NCBI GenBank assembly: GCA_031292555.1
Contig: JARLGV010000118.1
Coordinates: 1-47,304, forward strand
Direction: 5' to 3'
Length of the DNA stretch: 47,304 nt
Source of the DNA: Fimbriimonas sp.
GTDB lineage: Bacteria > Armatimonadota > Fimbriimonadia > Fimbriimonadales > Fimbriimonadaceae
The notes under the pieces were generated by a model. It was not told the origin of the DNA. It did no database searches and saw nothing but the letters and a program-made list of their open reading frames with translations. Position 1 is the stretch's first letter; every line of letters begins with the position of its first letter. The translations under genes were made by a program, and so were the position numbers. Below, piece by piece: positions 1 to 47,304 of this stretch.

Positions 1-141
1 CAGCCCAGCGGCCCGAGCTTCGGCTCCAAGGACACCGGCGGCGTTATGAGACTCGACTTCGGTCGCAAGATCTCCATCACCCCGGAAGTCGGACCGGGAA
101 CCTACCAGAACGTAGGAACCATCACCGTCATCCGAAACTAA
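1..141 (+). CDS. C-terminal end of a secreted or surface protein (partial)
   Basis: The first 46 codons of the window form an open frame that ends in TAA at 139-141; the start lies outside the window. The peptide ends GTYQNVGTITVIRN, preceded by a GSKDTGGVMRLDF stretch. This beta-strand-rich ending, with a Gly-Thr-Tyr turn before a final V/I strand, resembles the last strands of immunoglobulin-like or DUF4402-type secreted domains, but 46 residues are too few for a firm assignment. It converges with the broken gene on the opposite strand, overlapping it by 4 bp. Confidence 0.55.
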   Translation, partial: QPSGPSFGSKDTGGVMRLDFGRKISITPEVGPGTYQNVGTITVIRN

Positions 142-634
142 GCACAACTTATCACTGACCATTGCTGGGCCGTCCTCCTGAGGGGCGGCCCATCTGCTGT
201 ATCGGCGGCCATGCCTCCCCCCGTCACCGCACTTGGCGTGAAGGAGAGAACACTCAGCTTAGGACCCGTTACCGTAAGGGTGGCAGAGGCGGATTTCGAT
301 CCAAGCATAGCCTTGATCGTTGCGGTCTTGCTTACAGAAACCGGGATCGTCGATACGGTGAAGGTGGCTGCCGATGAACCACCAGGCACTTTGACAGATG
401 CAGGGCGGATGCCGCCATGCTGCTCGAACTCAGCGAGACCATGATCCCCGCGCTTCCGGCTTTGGCAGAAAGTGTAATCGTCTCGGTCGACGACGAGCCG
501 CCGACCACCGACGGTGGCAAGACGCTGGCTTTGGTCAGACTCTGACCACGGCCGATTTCGAAGGCCAGTAAGAGCAGGATGATCGTCGCGATAACGTGAC
601 GCCAAAAGGTCGGCGAGCCATGAACGTGCAACAT
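138..634 (-). pseudogene. Frameshifted surface-repeat (VVGGSSS-type Ig-like repeat) protein remnant
   Basis: An ATG at 634, preceded by GAGGGG, opens a frame with a basic/hydrophobic export signal (WRHVIATIILLLLAFEIG) followed by the start of a bacterial surface repeat (LPPSVVGGSSSTETITLSA). Around 400-412 the repeat continues only in another frame (PASVKVPGGSSAATFTVST, then KSASATLTVTGPKLSVLSF). Spliced together, the two halves give one contiguous repeat of a kind common in long extracellular proteins, so a single-base indel has broken the gene. It then stops at 138 after barely one and a half repeats, much shorter than relatives that carry many copies. A sequencing error could explain the frameshift but not the short length. 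Confidence 0.65.
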
Positions 635-803
635 CGGTTCCCCTCGATTACCGGCGTTACGAGGCGATGGCGGCACAAATAGCTAATCGTCAGCGCCCTC
701 GCAAACGACCCGGTACTCTCATCCCTTTGACTGAGTCACGGCACAACAGTTTCCAATTCGAGCACTTGAGTTCCCCGTCGCCTCGGCGCAAACCAAATGT
801 TAG

Positions 804-2087
804 CTAACTTCGTCCTGGTCCGAAGAGCGTCCAATCCCCCTCTCCGATGTCGCAGTAGAACTTGGACGTCGTGAACGTAACGTAGCCCACGAAATCGCGA
901 GGATGAACCGTCTTGCCGTCTCTCTCGATCGTCGAACGGACTAGCCGCCAAACCGGGACCCGAACCGTGATTCGACGGGGCGCGGTCGCGAGGAGATCGT
1001 CGCTTTGGCTGACAATATACGTTCGTCCGTCGATGACCTGATGCCAGCCGGGGCGAATATGGCTTGGGTCACTGAATGCTGGAAACCACTGCGAACGAGT
1101 AACGGTCAGCCGGGGTCCACCGACGACTTCAGCCCGATGCCCCGATCCGACATCCGGGCCTGCGCCGCCCTGCATGATTACGTTGACCCCCACCCCATCC
1201 GGGACATTTGGATACAGGACGACACCGTACAGAGACACGCGGATGCCGGCAAGCATTTTGGTTTGATCGGGATGGCCGATCGTGCGCCTGAAGTCCGAAA
1301 TGACTTTTCTTCCAGTAAGGAACCGAATGCCCTTTGGGAAGTGAGGGGCCGCCCGTTCGGAAGCTTCTTCGCGTGGGAATTCAAGATCCAGGGTGGAATG
1401 ACTCGTGTCCCCGTTAGGCGAGTCCATGTCGCTATCTGAGAACCGGATCAGCTTCGAATCGGGGTCTACATAAACGTTGGACGTTGTGTGGTGATGCATG
1501 CCATCGGTGTCTTGCCAAACATAGGCCGTATATTTGTGTCCGTTCAGGATCGCGTCGTGCACTTTCGGCGGATCTCGGTGCAGTCCACTTTTTTCGAGGC
1601 CGATGGTTCCGTCGAACTCCCAGAACCGATCATGCTTGACGTCGTAGGTTGACCGGGTGCCGAATGGGAAGCGGTTGTCGTAGGCCAGCATCGTTCCATC
1701 CCGGCGCAGTTCGGCAGTAACGTAACCTTCTTGGCGGATGTATCGATTCGGAAACCTCCAAACGTCGAGCACCGGAATGGGGGGCCACGGCGGCGACGTG
1801 GGGTCGTGGACGACATCCTTTCTGACGATGTGCATGTGGATGATCGGTTGGGCGGCCGTCAGTTTCGCCGATTCCGCCAACGCAGCAAGAGCCGATTGAG
1901 GCTTGAACGCGACGGCACAGATCCCAACTATCGCGAGGCAGCCAACCGATCCAGCGACCACCTTCTTCGTCGTCGCCAAAGTCGTTTGGCGGCATGCTTT
2001 GACAACCAATTCGGCCGGACTCCGAGCGGGCTGGGCTTCTTTCAGGGCTGCAAAGCCGGTTTCGATGATTTCATCGGGTCTCATCAT
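804..2087 (-). CDS. Membrane-anchored partner of the ECF sigma factor (putative anti-sigma or sensor)
   Basis: A 427-residue protein starting at ATG 2087 with GGAGAA just upstream. Its start overlaps the sigma-factor stop by ATGA, so the two are translationally coupled. Residues about 1-42 are cytoplasmic and polar, one membrane helix follows at about 43-62 (VVAGSVGCLAIVGICAVAF), and the remaining 360 residues would be extracytoplasmic. The outer part is beta-rich with many aromatic residues (PFGTRSTYDVKHDRFWEFD) and no family I recognise. No zinc-finger HxxxCxxC anti-sigma motif is visible in the short N-terminus. Position and topology suggest it controls or senses for the sigma factor; that role is an inference. 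Confidence 0.7.
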   Translation of the reverse strand: MMRPDEIIETGFAALKEAQPARSPAELVVKACRQTTLATTKKVVAGSVGCLAIVGICAVAFKPQSALAALAESAKLTAAQPIIHMHIVRKDVVHDPTSPPWPPIPVLDVWRFPNRYIRQEGYVTAELRRDGTMLAYDNRFPFGTRSTYDVKHDRFWEFDGTIGLEKSGLHRDPPKVHDAILNGHKYTAYVWQDTDGMHHHTTSNVYVDPDSKLIRFSDSDMDSPNGDTSHSTLDLEFPREEASERAAPHFPKGIRFLTGRKVISDFRRTIGHPDQTKMLAGIRVSLYGVVLYPNVPDGVGVNVIMQGGAGPDVGSGHRAEVVGGPRLTVTRSQWFPAFSDPSHIRPGWHQVIDGRTYIVSQSDDLLATAPRRITVRVPVWRLVRSTIERDGKTVHPRDFVGYVTFTTSKFYCDIGEGDWTLFGPGRS

Positions 2088-2617
2088 GAGGGTTCTCCAA
2101 AGTACTGGCGCAGGCGTTGCCGTGCAGTCGATAGGCGTGACTTGACGGTGCCTGTCGGAATTTCAAGAATCTGGGCGATCTCATCCACCGACAGTTCGCT
2201 GATCTCTTGAAGCACAAGGGGTTGGGCCAATGCGGGGCCAAGCTGGGTAAGCGCCTTCAAGAGCGCTTGGGCCGCGTCGATTCGGCCGAATGGCTCGCCA
2301 TTGTCGGCGAGCTGGGGGCTCAACTCGCTGCGGGGCCGCCGTTTGCGATTCCAATGCGTGAATGTGTGAAACGCGACTCGATGGACCCATGTCTTGAGTC
2401 CGGCCTCGCCTCGATAGGATCGAATCTGCGCCTTGGCCCGCAGAAGGCTGTCCTGGGCAAGGTCCTCGGCATCTTCGATGTTGTTGGTCAGACAGAGCAT
2501 GTACCGGTAGACGCCGGCGTGGTAAGCCTGGAAGAACGCGGCGACGCACGCATCGTCGTTGCGAGCGACCCCGCGCGCAAGCTCCAAATCTCCATGCCTG
2601 CATTCCTTGCCCATCAT
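2084..2617 (-). CDS. ECF-family RNA polymerase sigma factor
   Basis: A 177-residue protein with the two domains of a group 4 sigma factor. Region 2 covers about residues 25-90, with the core-binding segment EDAEDLAQDSLLRA followed by the -10-reading segment GEAGLKTWVHRVAFHTFTHW. Region 4 covers about 120-172, with the helix-turn-helix SVDEIAQILEIPTGTVKSRL. Length is normal for the family. The start is either ATG 2617 or the adjacent ATG 2614; neither has a strong Shine-Dalgarno. It is followed by, and overlaps, the membrane protein gene, the usual sigma/anti-sigma arrangement. It should redirect RNA polymerase in response to an envelope signal; its target promoters cannot be read from this window. 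Confidence 0.93.
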   Translation of the reverse strand: MMGKECRHGDLELARGVARNDDACVAAFFQAYHAGVYRYMLCLTNNIEDAEDLAQDSLLRAKAQIRSYRGEAGLKTWVHRVAFHTFTHWNRKRRPRSELSPQLADNGEPFGRIDAAQALLKALTQLGPALAQPLVLQEISELSVDEIAQILEIPTGTVKSRLSTARQRLRQYFGEPS

Positions 2618-2849
2618 CCCATTGAGCCAGCAGAAACCAAATCGGTTCGGGCATTCTTGGTCATTCCCGCCCGACGGGCCGATTCAGCGTCCGCAATGAA
2701 CCCGCGTTGGTCCCAACGTATCTGGTGACCGCGCTCTGCTCGGAGACGGAAGCCTATTGAAAGACGGCGAGGAGATTCCTGCCTCGTCCCGGACCGAGAA
2801 CACCTTCCCGCGCTAGCATCGGCACCAATGCATGGGCGTTTGGGTAGGT

Positions 2850-3749
2850 TCAGTACTTGATCTTCGAGAACTCGGATTTCGCCTTCTCGTACTGAGTCTC
2901 CCACTCGTCCGACCAGCCGAACGCTTGTTTCGCCATGGGGCGCAAGTCCGTCTTGGCCGCTCCGCTCATGAAATGGACGTATTCGCCCCAATTCATGTCG
3001 CGAGAATACGCTTGGTCCTTCCCGCCGTTTTCCGCCGCGTGGGGGTAGTTCTTGGCGAGGAGACCGAAGAAACGGACCATCACCTGCGCGTGACCGTGAT
3101 CTTTCCAGAGAGGATAGAACCAGTCGCGGAACCAGTGCGTTTTCGGCCTTGGAAAGTTGTCGGTCCCTTTCGAATAGCGATCAAGCAGCCTCTGGGCATC
3201 CTCTTTCAGACCCAACGCGGTGTAGACATCGAACTGGAAGAACTCGTTCCATTTGCTGTCTCCCCAGATGCCGAATGCAGGGGAGCCATGGATGCCGTTG
3301 TTGGAGCCTTCGACGATGTGCCCGGCTTCGTGGCTCGGAATGTCGATCGCCGGTGTCGTCCACGGACCGGGCCCGCAGTCCGTGACGTTGCGGAAATCGT
3401 GCGAGTCGTCGAATCGGGTGGATGGATGTCCGCCCGAGTACTTACCTTGATGGAACACGCAGAAAAGGCGGTCTTTGCCGAAGTCCCCGTAGGTTCGTTT
3501 GGTGTAGCGCCACAGCTTGGTCATGAACGGAAGAATCCACTCCGTCCCCGGTTGGGTGACGTCGTCGTCGAAGTACACCGCGACATCGTTGTTGTACGAG
3601 ACAAGCTTGAGTAGCTGCTTATGCTCGAACCAATGCTCCTGCCAGGTGGCGGGAGGTTGCCCCGGCGACCGGAAGGGACCGGCGACGCAAGGACCTGCCA
3701 TTAGGGCGAATGCGAGGGATGTCGTGAGAAGCGTTCCGTTTCGTTTCAT
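2850..3749 (-). CDS. Secreted HEAGH-motif protein, putative zinc metallopeptidase-like
   Basis: A roughly 299-residue protein. I chose ATG 3749 over an upstream TTG at 3761, because a signal peptide then starts directly (MKRNGTLLTTSLAFALMAGP, cleavage near CVAGP). The mature protein is rich in Trp, Phe and Tyr and contains SHEAGHIVEG. H140-E141-A-G-H144 matches the HExxH zinc-binding and catalytic signature of gluzincin-type peptidases, in which the glutamate polarises water. A third metal ligand cannot be assigned with confidence. It stands alone between the sigma operon and the GH116 gene. It could be a secreted peptidase or a glycan-binding protein with a peptidase-like fold; I do not recognise the family. 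Confidence 0.7.
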   Translation of the reverse strand: MKRNGTLLTTSLAFALMAGPCVAGPFRSPGQPPATWQEHWFEHKQLLKLVSYNNDVAVYFDDDVTQPGTEWILPFMTKLWRYTKRTYGDFGKDRLFCVFHQGKYSGGHPSTRFDDSHDFRNVTDCGPGPWTTPAIDIPSHEAGHIVEGSNNGIHGSPAFGIWGDSKWNEFFQFDVYTALGLKEDAQRLLDRYSKGTDNFPRPKTHWFRDWFYPLWKDHGHAQVMVRFFGLLAKNYPHAAENGGKDQAYSRDMNWGEYVHFMSGAAKTDLRPMAKQAFGWSDEWETQYEKAKSEFSKIKY

Positions 3750-3989
3750 GTGCGGTTCCAAAGGGTATGACGGGGCGATTGAGGGTGTGATCGATACCCT
3801 GCCTTAACATACTCGTGAAACCGCCTCAATCACCGGTTCAGGCGCTTCCTAAGTATTAGACTGATCGTCCCGACCGCGCACAAACTCAACGACCAAGTGA
3901 AGTTTGTGGACAAACTCATCGAGAAAGGGGGAGCCCTTGCGCGCCTGGCGATCTCACGACTTTGCCGGGACAAACCGTGATGATCTTGG

Positions 3990-4015
3990 GAGAGGCGTTC
4001 GACTGAACGCCTCTC
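3990..4015 (-). terminator. Hairpin terminator candidate downstream of the GH116 gene
   Basis: GAGAGGCGTTC and GAACGCCTCTC form a perfect 11-bp stem with a 4-nt loop. The hairpin lies 36 bp past the GH116 stop codon. There is no U-run after the stem on the minus strand, so it may stabilise the 3' end or assist Rho rather than act as a classic intrinsic terminator. Confidence 0.5.
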
Positions 4016-4050
4016 GCGAACCCGGTCGTTCGCTACAACCTGTCAACGGG

Positions 4051-6849
4051 TTAGGACCAGGAGATTGTTAGCTTTTCGCCGGCCGGAAGCTTCAGGGTCT
4101 CGGCGAAGTGGACGGCGGCTTGCTCGCCGTCTGGTTTTGCCGTACAGGCCATGGACTTGCCACCTACACTTGCCTTCGCGCTCTGAATACCGCGCCCTAG
4201 CTTGATTTCTTGGATTGCCAGGATTCCCTCTCGACATTCGACCTCGAGTCTCTTGCCTTTCTGCGCAAGAACGCCGTAGGCGCCAGAAACGAACCAAGGG
4301 GCGATAAGGTTGTCGACCTTCGGGTCGATTGCGATCGATTGGCTGGGGACGTCCACCCGGAAGCCGGTCAACGCGAGAAGGGACGTCCAACTCGACATTG
4401 CGCGGAAGTAGTGATCTCCGCATTCGACGTGGTTCCAGCGCCGGCCGGCGCGGACGTACCGTTCGTGAACGGATCGGATCACCTCGAGGCCTTCGTCGAT
4501 CATGCCCATCTCGATCATGAGGGCGGCATTCGCGTATTCGATGCCGGTCCAGTTGCCGGCGGCTTGGAGATTTTGATGAGTCCGGAAGTGCTTCTTCTTG
4601 CCTTCCGGATAGGTTGCGTTCAAGAGTCCGCCCTCGAAGTTGAAGTTATGGGCATAGACCGACCGGAGCGCCTTACGGATGTGATCGATGGGAACCGCGT
4701 GTCCCAGACCCATCATGCCGGTGTACCATTCGCCGCTCAACTGGTCGCTCATGCAGCACTCATCGACTCCGTTCTCGCTGACCCACAGGTTGAAGTACTC
4801 CCCGTTCCATAGCCGGCTCACGAAGCTCTTGCTCGCTTTGGCAAGCAACCCGCTCCATCCTGACTCTTGTGCGGACTCGCCAAGATCCTTGGCGAGCCGA
4901 ATCGCTGCCTGCAGGGCGCCGAGCCATAGGCTGCAAATGTAGGCAGGCGATCCCTCCAGATCCCACTGGTCGTAGGTGTTGCGCCGGGTGTCGCTGTCCG
5001 GGATGCCGTCTCCGTCGGTGTCCAGCTTCTGGGTGCTGACCATGGCGCGCACGACGTGAGGCCAACTGTCCTTTGCGAACTGAGTATCGCCGGTCCACAT
5101 GTAGTCGCGGCAGACCATCATCACATACTGCGGGTTCATGTCGACCCGATCGAAGCCATTGTCAACGTGCAGCAGATCGGGCGCGAAGAAGTGGGGGATG
5201 CGTCCGTCCGCCCGTTGGTAGCCGGCGCCCATCTTGACCTGCCCCTTCTGAAGCTCGGGGAACAGGGCGATGATCGGGAACGAACCTTGATACGTGATGT
5301 CGGTTGTGTGCAATCCGCAGCATCCAAGACCTTCCCATATCGCGAACCGACCGTCTTTACACCACCAGCTCGACTTGATCAGGGTGCTCAGTTGGGCGGC
5401 CCAGGAGAAGGAAACCGCCTGGTCCAAGTTCGTGGTCAACATCGTCTCCGCGAAGTTCACCGTCTTCTGGCGATGCTCTCTGTGGTTGGACACGAGGAAA
5501 TCGTTGACATCGAGCGCGTTCGCGAACCAGTGCTCGTACTGGTGGCCGAGATTCGGACCCAGTGCGCTGAAGTGGTTCGGGAAGAACCAGGAGAGCACGA
5601 ATCGGACTTCCTTCTCCTCACCTGGCGCGAGGTGAATCGTCGATTCCAAAGCACAGTCTCCCCAACTGGAGCGATCTCGCTTCTCTCCGCTCATACCGTT
5701 CAGCCGGTCGCGGAACGCCTTCATCAAGTTCGAAAGGCCGGCCTTCGATTCCAATTGGGCTGGTTCGATCATCTCGACTCGGGCGATGAAGTCGTGGAAG
5801 AAGGCATCCGTTTTGAATTTGCCGAGCAGCCCCTTCAGATCGGCAAGACTCAACGCATCGATGTCGTCGTCGGAAAAGCCGACCAGAAGATCATCGACGG
5901 CGGAAGAACCCTCAAGCGAAGGCAACCGCCCCTCCCGATGGTAGGCGTGCAGATAGGAGAAGTGCGCCGAGCCGTACCCGTGGGATCCGCCCCAGCCACC
6001 GTTACTCAGATAGTTCCGATAGGTGCCCGCGATATAACTGCTATCTCCCCCCGTCACCGAAACCGCCATGCTGCCGTGGCACGACTTGCGTCCCCCGGTC
6101 GCACCGGTGGTTAAGGAGATCGTCGTCGTTTCCGCCTTTCGGACGACCTCATTGCGGAGTGCGCGCTGCGCTGCGCCGACCCCCAGCGGATTCCTCAGCG
6201 CACCCATCAACGATGCGGCGACCGCCTGTTTGCCGGTGTTTCGCACTTTGAACGCAACGGTGAATCCGGGGGTGCCGCTCGTCCGGGCGTCGCCGGGTAC
6301 GATCGGGGCGAACGCGATCCCGGTGATGCTCACCGGCAACGTCTCGTCGACGTAGTCCAGAGTCGCAAACGGAAACTTGCCGTCGAATTCGATCCCTTGA
6401 ACAGGCATCGCGTATGCGAGCGAATAGAGGTCATTCTGATCCTCGCGAATCCCCAGTCGCCGGAGCTTGGGCGCATGCCCGTCTTGGGCACAGCGGACGA
6501 AGAACTGGAGTCCGCCCGAGCCCATGTCTGGTCCCGGACCGGTCTCCTCGCTCGGCTGTTCGGGCGACCAAGCGCCCATGTTGAAGATCAGCCAATCGGC
6601 GAAGTAGCCGTCCGGTCGGATCTCGACCGAACCGGCCCCGATTCCTCCGAGCGGAATCCCGCTTGGATGTCCGACGGTTGCCCGGAAGGCAGTTGCGGTT
6701 TTGCCCTTCGCCCTCGCCTTGGCTGGCGTCTCGGCGACCCCCAGGGCCGCGAGCGACTCACCGAGTACCTCGCGCGCCATCAGCGCGCTCCCCAACGTTG
6801 TCAACCCCGCCCCTTTCAAGAAAGCCCGCCTATCGATCCCATGCGACAT
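4051..6849 (-). CDS. Tat-exported GH116 family glycosidase (beta-glucosidase/glucosylceramidase-like)
   Basis: A 932-residue protein. The N-terminus DRRAFLKGAGLTTLGSALM is a twin-arginine signal, so it is exported folded. An N-terminal beta domain (about 55-430, starting GHPSGIPLGGIGAGSVEI) is followed by an (alpha/alpha)6 barrel (about 450-860), the DUF608-plus-catalytic layout of GH116. E506 in IWEGLGCCGLHTTD is the likely nucleophile and D627 in NTYDQWDLEGSPAY the likely acid/base, by analogy with GBA2-type enzymes. It should act by a retaining mechanism on beta-glucosides or beta-xylosides in the periplasm or outside; the substrate is not determined. It lies 60 bp downstream of the aldo/keto reductase and may be co-transcribed, but it also has its own -10-like box 7 nt before ATG. 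Confidence 0.9.
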   Translation of the reverse strand: MSHGIDRRAFLKGAGLTTLGSALMAREVLGESLAALGVAETPAKARAKGKTATAFRATVGHPSGIPLGGIGAGSVEIRPDGYFADWLIFNMGAWSPEQPSEETGPGPDMGSGGLQFFVRCAQDGHAPKLRRLGIREDQNDLYSLAYAMPVQGIEFDGKFPFATLDYVDETLPVSITGIAFAPIVPGDARTSGTPGFTVAFKVRNTGKQAVAASLMGALRNPLGVGAAQRALRNEVVRKAETTTISLTTGATGGRKSCHGSMAVSVTGGDSSYIAGTYRNYLSNGGWGGSHGYGSAHFSYLHAYHREGRLPSLEGSSAVDDLLVGFSDDDIDALSLADLKGLLGKFKTDAFFHDFIARVEMIEPAQLESKAGLSNLMKAFRDRLNGMSGEKRDRSSWGDCALESTIHLAPGEEKEVRFVLSWFFPNHFSALGPNLGHQYEHWFANALDVNDFLVSNHREHRQKTVNFAETMLTTNLDQAVSFSWAAQLSTLIKSSWWCKDGRFAIWEGLGCCGLHTTDITYQGSFPIIALFPELQKGQVKMGAGYQRADGRIPHFFAPDLLHVDNGFDRVDMNPQYVMMVCRDYMWTGDTQFAKDSWPHVVRAMVSTQKLDTDGDGIPDSDTRRNTYDQWDLEGSPAYICSLWLGALQAAIRLAKDLGESAQESGWSGLLAKASKSFVSRLWNGEYFNLWVSENGVDECCMSDQLSGEWYTGMMGLGHAVPIDHIRKALRSVYAHNFNFEGGLLNATYPEGKKKHFRTHQNLQAAGNWTGIEYANAALMIEMGMIDEGLEVIRSVHERYVRAGRRWNHVECGDHYFRAMSSWTSLLALTGFRVDVPSQSIAIDPKVDNLIAPWFVSGAYGVLAQKGKRLEVECREGILAIQEIKLGRGIQSAKASVGGKSMACTAKPDGEQAAVHFAETLKLPAGEKLTISWS

Positions 6850-6856
6850 CGAACGA

Positions 6857-6862
6857 ACTTTA
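6857..6862 (-). promoter_or_regulatory. -10 box (TAAAGT) 7 nt before the GH116 start
   Basis: TAAAGT, seven bases, then ATG 6849. No Shine-Dalgarno lies between, so transcription would start at or next to the start codon (leaderless). No convincing -35 box is visible. Confidence 0.4.
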
Positions 6863-6909
6863 CCTACGTGGACGGTCAGCCCGCATAGAAAGGCGACCCC
6901 GAGAGGGTT

Positions 6910-7896
6910 CTACATACCTTGTTGTGGCTCATCCCAAAGCGATTCCCATCCGGCAGCACCCTCCCACAGAAACACTTGCCCCTTAATGAGTCGGCAGTTC
7001 CGATCAATTCCAGATATCACCGTCATCTCAGCGGGGGTGAGCCGGGCATTTACCGCCGCATTGAAACTAGCTTCGTATTGACTTCTCTTCACCGAGAACG
7101 GGATGGGAACTTGACCACGCTGGACTGCCCAAGCGATGCAGACCGCAGCCGGGGTGATTTGGTGCGATTCTGCGATTCTCAGGATGACCGGATCCTCGAC
7201 ATCGGTCGAGTCATCCGGAGTTCGGTCACGCTCCGGACGGCTGGGAGACCCTAACGGAGAGTAACCGATCGGCACAATCCCATTGGCAAGCACAAAATCG
7301 AACAACTCGGGCTGCTGGAAGTGAGGATGGAGTTCCATCTCATTGGCGGCGGGCACAATCTCGGCTTCAAGGAGCACACCGCGAAGCTTCGGCACGGTCA
7401 TATTCGACGTACCAATATGGCGAACGAGTCCTCGTTCCACAAGGATTTCAAGTTGCCTCCACGTCTTCATGTAATTCTCGTGAATGAAGGGCCTGGCATC
7501 GGGATCACGCGAAGATACGTCGACTTTCGGTGCGTGATAGTTTGGGAAGGGCCAGTGGATGAGATAGAGATCCAGGTAGTCGAGTCGTAAGTCCCTTAGA
7601 GATCTCTCGCAGGCGGGAATGACATCGTCCTCACCGTGATGATTATTCCAGAGCTTGGACGTCACCCACAGGTCCCGCCGGTCGATGCCGCTCCTGAGTA
7701 TCGTTTCCAGCGACTCGCCGACCTGCCTCTCGTTTCCATAGACTTCAGCACAATCGAAGTGCCGGTAGCCGACCTCCGCGGCGCCTATGACCGCCTCGGC
7801 GATTTGGTCTGCGGTGTACTTGTCGGAGCCGAAAGTACCCAAGCCGATGGACGGCATTCTGGCCCCCGTTTTGAACTCCTTATACGGCACGTTCAT
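6910..7896 (-). CDS. Aldo/keto reductase
   Basis: A 328-residue NADPH-dependent oxidoreductase with the complete catalytic tetrad of the AKR superfamily: D48 and Y53 in FDCAEVYGNE, K81 in VTSKLWN and H114 in LYLIHWPF. The (beta/alpha)8 barrel is full length and there is no signal peptide, so it is cytoplasmic. ATG 7896 has a good GAGGAG site 8-9 nt upstream. Its promoter (TTGACA-17-CATAGT) overlaps an operator identical to that of the fucosidase gene at 26588, so it is probably controlled by the LacI repressor at 26652. A role in reducing or oxidising a deoxy-sugar intermediate, for example from L-fucose, is an inference from this co-regulation. Confidence 0.92.
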   Translation of the reverse strand: MNVPYKEFKTGARMPSIGLGTFGSDKYTADQIAEAVIGAAEVGYRHFDCAEVYGNERQVGESLETILRSGIDRRDLWVTSKLWNNHHGEDDVIPACERSLRDLRLDYLDLYLIHWPFPNYHAPKVDVSSRDPDARPFIHENYMKTWRQLEILVERGLVRHIGTSNMTVPKLRGVLLEAEIVPAANEMELHPHFQQPELFDFVLANGIVPIGYSPLGSPSRPERDRTPDDSTDVEDPVILRIAESHQITPAAVCIAWAVQRGQVPIPFSVKRSQYEASFNAAVNARLTPAEMTVISGIDRNCRLIKGQVFLWEGAAGWESLWDEPQQGM

Positions 7897-7945
7897 GATG
7901 CCGGCTCCTCATCGAAAGCCAATCTCAGTTTCGGTGGCCAAAATG

Positions 7946-7987
7946 TGATCACGTTATCACTATGTGCAATCGAAGATCTGTTGTCAA
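7946..7987 (-). promoter_or_regulatory. Regulon B promoter and operator, copy 1
   Basis: On the minus strand TTGACA (7982-7987), a 17-bp spacer and CATAGT (7959-7964) run into an operator whose core is GTGATAACGTGATCAC (7945-7960), two half-sites with 7 of 8 positions symmetric around a central CG. The 19-bp block 7946-7964 is identical to 26588-26606. LacI-family repressors usually bind such CG-centred palindromes, and here the site covers the -10 box and transcription start. Confidence 0.85.
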
Positions 7988-8142
7988 GTGCCAAGCGAGA
8001 GCCATCGCTCAAACAGAACCAGTGACCAGGCAACGAATCGAAGTGGCAGAACGCGTCGCTCCCCCCTTCCCATCGCCTCAAGTTCGCACTCTCGACTCGA
8101 CCGGCGATCGCTCGGTCCAATCTCTTGCTGTCTGTGATAGAC

Positions 8143-8162
8143 TTACTGACGCGCGTCAGTAA
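8143..8162. promoter_or_regulatory. Regulon A operator, copy 1 (perfect palindrome)
   Basis: TTACTGACGCGCGTCAGTAA is a perfect 20-bp palindrome centred on GC, 45 bp upstream of the start of the 1091-residue gene. Near-identical sites lie beside the LacI gene (20988-21007) and the GH31 gene (21144-21163). A GATAGA element just upstream could be the -10 box; no good -35 box is visible. Confidence 0.88.
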
Positions 8163-8207
8163 CCCGTAACCCATGGGATCTGGTGTTGCAAAAACAGGAC
8201 GGACCGA

Positions 8208-11200
8208 ATGGTCAACTCGATATTTCCCAAGCAGGTCAATCGGCAAGCGTGCCGGATCTTGATAATCATTGCATTTGGATTTGCAGCGCAGGTCTCGCGA
8301 TCGAGCGATCTGCAAACGGTGCCGATTGCCCGCTGCATGCCGGATTCATCGACTTACTCGTTTCATTGGTGGCAGGACGGCTATCACAAACGGTCAGCCA
8401 ACGGCAGGAAGGTCCTTTGCTTCAGAGGTGGGACCTACGCCTTTGCGGTCGATGTCGAGTCGCTAGAGATTGTCCATATTGGCGCCCTTGGCAAGCGAGC
8501 AGGCATCGACGTCGCGGCTCGTCAAGGCAACGAAGTTCTAGCCTCCCTTCCCAGTGCTCGCCTTGACATGAGCTTCCGGTACGCTGGCGCCCTTTACACG
8601 TTCGCAGGAGTACACAGCATTTACGATGCGGCGGGCGAGAAGAAGCCGGGCTTTGACACGGTGAGGCTGGTTGAAGCCGGGAGGTTTGTCCAGCGGTTCT
8701 CGATTGAGGAACTCTCGTTCAAGGACGAACAGGGGCGGCAGTTTGTAGGCAAAGCTCGCCTAGTGATCGTAGCAAAGCCGAAATCGGCCGTCCTCACCCT
8801 TGAAGTCGTGCCAGACAAAGAAGGTCACATGGACGATGACGTCAACGTCGTTGATCTAGCGATCAGTGGCAAGAGCGTGCACGCGAAGGGATTTGGGAAA
8901 TTGGATTTGGGTCATATCTGGTGGCCGGCCGGCGAACCCGTCCGGGCGTCCGTGAATGCCCACTTCGGAGAAGATACAACGACAGAGCCGATCGTGGAAG
9001 GGAGGGTGGTGGATGGCGACGAGCTTCGGGCTCGAACCGTCTCGGAGGAGGGTTGGACCGAAGTCATCCTTCCGAGGCCACGTTTCCGCTCCACAGGTTG
9101 GAGCAGCTACTATCCGGCAGAAGAGCTCGATCGGCTAGAACGCTACCGCATCTCAGTGGAGAACCCTTCGACAGCAGCCAGGGATGCGCTGATTGTGTTC
9201 AGCCGCGATCACAGTTCGGATGGCGATACCGGATTCACGCCAATGATTCGTGACCTCGCAGGCAACCCGACAGGTATCCCGGTACAGCTTTCTAAAAACT
9301 GGCATCGCCAGGAGCAGCGCTTCAAGTTCGATGGCGGTTGGTTCCACGGCTATATCTCGCTGCGGCTGCCTCCAAGAGCCAAAACCACATTTGAGTACTC
9401 CATCGCCTTTGGCCGGTGGGGTGGGGTTTCCGCAGTTTCCCACTCTCAGCTCTCGGTCTTGGGATATGAAAAGGCCCCGTGGCAAGATTGGCAACAGGTT
9501 GCCATCGGCAGTTGGGGGGAGAACATCTGTTACGAACCAAGCCGCGCAACCCGATCCATGATTCTGGATTGGCGTCCAACCTTTGTTTACAACAAGACCG
9601 ATCCGACTCACTGGCTCGATTACGGCTGGACCAACAATGTCGGCGGCGGCGATTTCCTCGTCTACTACGACTCCCTCGGTCAGCTTCGACGGACGTCTCA
9701 AGCCAAAACCTACTACCGGGCGCACGGCCCGAATCTCTCTGACGTCGAGTTCCACGACAAATCCGACGACGGCGCTATCTCAGAAGCGATCCGCGTTCGT
9801 ACGGGAAGGACCGACGATCTACAACGCACATGGCACTCGTTTCGCTATGACGTCGTCAAGCCGGCGAAGTTTTCAAGGCTCGCCTTCTATCAGTTTGGAG
9901 CTGACGACTATCTTTGGTTTGCCACGGGAAAGTTCGCCTACGGAGAAGAACACGGCCTCACACGGATGTGGACGCCGCAGTCCGGAGGCAACAAGTATCT
10001 CGTTCCTCCTACACCTCTATCCGGCCGTTTACCTTGGATATCCATGCATGAGAGTCACGATATCAAGAAGCCGGAAGTGAACTTGTCGTGGGCCAACCGT
10101 GGAATGGTGATTCGTCATTGGCGCGCCAGGCTGGGTGGAAGGGACGTGCCATCGCCTTACTTTGCCAGCTTCGGAATCGACTACTGGATCCAGCCAGTCT
10201 CGAATATCGAACTCGTGCCTCCCCCGGATATCCACGAACTGGTTCCCGGCGACTATGTCGAGGCCGATATCGAGACGCTGATCCTGCCACAACGAGCAGA
10301 TGACTACTACGGGCCCAACAAGGAGCTAAGAATCGCGCTTGAATCGGAAGGCGATACCTGGAATTTGGTCTATCGTCAAGCCCTCGGCAACGACCTGCTT
10401 GTTGAAGCCCACCATGGAACCGTGATGGCAAACGTGCCAACCGTCGTGGCGCTGGACCGAAACGACGGTCAGGCAGATGTCACGATTCGTCGGGGTTGCG
10501 GATGGATCCCGGTGACCTTTACTGGATTGAAGTCCGCGGAAGGCTATGTTTTGTACGAATCGAAGAAAGGAGTCTTGAAATCTGTCGACCAATCGGTTCA
10601 TGGGCGCGACTTCTGGCAATGTGATTTCGACTCGATGTCCGGTACATATCGGCGAACCTACAACCTACCGGCCCAAGGCGAAATGCGACTGGTTCTCAAG
10701 CAGGGCGAAATGCCTGACGCTCCCGCCCGAGTGGCTGGTACCCCCACCGTTCGGCCCTTCGGAAATGTTGGACCAACCGCCAAATTGGAGATGGCCTCAG
10801 TCCTGCCTGGAGTCGCAATTCGATACACCTTGGACGGCACTGACCCGACATCCAAATCTTCGCTCTACGTTTCCCCTGTTCCTGTCACGGTCAGAGACCA
10901 TGTAACCGTGCGGGCGCGCCTTTTCAAAGACGGACTAAGACCCGGACCGATTTTCGAAGAGCACCTTTTCAACGCTTCCAAGGCCCCTCCTCGGCCACCG
11001 GTTCCTCCCCGACCGCCAGATCCAGACGTGTATCTAGACAGCCTCACGCCGGCTTTGAAGCGCATCCCTGGAATCGACAGCCACCACTTTCGATCGGATC
11101 TTGCGGTGAATATTGGCGCCTACGGTCAAAAGTTCACACGAGGTATTGGAACGCAAGGCGCTAGCGAAGTCGACTTTGCGATACCAGCCGGTAGCCATCG

Positions 11201-11483
11201 CTTTGTCGCCATTGTCGGTCTGAACGACACGGAGTTCAAGCACCCTTCCATGACAAGCCTCCACTTCCTCGTCTACGCGGACGACCAGTTGTTGGCCAAG
11301 TCCCCGCTCATGGAGGTCCAGCCTCCCGATCATCAGAGATTTGCTTTCGACCTCAGCATTCCTGCCGGCGCACGCGTGCTGCGGCTGGTGACCGACGACG
11401 ACGGCGACGGCCCAGAATTCGACTACGGAGACTGGGCCAACGCCGGGTTCATTGTGAATAGGAGTGGAAGCATGCACCGCTGA
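8208..11483 (+). CDS. Giant secreted protein of unrecognised family with CHB_HEX_C-like and NPCBM-like domains (paralogue 1)
   Basis: A 1091-residue protein with an export signal in residues 1-32 and an AGGA site before ATG 8208. Residues about 45-835 form a core I cannot place in any known family. It is clearly homologous to the protein at 15230-17644: shared landmarks include WW-DG near residue 55, PTGIPVQLSK, WGENICYE (about 437), WTNNVGGGD (about 474), HGPNL, FSRLAFYQFGAD and DQSVHGRDFWQ near the core end. After the core come a chitobiase/hexosaminidase C-terminal-type domain (about 843-918, VAIRYTLDGTDPT) and an NPCBM-like carbohydrate-binding domain (about 940-1085, FTRGIGTQGASEVDFAI). 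These extra domains and the regulon suggest a glycan-active enzyme or binder. The regulon A operator sits directly upstream. Confidence 0.85.
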   Translation: MVNSIFPKQVNRQACRILIIIAFGFAAQVSRSSDLQTVPIARCMPDSSTYSFHWWQDGYHKRSANGRKVLCFRGGTYAFAVDVESLEIVHIGALGKRAGIDVAARQGNEVLASLPSARLDMSFRYAGALYTFAGVHSIYDAAGEKKPGFDTVRLVEAGRFVQRFSIEELSFKDEQGRQFVGKARLVIVAKPKSAVLTLEVVPDKEGHMDDDVNVVDLAISGKSVHAKGFGKLDLGHIWWPAGEPVRASVNAHFGEDTTTEPIVEGRVVDGDELRARTVSEEGWTEVILPRPRFRSTGWSSYYPAEELDRLERYRISVENPSTAARDALIVFSRDHSSDGDTGFTPMIRDLAGNPTGIPVQLSKNWHRQEQRFKFDGGWFHGYISLRLPPRAKTTFEYSIAFGRWGGVSAVSHSQLSVLGYEKAPWQDWQQVAIGSWGENICYEPSRATRSMILDWRPTFVYNKTDPTHWLDYGWTNNVGGGDFLVYYDSLGQLRRTSQAKTYYRAHGPNLSDVEFHDKSDDGAISEAIRVRTGRTDDLQRTWHSFRYDVVKPAKFSRLAFYQFGADDYLWFATGKFAYGEEHGLTRMWTPQSGGNKYLVPPTPLSGRLPWISMHESHDIKKPEVNLSWANRGMVIRHWRARLGGRDVPSPYFASFGIDYWIQPVSNIELVPPPDIHELVPGDYVEADIETLILPQRADDYYGPNKELRIALESEGDTWNLVYRQALGNDLLVEAHHGTVMANVPTVVALDRNDGQADVTIRRGCGWIPVTFTGLKSAEGYVLYESKKGVLKSVDQSVHGRDFWQCDFDSMSGTYRRTYNLPAQGEMRLVLKQGEMPDAPARVAGTPTVRPFGNVGPTAKLEMASVLPGVAIRYTLDGTDPTSKSSLYVSPVPVTVRDHVTVRARLFKDGLRPGPIFEEHLFNASKAPPRPPVPPRPPDPDVYLDSLTPALKRIPGIDSHHFRSDLAVNIGAYGQKFTRGIGTQGASEVDFAIPAGSHRFVAIVGLNDTEFKHPSMTSLHFLVYADDQLLAKSPLMEVQPPDHQRFAFDLSIPAGARVLRLVTDDDGDGPEFDYGDWANAGFIVNRSGSMHR

Positions 11484-11739
11484 GAAGCCGATTGAACTCG
11501 GCGTGCAGGACTGGAGGAGGCTACGGGACCTAGCCTTGCGGTCAAAAACCAAGATCGCAGTTTGCCCCCAATTTAGCTGGCATCCAGATTTGGATCATTG
11601 CCAGGACGCCGTCCGATACGGGCTAATCGGCGACGTCGACTTCATCGAAATGACCGCCGGAATGAACATCGCCGGCCAAAGGAACGCATACGCTGAACTA
11701 CGGGCGGTCATTGCGGACAAACCCAGGCGGCGCGGCTAG
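11464..11739 (+). pseudogene. Internal fragment of a Gfo/Idh/MocA-family oxidoreductase
   Basis: The frame reads AEKPIELGVQDWRRLRDLAL, then IAVCPQFSWHPDLDHC, GLIGDVDFIEMTAGMNIAGQ. EKP followed by a helix and the (C/G)xQFxxHP strand is the hallmark of Gfo/Idh/MocA sugar dehydrogenases, where the EKP lysine is catalytic. The N-terminal Rossmann domain (GxGxxG) and the C-terminal half are missing. The fragment begins inside the last codons of the preceding gene (20-bp overlap, other frame), so a deletion seems to have joined the two. A functional 91-residue protein is unlikely. Confidence 0.65.
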
Positions 11740-11753
11740 ACGCCGATAGCCGA

Positions 11754-11773
11754 CCACTTCCCGCCGCAAGTGG
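11754..11773 (-). terminator. Weak hairpin after the ABC permease operon
   Basis: CCACTT and AAGTGG form a 6-bp stem with an 8-nt loop, 11 bp past the permease stop. There is no U-tract, so this is a weak candidate for the end of the regulon A operon. Confidence 0.3.
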
Positions 11774-11783
11774 AAGTTCGGGC

Positions 11784-12665
11784 TTATTCCTTGACGCCTC
11801 CGATCATAATTCCCTTCGCAAAGTACCGCTGGACAAACGGATAGAGGATGAGCATCGGCAGAACGGTGATCACGACGGTAGCGGCTTTGACCGTTTCCGG
11901 AGTGTAACTGGCAACGTCATGCGTGTTCTTCCCCATGTCGATGAGTCGGGTGCTGTTCTCGATGACAATGCGCTGGAGCATGTTCTGAAGCACCTGCTTT
12001 CGGTCGTCGGTGATATAGAGCATTGCATCGAACCACTGATTCCAGTGGCTTACTGCAGTCCACAGAGCAATCGTAGCGAGGACGGGCTTCGACAAGGGAA
12101 TAAAGAAACGGAAGAGGATCCTCCACTCCCCGGCGCCTTCGACTCGGGCTGCCTCCAACAGACTCTCCGGTATCTGCTGAAAGAAGTTCTTGACGACGAT
12201 CACATTGAACGCAGAAAGCGCTCCCGGGATGACGAGTGCCCAGATCGTGTTGATCATTCCGAGCGATCGGACCAACAGGTATCCGGGGACGATCCCCCCG
12301 CTGAAGATCATCGTAAGGAGGATGAGAAACAAGATCAAACTTCGGTGCGGAAGTTCCTTGCGAGCCAACGGATAGGCAGCCACGCATGTCGCCAGCACGG
12401 TTATCACCGTCCCCAGGGCCGTTCGAACGATCGAATTCCAAAGGCTTCGAAGGATGTCGGGACTTTCGAACACGATTCGATACGCGTTCCATGAGACTCT
12501 CCTAGGATATAGGTGAAGTGAGTGACTCTGCGCCTCGGCGGCTGTGCTGAGCGAAATGGAAAGGACGTAGAGAAAGGGATAGACTGCGAGCAACCCAAGC
12601 AAAGCCAGGACGAGAGTGTTCGCCCAATCGAACGCGTGCTCTCCAACAGAACGGCGATGTTTCAC
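11784..12665 (-). CDS. Carbohydrate ABC transporter permease (CUT1, LplC/YtcP-like)
   Basis: About 294 residues with six predicted membrane helices and the EAA loop ESLLEAARVEGAGEWRILF, which couples the permease to an ATPase. The ending GIMIGGVKE is typical of LplC-type permeases of oligosaccharide importers. I place the start at GTG 12665, because GTGA overlaps the upstream permease stop by 4 nt; a TTG at 12668 is the alternative. It is the last gene of the operon headed by the repressor at 20975. No ATPase gene is present in the window, as is common for CUT1 systems that share one ATPase. Confidence 0.92.
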   Translation of the reverse strand: MKHRRSVGEHAFDWANTLVLALLGLLAVYPFLYVLSISLSTAAEAQSHSLHLYPRRVSWNAYRIVFESPDILRSLWNSIVRTALGTVITVLATCVAAYPLARKELPHRSLILFLILLTMIFSGGIVPGYLLVRSLGMINTIWALVIPGALSAFNVIVVKNFFQQIPESLLEAARVEGAGEWRILFRFFIPLSKPVLATIALWTAVSHWNQWFDAMLYITDDRKQVLQNMLQRIVIENSTRLIDMGKNTHDVASYTPETVKAATVVITVLPMLILYPFVQRYFAKGIMIGGVKE

Positions 12666-13558
12666 CAAACCCCCTGTTCGCCGTGAGTCGCTCTCCTGGC
12701 AATCGAGTTAGCCGCAACTACGAGCAACAGGCTGACTACCGACTTGAACAATCCGGCGGCGGTCGCCAAACCAAAATCCATATCGATCATCCGCCTAAGA
12801 ACGTAGGTGTCGACGATGTCCGAAACGGAGTACACGACCGGGTTGTACATATTGTAGATCTGGTCGAACCCGGCGTTAAGTACGTTGCCGAGGCTAAGAA
12901 TCAGTAGCACGACGACCGTTGGGCTTAGGCTTGGCATCGTGATAGAACGCACTAGGTTCCATCTGCTGGCGCCGTCAAGCGATGCCGCTTCGTACAGGTT
13001 TCCGTCGATCCCGGCCAACGCCGCAAGGTATATCACGGCAGCATAACCTAGGCCCTGCCAGACGCCAGTCACGATCAGTACGACGATGAACCAAACCGGG
13101 TTCGACAGAAAGCTAATTGGGCTGTGGCCAAGCGATTGAATGAGTGAGTTCAGAGGCCCGTCCCCACCAAGGATCATCAGGAATATTCCACCCAATACCA
13201 CCCACGAAAAGAAGTAGGGCAGGTAAGTGAGCGTCTGGATTCCCCGCCTGAACCAGGTAACACGACATTCGTTGAGAAGGAGGGCGAGAATGATCGGCGC
13301 GAAGAACCCGAAGACCAATCGAAGTGCGCTGATTACAACGGTATTCCTTACGGCAAGCGGGAAGTCGGGGCTTCCGAAGAGACGCGTGAAATTGGCGAAC
13401 CCGACCCACGGACTGTGAAACATGCCTCGGCTAAGGCTGTACTCCTTGAACGCCAGCATCAAACCGACCATCGGTCCATAGCAGAAAATCAAGAAGAAGG
13501 CGAGGACGGGGACGATCATTGAGCAGAGGTCGCGGTGACGTCGATACTGTGCGATCAT
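12662..13558 (-). CDS. Carbohydrate ABC transporter permease (CUT1, LplB/UgpA-like)
   Basis: A 298-residue membrane protein with about six helices. It opens with a basic N-terminus and the segment FFLIFCYGPMVGLMLAFKEY typical of LplB-type permeases. The EAA motif is NLYEAASLDGASRWNLVRSI. The start ATG 13558 overlaps the stop of the solute-binding protein by 4 nt (ATGA), and its own stop overlaps the next permease. It should form the inner-membrane channel heterodimer with that permease and import the oligosaccharide delivered by the binding protein. Confidence 0.93.
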   Translation of the reverse strand: MIAQYRRHRDLCSMIVPVLAFFLIFCYGPMVGLMLAFKEYSLSRGMFHSPWVGFANFTRLFGSPDFPLAVRNTVVISALRLVFGFFAPIILALLLNECRVTWFRRGIQTLTYLPYFFSWVVLGGIFLMILGGDGPLNSLIQSLGHSPISFLSNPVWFIVVLIVTGVWQGLGYAAVIYLAALAGIDGNLYEAASLDGASRWNLVRSITMPSLSPTVVVLLILSLGNVLNAGFDQIYNMYNPVVYSVSDIVDTYVLRRMIDMDFGLATAAGLFKSVVSLLLVVAANSIARRATHGEQGVW

Positions 13559-15195
13559 CGCGCTCCAACCTTGCTGTAGATCTCCTTTGCCTCGGAGGCG
13601 ATTTCGTTGGCTTCCCTAGTTAGGATTTCTCCACCTCTTCGGTACCATTCCTTCACAAAACCATCGAATGCGTTCAGAGGCTTGTCGCCAGTGATGATCT
13701 GGATGAACGTCGTCGACTGAAGTTGACGCAGGTCCTTTAGATATGAGGCAGAGGATGGAACGACATCCGATTTTCCTATCGCGTTCTTAACTCCCCAAGC
13801 CGGGTCCTCGTATTGATGCCTAAAGGCCGCCTCACCCTGCCGAAGGAACTCCTGAGTCTCGGATAGGGGGATGGCGCAAGGCGAAAAGAAACCGTACGCG
13901 CTCTCGATGTTTGTGGAGAGCAGACTGCGCATGTCCTGTCCTCGAGCGTCAAAGGGAGGAAGAAGTACTATTCCCCGGTCTGGATTCCAATCCCATTCGA
14001 CACCACGCTGGCCGACTCGTGAGTGAAGGAACATTTCACGATCGGTGGCAAAACGCTCGAACATCTTGAGCACTCGAATCGCCTTCTCCGGCGATTTGGC
14101 GACATCCTTGCCAAACCAAATCACGTGACCCGGCCCTCCCCAAACTCGGGCACGTCGTTCTCCATCGAGGCCGATCAGCGGCTTACCTGCCGCCAGCTCT
14201 GCTCCTGGGAGGAGAATTCGCATCGTGGCTTCTCGGGCGTTGGGGTTGCTCTTGTCGAAGTCCGAAAAGGAACCGTAGGCGTACATATAGCCCGTTCTTC
14301 CGCTGTTGAACTTGCTGTCTTGAGGTGAATTACCCTCGGATGCAGCGGCAAAGTCCGGATCGATTAAGCCTTCCCTATACCATTGTCTGAGAACCGTCAG
14401 CGCGCGCTTGGCTTCCGGCTGAACGCCTCCCCAAACGACTTTGCCGTCCTTGACCATGAAATCCTGTTGGAGGATTCCGAACGCGGCAAACACTTCCCCA
14501 AACCAAACCGACCAATACACATCGGGACACATTCCGTAGGTGTCTTTCTGTCCATCTCCATCTGGATCCCCGTTCCGGAAGAACCGCAGAGCCCGATGCA
14601 TTTCCTCCAGCGTTTCCGGGGGCCGGGTGAAGCCTGCTTTGCGTAGCCAATCCATTCGCCAGATCGGGGCAGATGGAAACACGTCTGAAGCTGCGAATGT
14701 CGGGACACCGTAGTTATGCCCATTGACCGACGAGAAGAGCCAAGCTTCACGTCCATATCGGTTCAGGTATCGAACGTAGGTTGGGGCATAGCGCAGAATC
14801 GTCTCGTAAGGAAGTTCGAGGACATATCCCTGACGCACGTTTCGTCGCACCTGAGTTGGATCGCCGTCCCAGTTTACGTCGGGAACATCGCCGCCGGCGT
14901 ACATGAGTGGCATACGGTTTCCGTAGCTTGCCCAGTCAATGAACAGCGGTTTGAAATCAACATTGAATGCTCTTTCGAGATTGCGCTGGACCCAGGTTCC
15001 GGGCTGAGCGGACGGGAAAGCGGGCGAACCGCACCAAGAAATGCTGAGCTTCTTTGCAGGATTGTCGACAACCCGTGACCAATCCACCTTCGGCGGCTTT
15101 GGCAGAGAGTTTGGCGGGGCGGTCGGAACTAGGGCAATGCCTACGCCGATGATGAACACAATTCCAAGCACAAAGGAGGTTTCGCCTTTGGTCAT
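13555..15195 (-). CDS. Extracellular solute-binding protein of a CUT1 sugar ABC transporter (LplA-like)
   Basis: A 546-residue protein starting at ATG 15195 with GGAG 8 nt upstream. Residues 5-27 form an uncleaved-looking N-terminal helix or signal (FVLGIVFIIGVGIALV). The body has the two-lobed family 1 binding-protein layout; it is long for the group, as LplA-type proteins are. NGDPDGDGQKDTYG resembles the DxDxDG calcium loop often seen in this subfamily. WRMDWLRKAGFTRPPETLEE is a typical lobe-hinge segment. It captures a carbohydrate ligand, unknown here, for the two permeases downstream. It lies 34 bp after the unrecognised 800-residue protein, in the same operon. Confidence 0.93.
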   Translation of the reverse strand: MTKGETSFVLGIVFIIGVGIALVPTAPPNSLPKPPKVDWSRVVDNPAKKLSISWCGSPAFPSAQPGTWVQRNLERAFNVDFKPLFIDWASYGNRMPLMYAGGDVPDVNWDGDPTQVRRNVRQGYVLELPYETILRYAPTYVRYLNRYGREAWLFSSVNGHNYGVPTFAASDVFPSAPIWRMDWLRKAGFTRPPETLEEMHRALRFFRNGDPDGDGQKDTYGMCPDVYWSVWFGEVFAAFGILQQDFMVKDGKVVWGGVQPEAKRALTVLRQWYREGLIDPDFAAASEGNSPQDSKFNSGRTGYMYAYGSFSDFDKSNPNAREATMRILLPGAELAAGKPLIGLDGERRARVWGGPGHVIWFGKDVAKSPEKAIRVLKMFERFATDREMFLHSRVGQRGVEWDWNPDRGIVLLPPFDARGQDMRSLLSTNIESAYGFFSPCAIPLSETQEFLRQGEAAFRHQYEDPAWGVKNAIGKSDVVPSSASYLKDLRQLQSTTFIQIITGDKPLNAFDGFVKEWYRRGGEILTREANEIASEAKEIYSKVGAR

Positions 15196-15229
15196 GGCGC
15201 CACTCCGCTGTCCTGCTTGAGCAGGACGC

Positions 15230-17644
15230 TCACGATCCTCCGGTTAACTCGACCGTAATCCGTCGATCGCCGGATTCGTTTGCCGGAACGTTCAGGGTTA
15301 CGGTCCAAGTTCCGGCAATTGGGTCTCGGTCGGCCTGCCAGAAGTCCTGTCCATGAGTGCTTTGGTCGAAGGCGGCGCGCTTACCTGATTGGGTCAGGAA
15401 GAACTTCAGGTTGTTACAACTCTGGAGGCCGGAGAAACGTATGGGGATGAAGGCGAGACCACCCAAAAGAGTGACGGCAGCCCTGTCCTTATCAACCGCA
15501 ACTTCAATGGGGAGCGTGCCGACGAGTCTTCCAATGGACACGGAAGGGGTCACGGCCGCCTCCGCAGCCTCACGTAGAATCGGTTTCCAAGTATTCTCGC
15601 CAGCCCTTAAGGCTTCCCGCAATCCCTTGTTAGGGCCGTAATAGTCGGCGGCAAACATCGGCATCGTGAGGACCTCAACCGTCGCGTCGACATAATCGCC
15701 GGGCAGCAATTCGGTCAATCCAGGAGGGGGGCTGAGTTCTACGTTCATGCTCGGACGCTGGTCTTCTGTCCCAAAGAAGGAGAAGAATGGTCTGGGGACA
15801 TCCTTGCCGCCCAGCCGCGCCTTCCATGACCTTACGATGAGACCTCGATTCGCGGATGGTCCTGCCTTTGGATCGTAGACGGCTTCATGGAGGGAAACCC
15901 AGTTCGTCGCTCCGAGACCTTGGATCCCTTTCCGAGCATAGGCGCTTCCTCCCTTCTTGAACGACCATTCCTCAGTCAGACCGTTCTCCGTCCCCATCGC
16001 AAGGCGGTTGAATTGTGAATCGTTATAGCGGTCCGCACCAAGCTGGTAGAACGCAAGCCGGCTAAAGGGCGTTCGTTTCAAAACGTCGTATCGTATGTGA
16101 TGAACGGCACGATTGATGTCATCGGACCTAGGCGTTCTCGTATCGATACTCACTTGGATGTTGCCGTCTTGAGTGTCCCCTGCATACAACACGTGAGTCA
16201 GATTCGGACCATGTTCTAAAAAGGCGGTTCGTACTCGCGCGAAGTGTTGTCGAAGCCCGGATGGATCGATATAGACGAGGAGGTCCCCTCCGCCTACGTT
16301 GTTTGTCCAAAACCACTTCCGCTTTGATCCGCTGTTTGACCAAACCAAGACGGGGCGAAAATCGTCGATAAACCCTCTGTCTTGAGACATTTCGGCCTCA
16401 TAGCAGATGGATTCACCCCAACATCCAAGGGCCGCAACGTCCCAGGCGCCGTTAAAGCCCCACCCGATCAGACATAGCTGATCCTGCGAAGCACCAGGTA
16501 TGCCACCCCACATACCGTACGTAACATCGAACTCGAAGGCGGTCTTGCTGTGCGGGGGAAGGTGGAGCACCGTGATGTGGCGGGCCCAAGGGCTGTATTC
16601 GATGTCGTTTTTCTCATGAGCCTTGGGCCAGCACTTTGAGACTTGCATCGGGATGCCCGTCGGAACGCCCGCGACGCTGCGAATCATCGGAACCATGCCG
16701 GTGAGCCCGCCGACTGTCTGATCTCGCTCGAAGAGAAGACGGACGATCTTGGTTTTCGAGCTCGGATTCTCCAACGAAACACGGATCTGGTCCAGCCGGT
16801 TGACATCGCTCGCCTCGTCCCATTCCGTTTCGTCCATATGGACCTTCAACCATCCGTGCAGCGGATCGAAATCCGCCTTGAGTTGTTTGACTGGGGCATT
16901 GAGATTCGTTGCAGACACGATGACATCTTGAGCTTCCTCGTCAACCGATCCATCCCTAGGATAGTAGGAAACACTCGCGACCTGGCCAGGAGGCACGAAG
17001 TCTCTTGTGCCGGCAAATGGATGTCCGATACCAGAAACCGTCTTGCTGCCGGACTTCAAGCGAATCGACAAGAACGCGTTGTCGAGGTTGATGTGGGCCA
17101 CGAACGAAACTCGATCCGGCCAGACCACGATCTCAAGTCGCCCGACCGCATCCAGCTTTTCGCCCAGGTCGTTAACGAATTCAAGTTCCAGGATGTCCCA
17201 TCTTTGAAGGTATCTCCCACCCTCGATGAGACGGATAGGATAATTCGCATAATCGCGATAGTCCTTCATCTTCTTGATGCTCTGGGCGGCCCGGACGACG
17301 TGGTAAATCTGGTCGCGGACCCTCGCGGTGATTGTCAGCGAGGCCTCGCCCAAGCTCCTGACCGCGCTGTTGACTTCACGGGCCGCCGATTCGTACGACG
17401 CTCCTGACAGCGGTCCGAGAGCTAGAAGCTGCATGTGCTCTGGATCGATGGTCATCCCATAGTGGCCCGTTTGAAAGGCCAACACTCTACGACCGCTTGG
17501 ATCTGTGCCACGCCATCCATCTGCCCACCAAGACTGGGCATAGTCTTGCAAGGATGGGTACCGATCAACCGCTATGGCTGATGTTCGGTCTGCGGTTTGC
17601 GAACCGACTATTCCGGCAAGCGCGAGCATCGACGTTAGCATCAT
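15230..17644 (-). CDS. Large secreted protein of unrecognised family (paralogue 2 of the 8208 gene)
   Basis: About 804 residues from ATG 17644 (GTG 17647 directly precedes it). A short signal peptide (MLTSMLALAGIVGSQTADRT) leads into a domain homologous over its full length to the core of the 1091-residue protein. Shared landmarks are WWADGW near residue 40, PTGIPMQVSK, MWGGIPGASQ, WGESICYE (about 411), WTNNVGGGD (about 445), EHGPNL, FSRLAFYQLGAD, LPGDYVDATVE and DQSTHGQDFWQ. It ends where the other protein continues into its accessory domains. I recognise no catalytic motif. Being placed between a hydrolase and the ABC transporter suggests it degrades or holds the transported glycan outside the inner membrane. 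Confidence 0.87.
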   Translation of the reverse strand: MMLTSMLALAGIVGSQTADRTSAIAVDRYPSLQDYAQSWWADGWRGTDPSGRRVLAFQTGHYGMTIDPEHMQLLALGPLSGASYESAAREVNSAVRSLGEASLTITARVRDQIYHVVRAAQSIKKMKDYRDYANYPIRLIEGGRYLQRWDILELEFVNDLGEKLDAVGRLEIVVWPDRVSFVAHINLDNAFLSIRLKSGSKTVSGIGHPFAGTRDFVPPGQVASVSYYPRDGSVDEEAQDVIVSATNLNAPVKQLKADFDPLHGWLKVHMDETEWDEASDVNRLDQIRVSLENPSSKTKIVRLLFERDQTVGGLTGMVPMIRSVAGVPTGIPMQVSKCWPKAHEKNDIEYSPWARHITVLHLPPHSKTAFEFDVTYGMWGGIPGASQDQLCLIGWGFNGAWDVAALGCWGESICYEAEMSQDRGFIDDFRPVLVWSNSGSKRKWFWTNNVGGGDLLVYIDPSGLRQHFARVRTAFLEHGPNLTHVLYAGDTQDGNIQVSIDTRTPRSDDINRAVHHIRYDVLKRTPFSRLAFYQLGADRYNDSQFNRLAMGTENGLTEEWSFKKGGSAYARKGIQGLGATNWVSLHEAVYDPKAGPSANRGLIVRSWKARLGGKDVPRPFFSFFGTEDQRPSMNVELSPPPGLTELLPGDYVDATVEVLTMPMFAADYYGPNKGLREALRAGENTWKPILREAAEAAVTPSVSIGRLVGTLPIEVAVDKDRAAVTLLGGLAFIPIRFSGLQSCNNLKFFLTQSGKRAAFDQSTHGQDFWQADRDPIAGTWTVTLNVPANESGDRRITVELTGGS

Positions 17645-17683
17645 CACGAATTCACAAGAGGGTTTCGAACCGATCCCTCGACA

Positions 17684-18670
17684 TCATCCCGATACCAAGT
17701 GTCGGCCTAACCTCTCGAGTTGAGCCAGACCGTCTTCCCCTAGATGACCTTCTTGGTAGATAAGAGCGTTCAGCGTGACCGCGCCACGAACCGCCCTGCA
17801 GCGATCGACAAACGAGAACAGTTCTTCATCCGAATAACATGCCGGTGCGATCTCCCCTTCTTCGCCGTGGAACCAGCCCTGCATGTCTTTTCCATTGATC
17901 GGAACCATGGCGTGCCACTGGCAATTCGTTCCCGGCACAAAACGACCCTGAGGGAGGATTAAGGGGGAGTTGGGGTCGCGACCCAATCGGATCTTTCCGT
18001 CAATCAACGTCTCGACCTCACCAAAGAGGGCATCCTGCAAGGGAGTAACGGGTTGGTCGAAGCCACAGCAAAAGCAACCGTCGTTGAATGCGACTGCCGC
18101 ATTGGCATTCCCAAGTCGGGAGGCACGAATCCACTCAGGAAAGTCGTAAAGACGGTTGTTGAACGCTTCCCATCCGTAACAACCGTCGTACCACCAGCCG
18201 TCACAGAGATCTCCAAATCGAAGCGAATACTCCGCTATAAACTCCGTGTAGCGACGTTGGAATGCTGCCTGCTCAGTTCCGAGTTCATCGGTCCAGGCAA
18301 AGGCACGTTTGATGACTTCGTCTTGAGCATTCACTTCGCTCGGCAGATAGGCGATGAACCGCTTACCCATAGTCTTGACGCGCTGGGCGATCTCGAGGAC
18401 GAGATCTCGTTTGGAGCATCTGCCGACAGCCCCATATCGGTCGAGAACGGAGTTGGGGCTCGCGTAATATCCCATGTTCTGGCCGATCGTGAAGATCAGC
18501 CAGTCGGCCCGCGAGGATCCGAACTCCGAGATGAAGCAATCTAGGTCGAATGCCTCGACCGCTTTGTCGTTGTCGACTATCCGCTTACCGCGCTGCGGCC
18601 AAGGTCCAGGCGCGAGCCAATGTACCATCACCCCGAAGGAACCTTCGGACATCCAAGATGTACGATCCAT
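17684..18670 (-). CDS. GH29-like (alpha-L-fucosidase-fold) putative glycosidase
   Basis: A 328-residue protein whose barrel landmarks resemble GH29 fucosidases: FGVMVHWL near the N-terminus (family: FGxFxHWG) and DGWWYDGCYGW with D162 at the nucleophile position (family: WFDxW). The usual Trp-Phe-Asp is Trp-Tyr-Asp here, the protein is about 100 residues shorter than typical GH29 enzymes, and the C-terminal beta-sandwich is missing. CFCCGFDQP is an unusual cysteine cluster. No signal peptide is seen, so it is probably cytoplasmic. Its ATG overlaps the stop of the lipoprotein gene (TAATG). It may hydrolyse the imported sugar; the substrate is unknown. Confidence 0.68.
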   Translation of the reverse strand: MDRTSWMSEGSFGVMVHWLAPGPWPQRGKRIVDNDKAVEAFDLDCFISEFGSSRADWLIFTIGQNMGYYASPNSVLDRYGAVGRCSKRDLVLEIAQRVKTMGKRFIAYLPSEVNAQDEVIKRAFAWTDELGTEQAAFQRRYTEFIAEYSLRFGDLCDGWWYDGCYGWEAFNNRLYDFPEWIRASRLGNANAAVAFNDGCFCCGFDQPVTPLQDALFGEVETLIDGKIRLGRDPNSPLILPQGRFVPGTNCQWHAMVPINGKDMQGWFHGEEGEIAPACYSDEELFSFVDRCRAVRGAVTLNALIYQEGHLGEDGLAQLERLGRHLVSG

Positions 18671-18918
18671 TACGGGCCCGGCACCTTAGCCCCAGGAATC
18701 TGCGGAGGCCTGTTTGGTCCTCCAGACATAGCCGCCGCGAGACGCTTTCTTATCGCGGCTTGCTGATCTGCGGGGAGTTTGCTGAATTCGACCGGGCCGT
18801 TCTTTATTGCGTTCATCTCTGCGGCATTGAAGTTACGCGTAGTACCCGTGGAGCACCCGGTCAGCATCGGAGCGGCAACACAGAAGGCCGCAAACAAATA
18901 GGGTATCAAGTTCTTCAT
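18670..18918 (-). CDS. Small lipoprotein
   Basis: An 82-residue protein from ATG 18918. Its signal peptide ends in the lipobox LTGC, so the mature protein would be lipidated on the Cys near residue 22. The rest is a short polar region with FSKLPADQQAAIRKRLAAAM (an amphipathic helix) and a Pro/Gly-rich tail (GGPNRPPQIPGAK). I recognise no family. It lies between the pseudopilin and the GH29-like gene and ends in a TAATG overlap with the latter. Its frame starts 19 nt past a strong hairpin. A role as a small envelope accessory of the sugar system is inferred only from position. Confidence 0.75.
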   Translation of the reverse strand: MKNLIPYLFAAFCVAAPMLTGCSTGTTRNFNAAEMNAIKNGPVEFSKLPADQQAAIRKRLAAAMSGGPNRPPQIPGAKVPGP

Positions 18919-18936
18919 AGGTACTTTAATAATGGG

Positions 18937-18974
18937 GCATGTTGCCCGCGCGCTATTACGAACGGGCAACATGC
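18937..18974 (-). promoter_or_regulatory. Intercistronic hairpin between the pseudopilin and lipoprotein genes
   Basis: GCATGTTGCCCG (18937-18948) and CGGGCAACATGC (18963-18974) form a perfect 12-bp stem with a 14-nt loop. It fills the 65-bp gap after the pseudopilin stop. No U-run follows on the minus strand, so it is more likely an mRNA-stabilising or partial-termination element that raises upstream over downstream expression than a full terminator. Confidence 0.7.
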
Positions 18975-18983
18975 GATCCGCTC

Positions 18984-19898
18984 TCAGCGAGTTGCATCCC
19001 ATTGGTTGCTTTGTGGTTTGTTAACGGGGTCAGGGTTGGTCGATGCGGGATTCATCGACTTGGCGTGTCCGTCGGTAAAGCCGAAACTTGCCTGGTTCAT
19101 GAACACGGCGGTTACCGCACCATTGGGTCCCTTTGCTCCCGCGACGTTCGTGTAGCTGGCTCCCGATTGAACCATCTGAACCATGTCATATGGTGAGTCA
19201 AGCGGCCCGTTCGTCCCGTTCGGAATGATGCCGCCGCCTGATTGCCAGTCATACCAAGCAACGCCAGTGAATTGGGAGTTCACCCCGAAGTCCATCCGGT
19301 TGGGTAGGTAATTGCTGTCGCTCGCGTAAGGAAAGACGGAGTCTTTTTCAGTCAACATGACGGTCGTAGCTGGATTTGTCACGGCTCCGGCATTGACGCC
19401 CGTGCTTCCCAGTTGCCACCAAACGTCTGGACCTGTGATAGGGATGATCCCGTGGACCTGCCAGTGCCAGTCACTCGGGACCGGCTCAATTAAGCCATTG
19501 GCAACAAACGAAGTCTGTGGCCCGAACAACGCTTCGATAGCGTCGCCGGCCATTGTGATATCTCCCGCACTGTAGAAGAGATTTGTGCTCTTCTCATAGG
19601 GAAACACCTTCCTCATCCAGGTTGTTCCTGGCACCCATCCGTACACCTGGTTTACGTTGCTTCCATCGGCATCGTGTCCGGTCACGTACATATCGTCGTA
19701 GTCGCCGTTATACATGATCACGGCAAGGGCTTCCTGCTTGATTCCCGATAGCGCGCTGGTCTTTTTGGCGGCCAACTTCGCTTGGGCAAATACTGGGAAG
19801 AGGATTGCTGCGAGGATCGCGATAATCGCGATAACGACCAGCAGTTCGATGAGTGTGAACGCCTGTAGTTTTCGGTTATTGGAGTGAATGAATGGCAT
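18984..19898 (-). CDS. Type II/IV pseudopilin-like protein (DUF1559-type, H-X9-DG tail)
   Basis: About 304 residues from ATG 19898, which has AAGGAGA 8 nt upstream. A short leader is followed by FTLIELLVVIAIIAILAAIL, the prepilin methylation and transmembrane segment with Glu at +5, and FPVFAQAKLAAKKTSALSGI. The body is Trp-, Gly- and Asn-rich and ends with GFTDGHAKSMNPA, the DG-containing C-terminal signature of DUF1559-like pseudopilins abundant in Armatimonadota and Planctomycetota. It would be processed by a prepilin peptidase and displayed on the envelope. It lies directly behind the LacI gene in a sugar-uptake operon, which suggests substrate binding at the surface rather than motility; that is an inference. 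Confidence 0.9.
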   Translation of the reverse strand: MPFIHSNNRKLQAFTLIELLVVIAIIAILAAILFPVFAQAKLAAKKTSALSGIKQEALAVIMYNGDYDDMYVTGHDADGSNVNQVYGWVPGTTWMRKVFPYEKSTNLFYSAGDITMAGDAIEALFGPQTSFVANGLIEPVPSDWHWQVHGIIPITGPDVWWQLGSTGVNAGAVTNPATTVMLTEKDSVFPYASDSNYLPNRMDFGVNSQFTGVAWYDWQSGGGIIPNGTNGPLDSPYDMVQMVQSGASYTNVAGAKGPNGAVTAVFMNQASFGFTDGHAKSMNPASTNPDPVNKPQSNQWDATR

Positions 19899-19949
19899 CA
19901 AGATTATCTCCTTCGATTTCTTGGCCTCAATTGAGGCGGTGACGAGTGG

Positions 19950-20975
19950 TCAACATTGAACTGGTCCGGTCGACTGCCGGAGCATGAGTTGGGGCTCGAT
20001 CGTCAAGGAACGAGTCTCTGTTTCCTCTCCCGACATGGCCAATTTGAGTAGATTGGCTGCCTCGACCGCAGCCTCACGCAGGGGTAGAGCGATGCCGCTC
20101 AAGGATGGATCCGCGTAGGCGCCGATCCAACTCGTATCACAACTCACGATTGAAACATGTTCGGGGACACTGAAACCCGCATTCCTGATTCCACGAAAAG
20201 CCGCCAGGCCGTGAATATCGTTGAGGCATACGAAGGCCGTTGGCGCCTCACCTGATTTCATCATCGCCTCGACCCTTTGGGGGACTTCCTCATGGTCGGA
20301 TTCGAGCGTTACAAGCGAATGTACGCCACGGGAGCGAAGGGCGTCGATGGTCGCCTCACGCCGAGAGTCATTTCGAGCAAACATCCGATCAACGAAGCAA
20401 AACCGCCTATGCCCCATGTCAATCAATTTCTCGACCGCATAGCGCGTGCCCGAATACAGGTCGATGCAGATCGAGTAACTGTTCGGCAATCCGCCGAGTT
20501 CACGCATTGCGCTGTCGATCCCGAAGTAGACCGTCGGAGTACCTTGGAGCAGGGGCTGGAACTTCGGCAGGTCAGAGGCATGCTCCAGGTGAACGACCAT
20601 TCCGTCCACCTGCCACTCGATCAGTTCCTGTAATGCAAGTGCGGAAGCGTCTCTGCCCTTTTCGAAGTCGACAACCTGGAATACCAAGCGCAGACCCTGA
20701 TCTTGGATCAACTCGTTCAGGGTCGCCGTAAGTGATGAGAAGAACGGTTCCCGTATGCTTGGGATGATCAGGCCGACCAATCCGCTTCGCCGACGCGCCA
20801 TATGTTGGGCGATCCGGTTGACTCGGTAGCCTAACTCCTCAGCCGCCTTGAGGACCCTTTGCCGAGTCACTTCCGGGATGGACTCGTCGGCGCCATTGAG
20901 GACGTAGGACGCGGTCGACCGGGCAACTCCGGCGGCTTCCGCAACATCAATCATTCTTGCTCTCTGGATTTTCAT
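19950..20975 (-). CDS. LacI-family transcriptional repressor, regulon A
   Basis: A 341-residue protein. The N-terminal helix-turn-helix IDVAEAAGVARSTASYVLNG (about residues 9-28) and hinge RVNRIAQHMARRRSG are followed by a periplasmic-binding-like sensor domain (GLVGLIIPSIREPFFSSL to the C-terminus). The Ala in STASYVLNG replaces the more usual V or I of the recognition helix, in line with an unusual operator. ATG 20975 lies 12 bp from the A-type palindrome at 20988, so it probably represses itself and the operon behind it. The same palindrome precedes GH31 (21144) and the 1091-residue gene (8143), which marks them as its regulon. The effector sugar is unknown. Confidence 0.95.
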   Translation of the reverse strand: MKIQRARMIDVAEAAGVARSTASYVLNGADESIPEVTRQRVLKAAEELGYRVNRIAQHMARRRSGLVGLIIPSIREPFFSSLTATLNELIQDQGLRLVFQVVDFEKGRDASALALQELIEWQVDGMVVHLEHASDLPKFQPLLQGTPTVYFGIDSAMRELGGLPNSYSICIDLYSGTRYAVEKLIDMGHRRFCFVDRMFARNDSRREATIDALRSRGVHSLVTLESDHEEVPQRVEAMMKSGEAPTAFVCLNDIHGLAAFRGIRNAGFSVPEHVSIVSCDTSWIGAYADPSLSGIALPLREAAVEAANLLKLAMSGEETETRSLTIEPQLMLRQSTGPVQC

Positions 20976-20987
20976 CTTCTCAGCCGA

Positions 20988-21007
20988 CTACTTACGCGCG
21001 TCAGTAA
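20988..21007. promoter_or_regulatory. Regulon A operator, copy 2 (LacI operon)
   Basis: CTACTTACGC-GCGTCAGTAA matches the perfect palindrome at 8143 in 18 of 20 positions. On the minus strand it lies 4 bp behind a possible promoter, TTGCGT (21035-21040), 17-bp spacer, TACCAT (21012-21017), so a bound repressor would block initiation of its own operon. Confidence 0.85.
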
Positions 21008-21143
21008 ATGCATGGTAGCACTGATTTTGGCTGAACGCAAGGAGTTTTTATCCATTTTTATACAGGATATCGCACCAGCTTACGTTGCCAGGCGACTAAT
21101 TCCGGCGCTTCGTACTACTCCTGACTCAAGATCTTGTATGCTG

Positions 21144-21163
21144 TAGGTGACGCGCGTCAGTAG
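21144..21163. promoter_or_regulatory. Regulon A operator, copy 3 (upstream of GH31)
   Basis: TAGGTGACGC-GCGTCAGTAG keeps the central GTGACGCGCGTCA-like core and matches the 8143 palindrome at 16 of 20 positions. It faces the GH31 gene and lies 137 bp from copy 2, so the repressor might bridge both sites by looping. Confidence 0.82.
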
Positions 21164-21508
21164 AGCGAGGTTTGCGAACGTGATCGGAGTTTTCATGTAC
21201 TTAAGCGGCAAGTCAGCCCAGTTATCGCCTGAGAACAGGGCGGAGACACTAAATCCACCACCATTTGCCCGGTCCATCCAAGCCGGAATAGCAAGGCGCC
21301 TCGTCCGGTGGGAAGACCTACTGCCCAGAGGGGCAACGTCCGCAGTTCCCGCCTACTCGAACCACTCCGCTCTCGCCGAATGCCGCGAGAGATCATGCTT
21401 GTTTGTACGACCGGGCAGGATGCGCCGCGCATCTGGGCAGCATGGAGCGGCCCGGCCACACCGACCCGACTCCATCTGTCTTCGTTAACTCCAAAACCTA
21501 ATAAAGAA
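21164..21508 (+). other. Long leader between operator and GH31 start
   Basis: This 345-bp stretch has no convincing gene. The GH31 frame is open upstream to 21308, but that part encodes Arg-, Pro- and Ala-rich sequence unlike any GH31 N-terminus, whereas family-like sequence starts shortly after ATG 21509. It may be an untranslated leader, a decayed gene or carry an internal promoter. I see no riboswitch signature. Confidence 0.5.
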
Positions 21509-23953
21509 ATGACCACGTCTAGACCAATTACCACCGTCGATGCCTCTGCCATGTTTCAGAGCGGTGAATACCGGCTAAGACTCGAACAGTGCTCGGAGGC
21601 GATCTTTCGCGTCCGCGTCACTCAAAGGGATTTCTTCCTCGAAAACCAAAGCCTGATGATCCTCAATCAGGCGGTTCGCGAACCCACTTGGTGTATCCGC
21701 GAATCTGCGGACACGATCACGCTGAAGGCCAAGCGACTTTCTGTCCAGGTCGATAGGCAGTCTCTTTCCCTGACATGGTTCGACGGGGACGGGCATCCTC
21801 TCGTGCGCGAACCGGATCGGGAGGCAAAACAGTTGGCGCCGATCCTGATTGAACGCTCCCTGTTCGACGATAGAGCGAGTCTGACCGAGGATCGGACCGC
21901 GGATGGCATCAAGGCTAGGGTCGATGTCGTTCACAAGATCGAAGATCGCTGGGCGTACTCGACCAAGACGCAGTTTGTTTTCGCGGAGGGTGAGGCGATC
22001 TACGGCCTAGGTCAACACGAGGAGGGGATACTCAACTATCGAGGCAAGTCCCAGTATCTCTATCAACAGAACATGAAAGTTGCCATGCCGGCGATTGTCT
22101 CAACGCGTGGCTACGGCGTGCTATGGGACACGAGCAGCCTGGCCGCCTTTCATGATGACGAACACGGTTCTTACTTCTGGACCGAGATGGACGACGAACT
22201 GGATTTCTATTTCGTTGCCGGCCCAGAATTCGATGAGATCGTCGCCGGGTTTCGGTACCTAACCGGCAAGCCCACGATGCTGCCGCTTTGGGCTTACGGC
22301 TACGTCCAGTCGAAGGAACGATACAAGACGCAGGACGAACTAGTCGAAATCGTCAAGGAACATCGCAAGCGCCAGATCCCTCTGGACTGCATCGTTCTTG
22401 ACTGGCAGAGTTGGGCCGGTGACGGTTGGGGGCAGAAAACGCTTGATCCCGTGCGATTTCCCGATCCGGATACGCTCACATCCGAGCTTCACGCCTTAGG
22501 GGCGAAGCTAATGGTTTCGGTTTGGCCCACGATGCGAAACGGCTGTCCGGATCAGGTGCAGATGTCCGAACAGGGGTGCCTGTTGGGCGACCGATTTACA
22601 TATGACGCGTTCAATCCAAAAGCGCGATCCCTGTACTGGAAGCAAGCCAATGACGGGCTCTTCAGGCATGGAATCGACGGATGGTGGTGCGACTGTACCG
22701 AACCCTTCGAATCGGATTGGAGCGGGACAGTGAAGCCAGAACCTTGGAAACGCGTGTTTCTCAACTCCGAGGAGACGAAAAAGTACCTGGATCCTGGCAA
22801 GATCACCGCCTATTCTATGTGGCACTCGAAGGGAATCTACGAGGGCCAAAGGGCAACCACCAATGGGAAGCGAGTCATCAACCTCACTCGCTCCGGATAC
22901 ATGGGGCAACAGCGTTATGGGACGATCACTTGGGCGGGCGACACGGCGGCAACGTGGAAAACATTGCGGCGACAAATCCCAGACGGGCTAAATTTCTGCG
23001 TCACAGGCAATCCTCGTTGGACCTTCGATATTGGAGGGTTCTTTACCGATCGGAAGCACCAATGGTTCTGGAAGGGCGACTTTCCCCAGGGTGTTTCCGA
23101 CCTGGGTTACCGCGAGCTATACGTGAGATGGTTTCAAATCGGCGCCTTCATGCCGTTCTTCCGTTCTCACGGTACGGACACTCCGCGAGAGGTATGGCGC
23201 TTTGGCAACCCCGGCGAACCGTTCTTCGACGCCCTGTGTCGGGCGTTGAATTTGCGATATAGGCTCCTGCCATACATCTATTCATCCGCTGCAGCGGAGT
23301 GTCTGGAGGACCGCACACTAGTGCGAATGTTGGCCTTCGACTTCCGTCACGATCCGGACACATTCGACGTTGGGGACCAGTTCCTGTTTGGCAGATCCCT
23401 CATGGTGTGCCCGGTCATGGAGCCGACGCTCTTTGGGCCCGAGTCCTCTCCAATCGTCGATCCACCCCTATACCGGACGGTCTACTTGCCGCTTGGGACT
23501 GACTGGTACGACTTCTGGTCGGGGAAGCGGTGGGCAGGGGGAAAGACTATATGCGTCGAGATTGAACTAGACCGGATCCCGATCTTCGTCCGCGCTGGCG
23601 CCATCGTACCACTCGGACCGGAGAAGCAGTTCACTGGCGAGACATCAGCCAATCCTATCGAACTGTGGATCTACCCTGGTGCAGATTCAGAGTCTCTGTT
23701 CTATGAGGATGATGGTGACGGGTATGGCTATGAGGCTGGGGAGTTCGTCATTCGTCGATTTTCCTGGTGTGACGCTTCTCAGACCTTGATCGCCGAGACA
23801 GAAGGCGTCGAAGCGCCGAAGTTCAATGTGACCCGGAAGTTCCTTGTCCGGTTGAAATCCGCCGAACCGGAATCGGGCGAAGTTCTATCGGCGACTGTCG
23901 AGCTTAGGGCGGAACTTAGGTACGAGACTTTCAGCCTGAAGCACTCCGATTGA
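21509..23953 (+). CDS. GH31 family glycosidase (alpha-xylosidase/alpha-glucosidase type)
   Basis: About 814 residues from ATG 21509. A further 67 in-frame codons upstream look non-coding. An N-terminal galactose-mutarotase-like beta domain (about 10-240) is followed by the catalytic barrel (about 250-580). D395 in GIDGWWCDCTEPFE is the nucleophile and D478 in TWAGDTAATW the acid/base. A proximal and distal beta-sandwich with the DUF5110-like end (SLFYEDDGDGYGYEAGEF) completes it. No signal peptide is visible from this start, which suggests a cytoplasmic enzyme acting on imported oligosaccharides. It is divergent from the LacI operon and carries an A-type operator. Alpha-xylosidase and alpha-glucosidase cannot be told apart by eye. 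Confidence 0.93.
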   Translation: MTTSRPITTVDASAMFQSGEYRLRLEQCSEAIFRVRVTQRDFFLENQSLMILNQAVREPTWCIRESADTITLKAKRLSVQVDRQSLSLTWFDGDGHPLVREPDREAKQLAPILIERSLFDDRASLTEDRTADGIKARVDVVHKIEDRWAYSTKTQFVFAEGEAIYGLGQHEEGILNYRGKSQYLYQQNMKVAMPAIVSTRGYGVLWDTSSLAAFHDDEHGSYFWTEMDDELDFYFVAGPEFDEIVAGFRYLTGKPTMLPLWAYGYVQSKERYKTQDELVEIVKEHRKRQIPLDCIVLDWQSWAGDGWGQKTLDPVRFPDPDTLTSELHALGAKLMVSVWPTMRNGCPDQVQMSEQGCLLGDRFTYDAFNPKARSLYWKQANDGLFRHGIDGWWCDCTEPFESDWSGTVKPEPWKRVFLNSEETKKYLDPGKITAYSMWHSKGIYEGQRATTNGKRVINLTRSGYMGQQRYGTITWAGDTAATWKTLRRQIPDGLNFCVTGNPRWTFDIGGFFTDRKHQWFWKGDFPQGVSDLGYRELYVRWFQIGAFMPFFRSHGTDTPREVWRFGNPGEPFFDALCRALNLRYRLLPYIYSSAAAECLEDRTLVRMLAFDFRHDPDTFDVGDQFLFGRSLMVCPVMEPTLFGPESSPIVDPPLYRTVYLPLGTDWYDFWSGKRWAGGKTICVEIELDRIPIFVRAGAIVPLGPEKQFTGETSANPIELWIYPGADSESLFYEDDGDGYGYEAGEFVIRRFSWCDASQTLIAETEGVEAPKFNVTRKFLVRLKSAEPESGEVLSATVELRAELRYETFSLKHSD

Positions 23954-24100
23954 CAGAATTCCACTTCGCTCCAGACTGTCCACTCCGTTCCACTACCGGA
24001 GCCGGCCTGTGGCGTCTCATACGGCTCGTCTAGTCACTAACGCCTCTATGCGTTCCCGGCACAGGACACAAGTGGGTCCAGAACCGGAAAGCACGCGCTC

Positions 24101-25174
24101 CTAAGCCTCGTCGAAGACGACCGCGACCTTGCCGCATTTTCCGCTGGCCATGAGAGCGTAGGCGTCGGCGACTTGGTCGAGAACGAACCGATGGGTAACC
24201 AGATCGGCGGGGTGGATACCCCATCGGTCGAGCCTTTCGACCAATTCCTCCATCAGCCAGATGCTGGTGACCCACGAGCCGTGGACCTTTTTCTGGTCGT
24301 GTATGATGTCGGGCGAAGGTTGGAACGTGCAGGAACCGCCCTCGCCGACGAACGCGACGTCGCCCCACTTTCGGGCGCCGCGAATCGCAAGTTGGCGTCC
24401 CGCGTCGATCGCGCTGCAGTCGATCGCCTTCTCGCAGCCGGCGCCTCTCGTGGCGGCGCGCACTTCATCGAGCGCGTTTTCTCCCGCCAGAATCGCCTCA
24501 TCGACCACACCAAGACGCTTGGCAAGGTCTAGGCGATCCTGTGAGATATCGGTGCCGATTACTTTATTGGCTCCCAGCGCCTTGGCCAGCATGCCGGTGG
24601 CTAGCCCGACCGGGCCTAGACCGGTCACGAGGACCGCATCATCGCCAGAGACGCCGATCTTTCGAAGCGCCTCATAGACAGTGCCGAAGCCACAGGCAAC
24701 TTGAGCGCCGTCAAGGTAGCTGAGCGAATCGGGTAGGAGTACGAGATCTTTCTCCTCGGCGACCATGAACTCGGCCATGCCTCCGTCCCGCTGCCAGCCA
24801 TAGGCGCGTCGATAGGGGCTGGTACACGAGATCATGTACCCGCGCCGGCAGTCATAGCAGACTCCGCAGCCCGAGATGTGATAAACGACGACGCGGTCGC
24901 CTTCCTTGAACCGGCGTAATCCAGGGCCTACGGCTACGATCTGACCAGACGGCTCATGACCCGCAATCTTTCCCGGCTGATAGCCCTCCGGTCCCTTGCC
25001 TAGGTGCTCACGATAGATGCAGCGGATGTCGCTTCCGCAGATAGTCGACGCCTTAACCTTGACGAGAACCTCGCCGTGGCCGAGTTCGGGAATTGGGAAC
25101 TCAAGGATCTCGGCGGTCGAGTTCCCAGGAAGGATCGCGCCTTTCATCAAGCCGCCTGCAACGTTGCCAACCAT
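24101..25174 (-). CDS. Zinc-dependent alcohol dehydrogenase (medium-chain dehydrogenase family)
   Basis: About 357 residues. ATG 25174 begins 1 nt after the fucosidase stop; ATG 25147 (MKGAILPG) is an equally family-like start. The GroES-like half has the catalytic zinc ligands ICGSD and GHE and the four-cysteine structural zinc lobe in SGCGVCYDCRRGYMISC. The Rossmann half has VTGLGPVGLATGMLAKALGA, then GTDISQDRL, suggesting NAD preference (acidic residue after the second strand). It follows the fucosidase in one transcript under the B-type operator. Oxidation of L-fucose or a derivative would fit, though the substrate is inferred from context only. Confidence 0.9.
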   Translation of the reverse strand: MVGNVAGGLMKGAILPGNSTAEILEFPIPELGHGEVLVKVKASTICGSDIRCIYREHLGKGPEGYQPGKIAGHEPSGQIVAVGPGLRRFKEGDRVVVYHISGCGVCYDCRRGYMISCTSPYRRAYGWQRDGGMAEFMVAEEKDLVLLPDSLSYLDGAQVACGFGTVYEALRKIGVSGDDAVLVTGLGPVGLATGMLAKALGANKVIGTDISQDRLDLAKRLGVVDEAILAGENALDEVRAATRGAGCEKAIDCSAIDAGRQLAIRGARKWGDVAFVGEGGSCTFQPSPDIIHDQKKVHGSWVTSIWLMEELVERLDRWGIHPADLVTHRFVLDQVADAYALMASGKCGKVAVVFDEA

Positions 25175-25175
25175 G

Positions 25176-26594
25176 TTATTCAAAGACTACCTTTAGGGTC
25201 ACGGCGACTTTGCGGTCGAGTGAATCGGGCAACTGGACGGCCAACGCTTCGGGCTTTCGCTCGAACGCGCACACCACCCCGGTCATCGTCTCGACGCGAG
25301 CGACTGTCCTCGGTTCCAGACCATGGTGGGAGCCCAGCGAGCGGATCGAAACCGTTTCCATCGCCGCCGAGAGGACCGTCGCGAAGAGCACCCCGTCCTT
25401 TTGAGTGAACCGGATGTCCTTAGGACCAAACTGCTGACGATTGGTGTCTGTGAAGGCTCCCGTTTCAACTCGAGTCGGGCCCTCACCGTATACCTTCCAT
25501 GGCCGAGTACCGTAGATCGCCTCACCGTTGACCTTCAGCCAGGCGCCGATGTCACGCAAGATCGCCTGATCTCCCTCGGGGATTGTGCCATCCGCTCGTG
25601 GCCCGATGTTTAGAAGAAGGGCGCCGTTCTTGCTGACGATGTCGACGAGGTCGTGAATGATACTCTCCGAAGTCTTGTAGTCCATCCCATCGATGTAGCC
25701 CCACGAGTTCTTCGCTACTGCCGTGTCCGTCTGCCAGAACCGAGCCCGTATGTCGGCAAGCTGACCGCGCTCTACGTCGTATACCGCCGCCTTCTCGGGA
25801 AATGCCTCGTTCTTGTAGTTGACCGCAACTCCCTGTCCCCAGGCATGGGCTCGATTGTAGTAGTAACTCGCAAACCGACGAAGGTATGGAGCCATTACAG
25901 GCTGCTCGATCCACCAATCGAACCAGAACAGCTGGGGCCGGTAGTTGTCGATCAGTTCCGCGCACCGCAAAAGCCAATCGTCCATGAATGGCTCACTGGG
26001 CGGGTTCTTGCCGAAGTCCGAGTTGCCGGGCGTTGCCGGACCATAGAACTCGGCGAAGGCAGGATCTTGGACGTCGGACGTGAAATCGCGTCCGCCGTTC
26101 ATGAACCACCAATGCTCGATCCGGTGGGACGAAACGCCAAAAGTGAGATTCCGCTTGCGGGTCGCCGTCGCCAATTCGCCAACGATATCCCGCTCGGGTC
26201 CCATTTCGGCTGCGTTCCACTTGTTGCTCTTCGTCTTGTACATCGCAAAGCCATCGTGGTGCTCTGCGACCGGAACGACGAATTTGGCTCCCGCCTCGTC
26301 GAACAACTTGACCCACTCATCCGCATCGAACTTCTCCGCTTTGAACATCGGAATGAAGTCCTTGTAGCCGAATTGATCCTGCGACCCGTATGTCTTCACG
26401 TGGTGCTCGAACTCGTTCGAGCCTTGGACGTACATGTTCCGCGGATACCATTCGTTGCCGAACGCAGGGACGCAGTAAAGCCCCCAATGGATAAAGATGC
26501 CGAACTTCGCATCGAGATACCATTCCGGTACCTGGTAGCGCTCCAGCGAGTCCCAAGTGGGTTCAAAAGGGCCGGACGGATTGGATATGATCAC
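25176..26594 (-). CDS. GH29 alpha-L-fucosidase
   Basis: About 473 residues with the GH29 barrel: WYLDAKFGIFIHWGLYCVPA, the VVPVAEHHDGFAMY loop, and LFWFDWW with nucleophile D226 (numbered from GTG 26594). The LLLNIGPRADGTIPEGD strand and a C-terminal beta-sandwich follow. There is no signal peptide, so it probably acts inside the cell. The start is uncertain. ATG 26633 would put the promoter and operator inside the gene, while GTG 26594 lies exactly 6 nt after the -10 box and would be a leaderless start; I prefer GTG. It hydrolyses alpha-L-fucosides and shares a transcript with the alcohol dehydrogenase. It is divergent from its LacI repressor. Confidence 0.93.
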   Translation of the reverse strand: MIISNPSGPFEPTWDSLERYQVPEWYLDAKFGIFIHWGLYCVPAFGNEWYPRNMYVQGSNEFEHHVKTYGSQDQFGYKDFIPMFKAEKFDADEWVKLFDEAGAKFVVPVAEHHDGFAMYKTKSNKWNAAEMGPERDIVGELATATRKRNLTFGVSSHRIEHWWFMNGGRDFTSDVQDPAFAEFYGPATPGNSDFGKNPPSEPFMDDWLLRCAELIDNYRPQLFWFDWWIEQPVMAPYLRRFASYYYNRAHAWGQGVAVNYKNEAFPEKAAVYDVERGQLADIRARFWQTDTAVAKNSWGYIDGMDYKTSESIIHDLVDIVSKNGALLLNIGPRADGTIPEGDQAILRDIGAWLKVNGEAIYGTRPWKVYGEGPTRVETGAFTDTNRQQFGPKDIRFTQKDGVLFATVLSAAMETVSIRSLGSHHGLEPRTVARVETMTGVVCAFERKPEALAVQLPDSLDRKVAVTLKVVFE

Positions 26595-26629
26595 GTTATC
26601 ACTATGATCTATCCTATGTGCCTTGTCAA
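26588..26629 (-). promoter_or_regulatory. Regulon B promoter and operator, copy 2
   Basis: On the minus strand TTGACA (26624-26629), 17 bp, then CATAGTGATAACGTGATCA (26588-26606). The 19-bp block is identical to 7946-7964, and the -35, spacer length and -10 match copy 1 exactly. It lies between the fucosidase and its divergent LacI gene, as expected for a local repressor site. Confidence 0.9.
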
Positions 26630-26639
26630 GCATTCCAGC

Positions 26640-26645
26640 TAGACT
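26640..26645 (+). promoter_or_regulatory. -10 box (TAGACT) 6 nt before the LacI start
   Basis: TAGACT, six bases, then ATG 26652, with no Shine-Dalgarno between them. This predicts a leaderless repressor mRNA. The -35 region is poor. Confidence 0.5.
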
Positions 26646-26651
26646 GATCCG

Positions 26652-27677
26652 ATGGACGCAAACGGCGAGGAGCGATTGGTTTCGCGCCGCGTAACGATCA
26701 AAGAGGTCGCCAAACGCGCGGGGGTAGGGACGATGACGGTTTCCCGCGTCGTCCGAAACCACGGCTACGTGTCCGACAGTGTGCGCATTCGGGTAGCCGA
26801 GGCGGTGCGCGAATTGGGCTACCGGCCAAACGGCAGCGCTCGAAGCCTTCGGTTAAGGCGAACCGACACGATCGCGCTTATCGTCAGCGACATCACCAAC
26901 CCGTTCTTCACCACGATAGCCCGTGCCGTCGAGGATGTGGCAAGCGAATCGGACAACCTCGTGCTGTTCGGCAACACCGACGAATCCGAGTCGAGCGAGA
27001 TCCGCTACATGGAGATGGTCCTCCAGAAGGGTGTCGACGGAGTACTGCTTGTTCCGGCTACCGACGGCCGGGTCGCCCTCGAACTCGCGCAGGCAAGCGG
27101 ATTGCCGGTGGTGGCTATCGACCGGCGCGTTTCCCCCGCCTTCGACTGCGTCCGGTGCGACTCGGAAGGGGGCGCGGCGCTTCTGGCCGACCGCCTCCTC
27201 GAATTGGGGCACCGCCGGTTCGCTATCCTTGGCGGTCCAGACGAGGTCTCAACCTCCCACGATCGGATTCAAGGTTTCCGCCTTCGGGCAGAGGCTAAAG
27301 GCGGCCAGGTCACGGTCTACCACGGCAAGCTGACCGTAGTCGACGGCGAGCGTCTGACACGGGTGGCCATGGAGGCAAATCCACGGCCGACCGCCATCTT
27401 CGCGGTGAACAACTTCCTGAGCTTCGGGGCTCTTAACGCCGTTGGGGCGCTGGGCCTAAACGTGCCGGACGAGGTCTCGGTGGCGGGTTTCGACGATCTG
27501 CCCGAGTCGATGGTCAACTTCCCGTTCCTGACCGTCGTCTCGCAGCCTGCCTACGAGTTGGGCGCACTTGCGGCCCGACACCTCTTCGAACGCATCCAGA
27601 ATCCGGCACTGCCGCCCCAGGACCTAGCGCTTCCCACCACCTTGCGAGAGCGAAGTTCGACCGGACCGCGTCGCTAG
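26652..27677 (+). CDS. LacI-family transcriptional repressor, regulon B
   Basis: A 341-residue protein with helix-turn-helix VTIKEVAKRAGVGTMTVSRV (about residues 13-32), hinge RPNGSARSLRLRRTDT, and a sugar-sensing domain starting IALIVSDITNPFFTTIARAV. GFDDLPESMVNFPFLTVVSQ is the typical late strand of the ligand fold. It is divergent from the alpha-L-fucosidase and overlaps its promoter region, so it most likely represses the fucosidase and dehydrogenase. The identical operator at 7946 adds the aldo/keto reductase, and perhaps GH116, to its regulon. The likely inducer is L-fucose or a fucoside (inference). Its stop lies 6 bp from the convergent gene at 27684. Confidence 0.95.
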   Translation: MDANGEERLVSRRVTIKEVAKRAGVGTMTVSRVVRNHGYVSDSVRIRVAEAVRELGYRPNGSARSLRLRRTDTIALIVSDITNPFFTTIARAVEDVASESDNLVLFGNTDESESSEIRYMEMVLQKGVDGVLLVPATDGRVALELAQASGLPVVAIDRRVSPAFDCVRCDSEGGAALLADRLLELGHRRFAILGGPDEVSTSHDRIQGFRLRAEAKGGQVTVYHGKLTVVDGERLTRVAMEANPRPTAIFAVNNFLSFGALNAVGALGLNVPDEVSVAGFDDLPESMVNFPFLTVVSQPAYELGALAARHLFERIQNPALPPQDLALPTTLRERSSTGPRR

Positions 27678-27683
27678 ATGCGG

Positions 27684-29561
27684 TTAGTGCTTGTCTGCGG
27701 CCGGCGGGCGCTCCAAGGCCCGAATCGCTTTGCGACGCTTCTCGACCTCCACCGGGCTGGCGGCAAACAGCACCTTCCCCGCCTGATCCAGTGCGGATTT
27801 GGCGCCATCGAGATCGTGCATACCGATCTTGGCATCCGCCATGTCAAGCCAGGAATTGCCCTTGTAACCGACCTCGTCCAGCGCGCGGCTCAATAGCGCC
27901 ACCGCCTCGGAGAACCGCTTGTCGACCACCCGCTCGTGAGCGAGTGCCGCCGCACAGGCGGAATAGTCAGGATTCAGTTTGAGGGCAGCCTCCCAGTAGT
28001 GGATCGCCTGTGCCCGGTCTTTCCTACGAATCAGTTCGCCGTAGAGGAAATTCAGCCAATAGTCGTGCGGCGCAACGTACAGAGCCCCGTGGGCGATCCG
28101 CGCCGCCTCCGTCATGCGGTTCAGCGAGGCCATCGAAAATGCGTTGCTGCCGATAAAGTTTCCGAGTGGTTCGATGTTGGGCCTCCCGCCGTTCGACCGG
28201 AGGCGGTGTTCGATCTCGGGCGTGATCGCTTTCTCCTTCTGGGTCTCCAGGAGGTTCACCCAATCATCCGAGCCGAGAGCCCAACGGATCGTCGTATCGG
28301 TCGCTTGGACCGATTCGGCGAACCGTCGCTGGCTATCCAGGATGTGGGCGTAGTACTGCACACCCATGACGAAATGGGGGTCATTCTTGGCGACGACGGT
28401 GAAGAACCCCTCCGGCGTGAGCCACTGATGGATCCCGTACCAAGCCACTCCCACGCCCGCGACCAGGTTGGCGGCGATAAGGCCAAGAAGCAGATAGCGC
28501 TTCGATTGAATCCAGTAGGCGGCGGCGATTCCGAACAGGCAGGCTACCGCCGTACCCGCGATCGCGACACGGAATGGCCCCACGGCAAACGACGGCACGG
28601 TTGGGAAGTTCGACACCGGAAGATAGACCAAGAGTCCGCAGATGGCAATCCACGCGATCGCACGGTGAGTCTTCCATGTCTCGCGCAGGAAGTATGCGCA
28701 TGCCCCTACAAAGATCGCCCCGATCGCAAGCCAGGTGTAACCAGGGTAGTTCTCGAGCGTAAACGTGATCATCGACCGATCGTTCGGCGTGAAGAACGCG
28801 AGCCCGTAGTGGGCTGTCGTCTTGAGCGACATCACAATCGTGTCAATAGGACCGTTCGGCGCACGCATCGGCGCCGGCCCTCCCAGTATCCATAGGGCGG
28901 CATAGACGACTACAGCAATAGCGAACGGGATACAAAGATGCCAAACGTCTTTCCATTTCCGGGAGCCGAGTGCGAAGACGGAGATGGGAACGGCCGGCAA
29001 GATAAAGGCAGCCTGTTCTTTAGATAGGGCCGCCAGCAGGTACGCGATCGTTGCCGTCGCCAGCCAGGCCTTCTTTTGGGTCTGGTGGTACTGGACGAGA
29101 CCGATCATAAACAGGGTCACGAACAGAGCGGCAAGCACGTCCGGCCGACCCCCGATCCATGCAGCCGCGCCGACCTGCATCGGCTGAGCGGCGAAGAACA
29201 CCCCCGCGATAAGCCCGGCAACCTGCTTCTTTGTGACGGCAAAAACCAGGCAACAGATCAACAGAGCCGTCAGAGCATGGAGCAGGATATTCGTCTGGTG
29301 ATAGAAGAACGGATTGCCCTTCGCATAGGAGGAGTCGAACACAAACGATGCGGAGGTCAGCGGGCGAAAGTAGCTCTGAAACGGACGAGTGAATGCCGCA
29401 ATCAGGCTATTCGTGCCGAACGCCCCGCCGTGGATAAGTTCGTTGTCATCCCAGATTGGCAAGCCCTTTATCGAGGGAAGGTAGAGCAGCACCGAAAGCG
29501 CAAACACGCTAATGAGCCCGATCCGCCAATTCGTGAAGAAGCGCGTGTTCTTTTCGACCAT
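27684..29561 (-). CDS. TMTC-like membrane glycosyltransferase with C-terminal TPR repeats
   Basis: About 625 residues from ATG 29561 (GTG 29582 is an alternative). Roughly ten to eleven hydrophobic helices in residues 15-400 form a GT-C-type membrane domain. WDDNELIHGG in the first outer loop carries the acidic pair expected for metal and dolichol/polyprenol-sugar use. PMQVGAAAWIGGRPDVLAAL matches the TMTC and DUF1736 loop. The last about 180 residues form TPR-like helices (DYWLNFLYGELIRRKDRAQA, then KRFSEAVALLSRALDEVGY). By family it may transfer a lipid-linked sugar, such as mannose, to exported proteins. It is monocistronic and convergent with the LacI gene. Confidence 0.82.
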   Translation of the reverse strand: MVEKNTRFFTNWRIGLISVFALSVLLYLPSIKGLPIWDDNELIHGGAFGTNSLIAAFTRPFQSYFRPLTSASFVFDSSYAKGNPFFYHQTNILLHALTALLICCLVFAVTKKQVAGLIAGVFFAAQPMQVGAAAWIGGRPDVLAALFVTLFMIGLVQYHQTQKKAWLATATIAYLLAALSKEQAAFILPAVPISVFALGSRKWKDVWHLCIPFAIAVVVYAALWILGGPAPMRAPNGPIDTIVMSLKTTAHYGLAFFTPNDRSMITFTLENYPGYTWLAIGAIFVGACAYFLRETWKTHRAIAWIAICGLLVYLPVSNFPTVPSFAVGPFRVAIAGTAVACLFGIAAAYWIQSKRYLLLGLIAANLVAGVGVAWYGIHQWLTPEGFFTVVAKNDPHFVMGVQYYAHILDSQRRFAESVQATDTTIRWALGSDDWVNLLETQKEKAITPEIEHRLRSNGGRPNIEPLGNFIGSNAFSMASLNRMTEAARIAHGALYVAPHDYWLNFLYGELIRRKDRAQAIHYWEAALKLNPDYSACAAALAHERVVDKRFSEAVALLSRALDEVGYKGNSWLDMADAKIGMHDLDGAKSALDQAGKVLFAASPVEVEKRRKAIRALERPPAADKH

Positions 29562-29670
29562 CGTTCCGACATCCAACCGCACTTAGGGACGCACGCCGCC
29601 ACGTTCACGATTCGCCGGCCGGTTACAGAGGGCGAATTAGGTTGGGGTGGGTAGCGGGCTGCGTCGGGCA

Positions 29671-29878
29671 GCGACAGCAAGGGGGCTAGTTCGTCACACG
29701 CCAGAAGTCCACTACTCCGGGAAGGTCGGAACAGTGTGCCGCAGACACGCTGTGCCACAAACCCAGCTTGCCGCTCGACCATTCTTCCCCCTCCGAGGCG
29801 AAGTTGTCGCGTAGCGACAGAAAGGGGGACAATCCGAATTACGCCAAAAGTCCATGTCTCTGGAAGTGCCGGACAAAG
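29671..29878 (+). repeat. Pair of diverged direct repeats
   Basis: Blocks of about 63 bp at 29671-29733 and 29814-29878 align over their length. Both start GCGACAG-AAGGGGG, then ACGCCA-AAGTCCA, then a CTC-GG-AAG segment; I estimate about two-thirds identity. They look like decayed copies of one intergenic repeat. Confidence 0.5.
29786..29829. repeat. Nested REP-like hairpin
   Basis: TCCCCCT (29786-29792) pairs with AGGGGGA (29823-29829), and inside it TGTCGC-GTA-GCGACA (29805-29819) forms a perfect 6-bp stem. Such nested G/C palindromes are typical of mobile intergenic REP elements, and it could also help end the rhamnosidase transcript. Confidence 0.5.
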
Positions 29879-30019
29879 CGGATTCTTTCAGTTTCCGACT
29901 TGCCCCTCACTGCCTTCGGCATGTTTCCCTCGGCGGAGCGAGAATGAGCGCCGCAGTGGGCCACATGGGCGTCACGTTACGAGACAGTCTGCCTGCCTCG
30001 GCACTTGGAAGGCCGTGGT

Positions 30020-33000
30020 CTATACGGAAGAAATCTCGATTTCGTATGTTCCGGACACTGCTTCGTAGACCCAGCCGCGATCGTCTCGGCGTTCGAACTT
30101 CAGGCCGGGGTGCTCGGACGCAAGCTTCCTCGCCGTTTCGATGGACATCGGTTGCGAACCGGCGGGGACGATGACGGTGGCGGTTATGTTGGCGGGGATC
30201 GTGAAGTTCAGCTTCAAGGCGCCCCTCTCCAGCTTCCAACTGACCGAGACCTTGCCTCGGATCGAATCGTAGGACGCCGACGCCCACGTCAGCCCGCCGC
30301 CGGGGATCGGGTGGATGAGCGGGTGCTTCCAGCCGGGCCGATCGCCGGGCCAGATGCCGCCGATCACCTTCGTCATCCACTCGCCAACCGAGCCAAGGGC
30401 CCAGTGGTTGAACGAATTCATGCCCGGGTTCTGGAATCCGCGGCCTTTGACGTAGCCGTCCCAGCGCTCCCAGATCGTGGTGGCGCCGTTGTCGATCGTG
30501 TATCCCCAACTGGGGAAGGTGCGGTTGAGCATCAGCTTGTACGCCAGGTCGTTGAAGCCCCATCGAGTAAGTTCCAACATCATCCGGTGAGTGGTTTGAA
30601 TGCCGGTCGAGATGTGATCGCCGTATTTGGCGACCGCCTCCACGAGGTGCTCGGAGGCACGGCGGCGCATGTCATGGGGCAACAGGTCAAAACTCAATGC
30701 CAGGGCATAGCCGGCCTGCGTTTCACCCTTTACCCGGGCATCCGAGTCGACATAGGCGCGGACGAACGCCTCGCGGCAATGTCGGGCCAACGCCAAATAG
30801 TGTCGGGCATCGGCCTTGTTGCCAAGCGCCTCGGCCATTTCGCCGACGATCTCGGTCGAACGCGCCATGAAGGCGGTCGCGAGTACTTCGGGAGGGACCG
30901 CGCCACCGGTGGTCGGATATCCTTTTTGTATCAGAGTATCGCCATTCAGCCAGTCGTTGAAGTCGTTCCCCCGTCGATGGAGCCATAGTCCGTCCGGGTT
31001 GTTGACCTGAAGGAAATCGACGTAACGTTTGGCCGACGCGTAATGGTCGTTCAGCAGCCTGAGGTCGCCATACGACTGATACGCCAGCCACGGCACAAAT
31101 ACGCCCGCGTCGCTCCACGCCGGTGATCCGACCGCGGTGTCCTTGGCGGACGGCCAGGGAGCGTATTCCGGATAGAGGCCGTTCGAAGACTGGGCATCGC
31201 GAAGGTCCTGCGTCCACTTCGCGAAGAACCCGTTCATGTCCATGTTGAAGACGGCGGTCTGCCCAAACGCCTGGATGTCGCCCATCCAGCCGAGACGCTC
31301 ATTGCGTTGCGGACAGTCGGTGGGCGAACTCATCAGGTTGGCTCGTTGGGTCCAGAGGATGTTCTCCCAAAGCCGGTTCAACATCGGTTCCGAGCAGATA
31401 AAACTGCCGACTTCCGGCGAGGCGGAGTTGAAGACCCGTCCCACCACATCGCCAAGACTGGGTCGGGCCGACACGCCGGTGATCTCCACGTAGCGGAATC
31501 CGTGGTAGGTGAAATGCGGTTCGAAAGTGGCTTGGCCCGTTCGAGCGAACACATAGGTGTCGGTCTGTTCGGCGGTCCGGAGGTTCTCGGTATAGATCAT
31601 TCCGTCGGGCGAAAGGACCTCGGCGTATCGGATACGGGCGGTGTCTCCCTTTCGGCCACGTAACCTCACGCGGGCCCAACCGACCATGTTCTGCCCCATG
31701 TCGACGACGAAAACGTCTGACTTGGGCTCGGATACGTGGATCGGTTCGAGTTCGGCGTGAACCCGAATCGGCTCATTAGGCTGGAACACGAGCTTGGGAG
31801 TCTTGCCGCGAAGGAGGCGAGCCGGTTTCCAACCGGAAGGTTCGACGCGAGCATCGAAGTTCTCACCGTCTAGAATGTCGGAGGCCCGAATCGGTCCTTC
31901 ATCCGTCGATTTCCAACTGCGGTCCGAAGCCAAAAGGAGCTTGCCATCGCCTTCGAGTTGGGCGATCAGCGATGGGTTACGACCGTACATGGCCCGATGA
32001 AACCAGGCGATCCGGCCCGCATACCACCCGTCGCCGAGGGTCGCCTCGAACAGGTTGCGACCCTTCCTGAGAAGCTTCGACACGTCGTACCCTTGGTACT
32101 GGACGCGGTCGCGGTAGTCAGTCCATTCAGGCGCGAGGATGCGATCGCCCACCCGCTTCCCGTTGATCGTGATCTCATACGCTCCAAGGGCGGAGACGAA
32201 CAGGTTGGCGCGCCGGGGGGTCTCGTCGAGTTCGAACTCTCGGCGCAAAACGGTGGCCGGCAACGGGGGCAAAGATCGCGGGCCGTGGGAAACCGTGTCG
32301 CCGTCTACGAGGTGGGCTTTCGACCATTCGCCGATCTCCGTGCTCTTGCTGGCGGTGACGGGGCGATGGATGGCGACGTTCTTCCCTCCGGAGATCACCT
32401 CCAATTCGGCAAGGGCATAGCTGAAGACATTTGCGTCCCGCTGCTTGAGCTTTGTGACGGTCAATCGGACGTATCGCCCATGTCCGGAAGCGGGCAACGT
32501 AACGGGTCGATCGCCTGGGTTCGGATAGTCGTTCTCCGTCGCGTCGACAACGAGCCGAGGGGCCGCGAAATCCGGATCGTCAGATGCTTCGATCTTGAAT
32601 CGGACGGGAAACAGGAAGCCGGGCGTGTCGGCAAAATCGAACGGGCGGGCCGGGTAAAGGCGAAACTCGTCGAGCGGCGCCGATGCTCCTAGGTCGATTT
32701 GGACCCACTGCCGGTCGTCTTCGCGATCCGCTTCCGCCCCGTGAAACCCGTTGTTCGCCTCGATCGGGCCCTCGTCGTCGGAACGACCGGGGAACTGGAC
32801 CCAGCGGGCGCTCCACTTCGGACCGGCCGTCCACTCCGCCGACCTGCTCCAGGCAGACGCCTTGCCGGTTCCGTCGACCAAGCGAACTTTCCAATAGACG
32901 GTCTTGCCATTCGGAACCGGCTTGCCACCGTACGGGATGCCGAACGAATCATCAGATCGGACGACGCCGGAGTCCCAGAAGTCGGCGATAGTCGGTCGAA

Positions 33001-33226
33001 GGAGGGAGGGCGAACTTGCGACCAGGATCCGGTAACCGGACTGGCGTGTTCCCTTTGCCTTCGGATCGACAACGGCCGGCTTCCAGGAAAGCCGGGGATC
33101 CGGCGAATCGACTCCGATCGGATCGATGAGATACTCACAACGCAAATAGTCGGCCCGAATCATCGACATCCCCCTGGCCCCCCCGCCGACGCCGAGGCAA
33201 CATGCAGCAACCAACATCGAGATCAT
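30020..33226 (-). CDS. GH78 alpha-L-rhamnosidase with an inserted discoidin-like (F5/8 type C) domain
   Basis: A 1068-residue protein with a short signal peptide (MISMLVAACCLGVGGGARG). The Fn3-like N domain (IRADYLRCEYLIDPIGVDSP to about 140) is followed by a jelly-roll segment at about 150-300 (WVQIDLGASAPLDEFRLYPA, RYVRLTVTKL), which resembles an F5/8 type C carbohydrate-binding domain. Then come the rhamnosidase beta domains and the (alpha/alpha)6 barrel. DCPQRNERLGWMGD holds the conserved D637, E643 and D650; E920 in TTIWERWDGY is the expected general base. It releases terminal alpha-L-rhamnose by inversion, outside the cytoplasm. It lies 72 bp downstream of the kelch gene and is the last gene of the sialic acid-type operon. 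Confidence 0.95.
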   Translation of the reverse strand: MISMLVAACCLGVGGGARGMSMIRADYLRCEYLIDPIGVDSPDPRLSWKPAVVDPKAKGTRQSGYRILVASSPSLLRPTIADFWDSGVVRSDDSFGIPYGGKPVPNGKTVYWKVRLVDGTGKASAWSRSAEWTAGPKWSARWVQFPGRSDDEGPIEANNGFHGAEADREDDRQWVQIDLGASAPLDEFRLYPARPFDFADTPGFLFPVRFKIEASDDPDFAAPRLVVDATENDYPNPGDRPVTLPASGHGRYVRLTVTKLKQRDANVFSYALAELEVISGGKNVAIHRPVTASKSTEIGEWSKAHLVDGDTVSHGPRSLPPLPATVLRREFELDETPRRANLFVSALGAYEITINGKRVGDRILAPEWTDYRDRVQYQGYDVSKLLRKGRNLFEATLGDGWYAGRIAWFHRAMYGRNPSLIAQLEGDGKLLLASDRSWKSTDEGPIRASDILDGENFDARVEPSGWKPARLLRGKTPKLVFQPNEPIRVHAELEPIHVSEPKSDVFVVDMGQNMVGWARVRLRGRKGDTARIRYAEVLSPDGMIYTENLRTAEQTDTYVFARTGQATFEPHFTYHGFRYVEITGVSARPSLGDVVGRVFNSASPEVGSFICSEPMLNRLWENILWTQRANLMSSPTDCPQRNERLGWMGDIQAFGQTAVFNMDMNGFFAKWTQDLRDAQSSNGLYPEYAPWPSAKDTAVGSPAWSDAGVFVPWLAYQSYGDLRLLNDHYASAKRYVDFLQVNNPDGLWLHRRGNDFNDWLNGDTLIQKGYPTTGGAVPPEVLATAFMARSTEIVGEMAEALGNKADARHYLALARHCREAFVRAYVDSDARVKGETQAGYALALSFDLLPHDMRRRASEHLVEAVAKYGDHISTGIQTTHRMMLELTRWGFNDLAYKLMLNRTFPSWGYTIDNGATTIWERWDGYVKGRGFQNPGMNSFNHWALGSVGEWMTKVIGGIWPGDRPGWKHPLIHPIPGGGLTWASASYDSIRGKVSVSWKLERGALKLNFTIPANITATVIVPAGSQPMSIETARKLASEHPGLKFERRDDRGWVYEAVSGTYEIEISSV

Positions 33227-33298
33227 CGTTCACCCCGGCCCACAAAGTCCGCCAGCCCAGCTTAGCCGAATCGATACGATCGGGTCGACGACGGCGTC

Positions 33299-34339
33299 CT
33301 ACCGTTTCCATTCGATCGACCAGACCTCCGGAGAGCGGATACCCGGTTGCCTTTCGCCCCCGACCAGCACCCACCGAGAACCCATGCGGACGACCGGGGC
33401 GGTGGCGCGGCGTACGGGAAGCGTTCCGGATAGGACCCAGGAATTCGTTGGGGGCCGATAGTGGAGTTCCATCGGCGAGAAACCTGTATGCTTCTCGTGC
33501 GAAACGCCAACTTGGGAACCGTCGTCGCCGCCCAGAAGAACCAAATCGTCTCCAACCGAAAGCACAGGGGACGGGCTTGCCGCAAGATCAATCGGCATAT
33601 CGGCCAACCGCCGCCAACCCCGCTTTGGATCGTATCGGTATGCGTCGTTCAGATAATGCCGTTTGACTCCGCCTTTGCCGTCCGTGAACAGTTCCGCTCC
33701 CCCGAACACAAATAGGGACATCCCAATGACCCCACAACCGGCAAGGATTCGGCCAGGACCGGGAAGGGGAGGACACTCGGTCCACTGACCCCGTTTGATG
33801 GCCAGGTCCAGCGCAAAAACACGGTTTCCGGCGAGAGCGGATGGCGAAGTTTGTCCGCCAATCACATATAGGGTCGAACCGTTAAGCGCGCCACACCCGT
33901 TCGCGACCGGCTGAGGCAAAGGGGCAAGTTTTGTTACGTCGACCCGTCCACTATTCCAGCCGACTTGAAGTACCTCCGAATAGTGGCGATCGGCATCGCT
34001 GCCTCCCGCGCAAATCACGGTGTCGCGATTGGTCGCGGACACTCCATAGGCGAGCGGATGGGGTAGCCGACCGACCACAGACCAACCGCTATCGCCCGGT
34101 TTCCATGCGTACACCGCGTCGTACCAGACCTTGGTTCCCCCATCCCAAGGTTTCTTGAGCGGAAAGTTAGATCCCCCGACTACCAGGACGCGCCTGCCAG
34201 CCATGCCGGCAAAGCTGCCGGCGAGCCCTTCGGGCGCGCAAAGATCCGGTAGGCGTTTCCACTCCAAGTGCGAGCCCCTCGGGCCGACCAGGGCGAGCGA
34301 TGCTGCAAGCAATGCCTGAATGGTCAGCGGAGCCCCCAA
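33299..34339 (-). CDS. Secreted kelch-repeat protein, N-acetylneuraminate mutarotase-like
   Basis: A 346-residue protein. No ATG is available near the N-terminus; TTG 34339 overlaps the lyase stop by 16 nt and gives a signal peptide (IQALLAASLALVGPRGS). The body has about six kelch blades, each with a VGG or GG turn and a following Trp: RVLVVGGSNFPLKKPWDGGT, TVICAGGSDADRHYSEV, LYVIGGQTSPSALAGNRVFA, LFVFGGAELFTDGKGG, LVLLGGDDGSQ. The KPWDGGTKVWYD segment and the FGGA blade are typical of the NanM/YjhT mutarotase group, which speeds conversion of alpha- to beta-sialic acid outside the inner membrane. Placement next to the lyase supports this role. Confidence 0.85.
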   Translation of the reverse strand: MGAPLTIQALLAASLALVGPRGSHLEWKRLPDLCAPEGLAGSFAGMAGRRVLVVGGSNFPLKKPWDGGTKVWYDAVYAWKPGDSGWSVVGRLPHPLAYGVSATNRDTVICAGGSDADRHYSEVLQVGWNSGRVDVTKLAPLPQPVANGCGALNGSTLYVIGGQTSPSALAGNRVFALDLAIKRGQWTECPPLPGPGRILAGCGVIGMSLFVFGGAELFTDGKGGVKRHYLNDAYRYDPKRGWRRLADMPIDLAASPSPVLSVGDDLVLLGGDDGSQVGVSHEKHTGFSPMELHYRPPTNSWVLSGTLPVRRATAPVVRMGSRWVLVGGERQPGIRSPEVWSIEWKR

Positions 34340-35238
34340 TCGAAGTAACCGATCGACTCAAGGTCACCTCGGAGTTTCGATGCCTGGCCGGTAGCCAACC
34401 GGGAGCTGGGCAGGCGGGGCTCACCAACTTCGACCCCGATGAACCCCATGGTTGCTTTGGCGGCCGCCATGTAGCCGTATCTCGCGAGCAGCCTGATCAG
34501 TTCGATCGAGCGACGCTGTTCGAGCCTCGCCGATGCGAGGTCCCCCGCTTCGAACGCCCGGATCAAGCGTTGGTAGACCGGTGCCGCGAAGTTGTAGCTG
34601 CTACCAACGGCGCCCGTCGCTCCGACGGCGAGGGCAGCCAACAGCGCTTCGTCTACGCCCCACGGGATGTCGTAACGGCCGTCCTGGACATCTAGGCAGA
34701 ACTGGTACGCCATAAGGTCCGAGTTCGTGTACTTGATGCCGGCCAGGGAGGGAATGCGCGTCGATGCGACGTGCAAGAAGTCGGGCATGGAGAAGCTGAC
34801 GCCCGTCAGAGCGGGAATGTCGTAAAAGTAGAACGGCAACGCCGGTGCGGACGAAGCAATGAGTGCGCAGCATTCGACGAGATCGTCAAGCGACCGGGGT
34901 TTGAAGTAGCTTGGGGAAAGGGCGGCGATGGCGGCGGCCCCATGAGTTTGAGCCGACCGGGCAAGATCACAAGCATCGTTCAGGCAATTTGTGCCGACAT
35001 GGACGACCAACTTCGTGGACGTGCCCTTGAGGACTTCCGACCAGCGCTCCGTCAGCTCCAATCGCTCCTGGAGGGCCAATGACGCGCTCTCGCCGGTGCT
35101 TCCTCCGACGAAGACGGTCGCAACCCCGACGGACGCGATGAATTCTGCTTGCCGTTCGACGATGGAGAGGTTCAAGGAGCCGTCGGTGGCGAAAGGGGTA
35201 TGGGTAGCGGCGACAAGTCCGTGGAGTTTTGAGTTCAT
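34324..35238 (-). CDS. nanA: N-acetylneuraminate lyase (DHDPS superfamily)
   Basis: 304 residues from ATG 35238, which overlaps the MFS stop by ATGA; upstream in-frame codons to 35637 belong to the overlapping MFS gene. The class I aldolase barrel has VGGSTGES near residue 43, the YDIPA motif with Y139 and the Schiff-base lysine K169 in AGIKYTNSDL. Y139 and K169 match the catalytic pair of NanA, and the GGSTGE and YDIP motifs favour NAL over dihydrodipicolinate synthase (which usually has GTTGE and YNVP). It cleaves N-acetylneuraminate to pyruvate and N-acetylmannosamine in the cytoplasm. The flanking transporter and mutarotase agree. No nanE or nanK is in the window. Confidence 0.92.
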   Translation of the reverse strand: MNSKLHGLVAATHTPFATDGSLNLSIVERQAEFIASVGVATVFVGGSTGESASLALQERLELTERWSEVLKGTSTKLVVHVGTNCLNDACDLARSAQTHGAAAIAALSPSYFKPRSLDDLVECCALIASSAPALPFYFYDIPALTGVSFSMPDFLHVASTRIPSLAGIKYTNSDLMAYQFCLDVQDGRYDIPWGVDEALLAALAVGATGAVGSSYNFAAPVYQRLIRAFEAGDLASARLEQRRSIELIRLLARYGYMAAAKATMGFIGVEVGEPRLPSSRLATGQASKLRGDLESIGYFDWGLR

Positions 35239-36479
35239 GGCAGCGAGCTTTCGTTGGTCAGAGACGGCCGGGGTCGGATCAGCAGGATAAGGACGACGTT
35301 CATCATCACCACGACGGCGGCGAGAGACAAGATCATCGGAAACGATACGCCCGCATCGCGCAATCGGCCGACCGCTACGTCTGCAAAACCGCCAAGGCCG
35401 ATGCTGATGAAGTTCATGAGGCCGTAAGCGGTCGCTCGCAATTCGGGGGCGACTAGTTGCGACACGATCGGCATGTTGTTGCAGTCGAACATACCAAAGC
35501 CGAGGCCGAAGAGAGCGAGGAAGACGATCGCCACCGCGAGGGATGGAGCAAAGCCAAGTCCGAAGAGAGCGGGAATGACGATTGAGGTGCCGATCGCGCT
35601 GACGAACACTCGCCCTTTCAGCGTCTTCAACACCCACCGGTCAGCCAGGAATCCGCCCAAAACCACGCCCGCGATACAGGCTAGGTTGACGTAGAGTCCG
35701 GCGGAGATTCCCGCCTTTCCTTGGCTGAGTTCGAACCGGGTTTTCAGCATGGCGGGCATCCAGTCCTTCATCATCCAGCCCGGCCACGCGATCAACGTGA
35801 AGCAGATGGCGAGGCAGAGGAAGGACGGATTTCGAAGCAGGCTGCCCAACGCTCCGACCGGGGAGACGCGCATTGGTTTCCGATCACTCGCTCTCGGTGC
35901 GTCTCGCAGCAGGAAGAGCAGAGGGACGACATAGATAACGCCGATCGCTCCCGTCAAGTTGAACGCAAGGCGCCAACCCAGGTCCGGCGCATCTGCCACG
36001 TACCCGGCGAATCCCCCAAAGATCACTCCGACGTAGATCGCGGCCATATGGATGCCGGTCGCCCTCGATTTGGTGGGACCGGAGTGATAGTCGACGATCA
36101 GCGCCAGCCCAGCCGGAATATAGAACGCCTCGCTGATTCCCATCGAGGTCCGCGCCCAAAGCAGTTCCTGGAAAGAATGGGCGTGCCCGGTCAGCCAGGT
36201 GATCGACGACCAGGCAACTAAGCTGAAACAGATGATCCACTTCCGGCTGAATCGGTCGGCAAGGTACCCGCCGATCGGGCTCAGGACGGCGTACACCCAC
36301 TTGAACTGGGCGAGCATCATCCCCCAATGCGCATCGGTGCGGACATCTCGGATATCGGCCATCACCGAGAACTTCATCGAGGCGAGCATCTGCCGGTCGA
36401 GGTAATTCAGAAGCGCAACCGGGGCCAGCAGAATCACCGCCAGCCAAATCGTCCGCGCCGTCCCCGTCGATGCGCCCAT
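35235..36479 (-). CDS. MFS transporter, probable sialic acid permease
   Basis: A 414-residue protein with twelve hydrophobic segments. LNYLDRQMLASMKFSVMADI in the first helix is typical of the anion:cation symporter group of the major facilitator superfamily, and GGYLADRFSRKW is the conserved loop between helices 2 and 3. A possible CATACT -10 box lies 13 nt before ATG 36479. It heads a four-gene operon with the lyase (4-nt overlap), the kelch mutarotase and the rhamnosidase, so N-acetylneuraminate uptake is the most likely function. Hexuronates are the alternative, since that group also carries them. Confidence 0.88.
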   Translation of the reverse strand: MGASTGTARTIWLAVILLAPVALLNYLDRQMLASMKFSVMADIRDVRTDAHWGMMLAQFKWVYAVLSPIGGYLADRFSRKWIICFSLVAWSSITWLTGHAHSFQELLWARTSMGISEAFYIPAGLALIVDYHSGPTKSRATGIHMAAIYVGVIFGGFAGYVADAPDLGWRLAFNLTGAIGVIYVVPLLFLLRDAPRASDRKPMRVSPVGALGSLLRNPSFLCLAICFTLIAWPGWMMKDWMPAMLKTRFELSQGKAGISAGLYVNLACIAGVVLGGFLADRWVLKTLKGRVFVSAIGTSIVIPALFGLGFAPSLAVAIVFLALFGLGFGMFDCNNMPIVSQLVAPELRATAYGLMNFISIGLGGFADVAVGRLRDAGVSFPMILSLAAVVVMMNVVLILLIRPRPSLTNESSLP

Positions 36480-36592
36480 ATCGGATGAAGTGAGTATGCC
36501 TCAGGGAAACCAACAAGTAATGCGGACTTTAGCCCCCGTTCCCGACATGCCGGTGCCGTGGCCTGATGACAAGACTTATGCGACGAAATGGG

Positions 36593-36907
36593 TCAATACT
36601 TCCCAGATACTCTAAGCCGGCGCCCGTATGCCCTCAGAGCGAAGAACAGCACAAGTAAAAACGCATACTCGATCACGAACTCAAGCAACAGCCAGCTGAA
36701 TCGAAGGTCTCGCCCTCCCATAAGGGAGGTGAAGCCATCGATCAGTGTCAAGGCGATTGGGAGCGCCAACGCTTCTCTCCAAAGAGAACGGTCTAGCAAA
36801 TGGACCGAATAGACTTGAATCGTCTCATTCAGGGTGGAACGCCTCACGCTGCGCACGCCGATGAACTCCTGCAAGTTTTGCAGCGGTGAAAGGCGCCGGC
36901 GGTCCAT
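36593..36907 (-). CDS. Small membrane protein of unknown function
   Basis: A 104-residue protein from ATG 36907. The N-terminal half is polar; two hydrophobic helices follow (about 44-62, ALALPIALTLIDGFTSLMGG, and about 70-90, SWLLLEFVIEYAFLLVLFFA), with a basic C-terminus. I recognise no family. The TATAAT box at 36914-36919 ends exactly 6 nt before the ATG, and there is no ribosome-binding site, so a leaderless mRNA is likely. It is monocistronic and divergent from the amidase gene, 91 bp away. Confidence 0.68.
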   Translation of the reverse strand: MDRRRLSPLQNLQEFIGVRSVRRSTLNETIQVYSVHLLDRSLWREALALPIALTLIDGFTSLMGGRDLRFSWLLLEFVIEYAFLLVLFFALRAYGRRLRVSGKY

Positions 36908-36913
36908 GGATAT

Positions 36914-36919
36914 ATTATA
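36914..36919 (-). promoter_or_regulatory. -10 box (TATAAT) 6 nt before the small membrane protein gene
   Basis: A perfect TATAAT, six bases, then ATG 36907. The first transcribed base should be the A of the start codon. The -35 region is not recognisable. Confidence 0.65.
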
Positions 36920-36998
36920 GGGTTGTTCTGAGTGAAGTCGCGGCGTCGAATGTCAGACTGAGCCGGGAGCAGCAGATATGGGACACTAGGGCAGGAAT

Positions 36999-38339
36999 TT
37001 GGCGTCGTATTTGGACGCCCTAAAGACGATCGTGAAAGACCCTTTGGCTTCCTCCGCCCTCGAACTGGGTCACGCCATTTGTTCGAAACAGGTCTCGTCT
37101 CTCGAGCTTACGGAGGCGTTTCTCGGCCGAATTGGCGACGTCAACCCACAATTGAACGCGCTTTGCCACATCGCGGAGGAGACCGCCCGACGTTTGGCGC
37201 GCGCGGCGGACGAGGAGTTGGCCCGTGGCGTTCGCCGGAGTCCGTTGCATGGCGTTCCCTTCACGGTGAAGGACTGGATCGAAGTGGCGGATATGCCGTG
37301 CATCGCGGGAGACGAGCGATACCGGACCTATGTTCCATCCCACAATGCGACGACGGTTTCGCGATTGCTCGATGCGGGATGCGTGCTGCTCGGCAAGACC
37401 ACGGTAGGTGACGATTCGTCCGTCTACGGACGAGTGTCCAACCCATACCGGCTGTCATGTACACCGGGCGGAAGCAGCAGCGGAGAGGCGGCGATCATCG
37501 CGGCAAGCGGTTCGCCATTCGGATTGGGGAGCGATTCGGGCGGGAGCATCCGAGAGCCGGCTCACCTGTGCGGAATCGCCGGGCTTCGGCCCACAACCGG
37601 CCGGATCCCGATCACCGGACATCTTCCTAGAATCAATACGTTCGTGGATCCCCGCACGGTGATCGGGCCGATGGCCCGATTCGTCGACGACCTGACCGCG
37701 ATCTTGCCAATCCTGTCCGGAGTCGATTGGCGCGATCCGTCCGTCGTTCCGATGCCGGTCGGAGACCCCTCGAGAGTGAATTGCGCCTCATTGCGCGGAG
37801 CGTTTTACACTAACTACGCCAGCCAAGAACCGTCTGCTGACGGCGGAGCGATCGCGTTGCGAGCAGCGCGGTTCTTGGATGGTGCGGGAATCCGGATGAC
37901 CGAAAGGTGGCCATCCCGGCTGGACGAAGTTCTTGGCATCACGCACGAATATTGGAGCCGCGCCGGTTCCGAGGGTTTGGCCGACGAGTGGCAGCCAGAC
38001 GGATGTGGGAAGTTAACGGGCGTTGAGGTCGAGCGGCACCTATGGCAATGGGACCGGTTCCGGCGAACCCTCATCGCGTTTATGGAGGAATTCGATTTCA
38101 TCGTAACTCCGGTCTCCGACTATGCCGCCCGCGAACATGGCCGCACCGGTGGGGCTCCGTACTGCCTTCCGTACAGCCTGGCAGGAGCCCCATGCGTCGT
38201 GGTTCGCGCCGGCACGTCCTCGGACGGGCTCCCTGTGGGTGTTCAGGTTGTGGCGCGACCATGGCGCGAGGACGTCGCCCTCGCCGTTGCCAAGATGATC
38301 GAGGCGCAGTTCGGAGGGTGGACTCGGCCGACGATCTAA
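36999..38339 (+). CDS. Amidase-signature family hydrolase
   Basis: A 446-residue protein; TTG 36999 follows a short AGGA and is the likeliest start. The Ser-cisSer-Lys triad of the amidase signature is complete: K91 in FTVKDW, S159 in TPGGSSSGEA and nucleophile S183 in GSDSGGSIREPAHLCG. Members hydrolyse linear amides, including the GatA subunit of the glutamyl-tRNA amidotransferase. The full GatABC context is absent, so a stand-alone amidase is more likely. The N-terminus is somewhat longer than usual. No signal peptide is seen. It stands alone between the small membrane protein and the broken antitoxin. The substrate cannot be inferred. Confidence 0.93.
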   Translation: MASYLDALKTIVKDPLASSALELGHAICSKQVSSLELTEAFLGRIGDVNPQLNALCHIAEETARRLARAADEELARGVRRSPLHGVPFTVKDWIEVADMPCIAGDERYRTYVPSHNATTVSRLLDAGCVLLGKTTVGDDSSVYGRVSNPYRLSCTPGGSSSGEAAIIAASGSPFGLGSDSGGSIREPAHLCGIAGLRPTTGRIPITGHLPRINTFVDPRTVIGPMARFVDDLTAILPILSGVDWRDPSVVPMPVGDPSRVNCASLRGAFYTNYASQEPSADGGAIALRAARFLDGAGIRMTERWPSRLDEVLGITHEYWSRAGSEGLADEWQPDGCGKLTGVEVERHLWQWDRFRRTLIAFMEEFDFIVTPVSDYAAREHGRTGGAPYCLPYSLAGAPCVVVRAGTSSDGLPVGVQVVARPWREDVALAVAKMIEAQFGGWTRPTI

Positions 38340-38572
38340 GCGAACCGATCTTTGAGCGGCCGATCCAACTCGGCGTCCAATTCAGCGAAGTCTGGACTGA
38401 TCATGATCTGACCTCGGAGCGCTTCTCACTTGCGCTGCTCCTTGCGTACCTCGTGAGGTCGCTCGTGCCGGACAAGCCTAGCGATAGGTCGCCCGGCGCG
38501 TCCAATAACGACGTCTTCGCCCTGCTCGACCATCACTAACAATGTCGAGAGCTGCTCTTTGGCATCAGGCAC
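38336..38572 (-). pseudogene. Orphan Phd/YefM-type antitoxin broken by an in-frame stop
   Basis: From GTG 38572 the minus strand reads PDAKEQLSTLLVMVEQGED, then VVIGRAGRPIARLV, the standard Phd/YefM DNA-binding domain. After RKEQRK comes TGA (38426-38428), then the frame goes on to ALRGQIMISPDFAELDAELD and PLKDRFA before TAG at 38336. That second part is the conserved toxin-binding tail of VapB/Phd-type antitoxins (typical form G-L-x-G-Q-I-x-I-x-x-D-F). Hence a single nonsense change splits an otherwise complete 78-codon gene. No VapC toxin lies downstream: the amidase gene begins there on the other strand. Confidence 0.7.
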
Positions 38573-38719
38573 GTTTCGAATCGTTATACATATACATTAC
38601 CGATGGATAGACCCTATCCGCCTGTCCTTTCTACAAGCCGAGCGCCCCTGAATACCTCGAAACTCCTGTCTCGGGATCGCCGAAGCCTTTGCATCTGGAC
38701 CAGCCCATGACGAGCTGAC

Positions 38720-39322
38720 CTACTTGAGGAAATCCAGGAGCTGCGAGCGGTTCAAGAGCGTGATTTTCCCGGATTCGATAACAACGAAGGTCGGCACGAA
38801 ACTGAGTTTGGCCTTCTGCTCCAGATCGTGGTCGGCCGCGAGCTTTGCCGCCGTCTGCGGTGTGGCGATCATCGAGACTCCCGCCTTCCGGGCTGCGTCC
38901 TTCACTGACGCTTCGGTAAGGGACTTGCCCTCCATCAAACGTCGATGCGACACGTCGAATGTGCCGTGCTCCCGCGCGTTCTCGGCAACGATGGCGGCGG
39001 ATTTGGCGAACTGATGCACGAAGAGCGGGAACTCGCGATAGATCAGCGCCACGTCGTGGCGCTTGGCGACGGCTTTGCGCACTAGCGGATCGGTGATGCG
39101 GCAAATTGGGCATTCGTAGTCGACAAAGCAAACGACTTTGATTGCCGCCGACGCAGAGCCAATTGAAGGGCGAAGCTTGCCGGTCCACTCCGCCGGCTTG
39201 ACCGAATCGAAACTGGCCGATTTCATGCCGAGATCAGTCTGGGCCAAGGAAACGCCGAACATGGCCGTAGCCACAGCGCAGAGAGTGATGGGCAGCCCCT
39301 TGTAGATGAGTGGATGTGGCAT
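38720..39322 (-). CDS. Exported DsbA/thioredoxin-fold protein
   Basis: About 200 residues from ATG 39322 with a strong GGAGG 5-6 nt upstream. An export signal (LPITLCAVATAMFGVSLAQ) precedes a thioredoxin fold with active-site C71-P-I-C74 in FVDYECPICRIT. That resembles BdbD and DsbA-like oxidoreductases (CPxC), and the cis-proline loop is LSFVPTFVVI. DHDLEQKAKLSFVPT fits the last DsbA helices. It probably forms or exchanges disulfides in exported proteins. It is downstream of the aldo/keto reductase-like gene with a 102-bp gap and may be a separate unit. Confidence 0.9.
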   Translation of the reverse strand: MPHPLIYKGLPITLCAVATAMFGVSLAQTDLGMKSASFDSVKPAEWTGKLRPSIGSASAAIKVVCFVDYECPICRITDPLVRKAVAKRHDVALIYREFPLFVHQFAKSAAIVAENAREHGTFDVSHRRLMEGKSLTEASVKDAARKAGVSMIATPQTAAKLAADHDLEQKAKLSFVPTFVVIESGKITLLNRSQLLDFLK

Positions 39323-39424
39323 AACTTCCTCCATTGTTGCCAACATCACCGTCCCGACGAACGTTCCATGCTGGACGGAAACAAACGCCGGGGGCGGTTG
39401 AATCCGCCCCCGGATTCCTCCGTT

Positions 39425-40324
39425 CTACATCGACCAAGGTGCGGCGTGGCGATCGTGCTCGTCTGACCATCGCCTCTGGAGCGTTAGGATCTCGTCGACG
39501 ATGCCGCCTTCCAGCGGTTGCGCGTCCGCAGTGGCACTGAGGAACTCGGCAAGGTTTGCTCTCTTGGCGGTGGCCCCGACGGTGGCCCGGACTTGGGGGA
39601 AGCCGAGGGAGAATCGAGCCGCGAACTCGGTCCAGCTCTCGACGCCCGATCGATCGAAGATGGGCACGACCTGAAGCGCCCTGCTACGCAAATACTCGGG
39701 AGCGTCCGGCTTCCGCGCGGTGTACCGCACGTCGCCTCCGGCAACCGTCCGCATTGCGACGATGGAGACATTTCGCTCGAGCATCCTGTCCCAAAGCTCG
39801 TTGGTCACGAAGCGCTGAAGCGGGTTCAAGTAAAACGTGTAGCCATCGATCACCCCCTCGGCATGCCCTCCTTCGATGCAGCGGGCCGCGATATCGGAAC
39901 TCCAGGGCCAAACCTCCATCTCGAATCGACCAACTAGACCTTCATCCTTAAGGCGCGCCAGCCCGGCGACTCCCGGACCTCCCGTACAGAGATCCTCGGC
40001 AAGCTGCCCGCTTGGGAAGACCTGGCCGATATCCATCCGAGCGTTTCCAACCGCTTCAAGCTGGGTTACAACTTGGGAACGCACCTCTTCGGGCGAGCTA
40101 TTCCCAACCTTGAAGATCGTGGGAGGCACCGCCGATCGATCTTGGTCGAAAAGCGATTTGAGAACACTCAGCGCGCTCCCGTACTGATGGCTCGTATGAA
40201 TCCAAAGGCCGGCATCAACCGCTTCCTTGACGATCGTCACTCGATCGGCGAACGGGATGCTTTCGTCGCCGAGGCGGGTCGTTCCATATACATAGGGAGA
40301 TAGATCGGAAAGGTTTGGTTTCAC
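39425..40324 (-). CDS. Aldo/keto reductase-fold protein with degenerate catalytic tetrad
   Basis: About 300 residues from GTG 40324; an upstream ATG at 40375 would place the operator inside the gene. The barrel is recognisable: YVYGTTRLGDESIPFADRVT, the FEMEVWPW strand, LERNVSIVAMRTVAGG. The catalytic motif normally written FDTAxxYG is IHTSHQYG here, so the aspartate is His and only the tyrosine is kept. The lysine (TIFKVGNS) is present, while the histidine strand is GQVFPSG, without His. It may bind a sugar or cofactor without classic reductase activity. It is divergent from the LacI gene at 40445 across a perfect palindrome and is probably its target. Confidence 0.78.
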   Translation of the reverse strand: MKPNLSDLSPYVYGTTRLGDESIPFADRVTIVKEAVDAGLWIHTSHQYGSALSVLKSLFDQDRSAVPPTIFKVGNSSPEEVRSQVVTQLEAVGNARMDIGQVFPSGQLAEDLCTGGPGVAGLARLKDEGLVGRFEMEVWPWSSDIAARCIEGGHAEGVIDGYTFYLNPLQRFVTNELWDRMLERNVSIVAMRTVAGGDVRYTARKPDAPEYLRSRALQVVPIFDRSGVESWTEFAARFSLGFPQVRATVGATAKRANLAEFLSATADAQPLEGGIVDEILTLQRRWSDEHDRHAAPWSM

Positions 40325-40353
40325 AGTGATGTAGGGATACCAGAAAGACAACC

Positions 40354-40377
40354 ATATGCGCAATCGATTGCGCATAT
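40354..40377. promoter_or_regulatory. Regulon C operator (perfect 24-bp palindrome)
   Basis: The core TGCGCAATCGATTGCGCA, extended to ATA on the left and TAT on the right, is perfectly symmetric over 40354-40377. A central CG flanked by AAT/ATT closely fits the LacI/PurR operator form. It lies between the aldo/keto reductase-like gene and the divergent LacI gene, 67 bp before the latter's start. Confidence 0.9.
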
Positions 40378-40444
40378 ACTATAGGTTGCCGTACCATCGA
40401 TCGGGTGACCGATCTCCTGTTCGTGCATAGCATCCCTTCGAACC

Positions 40445-41518
40445 ATGATCAAACTCTCTGACATTGCCGAAAGAGCAGGTGTATCGGAGTCCACCGCATC
40501 GCGTGCTCTGGCGAACAGTCCGCGGATCAGCGCCGAAACTCGAGAACTCGTTCAGCGTTTGGCCCAAGAAGCCGGATACAAGGTCAACCAGGTTGCTCGC
40601 AACCTGAGGACTCGCTCAACGATGACGATCGGCTTGGTCGTTCCAGAGGTGTCCAATCCGTACTTTCCCAGACTTGTGCAACTCATCGGGGACCGGGCTC
40701 GTGCCGCCGGCTTTGCGCTGCAACTCCACTTGAGCGGCGTTCGGCAAGAAGCAGAGGCCGATTGCCTCGCATCGCTCTACGAGCACCGCGTAGATGGCAT
40801 TCTGCTCGTGACTTCCGAAAGCGGCCTGGTCGCTAGAACGCAAGTCGAAGCGATGGTCGCCTCCGGAGAGTCAGTCGTCTTGCTCGGCTGGGTGGAGGAT
40901 GCCGATCGGTTCGACCTGGTCTACGCGAACGATGCGGGAGGCGGGTACCAGGTTGCCAAGCACCTCGTCGACCTAGGGCATCGCCGAATCGCTACGCTCG
41001 GCTCGGCGCGCCATCGCGGGCCGTTCGATCGCGTGGAGGGTTTCCTTCGGGGGCTTCGAGAGGCAGGCATCGCCGATGAACGGCACATTCCTGGACGAAC
41101 TCTCGATGAGATAGAGCATGCAATTAGCCGGTTGTGCGAGGAAACGAATCCTCCTACCGCACTGTTCGCATACCAGGACTCGATCGCTGCCCTGGCCTGC
41201 CGGTTTCTTCGGCAGAGGTGCGTCGTCATCCCCGAACAGATCTCGGTCGCAGGTTTCGACAACCTGGACCTTGGCACGTATCTGTGCCCTCAACTGACGT
41301 CAGTCGATTTCCCAATGAAGGAGATGGCCAATCGAGCGGTGGAACTGCTGATCGAGCGCATCAAAAGCGTCGCCCTGAACGAGCCCTGGCGCCACATTGT
41401 TGTCGAACCCGAGCTTGTCATCCGTGAGTCCTGCACTACGCCGCGATCCGCCGATTCCTTTCAACTGCCGCCATGCCCTGCTTCGAGCACCAAACTGTCC
41501 GATGGTGCTACTGAATAG
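40445..41518 (+). CDS. LacI-family transcriptional repressor, regulon C
   Basis: A 357-residue protein with helix-turn-helix IKLSDIAERAGVSESTASRA (residues 2-21), hinge YKVNQVARNLRTRSTMT and a sensor domain starting IGLVVPEVSNPYFPRLVQLI. It ends with a polar extension of about 20 residues (FQLPPCPASSTKLSDGATE) beyond the usual LacI C-terminus. The Ser-Thr-Ala-Ser recognition helix is orthodox and fits the classic CG-centred palindrome at 40354. It is divergent from the degenerate aldo/keto reductase, so local repression of that gene and of itself is expected. The effector is unknown. Confidence 0.94.
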   Translation: MIKLSDIAERAGVSESTASRALANSPRISAETRELVQRLAQEAGYKVNQVARNLRTRSTMTIGLVVPEVSNPYFPRLVQLIGDRARAAGFALQLHLSGVRQEAEADCLASLYEHRVDGILLVTSESGLVARTQVEAMVASGESVVLLGWVEDADRFDLVYANDAGGGYQVAKHLVDLGHRRIATLGSARHRGPFDRVEGFLRGLREAGIADERHIPGRTLDEIEHAISRLCEETNPPTALFAYQDSIAALACRFLRQRCVVIPEQISVAGFDNLDLGTYLCPQLTSVDFPMKEMANRAVELLIERIKSVALNEPWRHIVVEPELVIRESCTTPRSADSFQLPPCPASSTKLSDGATE

Positions 41519-41917
41519 GCCGGTAGCCATCATTCGCTTTGGTGGGAATCGGGTGCCCCAGTTGACGTGTGCAGCGTCGACGCCTCAGGATTGAAGCACC
41601 AAGAACGGCGGCCATGCGGGCAAGGCGCTCTCGCCACACGGCTTGACACATCTGAACTGGCGGATGCCGTTCCAGGCTGGCATCTTCAATGCTGCGGCAC
41701 TTGTGCGAAGGGCTTGCTGCCCCGCTACGGCGGAGCAGACGAACGCCATGTCATCTACTGCTGCCGAAACGATCTGGCCACCGGAAAGATCAAGTGGGAA
41801 GACGGCGAAATCGAAGGGTGGGACGAGTGCCTGACCGGCGTAAGCTGCTTCCATTGGTGCGACCAATACGAATCCCGCGCCTCCGCGTGTTAGGGCGACA
41901 GCGGTTCACACGTCACT
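41519..41917. other. 399-bp stretch without a supported gene
   Basis: Open frames exist on both strands (41567-41893 plus, 41585-41866 minus), but they overlap each other, lack ribosome-binding sites and show no family-like motifs. The plus frame is Cys-rich (CCGTCAKG, then VIYCCRNDL), which could mark a decayed gene. I see no terminator or palindrome. Confidence 0.4.
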
Positions 41918-42499
41918 TCACTGAACGGCCACTGGCCTCACGAAGAGGTAAGGATCGGCGTTGTACTGAGTTAGTTTCAGCGTGGGTAAGTTGTTTGTGC
42001 GGATTTCCTTGAATACGATCCGCTGACCGACCTTGACACGGCGGAAATCGGAAAAGAACATGTGGTTGGGAGCGACCAACGTGCTGAACGAACCAGATTC
42101 GGACCCGCTATATGAGGCGTTACCAACGTCGAAGCCCCGGGCGGACGCGTAGCTATAGCCAAACTCCAGGTACCCCTTGAAGTAACCGGAGGAGTCTTTG
42201 TCGGCGTGGTTCTCCGAGACCCTAACGATTGCCCGGTGAGACAGTTCAACCAGTGCCTTCGCGGCGATGCGAGATGCCGGAAGCGAATCCGCGAGAGTGC
42301 GATACTGACTCGACCAGGGATTCGTCTGCCAGCTTTCAGCCGGTTTCTGAGACCTCGCCCCGTAGGCGCGGACCAAGACAAGGCCGATTGTCCCCAACAA
42401 GACCAGGCCCACCAACCCAACCGCCGCGACCGCGATCACCCCGACCGCGAGCGAGGAACGTCCTACTTGCGGTGGATTAGGGGTACGCGTCTCTTTCAT
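41918..42499 (-). CDS. Single-pass membrane protein of unknown function
   Basis: A 193-residue protein from ATG 42499. A short Pro/Thr cytoplasmic start is followed by one long membrane helix (about 18-44, LAVGVIAVAAVGLVGLVLLG) and an outer domain of about 145 residues rich in Tyr, Ser and Gly (YSYASARGFDVGNASYSGSE), ending in strands NLPTLKLTQYNADPYLFVRP. I recognise no family. TATACT ends 6 nt before the ATG with no clear Shine-Dalgarno, again a leaderless-type start. It precedes the 313-residue hypothetical by position but is not fused or overlapping with it. Confidence 0.7.
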   Translation of the reverse strand: MKETRTPNPPQVGRSSLAVGVIAVAAVGLVGLVLLGTIGLVLVRAYGARSQKPAESWQTNPWSSQYRTLADSLPASRIAAKALVELSHRAIVRVSENHADKDSSGYFKGYLEFGYSYASARGFDVGNASYSGSESGSFSTLVAPNHMFFSDFRRVKVGQRIVFKEIRTNNLPTLKLTQYNADPYLFVRPVAVQ

Positions 42500-42505
42500 G
42501 CTTTC

Positions 42506-42511
42506 AGTATA
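42506..42511 (-). promoter_or_regulatory. -10 box (TATACT) 6 nt before the 193-residue membrane protein
   Basis: TATACT, six bases, then ATG 42499. This fits a leaderless transcript, though GAAAG in the spacer could act as a weak ribosome-binding site. Confidence 0.5.
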
Positions 42512-42557
42512 GGGCTGGTTTGGTGAGCCGCCAGATCTAGGTCAGCTCCCAGCGCTG

Positions 42558-43499
42558 TTAGTGGGATATCCGGACTAGACGCCAGTGGCCATCTCGCTTT
42601 CTGAAATGCATGAACCATTTGGGACCGGCGCCTCTATCCGAGCGATCGGCATCTTTTGGAGAACACAGGGTGTCGGACCCGCTTTCGTCGTCGTTGCCCA
42701 CGTATGAAACACTGATTGCGAATTGCAGGAGCTTCCAAAGCTCGGACCTCGAGCTTGGAGGAACCGCGGAGTCGAACTCAGATCGTTTACCAGCCTGGGC
42801 AAGGCCCGCGAGCCTATCCAGTTCCAGGAGTACGGTTGGCAGCCTATGCTGAGGCGACTTAAGGATTTGGTCTCCATGAACTCGCCATAGCTCAGAGCAA
42901 AGTAGCAAGGGACCAGAAAACGGCTGCCCCAGATGCGGTGGGTTGACCCCATACACGACATCGATCGATTTCGGGTCGACTTTCCCACCACGCCTGATGA
43001 ATCGAGTCGGCGTCTCCGTGGCGAGTTCCCATCCGTCCACGCTTTGCGATTTGTAAAGAGACCAGTGGCTGTCGACGAGGTGATAGACGCGGGCAACCGG
43101 CAACATCCAGTTGCCCAGCGACATCTCCGAACCGCAGCGCACCAAGCGGTCACCCTTCCGGTAAGACTCGCCATCGGCGATTGGATGTGGACTATCGCCG
43201 CTATCCGAGAGCTGCTGAAGCTCGTCGAGCTTATCGACCCCCGTCCCTGTCTTGGTGGGCCAGAATCCGATGCTCTCCGTAAGGCCATTCAGATCGAACA
43301 CTCCAATCCTCATCGGAGAAGGTCCAAGAACCGATTGCCAACCGACTCCATACCTTGCTCTCCGCGACACGGTCCTGATCGCACGGCGGAACGCCGGCGA
43401 CCCGTACTGAACGTGGACTAGTCGTTGGCGAAGGTCGTCTTCGATCGACTTTGGCGATCGATGCCCCAATGAGAGGGTAAGCCATACGATGGAAATCAT
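42558..43499 (-). CDS. Hypothetical protein, possibly exported
   Basis: A 313-residue protein from ATG 43499. The N-terminus (MISIVWLTLSLGHRSP) is a short hydrophobic stretch that may be a weak signal or anchor. The rest is mixed alpha/beta with no motif I recognise (WELATETPTRFIRRGG, VVYGVNPPHLGQPFSGP, ending WFMHFRKRDGHWRLVRISH). The ending resembles the last strands of small SnoaL/NTF2-like or DUF-type folds, but that is a weak impression. Codon use is ordinary for the window. It lies 58 bp upstream of the 193-residue gene on the same strand and may share its transcript. Confidence 0.6.
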   Translation of the reverse strand: MISIVWLTLSLGHRSPKSIEDDLRQRLVHVQYGSPAFRRAIRTVSRRARYGVGWQSVLGPSPMRIGVFDLNGLTESIGFWPTKTGTGVDKLDELQQLSDSGDSPHPIADGESYRKGDRLVRCGSEMSLGNWMLPVARVYHLVDSHWSLYKSQSVDGWELATETPTRFIRRGGKVDPKSIDVVYGVNPPHLGQPFSGPLLLCSELWRVHGDQILKSPQHRLPTVLLELDRLAGLAQAGKRSEFDSAVPPSSRSELWKLLQFAISVSYVGNDDESGSDTLCSPKDADRSDRGAGPKWFMHFRKRDGHWRLVRISH

Positions 43500-43888
43500 G
43501 GATGATGTTTTTGACCTTACCGCGCTACGTGACTGAGAGAATAACTCGATCGGGCCGATTCGCGAAGGCGGTAGTCAGCCAACAGGTTCGCAACAAACCC
43601 ATGTAGCGCTCCCTCACTGCCCTTCCCACCTGACTTCGTCTACATCTTGGTTTGGAAGCGACCTGTGGCGCTGAAGGCGCCAACCAATTGAGTCTTGGGT
43701 AACTCCCAAGGGAACTGAAAGCACGTTCAGGTCGGGCCAAAGGTCCGTGTCAATCCAGGGTCCAGGGCGCGAACAAAACAGTGTTGTCGGTTAATCCCAT
43801 AGAGTGCCGTGATTGCGGGGGGCCCACTCAAGTTGCGAAGCCCTTTGTTGGAAGCAAGAAGTCCCTAGGTGTACCGAAATCATGCCGT
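43500..43888. other. 389-bp spacer, nothing recognised
   Basis: Between the hypothetical gene at 43499 and the 3' end of the GH10 gene. A minus-strand frame at 43525-43740 (SYPRLNWLAPSAP) has no start signal or family match. Short complementary tracts such as TGGCGC-TGAAG-GCGCCA near 43665-43682 could form a small hairpin. No gene or operator is supported. Confidence 0.4.
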
Positions 43889-46105
43889 CTAGAGCCTCAA
43901 CGTCAGCACGGCCGGCCTTTCGCGAGACACTGTGACCGTCTTCGAAACGGTCTTTCCTTCGAGCGTGACGGCAACACGTACCGTTCCGCAGAAAGCCCGG
44001 GCGTGCACGGTTCCGGCGGCGGAAGTCGGCAACGCCAGCTTCGTCCACCACTGGCGACGGACTAAGTCCTCCCATATTAAGGCGGCCGGTCGAAGCGACC
44101 AATCCTTCCGAACCATCGCGCCGCCCTGAGCGGCACGCCAGTGGGCTCCCTCCCAGTACCCCCACATGATGAACGCCTGAACCTGTGGAACGCTGTACAT
44201 CGCGGTGAGGAAATCACGCAGATACTCTCCGTTGAACCTGTCGTCCAGAACTCCCAGGTCATACTCGGTGACCTCAAGCGGCTTTCCGAGCTTGGCGATC
44301 TCCTTGGTGATCTCGATGACGCGTGTAATCGGAGTCAGAGGCACACCGTCGTGCGACTGCAATCCGATCGCGTCGATCGGGACGCCTTGTGCAAGCATCG
44401 ACTTCACCAGTTTGATCGCGGCCAAGCGGTGCTTCGAGCCGGTTTCCTCTTCTTCGGTCCAGTCGAAGTCGTTGTAGCAGAGAGTCACCTTGGGATCGGC
44501 TTCCCTTGCCCATCGATAGACTTGAGCAAATTTGTCCCAACCAAGGCGGTCCCAAAGCTGATGTTCGGAAATGGCCTCGTTGACTACATCCCAAAGGTAA
44601 AGTCGCCCTTTGAACCGAGCCACCATGTCCTGAACCCGACTTCGCACAGTATCGAGGGCCAGTTGGTCGGACATCTCCTTGATGCCGGGCGGCATGTACT
44701 GATACGAGCCCCATACAAGGTTGTGGCCGCGAACCTGGAACCCGCGCGCCGCAAGCCACTTGAATGCCGCGTCGACTTCGGTGTAGTCCTCCGGCGCGAC
44801 CTGGTGCCATTTGAGGTCGTTCTCAAACGTGACGGTGTTGAAGAACCTCTCTAGGTCGGCCCGGAAGTGATTGCCGTCTGAGCTTTTGTCGACGATGAAG
44901 TGTGCCGGCGCGGCCGTGCCGAACCGAAACTCCTGCTGAACCTGGTCGATCTTGACCGTTGCGCCGTTGAGCGGTTTACCGGCGGAATCTTCAACCCGGA
45001 CCGTCAAATCGCCCTTCCGATACTTTTCGATTCGAGCTAATGCGGGTGCCCGCCAGGCGTCCGAATTCGGTCGACCATAGTAAGAAATGGTGACCGGCAG
45101 AGAACCAATTGGAGTCGTTCGGAGATCTTCGGCGCGAAGATCGCCGAATTCTACCGTTCCCCCGCCGTAGCCCAAGAAGATCGTGACGGTCGCCTCGCCA
45201 ACGCCGTAGTTTCCGTCGCAGATCCCGGCGGTTCGATACTCCTTCCACTCTGGTGTCAGGTTGAAGACGGTGTTAATGCACTTGTTGTTCGGAGGAGCCG
45301 CCCTTTCGAAGATCAAGCTCACCTTTGAGGATGTCGGGCTCCTCATCCAAGCGCGGAGATAGACCGTATGTCCTTGCCGAACGGCGGCTACGGTCGGGAT
45401 ATGGATGGACACGTCCCACGGATTGCTATCCGCCACGTCGGGATAGGTTGCTTGAGTCGCAGTAACGAAACTGGGCTGATTCGCGTTAACCGCCTTGAAG
45501 CCGCTGAATCCGGTTGGAGCCCATTTCGGAACCTCGCCGACTGCCAAGGGGTGGGAGCCGATGAGATCGGTCTGCGTCGTTGGTTCGGGAATGCCCATCG
45601 TCTCGACTCGGACGTTTGCGAGGTCGACAGAGCCCGTGCCGTAACCCAGATAGATGGTCAAATGGGCTTCGCCGGGAGCATAAGTTTTCGTCGCGGTCCC
45701 TTCGGCTTCGTACTCGGTCCAGTCGGAGGTGAGCGCGATCTCCTTTGTCACGATCTTGGTATACGGCTGGGTGCTTTGTTCATAAATGAGGGCGATCTTG
45801 CTGGAGGTCTTGCTTCGCAACCACGCGTGGATCTTCACGGCTCGCCCTTTGACTAGATCCGTCGTGGAAGGCGAAGAGAGCGTAGTGTCCCAGGGGTTTC
45901 CGCCCGGTTTGCCCTCGAAGGTCGCGCGTAATTCATGCTTGAAAGAGGGCTCGTTGGCCGCAAAGACCTCAAGCGACGTTGCGTTGGATACCCAACCGGT
46001 CGTGGTTCTGTCCTCAAACAGTCCGTTTTGGATCAGGCTCACAGGAACCAGGCCGTTCTGGCCGATTCCGGAGAACGTCAATAGTGCGATAAGCGGAAAA
46101 ATCAT
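43889..46105 (-). CDS. GH10 endo-beta-1,4-xylanase with two N-terminal carbohydrate-binding-type domains
   Basis: About 738 residues from ATG 46105, which begins a signal peptide (MIFPLIALLTFSGIGQ); the frame is open to 46219 but that part is not family-like. Two homologous beta-sandwich domains follow (about 30-170 and 195-335), each containing NPWD, an HAWLRS or RAWMRS strand and IYLGYGTGSV or IFLGYGGGTV, like CBM4_9-type modules. The GH10 barrel (about 380-690) has E510 in WDVVNEAIS as acid/base and E614 in LEVTEYDLGV as nucleophile. A short C-terminal beta segment ends the protein. It should cleave xylan backbones with retention, outside the cell. It stands alone. Confidence 0.95.
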   Translation of the reverse strand: MIFPLIALLTFSGIGQNGLVPVSLIQNGLFEDRTTTGWVSNATSLEVFAANEPSFKHELRATFEGKPGGNPWDTTLSSPSTTDLVKGRAVKIHAWLRSKTSSKIALIYEQSTQPYTKIVTKEIALTSDWTEYEAEGTATKTYAPGEAHLTIYLGYGTGSVDLANVRVETMGIPEPTTQTDLIGSHPLAVGEVPKWAPTGFSGFKAVNANQPSFVTATQATYPDVADSNPWDVSIHIPTVAAVRQGHTVYLRAWMRSPTSSKVSLIFERAAPPNNKCINTVFNLTPEWKEYRTAGICDGNYGVGEATVTIFLGYGGGTVEFGDLRAEDLRTTPIGSLPVTISYYGRPNSDAWRAPALARIEKYRKGDLTVRVEDSAGKPLNGATVKIDQVQQEFRFGTAAPAHFIVDKSSDGNHFRADLERFFNTVTFENDLKWHQVAPEDYTEVDAAFKWLAARGFQVRGHNLVWGSYQYMPPGIKEMSDQLALDTVRSRVQDMVARFKGRLYLWDVVNEAISEHQLWDRLGWDKFAQVYRWAREADPKVTLCYNDFDWTEEEETGSKHRLAAIKLVKSMLAQGVPIDAIGLQSHDGVPLTPITRVIEITKEIAKLGKPLEVTEYDLGVLDDRFNGEYLRDFLTAMYSVPQVQAFIMWGYWEGAHWRAAQGGAMVRKDWSLRPAALIWEDLVRRQWWTKLALPTSAAGTVHARAFCGTVRVAVTLEGKTVSKTVTVSRERPAVLTLRL

Positions 46106-46561
46106 GGTCGATGCGTCCTGACGGTAATTGGACGATGCGATGGGGCCTCTGTTTGGCTTTGTGCAAAGGTTGTCTCTGCTTACTCGAGGAACCACGCTTC
46201 CGAATGCCACACATGCCACGATGCCGGTCCGTACTCGCCTCTACCGTACCGCTCAAAGAAGTGCTTGGCGGAACATTCCGCTCGATTCGCCAGGCAAAGC
46301 TGGAGCTGGATTGGAAGTCATTTCGTCGTGCTCGATGACCCAACCTCCCTCTACAAGACCATCGACAACATTCTGTCTTCGCATTGACTTTGGCCCGATC
46401 ACAGTCGAATCCAGATTCTGCGGGAAACTCGTCGTCCCTTTGCCACTGGGGCGAGCCCTGATACAGGCTCGGCGATGAAGGAAGCCGGCATGCGCTGGCA
46501 GGCTAAGGGGACTGTGGTGGCGAGAATACGAGAAACCTTCTAGATCGGCTAAATTCGGGAT
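46106..46561. other. 456-bp divergent spacer before the final gene
   Basis: This stretch lies between the GH10 start and the partial aldo/keto reductase. Overlapping small frames on both strands lack start signals and family motifs, so no gene is called. The only clear element is the TAAATT box at its end. I saw no copy of the A-, B- or C-type operators here. Confidence 0.5.
46550..46555 (+). promoter_or_regulatory. -10 box (TAAATT) 6 nt before the final aldo/keto reductase
   Basis: TAAATT, six bases (CGGGAT), then ATG 46562. No Shine-Dalgarno is present, so a leaderless transcript is predicted. Confidence 0.5.
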
Positions 46562-47304
46562 ATGGACTGGATCATTCCGTTCGGCTCGACTGGCCTGAAG
46601 GTCTCACGAATTGGGCTTGGCTCCGGGCAAGTTGGCTCCGGCAACCTCGACGATGCGGATGCAGGAAGGCTCCTCAACGCAGTCTTGGATTCCGGCGTCG
46701 TTCTGATCGACACAGCTCGGGGGTATGGACTCTCGGAAGAGCGCATTGGCGCCCACTTGTCGCACCGGCGAGCGGAATTCGTGCTTTCAACCAAGATCGG
46801 CTACGGCGTTGAGGGCTTTCGCGACTGGACGCCCGAGATCGTCGGCGCCGGCATCGATCGCGCGCTCAAGCTGATGAACACGGACGTGCTTGACATCGTC
46901 CATCTCCATTCTTGCCCGTTGGATACGCTGAAGAACAGCGGCGTGCCGGAGGCACTGCTTAGGGCAAAGGAAGTCGGAAAGATCCGGGTCGCGGCTTACT
47001 CCGGAGAGAATGACGAGCTTGGCTGGGCGGTTTCAAGCGCGCTTTTTGGCAGTGTTCAGACGTCGGTCAACATCTGTGACCAGCTTTCTCTTCGTCAGTA
47101 TCTGCCGACGGCCCATCAAAAGGGCTTGGGCGTCATCGCCAAGCGGCCGATAGCCAATGCTCCGTGGAGGTTCGCCGAGAGGCCGGTTGGCGACTATTCC
47201 GAGGAATATTGGACACGCCTGAGGATGATGGACATCGATCCCGGCGATCTTCCTTGGCAAGAACTCGCCGTTCGATTCTCCGCCTACGCTCCCGGCGTTT
47301 GCAG
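46562..47304 (+). CDS. Aldo/keto reductase (partial, runs off the window end)
   Basis: At least 247 residues; the stop lies beyond the window. The N-terminus (WIIPFGSTGLKVSRIGLGSG) and the tetrad D50 and Y55 (LIDTARGYGLSEERIG), K78 (LSTKIGYG) and H116 (VHLHSC) are intact, unlike the aldo/keto reductase-like protein at 39425. The later strand GLGVIAKRPIANAPWRF is the normal cofactor-side segment of the KR/Tas group. It is cytoplasmic, with no signal peptide. The gene is divergent from the GH10 xylanase, and its leaderless-type -10 box suggests independent transcription. Confidence 0.93.
   Translation, partial: MDWIIPFGSTGLKVSRIGLGSGQVGSGNLDDADAGRLLNAVLDSGVVLIDTARGYGLSEERIGAHLSHRRAEFVLSTKIGYGVEGFRDWTPEIVGAGIDRALKLMNTDVLDIVHLHSCPLDTLKNSGVPEALLRAKEVGKIRVAAYSGENDELGWAVSSALFGSVQTSVNICDQLSLRQYLPTAHQKGLGVIAKRPIANAPWRFAERPVGDYSEEYWTRLRMMDIDPGDLPWQELAVRFSAYAPGVC

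Follow-up and report, generated by a model that had tools for sequence, protein, structure and literature searches.

The window that we analyzed, a stretch of 47,304 nucleotides from Fimbriimonas sp., encodes two proteins, P0001 and P0002, whose common core defines a new family of predicted carbohydrate-active enzymes built on a known fold, this novelty being relative to Pfam, NCBIfam, and PDB. We think it reasonably probable that both are secreted enzymes of a family new to these resources, cleaving polysaccharides and feeding an oligosaccharide importer under the control of a LacI-family regulator. This explanation builds on computed homology, domain content, fold prediction, conservation, gene order, and operator-like sites, from which we infer the activity, the mechanism, the substrate, and the regulation. 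The features on which the argument depends are collected in Table 1.

Table 1. Genes, predicted domain, and operator-like sites of the window
Feature	Position	Strand	Remarks
GH116 (DUF608) enzyme	4051–6849	−	Pfam; with aldo/keto reductase, divergent from P0001
Aldo/keto reductase	6910–7896		Paired with GH116, divergent from P0001
Putative LacI-type operator, perfect 20-bp palindrome TTACTGACGCGCGTCAGTAA	8143–8162		Ends 45 nt before the P0001 ATG; 0 expected
P0001, secreted core protein	8208–11483	+	1091 aa; core about residues 45–835, then CHB_HEX_C_1 and NPCBM
ABC sugar permease	11784–12668	−	Overlaps the other permease gene (12662–13558)
ABC sugar permease	12662–13558	−	Overlaps the solute-binding protein gene by 4 nt
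Extracellular solute-binding protein, AlgQ/Smon0123/FusA class	13555–15195	−	34 nt downstream of P0002
P0002, secreted core protein, core only	15230–17647	−	805 aa from GTG; 804 from an ATG one codon on
Galactose-mutarotase-like beta-supersandwich domain (predicted), P0002 residues 372–718	15494–16534	−	AlphaFold2 and VIA-align
GH29-related protein (remote)	17684–18670	−	36 nt upstream of P0002; alpha-L-fucosidase 9pnj, E 5.5e-12; Pfam 0.056
Prepilin-type N_methyl protein	18984–19901	−	Inside the P0002 operon
LacI-family regulator, putative owner of the palindrome	19950–20975	−	Heads the P0002 operon; LacI 2.4e-13, Peripla_BP_3 5.3e-28
Second palindrome copy, 2 mismatches	20988–21007		Directly before the LacI gene of the P0002 operon; 0 expected
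Third palindrome copy, core TGACGCGCGTCA	21146–21161		Before the GH31 gene
GH31 alpha-glycosidase, putative member of the same regulon	21308–23953	+	E 6.6e-89

Two secreted proteins and their relatives

Aligned over 813 columns, P0001 and P0002 show 35% identity with 53% positives (BLASTP, 471 bits, E 1e-155). The alignment runs from just behind the signal peptide to the DQS-HG-DFWQ end of the core, as a preliminary description of this DNA had claimed, and lies far beyond chance. Both proteins begin with a hydrophobic, signal-peptide-like N terminus, from which their secretion was judged by eye. The same description had placed CHB_HEX_C-like and NPCBM-like modules in the first protein only. 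Pfam agrees, finding CHB_HEX_C_1 at residues 856–915 (E 7.8e-12) and NPCBM at residues 969–1081 (E 1.1e-18) of P0001 and neither of them in P0002. The word "giant" is strong, since such lengths are ordinary for secreted enzymes, and "paralogous" can be kept in a loose sense. The genome (6.46 Mb) contains exactly two core copies, P0001 and P0002, which do not group on a maximum-likelihood tree of the supersandwich domain, where the starred branches force two changes. Their placement is unsure because both are long branches. Separate acquisition is therefore as likely as duplication in place, and a recent duplication is without support.

The cores of both proteins match no family in Pfam 2025 or NCBIfam 2026, and their matches among PDB sequences concern the NPCBM module or are noise. 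Twenty-five relatives gave the same result for the core against Pfam and PDB, so the initial statement that the proteins belong to no recognised family stands for these resources. PADLOC returned no match. Two kinds of PDB hits were set aside: the LamG matches of the 80-row profile, which stem from an inserted domain and not from the core, and a 47-residue match between the core profile and EF-Tu (E 0.011), taken as chance.

The core family is not an orphan. One scan of species genomes yielded 169 stretches encoding candidate relatives, the best 80 of which (L005–L084) were kept for analysis. These 80 come mostly from Verrucomicrobiota and Planctomycetota, with a few each from Armatimonadota, Lentisphaerota, Hydrogenedentes, and Bacteroidota; among 32 pattern matches in viral contigs, there was no relative. 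Outside the window, none of 60 genomes of the same genus (19), family (17 more), and order (24 more) carries a copy, and neighbouring species therefore gave no synteny. Across Armatimonadota, the core profile has matches with E < 1e-10 in 22 of 291 genomes, in some of them solely through the sister family described below. The architecture of the relatives varies. A long insert at about residue 190 of P0002 is present in 48 of the 80 aligned sequences (Laminin_G_3 in the examples scanned), and a relative from Rubritalea marina, of 1969 aa, has Ig-like domains following the core. None of the other sequences among the 80 extends at its C terminus as P0001 does.

The core profile also gave weak matches (E 1e-11 to 1e-22), and these led to a sister family (L101–L128), found with a full-length query in 35 of the 291 Armatimonadota genomes, some of these matches covering its C-terminal domain alone, and absent from the genome that carries the window. 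When 25 core sequences were compared with 21 sister sequences profile to profile (hhalign), the probability was 100%, with E 1.2e-41 over 673 columns at 19% identity. Judged from these alignments, the sister family is a true homologue of the core over its whole length. Twenty-one of its members have no match in NCBIfam or PDB, nor do the four of them that were compared with Pfam. Some members add a C-terminal domain, located at about residues 757–1015 of the L101 query protein; this domain also occurs in separate frames of other genomes, often of about 300 aa.

Predicted fold and conserved residues

The preliminary description had called for structure prediction and fold comparison, and these produced a confident model whose predicted fold is of the supersandwich type. 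The AlphaFold2 model of P0002, computed from 80 sequences, is nearly all beta (mean pLDDT 89.2, pTM 0.92), and the supersandwich domain modelled alone keeps a pLDDT of 88.2 and a pTM of 0.90. Foldseek against PDB returned weak whole-chain matches only, with OpgG among the best (E 1.8e-4). With VIA-align, the top match of the whole model is the lyase PL26 5xqg (Z 16.3, 242 residues, 3.5 A), and the others include OpgD 9e08 (Z 15.8, 256 residues, 3.7 A), GH38 C-terminal domains (Z 14–15), GH174 8jd7 (Z 13.8, 253 residues, 4.1 A), aldose-1-epimerase 3ty1 (Z 13.5), and PL17 and PL8 (about 13). For the isolated domain, OpgD/OpgG come top among the matches listed (Z 15–16, about 245 residues, 3.7–4.1 A), next are GH38, GH65, and galactosaminidase domains (Z 14–15), and PL26 is not among the 50 matches listed. 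A family's absence from these VIA-align listings does not count against it. The accessory domains of GH38, GH36, GH65, and LacZ also match the fold (Z 13–15).

The galactose-mutarotase-like supersandwich has a catalytic role in GH186, GH174, PL26, and aldose epimerases, and in GH38, GH36, GH65, and LacZ it serves as an accessory domain. Sharing this fold is no proof of function, and the enzymatic reading is weakened because the same fold is non-catalytic in so many proteins.

Conservation across the two families narrows the search for an active site. In P0002 numbering, the core and the sister family have in common K338, N339, E412, C415, D429, R431, P481, D510, R513, R606, G650-D651, and Q771. 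Five of these, K338, E412, D429, R431, and D510 (K363, E438, D454, R456, and D537 in P0001), occur without exception in the 80 core sequences and in all sister sequences that cover the position. E412, D429, R431, and D510 correspond to residues 41, 58, 60, and 139 of the domain, in its loop-rich first half, and K338 lies just before it. This pattern points to Lys338, Glu412, Asp429-x-Arg431, and Asp510 as active-site candidates. Cys415 was rejected as an obligatory catalytic residue, being Thr in 2/80 sequences.

The blocks first described as invariant are so in part. The Glu of WGE, the Asp of GGGD, and the W-x2-N-x-G-G block are each conserved in 80/80 core sequences, and in HGPNL the Pro alone is invariant (His in 22/80, Asn in 7/80). 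As for the two acidic residues then proposed to be catalytic, the WGE Glu is conserved superfamily-wide and keeps its candidacy. The GGGD Asp (D455) is invariant in the core family, but the sister family has Gly, Ser, or Arg at this position, and for this reason we rejected the Asp as a superfamily-wide catalytic residue. On conservation, Asp510, Asp429, Arg431, and Lys338 are stronger candidate partners of the WGE Glu.

P0002 itself departs from its relatives at three positions. It is the sole one of the 80 with N339C and with H341P, and it has Gln at position 388, where 78 of 80 have His. These substitutions make it possible that P0002 is altered in function, and it may differ in activity or specificity.

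Operon, operator-like sites, and gene neighbourhoods

On the minus strand, the genes follow each other in the order LacI regulator, prepilin-like protein, GH29-related protein, P0002, solute-binding protein, and two permeases. The solute-binding protein is similar (E 1e-12 to 1e-14) to oligosaccharide binders such as AlgQ1/AlgQ2, Smon0123, and those of the FusA type. Around P0001 and P0002 lie genes for GH116, aldo/keto reductase, GH31, GH29, GH78, and GH10 proteins, the GH10 enzyme (43889–46219), with its CBM_4_9 module, belonging to the same CAZyme-rich region. Elsewhere in the window (33299–36479), a NanM-like kelch protein, a DHDPS-family aldolase, and an MFS transporter stand in a row, like a catabolic cluster for sialic acid or a related keto-acid sugar. 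A perfect 12-bp inverted repeat (GCATGTTGCCCG/CGGGCAACATGC, 18937–18974) follows the prepilin-like gene, in the 314-nt gap before the GH29-like gene.

The 16-bp core of the palindrome listed in Table 1 occurs, with at most 2 mismatches, at five places in the genome, three of which are in this window. As these three stand at the promoters of P0001, of the P0002 operon, and of the GH31 gene, we infer that one LacI regulon joins them. P0001 and P0002 would thus probably be switched on together with the sugar-uptake genes. The two other palindrome-like sites in the genome, each with 2 mismatches, are on contig 16 at 4815 (L138) and contig 57 at 12241 (L140).

A second LacI-type operator-like site, TGATCACGTTATCA, is present twice in the window (0.06 expected). 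One copy (7946–7959) precedes the aldo/keto reductase–GH116 pair. The other (26588–26601) lies between a divergent GH29 gene (25176–26762, minus strand) and a LacI gene (26652–27677, plus strand), inside the 5' end of the GH29 open reading frame as mechanically called. These sites suggest a second, interleaved LacI regulon.

Among 527 open reading frames neighbouring the 80 relatives, two clusters recur conspicuously. S1-type sulfatases are found at 19/80 loci and AXE1-like alpha/beta-hydrolase esterases at 17/80, both being enriched as immediate neighbours of the core gene (p 0.02 and 0.03, respectively, by Fisher's test). This enrichment is modest, and for sulfatases it is supportive only because they are common in these genomes, with 37 to about 100 per genome in 9/10 genomes checked. 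Fusions also occur: the core of L079 is joined to an esterase, and in L017 (5007–10220) a single open reading frame of 1738 aa, possibly an assembly or frame artefact, joins an AXE1-like esterase, an Alginate_lyase domain (PF05426, E 1.8e-21), and the core.

Proposed function and likeness to known enzymes

P0001, P0002, and their relatives show general features of carbohydrate-active enzymes, i.e., secretion, glycan-binding modules, and a gene context of glycan degradation. In the explanation that we favor, P0001 and P0002 would cleave a complex heteroglycan, which is probably charged or acylated, into oligosaccharides outside the cytoplasm. The AlgQ-class ABC importer encoded in the P0002 operon would take up the products, and the GH31 and GH29-like glycosidases would finish them. 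The active site would be on the loop-rich face of the beta-supersandwich, where Glu412 and Asp510 would form the carboxylate pair, the site being shaped by Asp429-x-Arg431 and Lys338 and, in the core family only, by Asp455. The local LacI regulator would probably act on the 20-bp palindrome to control expression. The preliminary description had proposed a possible new glycoside hydrolase or lyase family. This proposal receives indirect support from the predicted fold, from the putatively co-regulated glycoside hydrolases and importer, and from the sulfatases, esterases, and Alginate_lyase domain of the relatives, the activity itself being a prediction. Hydrolysis appears more likely than beta-elimination, because Glu412 and Asp510 rank with the most deeply conserved acids close to the predicted active face.

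Elimination would make the core a polysaccharide lyase, removing a proton next to a uronic acid and delivering unsaturated oligosaccharides to the AlgQ-class importer. Arg431 or Asn450 would neutralise the carboxylate, and Lys338 or a Tyr/His would act as the base. The top whole-model match to PL26, the matching sheets of PL17 and PL8, the Alginate_lyase fusion of L017, and the role of AlgQ and Smon0123, relatives of the solute-binding protein, in importers of alginate and glycosaminoglycan oligosaccharides all speak for it. We nevertheless hold it to be unlikely: the deepest-conserved polar residues include two carboxylates (E412 and D510), a hydrolase-like feature, His388 is Gln in P0002, and Tyr541, invariant in the core family, has no conspicuously conserved counterpart in the sister family. 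The GH29, GH31, GH78, and GH116 neighbours would suit a neutral or 6-deoxy-sugar-rich glycan equally well. It is more doubtful that the core is a large non-enzymatic protein of the cell surface, binding glycans as a scaffold and capturing polysaccharide for other enzymes. The fused LamG, NPCBM, and CHB_HEX_C_1 binding modules and the frequent accessory role of mutarotase-like sheets are what such a protein would have, but its separate binding modules would then be redundant, and where acidic, Lys, and Arg residues stay strictly conserved between two clades with 19% identity, a catalytic site is a more usual explanation than a binding surface.

A further alternative, compatible with the favored explanation, touches its novelty: the core could already belong to a CAZy family that has neither a Pfam or NCBIfam model nor a solved structure. 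Several recent CAZy families have no Pfam model, and our comparison took in Pfam, NCBIfam, and PDB, thus covering the CAZy families represented there. Yet with E up to 10, neither the core nor the sister profile convincingly matches any PDB chain, those of GH174, GH186, and PL26 included, and we found no published description of the core family; a prior classification seems rather improbable.

If the polysaccharide-cleaving enzymes that we propose are active, the core would found a CAZyme family whose candidate members number at least 169 in a single species-level collection and are concentrated in phyla that are known to degrade sulfated and acylated polysaccharides yet are rich in unannotated genes. 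Function and substrate are directly testable through the specific residues, the natural pair of proteins that differ in their accessory modules, and the operator-linked importer. More tentatively, with chances that we put somewhat below even, the core and sister families could be the first two members of a new clan of glycan-cleaving enzymes, combining the supersandwich with a new catalytic arrangement (Glu412, Asp510, Asp429-x-Arg431, Lys338). This clan would occur mainly in Verrucomicrobiota, Planctomycetota, and Armatimonadota and act on polysaccharides whose degradation also needs sulfatases and esterases. The sister family, homologous to the core over the whole length, keeps K338, N339, E412, C415, D429, R431, D510, and R513 and lacks Asp455.

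Among known enzymes, PL26 exo-rhamnogalacturonan lyase (5xqg) is the top match of the whole model, yet it shares 9% identity with the core and is absent from the PDB sequences that this core's profile matches with E up to 10. The best fold match of the isolated domain is GH186 OpgD (9e08; Z 16.1, 247 of 347 residues, 3.8 A). Like the core proteins, the GH186 beta-1,2-glucanases OpgD/OpgG are secreted, and their supersandwich is the catalytic domain, in which the general acid D388 acts with D300 and R359 (OpgD numbering; PMC10514313). Identity to the core is again 9%, and profile–profile comparison with E. coli OpgG/OpgD (hhalign, two-sequence template) gave no homology signal (probability 0.15%). 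The MdoG family (PF04349, GH186) was found in none of the 291 genomes of the phylum, and Pfam MdoG matches neither P0001 nor P0002. Around Arg332, the D-x-R-P likeness to OpgG was dropped because the underlying strand order does not fit. As for the GH174 endo-1,3-fucanases, 8jd7 and 9k1g are absent from a core-profile hmmsearch of all PDB sequences at E up to 10, and 8jd7 has 8% identity to the core. Its fold matches with Z 12.9–13.8 over about 250 residues, and the parallel with a fucanase extends to the gene context, with GH29-type fucosidases nearby in the window.
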